From an uncultured beta proteobacterium (GTDB lineage Bacteria > Pseudomonadota > Gammaproteobacteria > Burkholderiales > Rhodocyclaceae): DNA of 35,043 bases. The stretch spans positions 1 through 35,043 of the forward strand of contig CAJBYR010000027.1 of the NCBI GenBank assembly GCA_903959855.1, in the 5' to 3' direction. Made by a program: the position numbers and the translations under genes. The notes beneath the pieces are model-generated. The model saw only the letters and a list, made by a program, of their open reading frames with translations, did not search any database and was not told the origin of the DNA. Shown here one piece after another: positions 1 through 35,043 of this stretch; the first letter of the stretch is position 1, and the number at the start of each line of letters is the position of its first letter.

Positions 1-108
1 AAGGGCGACCACATCCACCGGAATGGAAAGGAAGCGCCGTATTCCTTCGCTTCGCTCGACAAACTGTTGGTGGATTTCTGGACTGCCGTCGACAACTGGA
101 GACCGTGA
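1..108 (+). CDS. TumE-family (DUF6516) toxin, C-terminal fragment
   Basis: The frame is open from the first base of the window and ends in TGA at 106-108, giving 35 residues of a protein whose start lies outside. It begins KGDHIHRNGKEAPYSF and ends in a short segment, LLVDFW, before the stop. The KGDHxH and PYxF pattern resembles, from memory, the end of the small TumE (DUF6516) toxins. The call is strengthened by the next gene, a TumA-like winged-helix antitoxin whose ATG follows this stop after one base; toxin-first order is usual for this pair. Only the tail is visible, so neither activity nor integrity can be judged. Confidence 0.6.
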   Translation, partial: KGDHIHRNGKEAPYSFASLDKLLVDFWTAVDNWRP

Positions 109-109
109 C

Positions 110-451
110 ATGACAACCGTAACCATAGGCGTTGCCACCCGCGAGGAAATCAAGGCCCGCTTCGTCCGCGCCATGAACACAGGCCGCCGCTCGGCCCCGT
201 TCATCGGCTTTCCCGACGAGCGCGCGTTGTGGAAGACCCTGACGCCCGCCCGCTGGGACATGCTGAAGACAATGACCGGCGCCGGGCCGCTGGCCTTGCG
301 CGAGATCGCTCGCCAGTTGGGGCGCGACGTACGCGGCGTCCATGCGGATGCGCATGCATTGCTGGCCGTGGGACTGATCGAACGCGATGCCAGCGGTTTC
401 CGGTTTCCTTACGACGCAGTGCACGTGGATTTCGTGCTCAAGGCAGCATAG
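110..451 (+). CDS. TumA-like antitoxin, HVO_A0114-type winged-helix regulator
   Basis: This 113-residue protein looks like the HVO_A0114-type HTH proteins annotated as antitoxin or transcriptional regulator beside TumE toxins. Residues about 48-100 carry a MarR/ArsR-like winged helix: a helix with WDMLKTMTGAGPLALREIARQLGRD character, then a recognition helix around VRGVHADAHALLAVGLIE and a wing ending FRFPYD. The C-terminus VHVDFVLKAA is also typical. I chose the ATG at 110 because GGAGA lies about seven bases upstream and the start is one base after the toxin stop; the frame stays open to 23 but that would run inside the toxin gene. It probably neutralises the toxin and represses the pair. 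DNA binding is inferred. Confidence 0.72.
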   Translation: MTTVTIGVATREEIKARFVRAMNTGRRSAPFIGFPDERALWKTLTPARWDMLKTMTGAGPLALREIARQLGRDVRGVHADAHALLAVGLIERDASGFRFPYDAVHVDFVLKAA

Positions 452-506
452 CCTGGCGGCGACCTGGCCAAAAGCCGGCGCCGTCGGCACGCCGATTTCG
501 CGTCCC

Positions 507-2111
507 TCAGACCGTTCTCCGTCGCGCGGCGACAGGCTTTCTTGCGACTACCGGGTTGCCTGTCGCCTTGGGATCCTGATCCCTGACCGTCGCGGCTTTC
601 CCCGCAACAGTCGCCTTCCCGGCTGAAGGCTTGCCGACTTTCGCCTTGGCCGGCATGACCGCTGATGGGGCCGTTTTTTCCGACCCTTTTCGCGATCCGG
701 GAGCCGGCTTCGGTGTAGGCCTCATCGCCGCCTCCAGCTCCGCCAGCGCCTCTTCGGCATAGACCGCGAGGCGCTGCATGCTCGGCAGCGAGGCGTGGCA
801 GCCGGTGAAACCGAAGTTCATCGCCCCGGCGTAGCTCTCGCAGGTAATGTTGAGGGCCTGGCCGTGGGTCACGATCGATGCCGGATAGATGGCGACGAGT
901 TCCGCACCGCGAAAGTAAAGCGGCTGGTCCGGACCGGGCACGTTGGAGATGGTGATGTTGAACATCGGCCGCGTGCGACCGCCGATGCCGGTCAGCAGCG
1001 TCAGTATTGTCGGCGCCATGAGTAACACCGTGTATTGCAACATCGCCTGCCTGGGCAGGCTCTGCACATGCTCCTTGGCATGACGCACCGATTCGCGGAT
1101 GGCGGCCAGGCGTTCGCGCGCATCGGCGATGTCGGTGCCCAGCGTGGCGATGATGAAGGTGATCGCGTTGCCGCTGCCCTCGTCGCCTGCCGGCCGCACC
1201 GACACCGGTATGCCGGTGGTCAGCGATTGCTCCGGCAGGGCACCGCGCTCTTCGAGGAAGCGGCGCAAGGCACCGCCGCAGATCGCCAGCACGACATCAT
1301 TGAGCGTGCACTCCGCCGCTTTGGAAAGGTCGCGCAATCGCTCCATCGGAAACTGCTGGGTGGCGAAGCGGCGCTTTTCGCGCACGCGGCCATTGAGCAC
1401 CGAACGCGGCGAGGTGAACGGCACGATCATGCCCTCGCCGGTTCCCAGGCCCTTGAGCATCTTGCCGAAGGCAACCACCAGCTGCGGCACCGTCCTTGCC
1501 TGGCCACGCAAGGCCTCGACCGCCAGCGCGGCCGCGTTGGCGACGGTGGGCAAGAGATGGTCGTCGCGCGCGCGGCTCACCCGCGGCAGGCCGGAGGCCC
1601 AGAAGGGCGGCAGCTTGCGGCTCTTTTCGCGATCGAGCGACATCGCGCGCTGCAACAGCTTCATGCCGCTGACACCGTCGATCAGCGAGTGGTGCATCTT
1701 GATGAAGAGGGCAAAACGGTCGCCCTCCAGGCCTTCGATGATGGTGCATTCCCAGGGTGGGCGGCTCAGGTCGAGCGGCGTGCTCTGCAGGCGGCCGACC
1801 AGTTCGCCGAGTTCGCGCTCGCCGCCCGGCCAGGGCAACGCCGCGTGGCGCACGTGGTATTCGAGGTCGATCGCGTCATCCTCGATCCATACCGGCAGCG
1901 GGTTCTTGTTGAAGGCGTACTTCAGACGCCGGTTCCAGGGCGGCGCAAACTCGCGATGGCCGCGAAATTCGACCATCAGCTTGCGCATGTAATCCTTCGA
2001 CGCGCCGTCGGGAAGCTTGAACTGCAGCAGCCCGCCGACATGGTTTGGGGTAGCGCGGCTCTCAGTGAACAACCAGGCAGAATCAAGCGGATTGAGACGA
2101 ACGGAATCCAT
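507..2111 (-). CDS. Wax ester synthase/diacylglycerol acyltransferase (WS/DGAT)
   Basis: A 534-residue acyl-CoA-dependent acyltransferase that would esterify fatty alcohols or diacylglycerol to make wax esters or triacylglycerol at the inner face of the membrane. The N-terminus MDSVRLNPLDSAWL and the active-site motif HHSLIDG (His140, His141, Asp145, Gly146) are diagnostic, and an NVPGP motif follows in the second half. The start at 2111 matches the family N-terminus and has GAGG nine bases upstream; the frame stays open to 2336, but the extra residues overlap the upstream gene and look non-coding. The last 71 residues (464-534) are a Lys/Ala/Pro/Arg-rich tail beyond the usual domain end. It lies 113 bp downstream of the substrate-binding lipoprotein on the same strand. 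Physiological substrate is unknown. Confidence 0.9.
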   Translation of the reverse strand: MDSVRLNPLDSAWLFTESRATPNHVGGLLQFKLPDGASKDYMRKLMVEFRGHREFAPPWNRRLKYAFNKNPLPVWIEDDAIDLEYHVRHAALPWPGGERELGELVGRLQSTPLDLSRPPWECTIIEGLEGDRFALFIKMHHSLIDGVSGMKLLQRAMSLDREKSRKLPPFWASGLPRVSRARDDHLLPTVANAAALAVEALRGQARTVPQLVVAFGKMLKGLGTGEGMIVPFTSPRSVLNGRVREKRRFATQQFPMERLRDLSKAAECTLNDVVLAICGGALRRFLEERGALPEQSLTTGIPVSVRPAGDEGSGNAITFIIATLGTDIADARERLAAIRESVRHAKEHVQSLPRQAMLQYTVLLMAPTILTLLTGIGGRTRPMFNITISNVPGPDQPLYFRGAELVAIYPASIVTHGQALNITCESYAGAMNFGFTGCHASLPSMQRLAVYAEEALAELEAAMRPTPKPAPGSRKGSEKTAPSAVMPAKAKVGKPSAGKATVAGKAATVRDQDPKATGNPVVARKPVAARRRTV

Positions 2112-2224
2112 GGGTTCAAGCCTCGTGCCGGACGGTAAGAGTGCGCACCTTAGCCGATTTGCGCGGAGTTGTGCGAGGCGCCCTGCGCAGGACCGGCAAG
2201 AGTCGGCGCTGACGCGACGGCGAT

Positions 2225-4366
2225 TCAGCGCGCCGTCGCGGTTTCGCGCCGACGATAGCCCCGCCAGGCCGGCCAGATCGCCGCCGCGATCGCCAGCGCG
2301 ACAAGCAGCAGCGGCCAGACCACCGGCCGATTCCACTCGGTACGGCGTTCTGCGCGCAAGGTGGCATCCACGCGCTGGTACTTCAGGGTGTTGTGCCCCA
2401 CCTTCGAGGGTTTGCGATTCAGCAGCCAGGCATGGCGCAGGCTGTAGTCCTTGGGATGGAAGCCGAATACCCAGGGTGCATCGTGGCGCAGAATGTCGGT
2501 CATGCGGTCGATGATCTCCTGCCGCTGGGGGCTGTTCTCCATGGTCTTCATGCGCTCGAACAGGCGGTCGAATTCGGCGTTCTGGTAGTTGGCGGCGTTC
2601 TCACCGCTCTGTTTGACCTTGCTCTGCTTGCCATGCAGGAGAAACATGAAGTTCTCGGGGTCGGGATAGTCGGCGTTCCAGCCCCAGTAAAAGAGCTGCA
2701 CCGCACCCTTGCGTACTTTCTCCTGGAAGCGGTTGTAGTCGGTGCTGCGCACCACCAGTTGCACGTCGAGCTTGGCGAACTGCTTGTTCAACCAGTCGAT
2801 GCGCGCCTTGCCGCCGACGCCCGTCGCCGTGGTGTCGAGGTTGATGACCAGTGGCTCGCCGGTGGCGGCATCGCGCCCATTGGGCCAGCCGGCCTCGGCC
2901 AGCAGGCGCTTCGCCTCGGCCACGGGCTTGCGCCGGGCCTGGCCGTCCACCCAGTCGTAGCTGTAGCGGTTGATGCCGGACGCGCCGTCGCGGTGACCGA
3001 AGATGCCGGGCGGGATCAGCCCCTGGGCGGCGACGCCGCGGCCATTCTGGAAGATGGAAATGAATTCTTCCTGGTCGATGGCGATTGAGATCGCCTGGCG
3101 CAGCTTGCGGCCCCGTTCCGCTGTCCCGGGATCGGCGCCGCCGACCACCGGATCGAGCCAGTTGAAGCCCATGTACATGCTCGACGTCGCCACCGAGGTG
3201 GTGAGCACGATGCCCTGGGCTTTCATGCCGTCGGACAGGCTGATCTCGCCGGCAGCGACCTGCACCGCCTGGTCGAAGGAATCCGAGGAAATGCCCGAGG
3301 CATCGTAATAGCCCTGGAGGAACTTGTTCCAGTAGGGTATCTGCTCCTTCTCGCGGGTAAACACCACCTTGTCGATGAAGGGCAGCACCTGGCCGCAGTC
3401 CATCAGCAGTCCGGCCGCTTTGTCTTCCGCTTCGCCTTCGCAGGGATAGGTCTCGCGATGGAAGTTGGGATTCTTCTCCAGCACCATGCGCGCGTTGGGA
3501 TTGTTTTCGGTGAGCATGTAGGGCCCGGTGCCGATCGGGTACCAGTCCAGCGTCAGGTTTTTCTGTGCCATGCCTGGCTGGCTGTGAAACTTGTCGGCCT
3601 CCCATGGCATCGGGGCGAAGAAGGGCATCGCCAGCCAATACAGGAACTGAGGGTACTTCCCCTTGACGCGGATGCGATAGCGGTAACGGTCGATGGCCTC
3701 CACGCCTTCCAGCGTGTGCGTGCGCAGGTCGATCCAGGGCGTGTCCTTCTCCGCCTGCAGACGCTTGCCGTAGTCGCCGAGGCCGACGATGTATTCCTCC
3801 ATCAGCCCGAAGATCGGTGAGTGCAGGCGCGGATGGGCCAGGCGCTTGATGCCGTAAACATAATCCTCGGCAGTCAGCTCGCGGCTGTCGCGCCTGGCGA
3901 AATCGCCGAGCACATTCACGGCATCCAGTTGCGCGCGGCCCAGTGAGTGATAGGCGTAGGCCTCGCCTTCGCCGCGGGCGAAAGCGGGGTGCGGCTGGTA
4001 GCGGATCCCCGGCTTGATGCTGACAACGTAGTCGGTGAAGGCGATCTTCGCCGGGTCGGTGTTGGCCGGAAGTGCACGGCCCTGTGCATCCAGGTAACGC
4101 GGCTGCGGCACCGCCTCGGCGGTGGCGGCGATCAGTGCATAGGGGCGTTTGAGATAGTGGTACTGCAGCGGCGGTTCGTAGATCTGCGCCGTGAAGGTGA
4201 TCTCGTCCTCGCTATAGGACTGCACCGGATCGAGATGCTTGGGCCGGTCGGTAAATGCACTGTAGAGGATATTGCGGCCCCGGTCGGCCACCGGATAGGG
4301 GTCGTTCCAGGCGCTGCCGCAAGCTGCGAGCAACAGGGCGAAAAGGCTGGAAAGCAGGCCACGCAT
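2225..4366 (-). CDS. ABC-type peptide substrate-binding lipoprotein (SBP_bac_5)
   Basis: A 713-residue periplasmic solute-binding protein of the oligopeptide/dipeptide family (SBP_bac_5). The N-terminus has a lipoprotein signal, with LLLAAC placing the lipidated Cys at residue 16. The body has family hallmarks such as PIGTGPYML, RKLRQAISIAID and YWGWNADYPDPENF. It is larger than usual for the family (about 500-600). After the binding domain comes a hydrophobic stretch, VVWPLLLVALAIAAAIW, and a basic end WRGYRRRETATAR, which suggests a second, C-terminal membrane anchor. The ATG at 4366 starts a proper lipoprotein signal; a TTG at 4411 would bury it. No permease or ATPase gene for it lies nearby, so it is an orphan component here. 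The ligand cannot be told from sequence. Confidence 0.87.
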   Translation of the reverse strand: MRGLLSSLFALLLAACGSAWNDPYPVADRGRNILYSAFTDRPKHLDPVQSYSEDEITFTAQIYEPPLQYHYLKRPYALIAATAEAVPQPRYLDAQGRALPANTDPAKIAFTDYVVSIKPGIRYQPHPAFARGEGEAYAYHSLGRAQLDAVNVLGDFARRDSRELTAEDYVYGIKRLAHPRLHSPIFGLMEEYIVGLGDYGKRLQAEKDTPWIDLRTHTLEGVEAIDRYRYRIRVKGKYPQFLYWLAMPFFAPMPWEADKFHSQPGMAQKNLTLDWYPIGTGPYMLTENNPNARMVLEKNPNFHRETYPCEGEAEDKAAGLLMDCGQVLPFIDKVVFTREKEQIPYWNKFLQGYYDASGISSDSFDQAVQVAAGEISLSDGMKAQGIVLTTSVATSSMYMGFNWLDPVVGGADPGTAERGRKLRQAISIAIDQEEFISIFQNGRGVAAQGLIPPGIFGHRDGASGINRYSYDWVDGQARRKPVAEAKRLLAEAGWPNGRDAATGEPLVINLDTTATGVGGKARIDWLNKQFAKLDVQLVVRSTDYNRFQEKVRKGAVQLFYWGWNADYPDPENFMFLLHGKQSKVKQSGENAANYQNAEFDRLFERMKTMENSPQRQEIIDRMTDILRHDAPWVFGFHPKDYSLRHAWLLNRKPSKVGHNTLKYQRVDATLRAERRTEWNRPVVWPLLLVALAIAAAIWPAWRGYRRRETATAR

Positions 4367-4387
4367 GGCGTCCAGTTTAGCCGATCC

Positions 4388-4419
4388 GCTATAATTCACC
4401 GCTGGTTTCAACCAAGGAA
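4388..4419. promoter_or_regulatory. Divergent promoter region of the lipoprotein gene and fabI
   Basis: The 59-bp gap holds signals for both directions. On the plus strand a perfect TATAAT (4390-4395) lies about 30 bp before the fabI ATG, with no convincing -35, and the ribosome site AAGGAA is at 4414-4419. On the minus strand TTGGTT (4415-4410), 16 bp, TATAGC (4393-4388) points to the lipoprotein gene. The two -10 elements overlap, so the two promoters may exclude each other. Assigned by eye only. Confidence 0.42.
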
Positions 4420-4425
4420 ATAGCG

Positions 4426-5226
4426 ATGGGATTTCTCGCTGGCAAACGCATCCTGATCACCGGCCTGATCTCAAACCGGTCGATCGCCTACGGCATTGCC
4501 AAGGCCTGCCACCGCGAAGGCGCCGAACTCGCCTTCACCTATCAGAACGAACGCTTCAAGGACCGCATGGCGAAGTACGCGGGCGAGTTCGAGTCGACCG
4601 CCATCTATGCTTGCGACGTCTCGCAGGATGCGGAAATCGAAGCCGTATTCACCGAGTTGGGCAAACGCTGGGAGGGGCTCGACGGCCTGGTGCATTCGAT
4701 CGCCTTCGCCCCCAACGAAGCCATCGAAGGCGACTTCCTGGAAGGAATTTCGCGCGAAGGCTTCCGCATCGCCCATGACATTTCCTCCTACAGCTACCCG
4801 GCGCTGGCCAAGGCCGCCAGACCCCTGCTGCTGAAGGGCAACAAGCCGGCACTGCTGGCCCTGTCCTACCTGGGCGCCGTCCGCACCATGCCCAACTACA
4901 ACACCATGGGCCTGGCCAAGGCCAGCCTTGAGGCGGCCACCCGCTACCTCGCGTTTTGCCTCGGTCCGCAAGGTATCCGTGCCAATGCGCTCTCGGCCGG
5001 ACCGATCAAGACCCTGGCGGCCTCCGGTATCGGCAACTTCGGCAAACTGCTGGCCTACAACGCCCACCACGCGCCCTTGCGGCGCAATGTCACCGTCGAG
5101 GAAGTCGGCAATGCCGCGGCATTCCTGCTCTCCGACCTCGCCAGCGGCGTCACCGGCGAGATTCTGTATGTTGACGGCGGAACGCACACCACGGCGATGG
5201 GCAACGCTGATCCCTTGCCGGGTTGA
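4426..5226 (+). CDS. fabI: Enoyl-[acyl-carrier-protein] reductase (NADH)
   Basis: FabI catalyses the last step of each fatty-acid elongation cycle, the NADH-dependent reduction of trans-2-enoyl-ACP. The protein is 266 residues, a normal length. It starts [25 protein letters not shown], the FabI version of the Rossmann dinucleotide site. The catalytic residues are visible as Tyr148 in LSYLG and the Tyr158-x6-Lys165 pair in NYNTMGLAK. The end carries ILYVDGG, typical of the family. AAGGAA seven bases upstream supports the ATG at 4426. It is transcribed alone, divergent from the lipoprotein gene, and closed by a strong hairpin at 5241-5274. fabI next to ppiD is a familiar arrangement in betaproteobacteria. 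Confidence 0.97.
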
Positions 5227-5240
5227 GAAATTCACCGCAA

Positions 5241-5274
5241 ATGAAAAAGCCCGGGGTTTCCCGGGCTTTTTCAT
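5241..5274. terminator. Bidirectional Rho-independent terminator between fabI and ppiD
   Basis: A perfect 15-bp inverted repeat, ATGAAAAAGCCCGGG / CCCGGGCTTTTTCAT, encloses a four-base loop (GTTT). Five A on the left and five T on the right give a U-tract in either direction. It lies 14 bases after the fabI stop and 20 bases after the ppiD stop, so it should end both convergent transcripts. Confidence 0.9.
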
Positions 5275-5294
5275 TTGGGATCGCCGGCTGGCGG

Positions 5295-7193
5295 CTATTT
5301 TTCCTTGGCGTCCAGCACGGCCTTGTTGATCCTCACCGGGTGGGCGGCCCGCAGGCTGGATAGCCATGCGGCAAATTCCTCTTCGGCCACGGCACGGGCG
5401 TATGCCTGTTGCAAGGCAGCGGCACGCGGGTCGTCCTTGACGTTGGTAACGGCCTTGATTGCACTGATACGGTACAGGGCATAGCCCTTGCCCGGATGTG
5501 CCGTGCCGACGTAAGCCGGCAATTTGGCGGCATCAGCGCTGAAGATAGCCCGTATCGAGTCCGGAGCGAGACCTTGCGGCTCGCTCCGCCGGATAGCGTG
5601 GGAGGGCGACCACTTGAGATCTGTCGCCTCTCCTTTTTTCAGCTTGGCCAATTTGGCTTCGCCGTCCTTGATTGCCAGGCCCGCCGCTTCCTCAAGAACC
5701 AGGCGCTTCTCGACATCCGCCTTCACCGCCTCCAGCGACTGAACGGACGCCGGCTTGTGTTCCAGCATCCGAGCCGCCACCAGGGTGCCCGGGGCGACTT
5801 CAACGGCTTCGGTATTGCGCTTGTTCTTCAGCGCGTCGTCGGCAAACAGCGCCGTCGCGAGTTTGGCATTGTCGAAGGGTGGCGGGAGTTTGGCGCCCTT
5901 GGCCAGCCATGCCGTCTGTTTGACATCGAGCTTCCACTTCTCGGCCGCCGGCTTGAGGCTGTCCGACTGCTCGTACACCGTGTTGCCGAAAGCTTCGGCC
6001 GCTTCGCTGTACTTCTTCATGGCGGCTTCGCGCTTGAGTTCGGCGGCGATCTCAGCCTTGACCTCATCAAAGGGTTTCACGCGCTCGGGACGAATGCCGG
6101 CGACGCGGATGATGTGAAAGCCGAAATCGGAGCGTACCAGCTCGGAAATTTCGCCGTCCTTCATGCTGAAAACGGCATCCTCGAATGCCTTCACCATCGC
6201 GCCGCGGCTGAACCAGTCGAGGTCGCCACCCTTCTCCGCCGAACCTGGATCCTGCGAATGCTGCTTGGCCAGCCTGGCGAAGTCGGCGGGCGTTTTCTTC
6301 ACTTGGGCGAGTATGCCTTCGGCCTTTTCCCTGGCCGCCTTGGCCTCCACATCGGATCCCGCCTTGAGCAGGATGTGGCTGGCGCGGCGCGACTCAGGTG
6401 ACTTGTAACGGGCTTCGTTGGTCTTGTAGGCCGCCTTGACAGCATCCTCGGCCGGCGCCGCCTGCGTCGCCATTGCGTCACGGCTGAGGACGATAAATTC
6501 GGCACGCACCTGTTCCGGCAGTTCGAACTGCTTGCGATTGGCATCGTAATATTTCTGTACGGCATCAGCGGCAAGCTTCACCTGGCTGGCATAGGCATCC
6601 GGGTACAGCGCTGCCTCACTGACATCGCGCTGCTCCAGCTGGGTCTGCAGCCAGCGGCCGGCCGCCGCCTGACCGGTAATGCCGCCTTCGCTCACCGGAA
6701 GCGCCAACTGCTGCATGGCGAGATCCTGGCGCAGTCGCGACTCGAACATTTCCTTGCTCATGCCCTGCCCGGCAACCAGTGCTTCGTAGCGTTCTTTGGA
6801 AAACTTGCCGTTTTCCTGCAGCGACGGCACCGCGGCGATGAACTGCGCGAGTTGCTGGTCGCCGACCGACATCTTCGCCTTGCGCGCCTGCTCGGCAAGC
6901 AGGCGCTGCGTGATCAGCGAATCGAGCACGACGCGACGCATCGCGGGCGACTCGAACAAGACCGGGTCGATCTTGCCGCCGAGCTGCGCGCGGGCGCGAT
7001 CCTGTTGCTCGCGCATCGCTCCCTGCAGTTCCTGCTGAGTGATCTTGGCGCCGCCGACCGTGGCAAGCTCGACGCCGCTATCGGCATTGCGCACGTACGA
7101 CTCGACGCCCCAGAACGCAAAGGGCAGCGTGATCACGGCAAGAAAGACCTGCGTGATTCTCTTGTTGTTGCGGACGATGTCGAACAAGCTCAT
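5295..7193 (-). CDS. ppiD: Periplasmic folding chaperone PpiD (SurA_N and parvulin domains)
   Basis: PpiD is an inner-membrane-anchored chaperone that faces the periplasm and helps proteins leaving the Sec translocon. The 632-residue protein starts with the short cytoplasmic MSLFDIVRNNKRITQ, then one transmembrane helix (about 16-32, VFLAVITLPFAFWGVES). A SurA-like N-domain follows (about 35-190), then a parvulin domain (about 265-365) with RRASHILLKA, DLDWFSRGAMV and FGFHIIRV. The length matches E. coli PpiD (623). The ATG at 7193 is chosen because it begins the anchor; an upstream AGGG is a weak ribosome site. It sits downstream of lon and tRNA-Val, as in many proteobacteria. Isomerase activity is not certain, since PpiD parvulin domains are often poor catalysts. 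Confidence 0.94.
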   Translation of the reverse strand: MSLFDIVRNNKRITQVFLAVITLPFAFWGVESYVRNADSGVELATVGGAKITQQELQGAMREQQDRARAQLGGKIDPVLFESPAMRRVVLDSLITQRLLAEQARKAKMSVGDQQLAQFIAAVPSLQENGKFSKERYEALVAGQGMSKEMFESRLRQDLAMQQLALPVSEGGITGQAAAGRWLQTQLEQRDVSEAALYPDAYASQVKLAADAVQKYYDANRKQFELPEQVRAEFIVLSRDAMATQAAPAEDAVKAAYKTNEARYKSPESRRASHILLKAGSDVEAKAAREKAEGILAQVKKTPADFARLAKQHSQDPGSAEKGGDLDWFSRGAMVKAFEDAVFSMKDGEISELVRSDFGFHIIRVAGIRPERVKPFDEVKAEIAAELKREAAMKKYSEAAEAFGNTVYEQSDSLKPAAEKWKLDVKQTAWLAKGAKLPPPFDNAKLATALFADDALKNKRNTEAVEVAPGTLVAARMLEHKPASVQSLEAVKADVEKRLVLEEAAGLAIKDGEAKLAKLKKGEATDLKWSPSHAIRRSEPQGLAPDSIRAIFSADAAKLPAYVGTAHPGKGYALYRISAIKAVTNVKDDPRAAALQQAYARAVAEEEFAAWLSSLRAAHPVRINKAVLDAKEK

Positions 7194-7213
7194 GCGGCAT
7201 ATACCCTGAATGC

Positions 7214-7243
7214 AACAAAGGCGAACTTGGGTTCGCCTTTGTT
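7214..7243 (-). terminator. Hairpin between tRNA-Val and ppiD
   Basis: A perfect 13-bp stem, AACAAAGGCGAAC / GTTCGCCTTTGTT, has a four-base loop. On the minus strand it follows the tRNA 3' end by three bases and the stem runs into TTTGTTGC, a modest U-rich tail. It probably ends or trims the tRNA transcript. It lies 20 bases before the ppiD ATG, so it could also reduce read-through into ppiD. Confidence 0.62.
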
Positions 7244-7246
7244 CTT

Positions 7247-7322
7247 TGGTGGGTGCTGAGGGGATCGAACCCCCGACATTCGCCTTGTAAGGGCGACGCT
7301 CTACCAGCTGAGCTAAGCACCC
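7247..7322 (-). tRNA. tRNA-Val (anticodon TAC)
   Basis: On the minus strand the 76-nt sequence begins GGGTGCTTAGCTCAGCTGG and ends GCACCCACCA, so CCA is encoded (7247-7249). The acceptor stem GGGTGC/GCACCC, D arm, TTCGATCC in the T loop and anticodon loop CTTACAA are all readable. Anticodon TAC (7289-7287) reads GUN valine codons. It lies between lon and ppiD. A possible -10, TAGAAT (7367-7362), followed by a GC-rich stretch, is the only promoter sign. Confidence 0.97.
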
Positions 7323-7378
7323 GTTGAACGGGGGCTGCCCAAGCCGGGCAACCGGGCCGTGATTCTAACAGGTCTGTC

Positions 7379-9793
7379 TCAGTGGGTCACCACACCGGCA
7401 ACCGCCGCATCTTCGGCAACCACGGCCACGGCTGGCGCAGTAGCCTGGTCCGGAAGCGGCTCCGGCATCCGTTCAAGCGCCAGTTCCAGCACCTTGTCGA
7501 TCCAGCGCACCGGCAGGATTTCGATGCGATTCTTGATGGTGTCGGGAATCTCGGCCAGATCCTTGACGTTTTCCTCGGGAATCAGTGCCAGGCGAATGCC
7601 GCCGCGCACAGCCGCCAGCAATTTCTCCTTGAGGCCGCCGATCGGCAACACTTCGCCGCGCAGCGTGATTTCGCCGGTCATCGCCACGTCGGCGCGCACC
7701 GGGATGCCGGTCAGCACCGAAACCAGAGCGGTACAGATGGCGATACCGGCACTCGGGCCATCCTTGGGCGTCGCGCCCTCGGGCAGGTGGATATGGATGT
7801 CGTTGTTCTGATAGAAGTCGTCGGCGATGCCCAGCGACTTGCTGCGCTTGCGCACGACCGACAAGGCCGCCTGGATCGACTCCTGCATGACCTCGCCGAG
7901 TTTGCCCGTGGTCATGGTCTTGCCCTTGCCGGGCAGGGCGACGGTTTCGATGGTCAGCAACTCGCCGCCGACTTCGGTCCAGGCCAGGCCGGTGACCTGG
8001 CCGATCTGGTTGTCCTTCTCGGCCATGCCGAAGCTGTAGCGGCGGACGCCGAGGAACTTGTCGAGGTTCTTGGCGTTGACCACCATCTTGTTCTTGCGCG
8101 ACTTCATCACCAGGGCCTTGACCACCTTGCGGCAGATCTTGGAGATTTCGCGCTCCAGGGCACGAACGCCGGCCTCGCGCGTGTAGTAGCGCACGATGTC
8201 GCGCAAGGCGTCCTCGGTGACGCTGAGTTCATCGCGCTTGATGCCGTTGTTCTTCATCTGTTTCGGACAAAGGTAGCGCGTGGCGATGTTGACCTTCTCG
8301 TCCTCGGTGTAGCCGGCAAGGCGGATCACTTCCAGCCGGTCAAGCAGGGCCGCCGGAATGTTCAGCGAATTGGCCGTGGCGACGAACATCACGTCCGACA
8401 GGTCGAAATCGACTTCGATGTAATGGTCCTGGAAGGTATGGTTCTGTTCCGGGTCGAGCACTTCGAGCAGGGCCGAGGAGGGATCGCCGCGGAAGTCCTG
8501 GCCGAGTTTGTCCACCTCATCGAGCAGGAACAGCGGATTCTTGACACCGACCTTGGTCATGTTCTGCAGGATCTTGCCCGGCATGGAACCAATGTAGGTT
8601 CGGCGGTGGCCGCGAATCTCGGCCTCGTCACGCACGCCGCCCAGCGCCATGCGGATGAACTTGCGGTTGGTGGCGCGCGCGATCGACTGGCCGAGCGAGG
8701 TCTTGCCTACGCCGGGAGGGCCGACCAGGCAGAGGATTGGGGCTTTGACCTTGTCCACGCGCTGTTGCACGGCGAGGTATTCGACAATGCGTTCCTTGAC
8801 CCTGTCCAGGCCGTAGTGATCCTTGTCGAGGATCTTCTCGGCGGCGCCGAGGTCCTTGCTGATGCGCGACTTCTTCTTCCACGGCAGGGCCAGCAGGGTC
8901 TCGATGTAATTGCGCACCACGGTGGCCTCGGCCGACATCGGCGACATCAGCTTCAGCTTCTTGACCTCGCCATTGACCTTGGCCAGGGCTTCCTTGCTCA
9001 TGCCGGAGGCCTTGATCTTCTTTTCCATCTCGTCGATGTCGGCGCCGTCCTCGCCTTCGCCGAGTTCCTTCTGGATGGCCTTGACCTGCTCGTTGAGGTA
9101 GTACTCGCGCTGGCTCTTTTCCATCTGGCGCTTGACGCGGCCACGGATGCGCTTTTCCACCTGGAGGATGTCAAGTTCGGCTTCGAGCTGGCCCAGCAGC
9201 TTTTCGAGGCGCTCGGCGACGCCGAAAACCTCGAGCACTTCCTGTTTCTGTTCCAGCTTGAGCGGCAGGTGGGCAGCGATGGTATCGGCCAGGCGACCGG
9301 CCTCTTCGATGCCGGCCAGCGAGGTCAGGACTTCGGGCGGAATCTTCTTGTTCAGCTTGACGTACTGGTCGAACTGGGCCAGCACCGTGCGGCGCATGGC
9401 CTCGATTTCATTGTCGGTACGCTCTTCGATCGGAATCAGGGCAATGTCGGCGACAAACAGGGCGCGCTGGTCTTCGATTTTCAGCAGGCGCGCACGCTGC
9501 ACGCCCTCCACCAGCACCTTGACCGTGCCATCCGGCAGCTTGAGCATCTGCAGGATGTTGGCCAGGCAGCCGATCTCGTACATGTCCTCGGGCACCGGCT
9601 CATCCTTGGCGGCGGACTTCTGGGCCACCAGCAGGATGCTCTTGCCGGCTTCCATGGCGGTTTCCAGGGCCTTGATCGACTTGGGGCGGCCGACGAAGAG
9701 CGGGATCACCATGTGGGGGAAGACCACCACGTCGCGCAGGGGCAGAAGCGGAAGGGATTGGGTCTCGACGGGGGATACAGGCAGGCCAGACAT
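7379..9793 (-). CDS. lon: ATP-dependent protease Lon
   Basis: Lon is a cytoplasmic AAA+ serine protease that removes misfolded proteins and short-lived regulators. The protein has the N-terminal substrate domain ([23 protein letters not shown]), a coiled-coil region (about 190-290), the ATPase with Walker [10 protein letters not shown] near residue 360 and Walker [10 protein letters not shown], and the C-terminal protease with catalytic Ser in PKDGPSAGI near residue 680. Two ATG codons stand side by side at 9796 and 9793; the second is chosen because AAGGA (9805-9801) is then seven bases away rather than four. About 20 extra Ala/Val-rich residues ([19 protein letters not shown]) follow the protease domain. 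It lies downstream of clpX after a 96-bp gap. hupB, often found next in this locus, is absent. Confidence 0.97.
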
Positions 9794-9889
9794 CATGGTG
9801 TCCTTTGGTTATGAGTCACCCCGGAAACATTGGGGCGGCCGGCGGAGAATCAAGGCGCGCAGTTTTGCAGATTGCGCCGCCTTGTCGGC

Positions 9890-11158
9890 TTAGTTCGAAC
9901 CCGATACCTTGGGCTGGTCGGCGTAGATCATCAACGGCTGGGCGCCGGTTTCTATCGTACTCTCGTCGATCACGACCTTGCTGACGCTTTCCATGGTCGG
10001 CAGTTCATACATGGTGTCGAGCAGGACGTTTTCCAGGATCGAGCGCAGGCCGCGGGCGCCGGTCTTGCGCTTGAGCGCCTTCTTGGCGATGGCCTGCAGT
10101 GCGGAGGGGCGCACCTCAAGCTCGACGCCTTCCATCGAGAACAGCTTCTGGTATTGCTTGATCAAAGCGTTCTTGGGCTCGATGAGGATCTCTACCAGAG
10201 CCGTTTCGTCGAGTTCCCTGAGGGTGGCGATCACCGGCAGGCGGCCGATCAGTTCGGGAATCAGGCCGAACTTGATCAGGTCCTCGGGTTCCACCTGCTT
10301 CAGCATCTCGTCTACGCCACCAGCGTCACGGCTGCGCACCTCGGCACCAAAGCCGATGCCACCCTTTTCGGAACGGTTGCGGATCACCTTGTCGAGGCCG
10401 TCGAAGGCGCCACCGCAGATGAACAGGATGTTGGTGGTGTCGATCTGGATGAAATCCTGGTTCGGATGCTTGCGCCCGCCCTGCGGCGGAATGCTCGCCA
10501 CCGTGCCCTCGATCAGCTTCAGCAGCGCCTGCTGCACGCCTTCGCCGGAAACATCACGGGTGATCGAGGGGTTGTCGGACTTGCGCGAAATCTTGTCGAT
10601 CTCGTCGATGTAGACGATGCCCTGCTGCGCCTTCTCGACCTCGTGGTCGCATTTCTGCAGCAGCTTCTGGATGATGTTCTCGACGTCCTCGCCGACATAG
10701 CCGGCTTCGGTCAGCGTCGTCGCATCGGCCATGACGAACGGGACGTTTAGCATGCGCGCCAGGGTCTGCGCCAGCAGCGTCTTGCCCGAGCCGGTGGGGC
10801 CGATCAGCAGGATGTTGCTCTTGGCCAGTTCGACGCCGTCGCTGCCCTTGTCCTGATGGCGGATGCGCTTGTAGTGGTTGTACACCGCGACGGCGAGGAT
10901 CTTCTTCGCCGAATCCTGGCCGATCACGTACTGATCGAGGATGTCGCGGATTTCCTTGGGCGCCGGCAATTCGCGCTTGACGGCGCCGGCCGGTTCGGCG
11001 GCGATCTCATCGCGAATGATGTCGTTGCACAGCTCGATGCACTCATCGCAGATAAAGACCGAAGGGCCGGCAATGAGCTTTTTGACCTCATGCTGGCTCT
11101 TGCCGCAGAAGGAGCAATACAGCAGCTTGTCGGCGCTGCCCGTTTTCTTTTCCGCCAT
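9890..11158 (-). CDS. clpX: ATP-dependent Clp protease ATP-binding subunit ClpX
   Basis: ClpX unfolds tagged substrates and feeds them into ClpP. The 422-residue protein is of standard length. The N-terminal zinc-binding domain has four Cys ligands (15, 18, 37, 40). Walker A is GPTGSGKT (120-127), Walker B is VYIDEIDKI, and the pore loop is GYVG. The IGF loop that docks ClpP is present in [10 protein letters not shown]. The gene starts 24 bases after the clpP stop on the same strand, so the two are almost certainly co-transcribed and form the ClpXP protease. Confidence 0.98.
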
Positions 11159-11182
11159 CTTCGTCTCCGTCGGCGCGAAAGT

Positions 11183-11851
11183 TTACGCTTTGGCTAACTC
11201 AGCCGCCTGATCCCGGCTGGTCAGCACCTTGTCAACCAGACCGTACTCTACCGCAGCCTCGGCCGACAGGAAGTTATCCCGATCGGTGTCGCGCTCAACA
11301 CGATCGATGTCCTGCCCGGTATGGTGCGCCAGCATCTTGTTCAGCTTCTGCTTGAGGAACAGGATTTCCTTGGCATGGATCTCGATGTCCGAAGCCTGGC
11401 CCTGGAAGCCGCCCATCGGCTGGTGGATCATCACGCGCGAATTGGGCAGGCAGAAGCGTTTGCCCTTTTCGCCCGCCGCCAGCAGGAAGGCACCCATGCT
11501 CGCCGCCTGCCCGATGCACAGTGTCGACACATCGGGCTTGATGAACTGCATGGTGTCGTAGATCGCCATACCCGCCGTGACCGAACCGCCCGGCGAGTTG
11601 ATATAGAAAAATATGTCCTTGTCGGGATTTTCCGACTCAAGGAACAACAGCTGCGCCACGATGAGGTTGGCTGTCGAGTCATTGACCGGACCGACCAGAA
11701 ATATCACCCGCTCGCGCAACAGCCGCGAGTAGATGTCGTAGGCGCGCTCGCCGCGACCGCTGGTCTCGATGACCATGGGCACCAGGCCCAGGGCCTGGGT
11801 ATCCGGAACCGGCGCGTCGTGCGCACCGCCAAACTGTCGCGAACCGTACAT
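11183..11851 (-). CDS. clpP: ATP-dependent Clp protease proteolytic subunit ClpP
   Basis: ClpP is the barrel-shaped serine peptidase that degrades proteins delivered by ClpX or other Clp ATPases. The catalytic triad is Ser118 (GQAASMG), His143 (MIHQP) and Asp192 (DTDRDNF), with Ser-His spacing of 25 as in E. coli. [13 protein letters not shown] gives the usual handle region. Three starts are possible: TTG at 11872, ATG at 11857 and ATG at 11851. I chose 11851 (MYGSRQ, 222 residues) because GGAG ends six bases before it, whereas it abuts 11857 directly. The first 20-25 residues may be a propeptide that is removed. It starts 17 bases after the tig stop. Confidence 0.96.
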
Positions 11852-11868
11852 GGACATCTCCGTCAGAA

Positions 11869-13191
11869 TCAAGCAGCGTTGCCCATCAGCGCATCGAAGG
11901 CGACGGGAGCTTCGGTAACCCGGGCAGTGGCTAGCACCCAGTTGACCACGTTGTTTTCCAGCGCCAGAGCTTCGGCTTCGGCCAGGCGCTGTGGCTGGGA
12001 ATAGTACCAGCGCACCACTTCCTTCGGGTCTTCGAAGGTCTCGGCAAACTCGTCGACGATGGCGCGCACCTGTTCGGGTTTGACGTGCAGGTCGCGGGCC
12101 TTGACCAGTTCGGCCAGCAACAGCCCGAGCTTGACGCGACGCGAGGCCTGGTCGGTAAACCAGGTCGGGTCGACCGGCATGTTCTTCATCATCATGCCGC
12201 GCTGCTCCATGTCACGCTTGGCAGCCTCGGCCATCTGCTCGGCCTCCATCATCACCAGGGCCTTGGGCACCTCGATCGGATTGACCTTGAGCAGGGCATC
12301 CATGACCTGCTCTTTGACCTTCGCCAGCAGGCGCTTCTTGACTTCGCGCTCCAGGTTGGCGCGCACTTCGGCACGCATCTTGGTTGTGTCGCCGTCGGCA
12401 ACGCCCAGTTGCTTCGCAAACTCGGCATCGAGTTCAGGCAGTTGGGGCGCTTCCACCGACTTCACCGTCATCTCGAACTGAACCGTGTTGCCGGCCAGTT
12501 CGGCGGCCTGGTAGTCGGCCGGGAAGGCTACATCGAATGTCTTGTGGTCGCCCGCCCGGACGCCGACCAGTTGCGTTTCGAAGTCGGGGAGCATCATGCC
12601 GCCACCGACCATCACGGTGTAGTTGTCCGCCTTGCCGCCGGGAAACTCCTCACCGTTCTTGCGGCCGATGAAATCGATGATCAGGCGATCGCCGCTTTCC
12701 GATGCACGCTCGGCAGGGCTGTAGGTCGTGCGCTGCTTGCGCAGCACGTCGAGAGTGGTGTCGACTTCGGTCTCGGTCACTGTCAGCGTCGGCTTTTCGA
12801 TGGCCTCGCCGGACACATCTCCCAGGCTGATCTCGGGATAAACCTCGAAGATCGCGGTAAAACCCAGCTGGCCTTCGGCGGCGTCCGCTTTGGGCTCGAT
12901 GCGCGGGTAGCCGGCGACGCGCAAATTCTGCTCGCGCACCTTGTCGCCGTAGGTCTTTTCCACCGCGGCGCCGATCGCTTCGGAACGCGCCTGCGACCCG
13001 TACTGCTGCGCAACCATCTTCATCGGCACCTTGCCCGGACGGAAACCCGCCATCTTCACCGTGCGCGACATCTGCTTGAGGCGCTGGTCGACATCCTTTT
13101 CGATGTCAGCAAGCACCACCGTCATGTCGATGCGTCGTTCCAGCGTGCTCACCGCCTCGGTAGCCGCTACCGTCGTTGCCGTTTCCGTCAT
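11869..13191 (-). CDS. tig: Trigger factor, ribosome-associated chaperone
   Basis: Trigger factor binds the ribosome exit tunnel and shields nascent chains. The 440-residue protein has the ribosome-binding N-domain with signature GFRPGKVP (about 50-57), a central FKBP-type isomerase domain (about 165-245, with [19 protein letters not shown]), and the helical C-terminal chaperone arms. Length is typical (432 in E. coli). It is the first protein gene of the tig-clpP-clpX-lon series and starts 86 bases after the tRNA-Leu gene, with a terminator-like hairpin between. The ribosome site is weak (GGA about nine bases upstream). Confidence 0.97.
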
Positions 13192-13218
13192 TTATGTATC
13201 CGTATCGAAAAGTTCGTC

Positions 13219-13248
13219 AAAAAAACACGCCGGCCGCGGGAATCCGGC
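13219..13248 (-). terminator. Probable terminator after tRNA-Leu
   Basis: Read on the minus strand, GCCGG and CCGGC pair around a ten-base loop that contains CCGCGG, followed after GTG by seven T (13225-13219). It lies 30 bases after the tRNA 3' end and 28 bases before the tig start. It should end much of the tRNA transcript, which implies that tig has its own promoter or depends on read-through. No clear tig promoter is visible. Confidence 0.58.
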
Positions 13249-13277
13249 ATACATCGCCTGCGCCCGCGCCAAAAAGC

Positions 13278-13362
13278 TGGTGCCCAGGAAGGGACTCGAA
13301 CCCCCACGCCTTGCGGCGCCAGAACCTAAATCTGGTGCGTCTACCAATTTCGCCACCTGGGC
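13278..13362 (-). tRNA. tRNA-Leu (anticodon TAG)
   Basis: The minus strand reads GCCCAGGTGGCGAAATTGG at the 5' end and CTGGGCACCA at the 3' end, 85 nt with CCA encoded. It has the long variable arm of a class II tRNA (GGCGCCGCAAGGCGT region) and the T loop TTCGAGTCC. The anticodon stem CCAGA/TCTGG encloses loop TTTAGGT, giving anticodon TAG (13328-13326), which reads CUN leucine codons. It lies upstream of tig. Confidence 0.97.
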
Positions 13363-13525
13363 GCATGTCGTGGCCAACGCCTGACGGGGCGGTCACGACA
13401 CCGAGTGGAAGGTCAATTTTACCTGCTTTCGGACCACCCAGAATACCGGACCAAAGGGCAAAACTCGGCCAATGACACAGCCGCCGGTACAATTCAGGGC
13501 ACTGAATTTGTGCCTTATCCCCTGC

Positions 13526-14362
13526 ATGGCTGTCGACCATTACGAAAACTTCCCGGTTGCATCCTTTCTGCTGCCGCCTGCCTTGCGCGAGCCGGTGGCA
13601 GCGATCTACTGGTTTGCGCGGAATGCCGACGACTTTGCCGACGAAGGCGACCTCAGCCCGGAAGCACGCCACGGGCTGCTTGCCGCGTACCAGTCCGAAC
13701 TCGACGCCATCGCGGCTGACCGGGCCACGGAGCATCCGGTTTTCCTGCGCCTGCGCCCGGTCATCAAGGCCTACGACCTGCCACTTTCCTTGTTCCGCGA
13801 CCTGCTCGATGCCTTCATCCAGGATATCGACAAGGAACGCTACGCCGACTTCGCCGAATTGATGAACTACTGTCGCCGCTCCGCCGATCCCGTGGGCCGC
13901 CTGCTGCTGCATCTTTTCGGCCAAGCGACGCCCGAAAACCTGACGCGCTCGGACGCCATCTGTTCGGCGCTGCAGTTGATCAACCACTGGCAGGATGTCG
14001 GCATCGATGCCGGCAAAAACGCCAACGGCCGCATCTACCTGCCGCAGGACGACATGGCGCGCTTCGGCGTGCGCGAAGGCGATGTGCTGTGCCGCAAGGC
14101 GGATCCCGGATTCAAGGCCCTGCTGCGCTTTCAGGTCGATCGCGCGCGTGCGCTGATGCTGTCCGGCGCCTCGCTCGGCTGGGATCTCCCCGGCCGCATC
14201 GGCCTGGAGATCCGCGCCATTGTCGGCGGCGGCATGCGCATCCTCGACAAGATCGAAGCCGTCGACTACGACGTCTTTGCCCGCCGCCCGAAGCTCCTTG
14301 CTCCCGACTGGCCCGGAATCTTCTGGCAGTCGCTGGTCCGCCCCCTGGAGACCCATCCGTGA
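13526..14362 (+). CDS. hpnC: Hydroxysqualene synthase HpnC
   Basis: HpnC turns presqualene diphosphate into hydroxysqualene, the second step of the three-enzyme bacterial squalene route. The 278-residue protein has the trans-isoprenyl-synthase fold signatures: the first Asp-rich motif DDFAD (35-39) and a second region QDVGID (156-161) followed by GRIYLP. The ATG at 13526 (MAVDHYENFPVAS) fits the family start; the open frame reaches 13472 but the extra residues are unlike the family. No clear ribosome site precedes it. A TACAAT at 13488-13493 could be a -10 without a good -35. It overlaps hpnD by four bases. Confidence 0.93.
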   Translation: MAVDHYENFPVASFLLPPALREPVAAIYWFARNADDFADEGDLSPEARHGLLAAYQSELDAIAADRATEHPVFLRLRPVIKAYDLPLSLFRDLLDAFIQDIDKERYADFAELMNYCRRSADPVGRLLLHLFGQATPENLTRSDAICSALQLINHWQDVGIDAGKNANGRIYLPQDDMARFGVREGDVLCRKADPGFKALLRFQVDRARALMLSGASLGWDLPGRIGLEIRAIVGGGMRILDKIEAVDYDVFARRPKLLAPDWPGIFWQSLVRPLETHP

Positions 14363-15192
14363 GCCCCGACGAGTATTGCCAGGAACGCGCCGCCGCCAGC
14401 GGCTCCAGCTTCTATTACAGCTTCCTGTTTCTCGAACCGCGGCGACGCCAGGCGATCACCGCGTTCTACGCCTTCTGCCGCGAGGTCGATGACGTGGTCG
14501 ATGAATGTCCTGATGCGGGGCTGGCGCGAACCAAACTCACCTGGTGGCGCAGTGAAGTTCAGGCGCTTTACGAGGGGCACCCGACGCATCCGGTCACCCA
14601 GGCGCTGATGGAATCCCTGAAACATTTTTCCCTGCCCCAGGAACAGTTGCAGGAAATCATCGACGGCATGGAGATGGACCTCGAACAGGTGCGCTATGCC
14701 GACTTCAAAGCCTTGCACCTCTACTGTTACCGCGTCGCCAGCGTGGTCGGCCTGCTCGCCGCCGAGATCTTCGGCTACAAGGATCGCCAGACCCTGAAGT
14801 ACGCCCACGACCTCGGACTCGCGTTCCAGCTGACCAACATCATCCGCGACGTCGGCGAGGACGCGCAGCGCGGACGCATCTACCTGCCGCAGGATGAACT
14901 GCACCGCTTCGGCGTTACCGCCGCTGACCTGATGCAGGCCCGCTACGGCGACAACTTCAGCCGACTCATGGCCTTCCAGGTCGAGCGCGCGCGCGAAATG
15001 TACCGCCAGGCCTTCTCCCAGTTGCCCGCCAGTGACCGCAAGGCCCAACGCGCAGGCCTGATCATGGCCGCGATCTACCAGGCCACACTGGCCGAGATCG
15101 TGCGCGACAACTATCGGGTGCTCGACCAGCGCATTTCGCTGCCGCCCTTGCGCAAGCTCTGGCTGGCTGCCAAGACCTGGCTTCTGGCATGA
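14359..15192 (+). CDS. hpnD: Presqualene diphosphate synthase HpnD
   Basis: HpnD condenses two farnesyl diphosphates to presqualene diphosphate, which HpnC then uses. The 277-residue protein starts MSPDEYCQERAAASGSSFYY and has both Asp-rich motifs: DDVVD (44-48) and RDVGED (163-168), followed by RGRIYLPQDE. The start is GTG at 14359, inside the hpnC stop (GTGA overlap), with GGAG eight bases upstream; the overlap implies translational coupling. It ends in an ATGA overlap with hpnE. The same frame is open much further upstream, but that part is only the shadow of hpnC. Confidence 0.95.
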   Translation: MSPDEYCQERAAASGSSFYYSFLFLEPRRRQAITAFYAFCREVDDVVDECPDAGLARTKLTWWRSEVQALYEGHPTHPVTQALMESLKHFSLPQEQLQEIIDGMEMDLEQVRYADFKALHLYCYRVASVVGLLAAEIFGYKDRQTLKYAHDLGLAFQLTNIIRDVGEDAQRGRIYLPQDELHRFGVTAADLMQARYGDNFSRLMAFQVERAREMYRQAFSQLPASDRKAQRAGLIMAAIYQATLAEIVRDNYRVLDQRISLPPLRKLWLAAKTWLLA

Positions 15193-16454
15193 AGCTCGCC
15201 GTCATCGGCGCGGGCTATGGCGGCATGGCTGCCGCCGTGAAACTGGCCACGGCAGGCTGCCAGGTCGATGTCTTCGAAGCTTCCCGCATCGCCGGCGGTC
15301 GTGCGCGCGCCACGCAGATCGATGGTTTCACGGTCGACAACGGCCAGCACATCCTGGTCGGCGCCTACAGCGAAACCCTGCGCCTGATGCGCGCCGTCGG
15401 CGTAGATCCCGAGCGCGCCCTGAAGCGGACACCCTTGCGCTTTGAATTCCCCGGCGAGTTCCTGATGCAGGCACCTCACTTGCCGGCACCGCTGCATACC
15501 GCGTTCGCCCTGCTGTTGGCAAAGGGGCTCGACTGGAACGAAAAATTTGCCGCGATCCGCCTGATGCGCGGCCTGCAGGCGAATGCCTATCGCATCGAGC
15601 CGGATTGCAGCGTCGGCGTCTGGCTGGAAGCGCATAAAACGCCGTACCGCCAGCGCCGACTCCTGTGGGAGCCGTTGTGCATCGCTGCACTCAACACCCC
15701 GGCGGACCGTGCTTCGGCCCAGGTGCTGGCAAACGTGTTGCGCGACAGTCTGGGTGGCACGCGCGCCGCCAGCGACATGCTGTTGCCGCAAGTCGACCTG
15801 ACCGCGCTGTTTCCCGGGCCCGCCTGCGAGTTCATCCGCCAGCGCGGCGGCAGCGTGACTTTCGGTACTCGCATCACGTCCCTGCAGCGCAAAGGAGACA
15901 CCTGGCGGCTGGATGCCGGCGGCCCCTATGCTGCCGTCGTGCTGGCGGTGGCGCCCTACCACCTCGCCGCGCTGCTGCCCGAGCTTGCACCCGAGGTGGC
16001 CCGCTTCGAATGGGAACCCATCGTCACCAGCTATTTCAGCTACCCGCCGGAGGTATGCCTGCCGCAAGCCATGCTCGGCGTTGATGCCGGCCTGGCGCAA
16101 TGGCTGTTCGACCGCGGACAACTCTGTGGCCAGCGCGGCCTGATTGCAGCCGTCATCAGCGCCCGCGGCCGTCACATGGATCTGGCCACGGCAGAACTGG
16201 AACAAGGCATACACGCCGAAATCGCCCGCATTGTGCCGGGGCTGCCCTTGCCCTTGCGGGTGCAAAGCATCACCGAAAAACGCGCCACCTTCGCCTGCGT
16301 GCCGAACCTGAAGCGACCGGGAACACGTACCGCCCTGCCGGGCATATGGCTGGCGGGGGACTATGTCGCCGGCGACTATCCGGCGACCCTCGAAGGCGCA
16401 GTCCGCAGCGGCGTGGCGGCGGCGCGCGAAATCCTCGCCGTCCGGGCTAACTGA
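15189..16454 (+). CDS. hpnE: Hydroxysqualene dehydroxylase HpnE
   Basis: HpnE is the FAD-dependent amine-oxidase-like enzyme that reduces hydroxysqualene to squalene, ending the route begun by HpnD and HpnC. The 421-residue protein opens with the dinucleotide fold VIGAGYGGMAAAVKLATAG and its acidic end VFEAS, followed by GGRA. The C-terminal flavin motif is visible in IWLAGDYVAGDYPATLEGAVRSG. Its ATG overlaps the hpnD stop (ATGA), so hpnCDE form a tightly coupled unit. Squalene may serve hopanoids or be an end product; no cyclase gene lies in the window. Its last eight bases overlap the convergent ABC ATPase gene. Confidence 0.95.
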   Translation: MKLAVIGAGYGGMAAAVKLATAGCQVDVFEASRIAGGRARATQIDGFTVDNGQHILVGAYSETLRLMRAVGVDPERALKRTPLRFEFPGEFLMQAPHLPAPLHTAFALLLAKGLDWNEKFAAIRLMRGLQANAYRIEPDCSVGVWLEAHKTPYRQRRLLWEPLCIAALNTPADRASAQVLANVLRDSLGGTRAASDMLLPQVDLTALFPGPACEFIRQRGGSVTFGTRITSLQRKGDTWRLDAGGPYAAVVLAVAPYHLAALLPELAPEVARFEWEPIVTSYFSYPPEVCLPQAMLGVDAGLAQWLFDRGQLCGQRGLIAAVISARGRHMDLATAELEQGIHAEIARIVPGLPLPLRVQSITEKRATFACVPNLKRPGTRTALPGIWLAGDYVAGDYPATLEGAVRSGVAAAREILAVRAN

Positions 16455-17118
16455 CCAGCCGCCCTCCAGCCAGGCGCAGCGTCCGCCCGCAACGGTGCGC
16501 CAGCGCCTCGTCGTGGGTGACCAGAATCAGCGTGGTGCCGCTTTCCGCGTTCATGTCGAACATCAGCTCGATGATCTGCGCGCCGGTGGCGGCGTCTAGG
16601 TTGCCCGTGGGCTCATCAGCCAGCAGCAGTTGCGGGCGCATGGCAAAGGCCCGCGCCAGTGCCACCCGCTGCTGCTCGCCGCCCGACAGATGCTTGGGGT
16701 AGTGGCCCAACCGCTCGCCGAGGCCGACGCGTTTCAGCATCGCCTCGGCCGTGGCCGGCGCATCGCCGCGCCCGGCAAGTTCCAGCGGCAGCATGGTGTT
16801 TTCCAGCGCGGTCAGCGCCGGCAGCAGCTGGAAAGACTGGAAAACAAAACCGAGCATGCGTCCGCGCAACTCCGCGCGCGAATCTTCGTCGAGCGCCGCG
16901 AGATTCTCGCCGCCAAGACGCACGCTACCCGAGGTCGCCAGATCCAGTCCCGCCATCAGGCCGAGCAGGGTGGATTTGCCGGAACCCGAGGCGCCGACGA
17001 TGGCCACCGCCTCACCGGCGGTCACGGAGAACGAAATCTCGTGCAGAATCGTAAGACTGCCTTCCCCGCTGGGCACCACCTTGCCCAGTTCCGCCACGTC
17101 GATCACTGCATTTGCCAT
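16447..17118 (-). CDS. ABC transporter ATP-binding protein, YbbA/LolD-like
   Basis: This 223-residue ATPase belongs to the MacB/LolD/YbbA group. Walker A is GASGSGKST, the signature is LSGGEQQRVALARA, Walker B is LLLADEPTGNLD, and the switch His is in LVTHDEALA. The position next to tesA, in divergent orientation, matches E. coli ybbA-tesA, where a large permease (YbbP) lies on the other side of ybbA; here hpnE lies there and no permease gene is visible. I chose ATG 17118 (MANAVIDV); another in-frame ATG at 17130 would overlap the tesA start. GCGGGA just upstream is a poor ribosome site. Transported substrate is unknown. Confidence 0.88.
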   Translation of the reverse strand: MANAVIDVAELGKVVPSGEGSLTILHEISFSVTAGEAVAIVGASGSGKSTLLGLMAGLDLATSGSVRLGGENLAALDEDSRAELRGRMLGFVFQSFQLLPALTALENTMLPLELAGRGDAPATAEAMLKRVGLGERLGHYPKHLSGGEQQRVALARAFAMRPQLLLADEPTGNLDAATGAQIIELMFDMNAESGTTLILVTHDEALAHRCGRTLRLAGGRLVS

Positions 17119-17128
17119 AGTCCCGCCC

Positions 17129-17743
17129 ATGTTGAAAAAGCTCGTTTCCTGCCTCTTGCTCTCGATCTTACTTGCCTTGCCCGCAGTCGCTGCCGAAAAG
17201 CGCGTACTTGTGTTCGGCGACAGCCTGTCCGCCGGGTTCGGCATCGCGATCAAGGATAGCTGGCCCAGCCTGCTCGGACAACGCCTGAAGGAGCAAGGTT
17301 CCGGCTTCACCATCGCCAATGCCAGCATCAGCGGCGAAACCACGGCTGGCGGACGCACGCGGTTCGGCGCGGCATTGTCCCAGTTCAAACCCAAGGTAGT
17401 GATTCTCGCCCTGGGGGCGAATGACGGCCTGCGCGGGCTTCCGGTATCGGCAATGAAGGACAACCTCCAGGCCATGCTCAGACAGGCCAAACAACAGGGC
17501 GCGCGCGTGCTGCTGGTCGGCATGCGCCTGCCGCCCAACTACGGGCCGCAATACACGCAGGATTTCGAAGCCGCATTCCGCGATCTGGCACGAAGCGAAA
17601 AGGCCGCCCTGCTGCCCTTTCTGCTGGAGCCGATCGCCCTCGAAAGCAATGCCTATCAGGCTGATGGCCTGCATCCCACCGCTGCGTCGCAGCCCAGGCT
17701 CGCCGACCACATCTGGGCAGCGCTGAAGCCCCTGCTGGGCTGA
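17129..17743 (+). CDS. tesA: Periplasmic acyl-CoA thioesterase I/lysophospholipase (SGNH hydrolase)
   Basis: TesA hydrolyses acyl-thioesters and some esters, mainly in the periplasm. The 204-residue protein has a signal peptide (about 1-22, with ALPAVAA before the mature part). The SGNH blocks are clear: Ser32 in FGDSLSAG, Asn98 in LGANDGLRG, and Asp179/His182 in DGLHP. Length is as in E. coli TesA. The ATG at 17129 gives a clean signal peptide; no ribosome site is evident. The start lies only ten bases from that of the divergent ABC ATPase. mnmH begins three bases after its stop, so the two are probably co-transcribed. Confidence 0.93.
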   Translation: MLKKLVSCLLLSILLALPAVAAEKRVLVFGDSLSAGFGIAIKDSWPSLLGQRLKEQGSGFTIANASISGETTAGGRTRFGAALSQFKPKVVILALGANDGLRGLPVSAMKDNLQAMLRQAKQQGARVLLVGMRLPPNYGPQYTQDFEAAFRDLARSEKAALLPFLLEPIALESNAYQADGLHPTAASQPRLADHIWAALKPLLG

Positions 17744-17746
17744 ACC

Positions 17747-18808
17747 ATGTCCGAACGACCGTTACGCGGCATGGCGAACGTGGAACAGATCGCCGACTTC
17801 GATGCCATCATCGACGCCCGTGCACCTGCCGAATTCGCCGAGGATCACCTGCCGGACGCGCTGAGCATGCCGGTGCTGAATGACGAGCAGCGTGCCCGCG
17901 TCGGCACGCTGTACAAGCAGGTCTCCGCCTTCGAGGCAAAAAAACTCGGCGCAGCGCTGGTCTCGCGCAACGTCGCAGACCACATCGAGCACCACCTGAT
18001 GGACAAGCCGAAAACCTGGCGGCCGCTGGTCTATTGCTGGCGCGGCGGCCAACGCAGCGGCGCCTTCAGCCACATCCTGCGCGAAATCGGCTGGGATGCC
18101 CATCGCCTGCAGGGCGGCTACAAGGCCTGGCGTCGGCACGTGATCGAGCAACTGGTGCTGTTGCCGCAGCGTTTCGATTTCCGCGTCGTCACCGGCGCCA
18201 CCGGCAGCGGCAAGAGCCGGCTGCTCGAGGCCCTCGCCCGCCAGGGTGCTCAGGTGCTGCATCTGGAACAACTGGCCGCGCACAAAGGCTCGGTGCTGGG
18301 CAATCTGCCGGAACTGGCCCAACCCGCGCAGAAGGGCTTTGAAACCAGCCTGCTGGTCGAGCTTTCCCGTTTTGACACAAGTCGTCCGGTATTCGTCGAG
18401 GCCGAAAGCCGCAAGATCGGACGCCTGCAAGTCCCGGAGTCCCTGCTGGAGGCCATCCGCGTGGCTCGCGGCCTGCGCATCGAGGCATCACTCGCAGCGC
18501 GCGTCGAATTCCTGCTCGGCGACTACGATTACGCGGTGGCCGATCCGGCCTGGCTGCTGGAACGGCTCAGCCACCTCAAGGGCCTGCAAAGCAACGAAAC
18601 CCTTGAGCACTGGCGCATGCTGGTCGCCGCCGGAGATTTCGCGGCCCTGGTGGAAGCCTTGCTGACGCAACATTACGACCCGCACTACGAGCGCTCGCAA
18701 TCGAACAATTACGCATCCTTCGGCGATGCAGCACGCTTCGCCACGGACAGCCTTGCCCCCGGCGCGCTGGATGCGCTGGCGACGCAGATACTGGCTACAT
18801 CTGCTTGA
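17747..18808 (+). CDS. mnmH: tRNA 2-selenouridine synthase MnmH (SelU)
   Basis: MnmH replaces sulfur with selenium at the wobble 2-thiouridine of Lys, Glu and Gln tRNAs, passing through a geranylated intermediate and using selenophosphate. The 353-residue protein has an N-terminal rhodanese domain with the catalytic Cys97 (YCWRGGQRSGA) at the same number as in E. coli. It is followed by a P-loop domain with GATGSGKS near residue 150, and FVEAESRKIG downstream. The presence of mnmH implies a selenophosphate synthetase (selD) elsewhere in the genome. It starts three bases after tesA and its last 14 bases overlap the convergent response-regulator gene. Confidence 0.95.
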   Translation: MSERPLRGMANVEQIADFDAIIDARAPAEFAEDHLPDALSMPVLNDEQRARVGTLYKQVSAFEAKKLGAALVSRNVADHIEHHLMDKPKTWRPLVYCWRGGQRSGAFSHILREIGWDAHRLQGGYKAWRRHVIEQLVLLPQRFDFRVVTGATGSGKSRLLEALARQGAQVLHLEQLAAHKGSVLGNLPELAQPAQKGFETSLLVELSRFDTSRPVFVEAESRKIGRLQVPESLLEAIRVARGLRIEASLAARVEFLLGDYDYAVADPAWLLERLSHLKGLQSNETLEHWRMLVAAGDFAALVEALLTQHYDPHYERSQSNNYASFGDAARFATDSLAPGALDALATQILATSA

Positions 18809-19544
18809 ACAGGTGGCCGTAACCGCGGCTGACGGCCACGGCTTCCTGGCGATCACGCAGTTTCAGGCTGACCCGACCCAGCGCATCGTGGCGCGCGGAC
18901 ACTATCTGGCGCACGTTGACCACGGTGCCGCGATGCACCTGCCAGAAATGCTCCGGGTTCAGTTGCTCGCCAAGTTCCTTGATCGGCGTCCGGATCAGCA
19001 TTTCGGCGTCGCGCGTAAATACCGCCGTGTATTTGTCGGCCGCCTGGAAATAGCAGACCTCATCGACGGCCACCAGCCGCACCTCGGTACCGACCGAGGC
19101 GCGGATCCAGGACAGATGCGCAACCGCCTTGGGCAGCAAAGCCTGCAGGCGCAGCAACAGATCGTCCGGTGGCGCCGATGCCACCGGACGCCGCAGGCGA
19201 TCGATGGCCAGTGCAAGCCTGTCATCGGCCACGGGCTTCAGCAGATAGTCGACCGCTTCACGCTCGAAAGCCTGCACGGCAAACTCGTCGTAGGCCGTGA
19301 CGAAGACCACGCGGCAGGCGGCACGCGCCGCCGGCGAAAGCGCCTGAACCACTTCCAAGCCGGTCAGGCCCGGCATGCGAATATCGAGGAAAGCGATGTC
19401 CGGCTTCATATCCTCGATCATCTGCCTGGCTTCGATACCGTTGGCCGCCAGCCCTGCGATTTCCAGTTCCGGCCACAAAGCCCTCAAACGCGTGCGCAAA
19501 TGCTGCGCCAGCAGCGGCTCGTCGTCGGCGATCAGGGCTTTCAT
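18795..19544 (-). CDS. LytTR-family response regulator
   Basis: A 249-residue two-component regulator. The receiver domain (1-120) has the acidic pair in IADDEP, phospho-acceptor Asp54 (AFLDIRMPG), the Thr in FVTAYDEFA and the Lys in YLLKP. The C-terminal LytTR DNA-binding domain (about 145-249) contains VDEVCYFQAADKYTAV and FWQVHRGTVVNV. Its ATG overlaps the stop of the kinase gene (ATGA), so the two are translationally coupled. The order and type resemble AlgZ-AlgR. Targets cannot be read from this window. Confidence 0.93.
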   Translation of the reverse strand: MKALIADDEPLLAQHLRTRLRALWPELEIAGLAANGIEARQMIEDMKPDIAFLDIRMPGLTGLEVVQALSPAARAACRVVFVTAYDEFAVQAFEREAVDYLLKPVADDRLALAIDRLRRPVASAPPDDLLLRLQALLPKAVAHLSWIRASVGTEVRLVAVDEVCYFQAADKYTAVFTRDAEMLIRTPIKELGEQLNPEHFWQVHRGTVVNVRQIVSARHDALGRVSLKLRDRQEAVAVSRGYGHLFKQM

Positions 19545-20548
19545 GAGGTCGCGGCCAGCGGCATCTCGAGCGTCGCCGTGACACCAGCGCCGACTCCCGA
19601 ACTGACTACCAGACGCGCCTGCGGCCCATACAGCGCCGCCAGGCGGGCATGGATATTGGACAGGCCGACGCCCTCGCCCGGCGCTGCGGCGAGGCCGATG
19701 CCGTCATCGGCGACGCGAATGCGCAACACACCGTTTTCCATTGCCGCAGAAACGTGCAAGCGCCCTCCCGCCAGCTTGGGCTCAAGCCCATGGCGGATGG
19801 CGTTCTCGACCAGCGGCTGCAGCAGCATGGGCGGGAAATCCAATGCCAAGAGCGCTTGCGGAATCTCGAAGTGATAGGCGAGCCGATCGCCCATGCGTAT
19901 CTTCAGCACATCCAGATAGGCGGTGAGCAGCGCCACCTCATCACCCAGTGACCCGCCCTCGGCCCGGGTGCGCTGCAAGCTGGAGCGCAGGTAGCGGATC
20001 AAGGCATCAAGCAGGGTGCCGGCAAGTTTCGGATCCGCCTCGATCAGAGCGGCCACGTTGGCCAGCGAGTTGAACAGGAAATGCGGCTCGATCTGCGCCT
20101 GTAGCAACCGCAATTGCGCGGCGAGGCTCTGCTTTTCTGCTTCGAGCCGCGCCAGTTCGCGCGCGCGCAACTCGACTTCGAGTTTTGCATTGTGCTCGCG
20201 CAGCCAGAAGAAACCGGCGGCGATGCCGCCGAACACCAGGCCGACCAGCATGGACTGCAATTCGTGCGAGCCGTCGCCGGAAGAACCAAGCCCGGTCAGC
20301 AGACGCGCCAGCGTATGGCCGCCGAGTGCGCCGGCCGCGATAGCGAAGGCGACTGCTACACCACGCGCCAATCCGCTCAGCGACAGGCGCAACACGCCGA
20401 GGCAAAGCACCATGATGCTCAAGCCGATGCACTGCGAGAACACCAGATTGACCGCGAAGCCCCCGCCAAAGCCAAGCCCGGCGAGAAAACCCGCGATCAG
20501 CGCATTGAAGACCAGGGTTACGATCAGCGAGGGAAGAAGGCGGGGCAT
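19541..20548 (-). CDS. LytS/AlgZ-type sensor histidine kinase
   Basis: A 335-residue membrane kinase of the His_kinase (PF06580) family. Four hydrophobic segments (about 4-27, 31-55, 63-84, 97-116) form the membrane part, with no sizeable periplasmic sensor. A coiled coil (about 118-150) leads to the phospho-acceptor His156 in QIEPHFLFNSLAN. The ATPase domain follows with N-box LQPLVENAIRHGL and G-boxes DDGIGL and GVGLSN. It is the partner of the LytTR regulator immediately downstream. The 2TM-domain gene ends seven bases upstream, making a likely three-gene operon. The signal may be membrane state or a small hydrophobic ligand, but this is not shown. Confidence 0.93.
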   Translation of the reverse strand: MPRLLPSLIVTLVFNALIAGFLAGLGFGGGFAVNLVFSQCIGLSIMVLCLGVLRLSLSGLARGVAVAFAIAAGALGGHTLARLLTGLGSSGDGSHELQSMLVGLVFGGIAAGFFWLREHNAKLEVELRARELARLEAEKQSLAAQLRLLQAQIEPHFLFNSLANVAALIEADPKLAGTLLDALIRYLRSSLQRTRAEGGSLGDEVALLTAYLDVLKIRMGDRLAYHFEIPQALLALDFPPMLLQPLVENAIRHGLEPKLAGGRLHVSAAMENGVLRIRVADDGIGLAAAPGEGVGLSNIHARLAALYGPQARLVVSSGVGAGVTATLEMPLAATS

Positions 20549-20555
20549 GGATGGA

Positions 20556-20864
20556 TTATTTCACGGCCTTGGCTGCCAGAAGCTCACGCAGCTTGCGTTC
20601 CTCCCATTCGGCCCCCAGCCAGCGACCGCGACCGTAGGTGCCGACGGCATGCAGGGCAAGCCAGATGCCCCATCCCAGAAGCGGCCAGTAAAACCACAGG
20701 CGTCCCGGCGAAGCGATCAGGTTGATCGCCAGCAATCCGGTATTGACTGCAACAAAGACCATCAGGTGGGAATAGAAGCCGCGCAGCATGCCGACCTGGC
20801 GGCGGGCATCGCGCTCGGCAACGGAAAGCGAGGGATCATCGACATATCGGGAGCGGCAGACCAT
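20556..20864 (-). CDS. 2TM-domain membrane protein
   Basis: A 102-residue protein with two membrane helices (about 34-51 HLMVFVAVNTGLLAINLI, and 56-75 with FYWPLLGWGIWLALHAVG) and charged ends. It matches the pattern of the 2TM domain (PF13239): an ARRQVGMLRGFYSHL lead-in, WFYWPLLGWGIWL, then EWEERKLREL. This domain often occurs beside or fused to LytS-type kinases, and here it is the first gene before the kinase. A strong ribosome site, AAGGAG, lies seven bases before the ATG at 20864. A role in kinase sensing is a reasonable guess from context only. Confidence 0.8.
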   Translation of the reverse strand: MVCRSRYVDDPSLSVAERDARRQVGMLRGFYSHLMVFVAVNTGLLAINLIASPGRLWFYWPLLGWGIWLALHAVGTYGRGRWLGAEWEERKLRELLAAKAVK

Positions 20865-20974
20865 GATTTTCTCCTTGAAAGTGCCCGCATGACGGGATGG
20901 CTGCAGTTTCCCCGGCGCCCCGGCGCAAGACCAGCGGAAAACGACGGACGGCGAATCTCAGGTGACGAACTGCA

Positions 20975-21553
20975 TCAGGCGGCGACGATTGGCGGAGCCT
21001 CGGGCAAAGTCCGGGGGGATCCGCGCACCGCACAGATACGCTGCACCACCGCCGGGCGGAAACCATCAATCTCGCCTTGCTCAAATGCCACAATGTTCAG
21101 CTTGGGCCGCAACACGTCTAGCAACTCTCCCTGCCGTAGCAGGAAGGCGGGGTTGGATGGTTTGCCGAAGCGCTCGTTGCCGACCATGAAGGTTTCGTAG
21201 ATCAAGACTCCGCCAACTTCCAGCGCATTCATGATCTGCGGCAAGAGCGGCCGGAAAAGATAGTTGGTGACGACAATGCCCTCAAAAACCTTGCCGTAAT
21301 AAGGCCAGGGACCTCCCTCAAGATCCGCCACCCGCGTCGCTATCCGTGGCTCTTGAGCCACCAGATCGGCGATGGCCGCGGCGTCGCGATCCACGGCCTC
21401 GACCTGATAACCCTGCCGCAGCAGAAACCGCGAATGCCGGCCAGACCCGCACGCAAGATCGAGCACGCGCCCGCCGGGCACGATCAGCGACGCAAATCGC
21501 CGCACCCACTGTGATGCATTTCCACTCATACCGGTTGCCATGTCGGGTATCAT
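20975..21553 (-). CDS. Class I SAM-dependent methyltransferase
   Basis: A 192-residue protein with a single Rossmann-type methyltransferase domain. Motif I is VLDLACGSGRHS (about 30-41), the acidic end of strand 2 is VEAVDRD, and GIVVTNYLFRPLLPQI and GGVLIYETFMVGN correspond to the later strands. It resembles TehB-like or small unassigned methyltransferases; the substrate is unknown. ATG codons at 21553, 21541 and 21529 are possible; 21553 is kept because AAGGA lies upstream, although at a long spacing of 11. It is divergent from the hemerythrin cyclase across 51 bp that contain two palindromes. Confidence 0.8.
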   Translation of the reverse strand: MIPDMATGMSGNASQWVRRFASLIVPGGRVLDLACGSGRHSRFLLRQGYQVEAVDRDAAAIADLVAQEPRIATRVADLEGGPWPYYGKVFEGIVVTNYLFRPLLPQIMNALEVGGVLIYETFMVGNERFGKPSNPAFLLRQGELLDVLRPKLNIVAFEQGEIDGFRPAVVQRICAVRGSPRTLPEAPPIVAA

Positions 21554-21581
21554 TTTGAGTCAAATCCTTGTCGCTAGCGAC
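21554..21581. promoter_or_regulatory. Palindromes in the methyltransferase/cyclase divergent gap
   Basis: The 51-bp gap holds TTTGAGTCAAA (21554-21564, arms TTTGA/TCAAA around one base) and a perfect 12-bp palindrome GTCGCTAGCGAC (21570-21581) followed by TTTT. Both lie where a regulator could control the two diverging genes. They are possible operators; the second could also form a tiny hairpin. Neither matches a site I recognise with confidence. Confidence 0.38.
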
Positions 21582-21604
21582 TTTTCAGGTTCCGCAACGC
21601 CCAA

Positions 21605-22945
21605 ATGTCCGTTCCATCCAGCATCCCGCCAGGATCCGCCCCGGAGAACACGGACGCCCTGCGCGAACAGCTGAGCAAAACGACCGCGGCCTACAGCCGC
21701 TTCGTGCCGCGGGAATTCCTCAACCTGCTGGGCATCGAGGATATACGCAAGGTCGAACTCGGGCAGCAGGTCGAGCGCAAGATGACGATCCTGTTCTGCG
21801 ACATCCGCAACTTTACCGCCCTGTCGGAAACCATGAGTCCGCAGGAGAACTTCAATTTCCTGAATTCCTACCTGGTGCAGATGGAGCCGGTGATCACCGC
21901 CCACGGCGGATTCATCGACAAATACATCGGCGACGCGATCATGGCGCTGTTTCCCGGTTCGCCCGATGAAGCCCTGCGCTGCGGTCAGGCCATGCTGCGC
22001 CAGCTCCAGGACTATAACGACGGGCGCCAGCGCGCCGGCTACCGGCCCATCCGCATCGGCATCGGCATCAATACCGGAATCGTCATCCTCGGCACCATCG
22101 GCGGCGCGGCGCGCATGGACGGAACTGTGATCGGCGACGCGGTGAATCTCGCCGCGCGCCTGGAACGGCTGACCAAGGAATACCGGGTCTCGATGCTGAT
22201 CAGCGACTACACCCTGTATTCGCTCGACCAGCCCAGCGAGTGGGCAATCCGCTTTCTCGACCGCACCCAGGTGCGCGGCAAGCAGGGCTCGCACTCCGTA
22301 TACGAGGTGTTCAACAACGACCCGCCTGCGCTGGTCCTGGCAAAGAAGCGAACCATCAAGCTATTCGAGCAGGCACTGGCCTGTTACCACATCGGCGATC
22401 AAACCGCCGCGCGACAACGCCTGGTCGATTACGCCGCTGCCGTACCGGAAGACTCGGCGGTGCACGTGTATCTCGAACGTTGCAATCCATTGGCGGAAAA
22501 CTACGGCTCGCCGCGACCGGAACCGATGCCCCACTGGCACGAGGAATACTCCTACGGTCTGGCCATGGTGGACACCGTGCATCAGGATCTGCTGACCAAC
22601 ATGAATGCGCTCGCAAAGGCCCTTCACGACAACAACCTCGATCTCTCCGGAAAGTTGCTCGACCAGATTCGCGTCGCGGCGCGCAAGGATTTCGGCGTCG
22701 AGGAACAACTGATGGGTGAATCGTCCTACCCATTCCTGGATTTGCACGCGCGCCAGCACCAGCGCTTTTTCGAGTATTTCGAAGAACTCCGACGCGAGAT
22801 CGAATCGCGCGAGGAAGACAGAATTTACCTGATCTTCCGCGTGAAGCGCTTCTTCACCGGCTGGCTGGTCAATCACATCGTCAGCGCCGACCGGCATTTT
22901 GGTCATTTCCGCAGGTCTGCAAGCAGCCCCGCGCTGCCAGCCTGA
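21605..22945 (+). CDS. Class III nucleotide cyclase with C-terminal hemerythrin domain
   Basis: A 446-residue soluble fusion. Residues about 58-200 form the cyclase catalytic domain: metal-binding Asp66 (FCDIRNFT) and Asp110 (YIGDAIMAL), purine-selecting Lys106 and Asp178 (IGDAVNLAARLE), and transition-state Asn181 and Arg185. That set predicts cAMP. A TPR-like helical segment follows (about 246-293). Residues about 308-437 match a bacterial hemerythrin domain: His326 (VDTVHQDLL), Glu366 (FGVEEQLM), His381 and His385 (HARQH), His424 and Asp429 (WLVNHIVSAD). The ligand position four residues before Glu366, normally His, is Asp362. Such domains carry an oxo-bridged diiron site that binds oxygen, so oxygen or redox control of cAMP synthesis is likely but inferred. 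No membrane segment. Confidence 0.88.
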   Translation: MSVPSSIPPGSAPENTDALREQLSKTTAAYSRFVPREFLNLLGIEDIRKVELGQQVERKMTILFCDIRNFTALSETMSPQENFNFLNSYLVQMEPVITAHGGFIDKYIGDAIMALFPGSPDEALRCGQAMLRQLQDYNDGRQRAGYRPIRIGIGINTGIVILGTIGGAARMDGTVIGDAVNLAARLERLTKEYRVSMLISDYTLYSLDQPSEWAIRFLDRTQVRGKQGSHSVYEVFNNDPPALVLAKKRTIKLFEQALACYHIGDQTAARQRLVDYAAAVPEDSAVHVYLERCNPLAENYGSPRPEPMPHWHEEYSYGLAMVDTVHQDLLTNMNALAKALHDNNLDLSGKLLDQIRVAARKDFGVEEQLMGESSYPFLDLHARQHQRFFEYFEELRREIESREEDRIYLIFRVKRFFTGWLVNHIVSADRHFGHFRRSASSPALPA

Positions 22946-23084
22946 GCCAAATCCTGCATTGCCGGTCCAAATCGGTCGGTGGCGCGATTATTTCTAGTGG
23001 ATTTCCTCAATATAGTCGCGTCGAAAATGTTATGCTGCATCGCACCATCCTGATGCGCCGTCACGCCTAAAGCTGACCCAAGCC

Positions 23085-25775
23085 ATGCATAACGAACGTC
23101 ATTACCTGCACACCCTCTTCGAGCCGGCTTCCATCGCCATCATCGGTGCCTCGGAAACGCCCAATTCGATCGGCGTGACCCTGGTGCGCAACATGCTCGA
23201 CTCGGGCTACAAGGGCAAACTGTTCTTCGTCAACCCCAAGCATGAAACCGTGTTCGGCCAGAAGGCCTATGCCACGGTCGACACCATTCCGCAACGCCTG
23301 GATATCGCCGTGATCTGCACCAAGGCGGCAACCGTTCCCGAGATCATCGATGCCTGCGGCCGCGCCGGCTGCAAGAACGCCATCGTGATTTCCGGCGGCT
23401 TCTCCGAGGCCGGCCCGCGCGGCGCCTCGCTGGAGCGCGCAGCACTGGAGAATGCCCGGCGCCACGGCATGCGCCTGCTCGGTCCCAACTGCCTCGGGCT
23501 GATGCGTCCGGGGAGCCAGCTCAACCTGACCTTCGGCCACGGCTTCGCCAATGCCGGCACGATTGGCCTGATTTCCCAGTCCGGCGCACTGTGCACCGCC
23601 ATCCTCGACTGGGCGCTGCCCAACAAGGTCGGCTTCTCCAACGTGGTATCGCTGGGCGCCGAAGGTGACATCGACTTCGGCGAAGTCCTCGACTACATGG
23701 TCTCCGACCCGCGCACGGAAAACATTTTTCTCTACATCGAAGGCATCAAGAACGCACGTCGCTTCATGAGCGCTTTGCGTGCCGCCGCGCGCTGCAAGCC
23801 GGTGTTGCTGATCAAGGTCGGCAAGCACCCGGCCGGCGAGAAGGCAGCGCTGTCGCACACCGGGGCCCTGGTCGGCGCCGACGACGTCTTCGACGCCGCC
23901 CTGCGCCGCGCCGGCGTGGTCCGCCTGGCCAATGTCGGTCAGATGTACGCCGCGGCGTCCGCCCTGTTCTCGCACTTCCGTCCGCGCGGCAAACGCCTGG
24001 CCATCATCACCAACGGCGGCGGACCCGGCGTGATGGCCGCCGACCATGCGGCCGACATCGGCATTCCGCTGGCCCAGTTGTCGGCCGCAACCCTGGCCAA
24101 GCTGGGCGAAAAGCTGCCGGTCACCAGCGCGCGCACCAATCCGATTGACATCCTCGGCGACGCCGATCCGGCACGCTATGGCGCCGCGCTGCAAGCCTGC
24201 ATCGACGATGACGGCGTGGACGGGGTGCTGGCCATCCTGACCCCGCAGGCGATGACCGATCCCACCCAGGCGGCACGCACCGTGATCGAAATCGCGCGTC
24301 AATCCGACAAACCGCTGGTGACCTGCTGGATGGGCGAGGAGCAGGTCAGCGAGGCGCGCAAGCTGTTTCAGGGCGCAGCGATACCGACCTTCAGAACGCC
24401 GGAACCGGCAGTCGACCTGTTCTCCCACATCTCCAACTACTACCGCAACCGCCAGTTGCTGATGCAGTCGCCGCCCTCGATTTCCGAGCAGGCGCCGCCG
24501 CGCCTCGAGTCGGCGCGACTGGTGATCGAAACCGCGCTCATGGAAGGGCGCAAGGTCTTGAACGAGATGGAGTCGAAGGCGGTGCTCGCCGCCTTCCGCA
24601 TCCCGATCGCCCAGACCGTGGTGGCGCGCTCGGCCTCCGAAGCCATGGTGCTGGCCGAAGAACTGGGCCTGCCGGTGGTGATGAAGATCGACTCACCGCA
24701 GATCGTGCACAAGGCCGATTCCGGCGGTGTGCGCCTCAACCTCAACAGCCTGGCCGCCGTGCGCGACTCCTGGCTGGAGATCATGGAGGAAGTGAAGAAA
24801 AACCGGCCCGATGCGCACATCAATGGCATTGGCATCGAGCCCATGATCCAGAAGCCCAATGGCCGCGAACTGGTCGTCGGCATGGTCCGCGACAAGATCT
24901 TCGGCCCGACCATCGTCTTCGGTCCCGGCGGCGGCGGCGTCGAAACCCACCTCAGCGACCGCGCCGTGGCCCTGCCGCCACTCAACTCGGTGCTGGTCGC
25001 CGACATGCTGGCATCAACCCGCACCACGGCGCGACTCGGCGAATTCCGCAACATGCCGCCGGTCAATATGCAGGCCATCGAGACCGTGCTGCTCAATGTC
25101 TCGGCCATGGTCTGCGAACTGCCGTGGATCAGGGAGATGGACATCAACCCGCTGATCGTCGACGAGAACACAGCAGTCGCGGTCGACGCCCGCATCACCA
25201 TCGACAACCTGCCGATCACCGCCGGTCGCTATGACCACATGGCGATCCACCCCTACCCCTCGCACTTGCAGACCAGCTACCAGGCCAAGGATGGCACGCA
25301 CGTGACGATCCGCCCGATACGACCCGAAGACGTACGCATCGAGCAGGAGTTCGTGCGCAACCTTTCGGCCGAGGCGCGCTACATGCGTTTCATGAACACC
25401 ATCCGCGAAGTCTCGCCGGCACAGTTGGTGCGCCTGACCCAGATCGACTACGACCGCGAGATGGCCTTCGTCGCCACCATTGACGACCACGGCACAGAAA
25501 AGGAAGTGGGCGTGGCACGCTACGCCACCAACCCGGACGGCGAATCCTGCGAATTCGCCATCGTCGTCGCCGATGACTGGCAAGGCAAGGGCCTGGCACG
25601 CCGCCTGATGGGCGTCATCATCGACACCGCCAGGAGCCGCGGCCTGCGCTACATGCACGGCGATTTCCTGTCCGAGAATTCGCGCATGCTGGCTTTCGTC
25701 GCCAGCCTCGGCTTCGTCCTCTCCGCGCACCCGGAAGATCCGGGCCTCAAGCGCGGTGTGCTGACGCTGAATTGA
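23085..25775 (+). CDS. NDP-forming acyl-CoA synthetase/GNAT acetyltransferase fusion (Pat-like)
   Basis: An 896-residue protein with the layout of the lysine acetyltransferase Pat/PatZ. The order is a CoA-binding domain (about 10-140, IAIIGASETPNSIG), a succinyl-CoA-ligase-like domain (about 150-460), an ATP-grasp domain (about 490-715, VVMKIDSPQIVHKADSGGV) and a C-terminal GNAT domain (about 738-896, with acetyl-CoA loop WQGKGLARR). Pat proteins acetylate and inactivate acetyl-CoA synthetase and other enzymes. In this copy the synthetase His is kept (His258 in SHTGAL), while, as I recall, enteric Pat has lost it, so it may also make acyl-CoA. It follows the hemerythrin cyclase after 139 bp and shares one base with tag (TGATG). 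Confidence 0.9.
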   Translation: MHNERHYLHTLFEPASIAIIGASETPNSIGVTLVRNMLDSGYKGKLFFVNPKHETVFGQKAYATVDTIPQRLDIAVICTKAATVPEIIDACGRAGCKNAIVISGGFSEAGPRGASLERAALENARRHGMRLLGPNCLGLMRPGSQLNLTFGHGFANAGTIGLISQSGALCTAILDWALPNKVGFSNVVSLGAEGDIDFGEVLDYMVSDPRTENIFLYIEGIKNARRFMSALRAAARCKPVLLIKVGKHPAGEKAALSHTGALVGADDVFDAALRRAGVVRLANVGQMYAAASALFSHFRPRGKRLAIITNGGGPGVMAADHAADIGIPLAQLSAATLAKLGEKLPVTSARTNPIDILGDADPARYGAALQACIDDDGVDGVLAILTPQAMTDPTQAARTVIEIARQSDKPLVTCWMGEEQVSEARKLFQGAAIPTFRTPEPAVDLFSHISNYYRNRQLLMQSPPSISEQAPPRLESARLVIETALMEGRKVLNEMESKAVLAAFRIPIAQTVVARSASEAMVLAEELGLPVVMKIDSPQIVHKADSGGVRLNLNSLAAVRDSWLEIMEEVKKNRPDAHINGIGIEPMIQKPNGRELVVGMVRDKIFGPTIVFGPGGGGVETHLSDRAVALPPLNSVLVADMLASTRTTARLGEFRNMPPVNMQAIETVLLNVSAMVCELPWIREMDINPLIVDENTAVAVDARITIDNLPITAGRYDHMAIHPYPSHLQTSYQAKDGTHVTIRPIRPEDVRIEQEFVRNLSAEARYMRFMNTIREVSPAQLVRLTQIDYDREMAFVATIDDHGTEKEVGVARYATNPDGESCEFAIVVADDWQGKGLARRLMGVIIDTARSRGLRYMHGDFLSENSRMLAFVASLGFVLSAHPEDPGLKRGVLTLN

Positions 25776-26362
25776 TGGCGGGAGTCGGCGCTCACGACAC
25801 GGCGCGCTGCCCCTGGTGCGGTGACGATCCGCTGTATGTCGCCTACCACGACCAGGAATGGGGCGTACCCTGCCATGATGAACGCGCGCTGTTCGAGTTC
25901 CTGATCCTCGAAGGCGCCCAGGCCGGATTGTCCTGGATCACCATCCTCAAAAAGCGCGAGAACTACCGCCGTGCCTACCACGGCTTCGATCCGCAACAGA
26001 TCGCTCGCTACGGCGAGAAGGATGTCGCCCGCCTGCTGGCCGATGCCGGCATCGTGCGCAACCGGCTGAAGGTGGCGGCGAGCATAGACAACGCCCGCGC
26101 CACGCTGGAACTCTACGAGCAAGGCGGCAGCCTCGATCAGTTGCTGTGGTCCTTCGTCGACGGCCGGCCGCGCGTCAATCGCTGGCGCAGCATGTCGGAG
26201 GTTCCGGCGATCACGCCGCAGGCCGAAGCCATGTCGAAGGAACTCAAGCGCCGCGGCTTCCGCTTCATCGGGCCGACCGTGATGTACGCCCACATGCAGG
26301 CCACCGGCATGGTCAACGATCACCTGGTTTCCTGCCCGCGCCACGCCGCGGTGATGCGCTGA
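25775..26362 (+). CDS. tag: DNA-3-methyladenine glycosylase I
   Basis: Tag removes 3-methyladenine from alkylated DNA as the first step of base excision repair. The 195-residue protein has RCPWCGDDPLYVAYHDQEWG near the N-terminus and VNDHLVSCPRH at the C-terminus; together these give the Cys and His ligands of the structural zinc. FLILEGAQAGLSW and RNRLKV are further family blocks. The ATG at 25775 shares its A with the TGA of the Pat-like gene, so translation is probably coupled. A TTG three bases earlier is possible but unneeded. A functional link to the upstream gene is not obvious. Confidence 0.95.
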   Translation: MAGVGAHDTARCPWCGDDPLYVAYHDQEWGVPCHDERALFEFLILEGAQAGLSWITILKKRENYRRAYHGFDPQQIARYGEKDVARLLADAGIVRNRLKVAASIDNARATLELYEQGGSLDQLLWSFVDGRPRVNRWRSMSEVPAITPQAEAMSKELKRRGFRFIGPTVMYAHMQATGMVNDHLVSCPRHAAVMR

Positions 26363-26394
26363 AGCTCCGGCGCCACGGGGCGCCGCTGTCAAAT

Positions 26395-26449
26395 GTCCGG
26401 AACACAAACGTCCGGAACCCGTTGGCAGCAAAGGGAATCTGGTTACAAT
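26395..26449 (+). promoter_or_regulatory. Sigma-70-like promoter and direct repeats before the GAF cyclase
   Basis: TTGGCA (26422-26427), 16 bp, TACAAT (26444-26449) is a good sigma-70 match 41 bp before the ATG at 26491. Just upstream, GTCCGGAAC occurs twice (26395-26403 and 26410-26418), 15 bp start to start, ending three bases before the -35. The repeat placement suits an activator, but the binding protein is unknown. Confidence 0.5.
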
Positions 26450-26490
26450 AGCTGTATCCGGTATCCACAGGCCTTCCGCTCCCGTCGCGC

Positions 26491-28848
26491 ATGCTGATCG
26501 GCTTTGAAACCATCCGCGAAATTCTCGAGCATCGCCTGCACCAGGATGACATCGAGCGCCTGCTCCACGGCCTCGACGAAAGCGGCAAGGCGGAACTGTT
26601 CTACCGCATCACCGAAATGCTGCGCCGGACCACGGCGCTGGCCGACATCGCCAACCGGGTCAACGACAGCCTCTCGCTGGATGTGCTCTTCCCGCGCCTG
26701 ATGGAAGTCGTCACCGAAGCGCTCAACGCCGACCGCAGCACGCTCTTCCTCCACGACCCCGAGACCGGCGATCTGTTCTCGCGCGTGTTGCAGGGCGACA
26801 CCATCGGCGAGATCCGCTTTCCCAGCAATCTCGGCGTGGCCGGTTCAGTATTCACCCGCGGCGCTGCCGAAATCATCGGCGACGCCTATGCCGACACCCG
26901 CTTCAACCAGGACGTCGACCGCAAGACCGGCTACCGCACCCGCAACATCCTCTGCGTGCCGATCCGCAACAAGAAGCGCGAGGTGATCGGCGTCACCCAG
27001 GTGCTGAACAAGCTCTCCGGTGACTTCGACGCCGAGGACAAGCGCCTGCTCGAAGGCCTTTCGCTGCAAGCCTCAGCGGCCCTGGAAAACGCCCGCCTGT
27101 TCGAGAAGGTGGAGCGCCAGCAGCGCGAAGAAGCGATGCTGCTCGAAGTCAGCATTTCCATCGTCTCCGAGATCCACCTCGACCCGCTGCTGGAAAAAAT
27201 AATGGCAGCCGCGACCACGCTTCTGAGCGCCGACCGCGGCACGCTGTTTCTCTACGACCCTGCCGCCGAGGAGTTGTACTCGCGCGTCGCCGGCGGCATC
27301 ACCGCGGAAGGCATCCGCTTTCCGGCCAATGCCGGACTCGCTGGCGAGTGCTTCAGCAACGGCAAGGTCATAAACCTGGCCGACGCCTACGCCGATTCGC
27401 GCTTCAACCAGGAAGTCGATCGCCACACCGGCTACCGCACCCACAGCATGCTGTGCATGCCCATCGTCGCCCGCGGCGAGCGCAAGATCGGCGTCATGCA
27501 GATCCTCAATCGACGCGGCGGCCCCTTCGGTCCCGCCGAGGAACGGCGCCTGCGCGCCTTCTGCGCCCAGGCCGCAGTGGCCATCGAAAACGCCCAGCTG
27601 TTCGAGGAAGTGCGCGCCGAGCGCAACTACAACGAGGCCATCCTCCATTCCATGAACAACGCCGTGCTGACTCTCGACGCGGCCGGCGTGGTGCGCAAGG
27701 TCAACGGCGCGGCGGCGCGCATCCTGCGCAGGGGCGCGGAAGACCTGGTCGGACGCGAACTCGACGAACTCTTCCCCGGTCGCAACCGCTGGGTGGTGAA
27801 CAGCCTGGCCAAGGTGCGGGATTCCGGCCGCACCGACATCACCATCGATACCGACCTCGTCATCGAAGGCAGCGAAGCCGTATCGGTCAATCTGGTCACC
27901 GTGCCATTGACCAGCATGCGCGACGAGCCCATCGGCTACATGCTGATGATGGAGGACATCACCCGCGAGAAGCGCCTGCGCAACACCATGTCGCGCTACA
28001 TGAGCAAATCGGTGGTGGACAAGCTGATGGAAAGCGGCGAGGCAGAACTCGGCGGCATCGGCCGCGACGTCAGCGTGCTGTTTTCCGACATCCGCGGCTT
28101 CACCTCGATTTCCGAGCGCCTCGGCGCCAAGGAGACGGTGGCTCTGCTCAACGAATACTTCACCGACATGGTCGACATTGTCTTCGCCCACAACGGCGTG
28201 CTCGACAAGTACATCGGCGACATGATCATGGCCGTGTTCGGTTCGGTGCTGCAAAGCGAAGAGGACGCCAGCAATGCGGTGATCGTCGGCAACAAGATGA
28301 TGACCGGCCTGCACCAGCTCAACCGCCGGCGCATCGCGCGCGGCTCGGAACCGATCCGCATCGGAGTCGGCATCAGTACCGGCAATGTCGTCGCGGGCAA
28401 TATCGGGTCGATGAAGCGCATGGAGTACACAGTGATCGGCGACCGCGTCAACCTGGCCGAACGGCTGGAAAGCGCCAACAAGTTTTACGGCACGTCCATC
28501 CTGCTTTGCGATACCACCTGGGCGGCGGTAAAGCACCACGCGGCGACCCGCGAGATCGACCTGATCCGCGTGCGCGGACGTGCTACGCCGGTCGCCATCT
28601 ATGAGGCGCTCGGCCATCACTCCGAGGACAGCTTTCCGCATCGCGAGGAGGTGCTGGAAGCCTTCTCTACCGGCCTGCGGCACTACCGCCGCCGCGACTG
28701 GTTCGGCGCAGAGCGTCATTTCAGCGACGCGCTGGATGCCCACCCGATGGACGGACCGACCCGGATCTACCTCGAACGCTGCCAGTTCTATCGCAAGCAC
28801 CCGCCCGCCGATGACTGGGATGGCGTCTGGGAAATGCTGAACAAGTAG
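26491..28848 (+). CDS. Adenylate cyclase with GAF-GAF-PAS sensory region
   Basis: A 785-residue soluble class III cyclase. After an N-terminal helix come GAF-A (about 58-200), GAF-B (about 228-370), a PAS domain (about 380-490), the catalytic domain (about 520-665) and a TPR-like tail (about 718-765). Catalytic residues are complete: Asp533 (FSDIRGFT) and Asp577 (DKYIGDMIM) for metals, Lys573 and Asp651 for adenine, Asn654 and Arg658 for catalysis. The architecture matches Anabaena CyaB1/CyaB2, whose GAF domains bind cAMP. Both GAFs keep a partial NKFDE-like pattern (NK..F...D at 173-183; NR..F...EE at 340-351) and a shared RFNQ.VDR.TGYRT block. cAMP or cGMP feedback is therefore plausible. 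It is preceded by a good promoter. Confidence 0.92.
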   Translation: MLIGFETIREILEHRLHQDDIERLLHGLDESGKAELFYRITEMLRRTTALADIANRVNDSLSLDVLFPRLMEVVTEALNADRSTLFLHDPETGDLFSRVLQGDTIGEIRFPSNLGVAGSVFTRGAAEIIGDAYADTRFNQDVDRKTGYRTRNILCVPIRNKKREVIGVTQVLNKLSGDFDAEDKRLLEGLSLQASAALENARLFEKVERQQREEAMLLEVSISIVSEIHLDPLLEKIMAAATTLLSADRGTLFLYDPAAEELYSRVAGGITAEGIRFPANAGLAGECFSNGKVINLADAYADSRFNQEVDRHTGYRTHSMLCMPIVARGERKIGVMQILNRRGGPFGPAEERRLRAFCAQAAVAIENAQLFEEVRAERNYNEAILHSMNNAVLTLDAAGVVRKVNGAAARILRRGAEDLVGRELDELFPGRNRWVVNSLAKVRDSGRTDITIDTDLVIEGSEAVSVNLVTVPLTSMRDEPIGYMLMMEDITREKRLRNTMSRYMSKSVVDKLMESGEAELGGIGRDVSVLFSDIRGFTSISERLGAKETVALLNEYFTDMVDIVFAHNGVLDKYIGDMIMAVFGSVLQSEEDASNAVIVGNKMMTGLHQLNRRRIARGSEPIRIGVGISTGNVVAGNIGSMKRMEYTVIGDRVNLAERLESANKFYGTSILLCDTTWAAVKHHAATREIDLIRVRGRATPVAIYEALGHHSEDSFPHREEVLEAFSTGLRHYRRRDWFGAERHFSDALDAHPMDGPTRIYLERCQFYRKHPPADDWDGVWEMLNK

Positions 28849-28865
28849 CCGGACCCGGCCCCGCC

Positions 28866-30401
28866 ATGCAACTCTCGTCGCTGCTCGCCCACCATGCCCG
28901 CTACCGGCCGCAAGCCACGGCGGTGGTCTTCGAGGAACTGCGCTTCGACTACCGCGAGTTCAATGCCCGCGTCGATCGCGTCGCCCACGCCCTGCTCGGT
29001 CTCGGCATCAAAAAAGGCGAGCGTGTCGCCACCCTGCTGCCGAACACCCTGGAACTGCTGGAACTCTATTGGGCCTGCGCCCGCAGCGGCGCCGTCATCG
29101 TGCCGCTTTCGCCGCTCTTGACCGGCAGCGGCCTCGCCAGCCTGATCAATGACGCCGGCGCCATCTGCCTCGTTACCCAAACGAGCCTTCTACCGGTAGT
29201 TGATGCCGTGCTGGCGGAGCTGCCGACTCTCACGGCCACGCGCGTGCTGCTGATCGATGCCGAGACACCGCCCTGGGGCAGCTACGCGCGACGGGTCGCC
29301 GCCGCGCCAGAAGGCCCGCCGCCGGATGCGTACATCGCCCCCGACGACCTGTTCAACATCATGTACACCTCGGGCACCACCGGCCTGCCCAAGGGCATCA
29401 TGCACAGCCACCGCGTCCGCGCCAACTATGCGCTGCTGCTGGGCCCGGCCTGGCGCATGACACCCGAATCGGTGGTGCTGCACACCGGCGCCATCGTTTT
29501 CAACGGCGCCTTCGTCACCCTGATGCCGGCCTTTCATCTCGGCGCCACCTACATCCTGCAGCGCCAGTTCGACGCTACGGCGATGATCGAAACCATCGCC
29601 CGCGAGAAGGTCACCCACATCATGGTGGTGCCGGCGCAGATCATCGCCCTGCTCGACTCGCCCGCCTTCGACCCCGCGAAACTGGCCTCGCTGCAGATGA
29701 TCCTTTCACTCGGCGCACCGCTGGCCCAGGCGCGCAAGGACCAGCTCAACACCCTGCTGCCCGGCCGCTTCCACGAACTCTACGGTCTCACCGAGGGCTT
29801 CATCACCATCCTCGACAAGACCGAGGCGGTGCGCAAAGCAGGGTCGGTCGGCTGCCCGCAAGCCTTCAGCGAGATCCGCATCGTCGATGAGGAAGGCCGT
29901 GATCTGCCGCCCGGGCAGGCCGGCGAGATCATCGGCCGCGGACCCATGGCCATGCAGGGTTATTGGGGCAAGCCGGAGTTGACCGGGCAGACCGTCCGCG
30001 ACGGCTGGATTTTCAGCGGCGACATCGGCCACCTTGATGACGAAGGCTACCTCTACCTGGTCGACCGCAAGAAGGACATGATCGACTCCGGCGGCGTCAA
30101 GGTCTATCCTCGCGACGTCGAGGACGTCGCCAGTCGCCACCCCGAGGTGGCCGAGGTGGCGGTGTTCGGCGTGCCGCACGACACCTGGGGCGAAACGCCG
30201 CTTGCCGCAATCGTCTTGAAAGTCGGCGCTGGCGCCACGGCGGATGAATTGCGCGACTGGATCAACGAACGCGTCGCCGCCCGCTACCAGCGCGTGCGGG
30301 AAGTCACCATCCTCGACGCCTTCCCGCGCAACGCCGCAGGCAAAACGCTCAAGCGCGAAATGCGCGAACCCTACTGGGCGGGACGGGCTACGAAGATTTG
30401 A
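28866..30401 (+). CDS. AMP-forming acyl-CoA synthetase
   Basis: A 511-residue class I adenylate-forming enzyme that would activate a carboxylic acid to acyl-AMP and then to acyl-CoA. The ATP motif MYTSGTTGLPKG, the YGLTEG motif, the hinge block DRKKDMIDSGGVKVYPRDVE and the C-terminal catalytic Lys in NAAGKTLKR are all present. It resembles FadD-like or medium/long-chain acyl-CoA ligases more than acetyl-CoA synthetase, but the substrate cannot be fixed. It begins 17 bases after the GAF cyclase stop, which suggests co-transcription with the cyclase. Enzymes of this class are common targets of Pat-type acetylation on that Lys. Its last 14 bases overlap the convergent MFS gene. Confidence 0.92.
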   Translation: MQLSSLLAHHARYRPQATAVVFEELRFDYREFNARVDRVAHALLGLGIKKGERVATLLPNTLELLELYWACARSGAVIVPLSPLLTGSGLASLINDAGAICLVTQTSLLPVVDAVLAELPTLTATRVLLIDAETPPWGSYARRVAAAPEGPPPDAYIAPDDLFNIMYTSGTTGLPKGIMHSHRVRANYALLLGPAWRMTPESVVLHTGAIVFNGAFVTLMPAFHLGATYILQRQFDATAMIETIAREKVTHIMVVPAQIIALLDSPAFDPAKLASLQMILSLGAPLAQARKDQLNTLLPGRFHELYGLTEGFITILDKTEAVRKAGSVGCPQAFSEIRIVDEEGRDLPPGQAGEIIGRGPMAMQGYWGKPELTGQTVRDGWIFSGDIGHLDDEGYLYLVDRKKDMIDSGGVKVYPRDVEDVASRHPEVAEVAVFGVPHDTWGETPLAAIVLKVGAGATADELRDWINERVAARYQRVREVTILDAFPRNAAGKTLKREMREPYWAGRATKI

Positions 30402-31623
30402 CCGGGCGCGGGACGACACGCCGCCCCATCGCCAGCACCGTCACCACGGCGAGGATCTGCAGCAGCGCGACCCCGGGCAGCACGCCGTCGCGCCCACCGG
30501 CATCGAGCAGCATGCCGAAGGCCAGCGGCCCCAGAGCAAGGCCGACGTCGAGGCCCGAATAGACGAAGCCATAGACACGACCGAAGGCCGGCGATTCCTT
30601 GCCACCGGCAATCGATTCGGTGGCGACGCGGCGCACCAGCAGGTCGCGCGAGGGGCCGGCCAGCCCGACGCCGACGCCGATGCCGACCATCAGCGGAACA
30701 ACCGCCCATGCGGGCGGCAGGCCGCTGGCCAGGGCAATGGCGAACACGGCGGCGCCGATCAGCGCGGCACCGACAGTGCGATCGTGGGCATGCACGCGCA
30801 CGGCGATGAAGCCGCCGGCCACCATGCCCCCCGCCGAACCCAGCAGGTAGCCGGTCAGGGCCGCCACGCCAGCCGCCGCGGAAATGCCGTACAAGCCACC
30901 CAGCACCGGCACCGAAAAACTTTGTAGTCCGCCGAAGGCTGCGGTGATCAGCAGGAAGAACAGGAAGGCCAGCCAGATCGCGGGCAGGCCGAGGAAGCCG
31001 AACACGGTTCCGCTCGCCGTGGCGCCAGCGCCGACTCTCGGCCTGTCGTCGTCGAGCAAGGGACGCGCACGCTGCAAGGCGGCCACGGTCGCCATGGCGA
31101 CCAGCGCAGCGGCAATGCCGGCGCCGCGCCAGCCAGCCCAGGCCAGGGCCGTGCCCGAGATCGCGGCGCCGATGGCCCAGCCGAGGTTGCCCGAAAGCCC
31201 ATGCACCGAAAAGGCATAGCCCAGGCGCGACGGGGACACCTTTTTGTTCAGCAGCGAAAAATCGGCCGGATGGAACACGGAGTTGCCGACACCGGCCACG
31301 GCCACCGCCAGCACCAGCATCCAGTAGTTGGTGGCGGCCGCCAGTGCCAGGCCCGAGGCGGCGAGCATGCCCACACCGGCCATCAATACCCGGCGTGCGC
31401 CATAGCGATCGACGACGATGCCCGCCAGTGCCTGGCCCACGCCCGAGATCGTGAAGAAGACCGTCATCAGGAAGCCGGCTTCGGTGTAGCCGAAGCCGAA
31501 GTCCGGCATCAGCAAGGGGAACAGCGGCGGTAACAAAAGATGAAACAGGTGCGAGGTGGCGTGGGCGACGCCAACCAGCGCAATCACTGCCGCATCGGCG
31601 CGGATCGGGCGGGTGTCGGGCAT
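30388..31623 (-). CDS. MFS transporter
   Basis: A 411-residue major facilitator protein with 12 predicted membrane helices. The cytoplasmic motif A between helices 2 and 3 is visible as GIVVDRYGARRV, and a weaker copy follows helix 8. The N-half has NSVFHPADFSLLNKKV, and the C-half GIGVGVGLAGPSRDLLVRR. The HPAD block is reminiscent of the fosmidomycin-resistance (Fsr) type, but this is a loose likeness. Substrate is unknown. The ATG at 31623 has no good ribosome site. It is convergent with the acyl-CoA synthetase gene (14-base overlap) and divergent from the exported helical protein. Confidence 0.87.
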   Translation of the reverse strand: MPDTRPIRADAAVIALVGVAHATSHLFHLLLPPLFPLLMPDFGFGYTEAGFLMTVFFTISGVGQALAGIVVDRYGARRVLMAGVGMLAASGLALAAATNYWMLVLAVAVAGVGNSVFHPADFSLLNKKVSPSRLGYAFSVHGLSGNLGWAIGAAISGTALAWAGWRGAGIAAALVAMATVAALQRARPLLDDDRPRVGAGATASGTVFGFLGLPAIWLAFLFFLLITAAFGGLQSFSVPVLGGLYGISAAAGVAALTGYLLGSAGGMVAGGFIAVRVHAHDRTVGAALIGAAVFAIALASGLPPAWAVVPLMVGIGVGVGLAGPSRDLLVRRVATESIAGGKESPAFGRVYGFVYSGLDVGLALGPLAFGMLLDAGGRDGVLPGVALLQILAVVTVLAMGRRVVPRPVKSS

Positions 31624-31756
31624 CGGCCGATGCTAACCGATATCCCGCGCCGACATATTCACTGACACTTGCTCACAGACTCAGCGAAAGGCCCTCGCCA
31701 AGATTCGCTTCATGGACGACGCATGGGCGCCGTCCGAAACCACGAGGAGAAGGACC

Positions 31757-32329
31757 ATGAAGCGAAACACACTGCAAGCCAGGCTGATTGCAATCGCGTT
31801 GCTGGCACTGGGCGCAAGCACGGCACAGGCGCAGGGCTGGGGCAGCGAAATCCGCCAGGACAACCGCGAAATCCGCAAGGATCGCCAGGAACTGCGCAGC
31901 GACTATCGCGAACTTGAACGCGACCGCGCCGACTATGCGCGCGCCCGCGCCAACGGGGACGTTGCCGGCATGTACCGCGAACGCAGGGAGATTCGCCAGG
32001 ACGTGGCCGAGATCAATCGCGACCGCGCCAAACTGCGCCATGACCTGCGCGAGCGGCGCCAGGATATGAGCGACCACCGCAATCACGGCAGCGATTACCG
32101 TCGCGCCGGATGGAATCAGGAGCGTCTCGGCTCGTGGAACAGGACAAGCCAGGAGCACCCGGCGGCCATCCAACACCGGAGCGAGGCACGCCACGATCGC
32201 GCCGTTCAACCCGCCAGTTGGCAAGGCACGCGCCCCACCAGTTCGACGCCATCGACCAACACCAGCCAGGGCAACAACGGCCGGCACGCCGGGTGGAGCA
32301 GCGGTCGCGGCAACCCGAAGGGCAGCTGA
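31757..32329 (+). CDS. Exported Arg/Asp-rich helical protein of unknown function
   Basis: I do not recognise a family. The 190-residue product has a clear signal peptide (1-25, MKRNTLQARL then a Leu/Ala core) with a likely cut after AQA. Residues about 30-115 are a highly charged helix rich in Arg, Asp and Glu with repeating units such as EIRQDNREIRKDRQEL and REIRQDVAEINRDRAKLR, so a long single helix or coiled coil is expected in the periplasm. The rest is polar, rich in Ser, Thr, Gln, His and Gly, and probably disordered. The ATG at 31757 has an excellent ribosome site (GAGGAGAAGGA) and begins the signal peptide; the frame is open back to 31712 but that would bury it. alkB-like follows 40 bases later. 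Confidence 0.8.
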   Translation: MKRNTLQARLIAIALLALGASTAQAQGWGSEIRQDNREIRKDRQELRSDYRELERDRADYARARANGDVAGMYRERREIRQDVAEINRDRAKLRHDLRERRQDMSDHRNHGSDYRRAGWNQERLGSWNRTSQEHPAAIQHRSEARHDRAVQPASWQGTRPTSSTPSTNTSQGNNGRHAGWSSGRGNPKGS

Positions 32330-32369
32330 ACTCCGGGGACATCGCCGGCGACGGTGCTACATTGGCGGG

Positions 32370-33458
32370 ATGGCTTCCACCCCCTTTGACCGCCGCCGGG
32401 CCTGGTTCATCCTGCTGCAGTTCCTCAGCCTGCCCATCATCGGGTGGTGGCTGGGGAATGCCATTGGCCCGGCCTGGCTGTACAACCTGCTGACGCCGTT
32501 CTGGGTGTTCGTTGTATTCCCGTTGCTCGATACCTGGATCGGACTCGACACGCGCAATCCCTCGCCCGAGAACGAAGCAGGCCTCGCGGCGGATCCCGGC
32601 TACAAGCTGCTGCCGCTCTTCGCCCTCCCGGCTTACGGAGCGATGCTGCTCTGGGCCGGCCCCACTTTCATAGCCCTGTTCGCGACCAGTCCGGGTGCCG
32701 CCCTCGGGCTCGGCATCTCGGTCGGCATCGTCGGCGGCGCGATCGGCATCACCTACGCGCACGAACTGATCCACAAGCCGACGGCGCTGGAGCGCAATGC
32801 CGGCGGCGTGCTTCTGTCGCTCGTTGCCTACGGCGGCTTCAAGGTTGAGCACGTGTTCGGTCACCACGTCGATGTCGCCACGCCGCGCGACACCTCGACG
32901 GCGCGCCTGGGGCAATCGGCCTATGCCTTCCTGCTGCGCTCCCTGCTGCTGAACCCGGTGCGCGCCTGGCAGCTGGCCGGCGCGCGCCTGCGGGCGCGCG
33001 GCCTGCCGGCCTGGCACTGGCGCAACGAAATGTATCTGTGGCACGGACTGACGCTGCTGTTTGCGGCCGGCATGATGGCCTGGCTGGGGTGGGCCGGGCT
33101 GGCCTTCTTCGCGCTGCAGGCGCTGGTCGCGATCACACTGCTGGAACTGGTGAACTACATCGAGCACTACGGCCTGCTGCGCCGCCGGCGCCCGGATGGC
33201 AGCTACGAGCGGGTGACGCCGCGCCATTCGTGGAACGACAGCCACCATTTGTCGAACCTGGCGCTGCTGAACCTGCAGCGCCACTCCGACCACCACGCCT
33301 TCGCTGCGCGCCGCTACCAGGTCCTGCGCCATCACGACGATGCGCCTCAGTTGCCGACCGGCTATGCCTCGCTGGTGCTGCTGGCGCTGCTGCCGCCGCT
33401 TTGGCGGCATTTCATGGATCCGCGGGTGGCGGCGTGGAAGGCCGCCGAAACCGCCTGA
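32370..33458 (+). CDS. AlkB-type alkane 1-monooxygenase-like membrane diiron enzyme
   Basis: A 362-residue integral membrane enzyme. The AlkB-type His motifs are all present: HELIHK (131-136), EHVFGHH (160-166), NYIEHYGLL (262-270) and LQRHSDHHA (302-310), plus VATPRDT. Together they form the non-haem diiron site that hydroxylates terminal carbons of alkanes or similar chains. There are about six hydrophobic helices. It is somewhat shorter than Pseudomonas AlkB (401). No rubredoxin or rubredoxin reductase gene is in the window, so electron partners must lie elsewhere. The second box has VF where I would expect residues such as NR in classical AlkB, so the substrate may differ. GGCGGG abuts the ATG and is a poor ribosome site. 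Its stop touches that of the convergent doc gene. Confidence 0.88.
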   Translation: MASTPFDRRRAWFILLQFLSLPIIGWWLGNAIGPAWLYNLLTPFWVFVVFPLLDTWIGLDTRNPSPENEAGLAADPGYKLLPLFALPAYGAMLLWAGPTFIALFATSPGAALGLGISVGIVGGAIGITYAHELIHKPTALERNAGGVLLSLVAYGGFKVEHVFGHHVDVATPRDTSTARLGQSAYAFLLRSLLLNPVRAWQLAGARLRARGLPAWHWRNEMYLWHGLTLLFAAGMMAWLGWAGLAFFALQALVAITLLELVNYIEHYGLLRRRRPDGSYERVTPRHSWNDSHHLSNLALLNLQRHSDHHAFAARRYQVLRHHDDAPQLPTGYASLVLLALLPPLWRHFMDPRVAAWKAAETA

Positions 33459-33857
33459 TCAGGCCTTGGGCTGACGTGGTTCGATGTGGCCGCGAAGCCA
33501 GGCGGCGAATTCCTCTTCCTTGAGTTCGCCTGCGGCAAGGGCCAGGACAACAAGCACACATTCCGCATCGTCGACGATCAGGTCGAAGCCGTTGAGGGCG
33601 AGAAACAATTCGGTTGCGATCAGCGCGGCGCGCTTGTTGCCGTCCACGAAAGGATGGTTGCGGACGATGCCGAATCCGTACGAGGCAGCGAGCGCCGCGG
33701 CGTCAGGGTCGCCGTAGGCGACGAGATTTTCAGGGCGTGCCAGCGCGGAATCCAGTAAGCCGGCGTCGCGGACGCCCGCCGCACCGCCGTGCTCGGCCAA
33801 TTGCTCATGGTGCGCAGCGATCACCACGCTGCGCATGACCCATACCCAGTCGCTCAC
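33459..33857 (-). CDS. doc: Doc-family (Fic-fold) toxin
   Basis: A 132-residue Doc-type toxin. The Fic motif HPFVDGNKR (68-76) has the Doc form with Lys in place of Gly, which in P1 Doc supports phosphorylation of elongation factor Tu. HHEQLAEHGG near the N-terminus and VRDAGLLDSALARP are standard Doc blocks. The start is GTG at 33857, overlapping the antitoxin stop by four bases (GTGA); starting at Met8 would remove conserved sequence. It is the second gene of an antitoxin-toxin operon and ends back to back with the alkB-like gene. It appears intact. Confidence 0.93.
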   Translation of the reverse strand: MSDWVWVMRSVVIAAHHEQLAEHGGAAGVRDAGLLDSALARPENLVAYGDPDAAALAASYGFGIVRNHPFVDGNKRAALIATELFLALNGFDLIVDDAECVLVVLALAAGELKEEEFAAWLRGHIEPRQPKA

Positions 33858-34078
33858 TTCGCCAGTTCGCGCAGCGCCGCGCGACGCTTCTTCATGATGC
33901 GCTGCGCTTCAGTCATTTGCTGCTCGAAGGCCGGGTCGTGCGGAGTCACGACATACCCGTCCGGCGTCTCGGTAATGAAGATCGAATCGCCCTTTTCCAG
34001 CTTGAGGTTGGCCAGCACTTCCTTGGGGAAGATGACGCCGACGGAATTGCCGATCTGGGTGAGTTTGAGGATGTGCAT
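33854..34078 (-). CDS. AbrB/MazE-type antitoxin
   Basis: A 74-residue protein with an N-terminal swapped-hairpin AbrB domain (MHILKLTQIGNSVGVIFPKEVL, GDSIFITETPDGYVV) and a charged C-terminal helix (FEQQMTEAQRIMKKRRAALREL) that would bind the toxin. It is the expected partner of Doc, to which it is coupled by a GTGA overlap. Doc is classically paired with Phd, but AbrB-type partners are common. GGAG lies seven bases before the ATG at 34078. It probably binds the palindrome in its own promoter and represses the operon. A much longer open frame upstream is the shadow of clpB. Confidence 0.92.
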   Translation of the reverse strand: MHILKLTQIGNSVGVIFPKEVLANLKLEKGDSIFITETPDGYVVTPHDPAFEQQMTEAQRIMKKRRAALRELAK

Positions 34079-34094
34079 GGCGGGCTCCAGCGGA

Positions 34095-34138
34095 GTTATA
34101 ACGGTTGTTATACTACGCCGGAGCCACGCGGCTTTCAA
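34095..34138 (-). promoter_or_regulatory. Promoter and operator of the AbrB-Doc module
   Basis: On the minus strand TTGAAA (34138-34133), 17 bp, TAGTAT (34115-34110) is a good sigma-70 promoter. Over and just after the -10 lies GTTATAAC (34095-34102, itself palindromic) and, four bases on, GTTATA (34107-34112), forming the inverted repeat TATAAC-GGTT-GTTATA. That placement suits autorepression by the antitoxin. The -35 overlaps the clpB stop codon. Confidence 0.6.
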
Positions 34139-35043
34139 GCCTTGGTAAAGCTGAGCTGCCCCTTCGTCACCCCGACCTTGACGCGGTCCTTCGGGCCCAG
34201 GGTGCCGTCGAGGATCAGCCGCGACAGCGGGTTCTCGATGCGCTCCTGGATCGCCCGCTTGAGCGGCCGCGCGCCGAACACCGGGTCGAAGCCGGCCTCG
34301 GCCAGCAAGGCCAGCGCCGGATCGGAAACTTCCAGCGTCATATCGAGTTTCGCCATGCGCTTTTCCAGGTACTTGAGCTGGATCTTCGCGATGCCGGCGA
34401 TGTTCTTTTCGTCGAGCGCGTGGAACACCACGATCTCGTCGATGCGGTTCACGAACTCCGGGCGGAAATGCGTCTTGACCTCGCCCATCACGGCCATCTT
34501 CACCACCTGGTAATCCGAGCCGGCCATCTGCTGGATCATCTGGCTGCCCAGATTTGAGGTCATGACGATCACGGTGTTCTTGAAGTCGACCGTGCGGCCC
34601 TGGCCGTCGGTCATGCGGCCGTCGTCCAACACCTGCAGCAGCACGTTGAACACGTCCGGATGGGCCTTTTCCACTTCGTCGAAGAGGATCACCGAGTAGG
34701 GTTTGCGCCGCACCTGTTCGGTCAGGTGGCCGCCTTCCTCGTAGCCGACGTATCCCGGCGGCGCACCGATCAGGCGGGCGACGGAATGCTTCTCCATGAA
34801 CTCGCTCATGTCGATGCGGATCAGGTGGTCTTCGGCGTCGAAGAGGAATTCGGCCAGCGCCTTGCACAGCTCGGTCTTGCCCACGCCGGTGGGGCCGAGG
34901 AACAGGAACGACCCATACGGCCGGCTTTCCTCCGACAGTCCGGCGCGCGAGCGGCGGATGGCGTCCGACACCAGGCGCACGGCCTCGTCCTGGCCGACGA
35001 CGCGGCTGTGCAGCTTGTCTTCCATGTGCAGCAGCTTCTCGCG
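34135..35043 (-). CDS. clpB: Disaggregase ClpB, C-terminal part
   Basis: The frame is open to the window edge, giving the last 302 residues of ClpB, a hexameric AAA+ machine that with DnaK rescues aggregated proteins. The visible part begins [18 protein letters not shown] and covers the second ATPase domain: Walker A GPTGVGKT, the pore loop GYVGYEEGG, Walker [12 protein letters not shown], the arginine finger region [10 protein letters not shown], and the C-terminal lid with [11 protein letters not shown]. No ClpP-docking IGF/IGL loop is seen after SNLGSQMI, so it is ClpB rather than ClpA or ClpC. The toxin-antitoxin pair follows it on the same strand after 56 bases. Confidence 0.95.

Follow-up and report, generated by a model that had tools for sequence, protein, structure and literature searches.

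The window, by which the whole analyzed stretch of 35,043 nucleotides is meant, harbors a gene whose product (hereafter the window protein) joins a class III nucleotide cyclase to a C-terminal hemerythrin (Hr) domain. The open reading frame was found exactly where an earlier note on this DNA had located it, and its start lies 51 bases from the start of a divergent methyltransferase-like gene. The features of the locus, with the evidence on which each assignment is based, are the following:

20975..21553, minus strand: SAM methyltransferase-like gene, divergent (Pfam; present in 21 of the 23 named loci of the window's clade)
21605..22945, plus strand: gene of the predicted hemerythrin-tailed class III adenylate cyclase (open reading frame with ATG, 446 aa; Pfam/NCBIfam; AlphaFold2)
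21773..22288, plus strand: class III cyclase catalytic domain, residues 57-228 (PF00211; PDB alignments to Cya2 and OaPAC; Foldseek)
22124..22126, plus strand: codon of Thr174, the putative second base-selecting residue (alignment to OaPAC; Thr in 98/99 family rows, 1 gap)
22325..22480, plus strand: helical TPR-like linker, residues 241-292 (about), followed by Cys293 (DSSP on the model)
22532..22909, plus strand: C-terminal Hr domain, residues 310-435 (TIGR02481; DcrH-Hr by sequence and fold; isolated-domain model)
22688..22690, plus strand: codon of Asp362, which replaces the canonical iron-ligand His of helix B (alignment to DcrH-Hr; family table)
23085..25775, plus strand: downstream neighbor, a Pat-like acyl-CoA-synthetase/GNAT protein with CoA-binding, ATP-grasp and GNAT domains (Pfam)
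26491-28848, plus strand: third gene downstream, another class III cyclase, with one PAS and two GAF domains (N-terminal part present in 12 of the 23 named clade loci)

The two ends of the protein were assigned by profile, sequence and fold searches. In Pfam, residues 57-228 match PF00211 (Guanylate_cyc; E 1.9e-19, 70.4 bits with a cut-off of 21.9), and the search against PF01814 (Hemerythrin) that the earlier note had proposed finds residues 319-430 above the cut-off (E 1.2e-6, 29.5 vs 25.3 bits); this Hr match is missing at E 1e-3 in 4/55 family members. In NCBIfam, the hemerythrin domain TIGR02481 covers residues 311-434 (75.6 bits, cut-off 51.75) and the bacteriohemerythrin model NF033749 remains below its curated cut-off (76.5 vs 84 bits). 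A Pfam match to GGDEF is likewise below cut-off (15.9 vs 23.8 bits); the output domain of the window protein is PF00211 and not one that acts on c-di-GMP (GGDEF or HD-GYP). In PDB sequence searches the cyclase part matches Cya2, OaPAC, CyaB and others, and the C-terminal 139 aa match the Hr domain of DcrH, a Desulfovibrio vulgaris chemoreceptor (DcrH-Hr; PDB 2avk, 2awc), at E 1.7e-12, DcrH-Hr being the best PDB match both by sequence and by fold. The full-length AlphaFold2 model, a single chain without metal built from an input alignment of 55 fusions, has a mean pLDDT of 90.3 and a pTM of 0.88 and shows a cyclase fold, four linker helices and a four-helix bundle; the whole chain matches class III cyclases, including CyaC, CyaB and photoactivated adenylyl cyclases, among the 50 Foldseek matches listed. 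A structure prediction of the isolated Hr domain, also suggested in the earlier note, gave a hemerythrin four-helix bundle with a pLDDT of 92.3, for which DcrH-Hr is the top Foldseek match (TM 0.84/0.87, rmsd 1.9), followed by other hemerythrins. The stretch between the two domains had been described as a TPR-like linker, and this description holds in the sense that four model helices (241-249, 251-262, 266-279 and 284-292; DSSP) fill it and that a few members of the family (3/55 for TPR_9) match TPR models at E 1e-3, Pfam giving no TPR match in the window protein itself. Arg292 and Cys293, at the end of the linker, are invariant in both full-length alignments. Pfam, NCBIfam, the PDB search, AlphaFold2 and Foldseek thus concur that, as judged from sequence and model, the cyclase-hemerythrin fusion is genuine, with an Hr domain and a second-messenger enzyme on one chain.

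A survey of the same architecture in other genomes, which had been recommended as well, found it conserved. Named-species genomes were scanned with the linker-Hr alignment and the best 80 of 98 confirmed relatives were kept; the order cyclase-linker-Hr lies in one open frame in 80/80 kept loci, of which L077 and L087 are cut by a contig end within the Hr domain and L069 has an internal gap. Most of these loci belong to Sulfuritalea, which the nearest relatives indicate as the probable genus of the window, and other Betaproteobacteria, and the rest to Desulfobacterota, Magnetococcales, Latescibacterota and others. Carriers of the fusion include other Rhodocyclaceae, Sterolibacterium, Gallionella, Sideroxydans, Rhodospirillales, Magnetococcales, Latescibacterota and Hydrogenedentota, as well as deltaproteobacterial records (Smithella, Syntrophorhabdaceae, Desulfobacteraceae) that are grouped here as Desulfobacterota. 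Genome samples of increasing breadth were searched as well. Of 297 genomes in the family sample, 70 gave a match, which lacked the Hr part in 6, and at least 64 carry the fusion; of 369 in the class sample, 43 matched at least the cyclase part, and the fusion was found in at least 1, the window's own; of 398 in the phylum sample, 22 gave a match and at least 10 carry the fusion. These counts are lower bounds because only the best few candidates per genome were scored, at strict E-values. Within the genus, the ortholog was matched in 30/30 other genomes examined, which rules out a chance or assembly fusion; three of these copies are incomplete (those of G001 and G003 through a contig end, that of G004 through an internal gap), and in G024 the aligned stretch contains one stop. 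When the window protein is compared with four close relatives, dN/dS of the Hr part is 0.119, 0.086, 0.075 and 0.083 and that of the cyclase part 0.012-0.079, with some synonymous distances exceeding 1 and being imprecise. Since the architecture is conserved and, by these estimates, under purifying selection, it is judged not to be a chance join. The same cyclase core is also present, without this Hr part, in open frames of ~1,800 aa in G036, G507, G554, G587 and G638, which suggests a shared module that combines with different partners.

Residues were counted in 99 distinct fusions, which remained of 134 extracted ones after removal of identical or contained sequences; L052, a match that lacks Hr, and L003-L008, cyclases lacking this Hr, had been left out beforehand, and L001 is the window itself. 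Asp66, Lys106, Asp110, Asp178, Asn181 and Arg185 are all found at the positions where the earlier note had put the class III catalytic residues. We take Asp66 and Asp110 to be the metal residues and Asn181 and Arg185 to be the transition-state residues, and with these the two metal Asp and the transition-state Asn and Arg of a class III cyclase are present. What had to be revised is the base-selecting residue: Asp178 is invariant in the family alignments, and the alignment to OaPAC rules it out for this role, as Thr174 holds the position. Lys106 and Thr174 align with the Lys and Thr of the adenylyl cyclase OaPAC while the guanylyl cyclase Cya2 has Glu and Gly there in the same alignment, and for this reason the cyclase looks ATP-type, through a Lys/Thr pair (ATP-type enzymes having Lys with Asp or Thr) rather than through Asp178. 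The catalytic residues are nearly invariant among the distinct fusions (Lys106 and Asp110 99/99; Asp66, Thr174 and Asn181 98/99; Arg185 97/99). An output of cGMP, or of mixed cNMPs, instead of cAMP is highly improbable with Lys106 at 99/99, where guanylyl cyclases have Glu (PMC4215837), and with both positions as in OaPAC and not as in Cya2, even though Cya2 (2w01) is the best solved sequence match and a study of Ma1120 names Lys and Asp as the pair of adenylyl cyclases and counts Thr among the second-position residues of guanylyl cyclases (PMC4215837). The proposal of a cAMP-type cyclase joined to a hemerythrin fold is therefore borne out in its main lines by the Lys/Thr pair, the retained catalytic residues and the genuine Hr fold. 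In one same-genus copy (L053 / L069), ~39 residues of the catalytic domain, among them Thr174, Asn181 and Arg185, are missing in frame and the Hr domain is kept; because of these missing residues the copy may be an inactive form.

The C-terminal hemerythrin domain announced in the earlier note was recovered with PF01814, TIGR02481 and DcrH-Hr by sequence and fold, but its metal site is noncanonical, Asp362 standing in for the helix-B His, and the HxxxE motif to which this position belongs had gone unlisted. The helix-B His presumably corresponds to His54 of animal hemerythrin and is taken here to be a ligand of the O2-binding iron (Fe2). In hemerythrin, three His are found on Fe1 and two on Fe2, O2 is bound at Fe2, and the canonical seven-ligand motif is H-HxxxE-HxxxH-HxxxxD (PMC9388753). 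The window protein does not have this full motif: six of the seven ligands are present (His326, Glu366, His381, His385, His424 and Asp429), and helix B reads KDFGVEE vs EHFGYEE in DcrH-Hr. A misalignment was ruled out as the cause of the missing His, since Phe363, Glu366/367 and Met370 around the site are conserved and the helix-B stretch of the window protein, IRVAARKDFGVEEQLM, contains no His. Among the 99 distinct fusions the position is occupied by His in 45, Asp in 29, Gln in 12, Leu in 8, Ser in 3, and Val and Glu in 1 each, and 29/99 have the full canonical ligand set. The remaining ligands vary much less: His385 is present in 99/99, Glu366 in 97/99, His424 in 97/99 (2 gaps), His326 in 96/99 and Asp429 in 96/99 (2 gaps, 1 Glu). 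His381 is present in 84/99, with Gln in the other 15. These 15 (e.g., L105, L113, L121 and L050) form a second type of altered site, in which the first His of HxxxH is Gln and the helix-B His is retained, and they are mostly deltaproteobacterial and Latescibacterota records.

The window's genome (4.26 Mb) was used as a control for the helix-B position. It contains 24 hemerythrin-domain matches, and of the 23 other than the window protein 20 were fetched, three of them being too distant to count; the helix-B His is present in 17/17 confidently alignable domains. As these other Hr domains keep the His, its loss is, on the sequences of this one genome, a trait of the fusion family and not of the organism's hemerythrins in general. 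The Gln-type paralog of the same genome, on contig C101, is not listed by the Pfam hemerythrin search. Alteration of helix B is known but uncommon among surveyed bacterial Hr sequences: 58/327 were altered at ligands or helices, 11 alterations lay in helix B, and the altered sequences were mostly single-domain proteins (PMC2556348); ligand variation has also been reported in 106 single-domain Hr sequences (PMC4919030). His431 (codon 22895-22897) was considered as a compensating ligand and is not claimed as one, because it is conserved in proteins with a canonical site too (91/99 fusions in all) and lies two residues past Asp429 on the same helix. Rows that keep the His and rows that lack it differ at nine more Hr positions, for which relatedness is as good an explanation as coupling.

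A quick tree on the cyclase-linker part (98 rows, L069 being omitted for its internal gap; 33/95 inner branches open) places the window in a 31-row clade with 28 Asp, 1 Glu, 1 Ser and 1 Val at the helix-B position. Gln corresponds to a 12-row paralog clade, and 7/8 Leu rows are part of a Sterolibacterium-like group. By parsimony at least 4 changes between His and not-His, and at least 8 among all states, are counted, both of them minimum values on an uncertain tree. Parts of the window's neighborhood recur at four Rhodocyclaceae loci that keep the canonical His (L096, L108, L116 and L124), which suggests that the His-to-Asp difference arose inside one orthologous locus. Variants also occur side by side: G001 has four fusions in one genome, with an Asp site (cut at the contig end), a Gln site, a canonical site and an HxxxH-Gln site, and in Sideroxydans two cyclase-hemerythrin genes lie on opposite strands of one locus (L128 and L130), one with the canonical His and the other with Ser at the helix-B site.

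Of 30 rows from the window's clade, 28 retain all six other ligands (L077 and L087, which end short of the last helix, are omitted from this count), one of the two incomplete rows being without His326 and the other without Glu366; L087, outside the count, is also without His326 and has Asn. His381, His385, His424 and Asp429 are each present in 30/30, and conservation averages 0.75 over the non-ligand Hr positions of these rows. About 32% of the non-ligand positions are themselves conserved at >=96%, so that high conservation alone is no proof of metal binding. The low dN/dS of the Hr part together with this ligand retention nevertheless suggests that the altered metal site looks maintained rather than decaying; for the window's clade both observations argue against decay of the Hr domain and for a working, altered metal site. 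Because it varies across the family (D, Q, L, S, V, E), the altered helix-B residue may be no ligand at all, and a ligand role at this position may be unneeded. That variability, which extends to Leu in 8/99 and Val in 1/99, is also what would be seen if the Hr part were a metal-poor structural or dimerisation module and the cyclase were constitutive or regulated otherwise, through the linker or a partner protein. We regard such a module as quite unlikely, given that the other ligands rank among the domain's most conserved residues, four of them reaching 30/30 against the non-ligand mean, and that none of the 12 Gln-type rows has lost any of the other six ligands.

The surroundings of the gene are shared by its closest relatives. 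Besides the methyltransferase-like gene, the Pat-like gene downstream is shared by 21 of the 23 named clade loci, and in the remaining two the contig ends within the fusion; Tag occurs in 16 of the 23 and the GAF-GAF-PAS cyclase in 12, several loci ending before these two. By eye, the latter cyclase has a TPR-like tail akin to the linker of the fusion. Related Pat acetyltransferases are cAMP-controlled in mycobacteria, and a link from cAMP to protein acetylation via the Pat-like neighbor is a possibility worth considering. The window's genome also has 35 matches to cNMP-binding domains, 33 of them over the cut-off, which makes cAMP effectors plausible. Additionally, members of the family lie next to genes of c-di-GMP enzymes. 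Upstream of the Gln-type paralog, and on its strand, lies a GGDEF-EAL gene in 10/11 named loci (L106, L079-L084, L086, L090 and L091), the eleventh (L085) being without upstream sequence. In L106 this is a PAS-GGDEF-EAL gene of 1,327 aa (1198-5181, plus strand) that ends 57 bases before the listed start of the fusion (5239-6702, plus strand), and at the Gln-type locus of the window's genome an EAL gene occupies the equivalent place as a separate ORF of 316 aa (L002, 3017-3967, minus strand). Canonical cyclase-hemerythrin copies (L067, L070 and L093) are followed by a hemerythrin-GGDEF gene, with domains confirmed for L067, where it lies at 11110-12234 (plus strand), 22 bases from the cyclase-hemerythrin gene; the pair forms a cassette between the Pat-like gene and Tag.

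Taken together, these results are best read, with a probability of roughly 0.55, as a soluble class III adenylate cyclase controlled by a C-terminal six-ligand Hr domain via a TPR-like linker. We infer that the chain dimerises, that ATP is its substrate in practice and that the Hr domain binds iron. The metal-binding four-helix bundle would change conformation upon oxidation or reduction of the iron (or upon its loading), and the helical linker would relay this change to the cyclase dimer, by which the two domains would be coupled. With Asp362, the six-ligand site would be expected to have no reversible hold on O2 and to be oxidised fast, and the cell would read redox state or O2 exposure, the putative physiological signal, as a change in cAMP. 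As one His fewer on the O2-binding iron should weaken the hold on O2, the site probably senses redox state or O2 exposure rather than binding O2 reversibly, as analogy with known sensors also indicates. The direction of control may be one in which the reduced form is the more active, for which we have a slight preference.

Several known systems can be compared with this proposal. As in DcrH, the sensor of the window protein is C-terminal, but the output of DcrH is a chemoreceptor signalling domain instead of a cyclase, and DcrH-Hr has His where the window protein has Asp362. Bhr-DGC of Vibrio cholerae is ~10 times more active when reduced than when oxidised, Bhr-HD-GYP of Ferrovum is active only when reduced, and an O2 adduct was seen in neither (PMC9388753). 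Like these two, the window protein carries hemerythrin on the chain of a second-messenger enzyme; unlike them, since both work with c-di-GMP and have an N-terminal Hr domain, it combines a class III cyclase with a C-terminal one, and whereas the iron ligands of Bhr-HD-GYP are described as completely conserved (PMC9388753), one ligand is absent from it. FBXL5 and BRUTUS have Hr-like sites with an altered ligand pattern that serve iron and redox sensing, but they are E3 ubiquitin-ligase regulators of animals and plants and are described there without a cyclase (PMC12022348). After their example the D- or Q-type Hr domain might report the availability of iron or another metal and not O2, in that the weakened second site would load only with plentiful iron and O2 and loading would gate the cyclase. 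This would agree with one ligand being lost repeatedly while the others mostly hold, and Hr-like iron-sensing domains do exist in FBXL5 and BTS/BTSL2, where coordination is asymmetric and the two irons differ in lability (PMC12022348); we nonetheless consider it unlikely, as the helix-B His is kept in 45/99 fusions, and the full canonical set in 29/99, within the same architecture, and iron-uptake proteins number 0/10 among the proteins scanned around the gene. The same scan bears on a reaction of the metal site with NO, H2O2 or another small oxidant in place of O2: Hr-like diiron proteins acting on NO or peroxide are known (PMC8913304), yet 0/10 proteins scanned point to NO or peroxide metabolism, and we hold such an input to be distinctly unlikely.

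The preferred reading, a cyclase switched by redox state or O2 exposure, would not be the first link between oxygen and cAMP. The earlier note had presumed such a link to be uncharacterised, and this did not hold: Leishmania has a globin-coupled heme oxygen-sensor adenylate cyclase that is also soluble and coupled to an oxygen sensor (PMC5827161), and a 2026 review counts adenylate cyclases among putative globin-coupled sensors (PMC13401364). The Leishmania enzyme is, however, eukaryotic and has a heme-globin sensor with no hemerythrin in its published description, unlike the window protein (PMC5827161). On the hemerythrin side, a review of hemerythrin sensors names a chemoreceptor, a diguanylate cyclase and an HD-GYP phosphodiesterase (PMC9388753), and a survey of Hr partners names MCP, GGDEF, histidine kinase and CheY-like, with ~20 partner regions unidentified in that survey (PMC2556348). 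No report of a hemerythrin-adenylate cyclase was found in the literature searched, of which the list behind the 56 Hr domain architectures reported in PMC4919030 might include one. Among hemerythrin-coupled enzymes, this one would stand out by its new output, the C-terminal position of its sensor and its modified site; oxygen-linked adenylate cyclase via globin is already known.

For the family as a whole, a tentative and rather doubtful proposal is that of hemerythrin-gated adenylate cyclases from which the helix-B His has been removed repeatedly with the rest of the site kept, the variants coexisting as graded sensors of O2, redox state or iron that report in cAMP. If true, cAMP-reporting Hr sensors would stand next to c-di-GMP enzymes reporting the same input, and the six-ligand hemerythrin would be a distinct class of non-heme redox switch, unable to carry O2. 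The natural series of His, Asp, Gln, Leu and Ser at one ligand is ready for probing the role of that ligand, and the fusion suggests a compact soluble cAMP reporter of redox state. The family would add cAMP to chemotaxis and c-di-GMP as outputs of hemerythrin sensors (PMC9388753), and it would bring an O2 or redox input onto the cAMP signalling of bacteria whose record titles point largely to groundwater, lakes and similar samples as their source.
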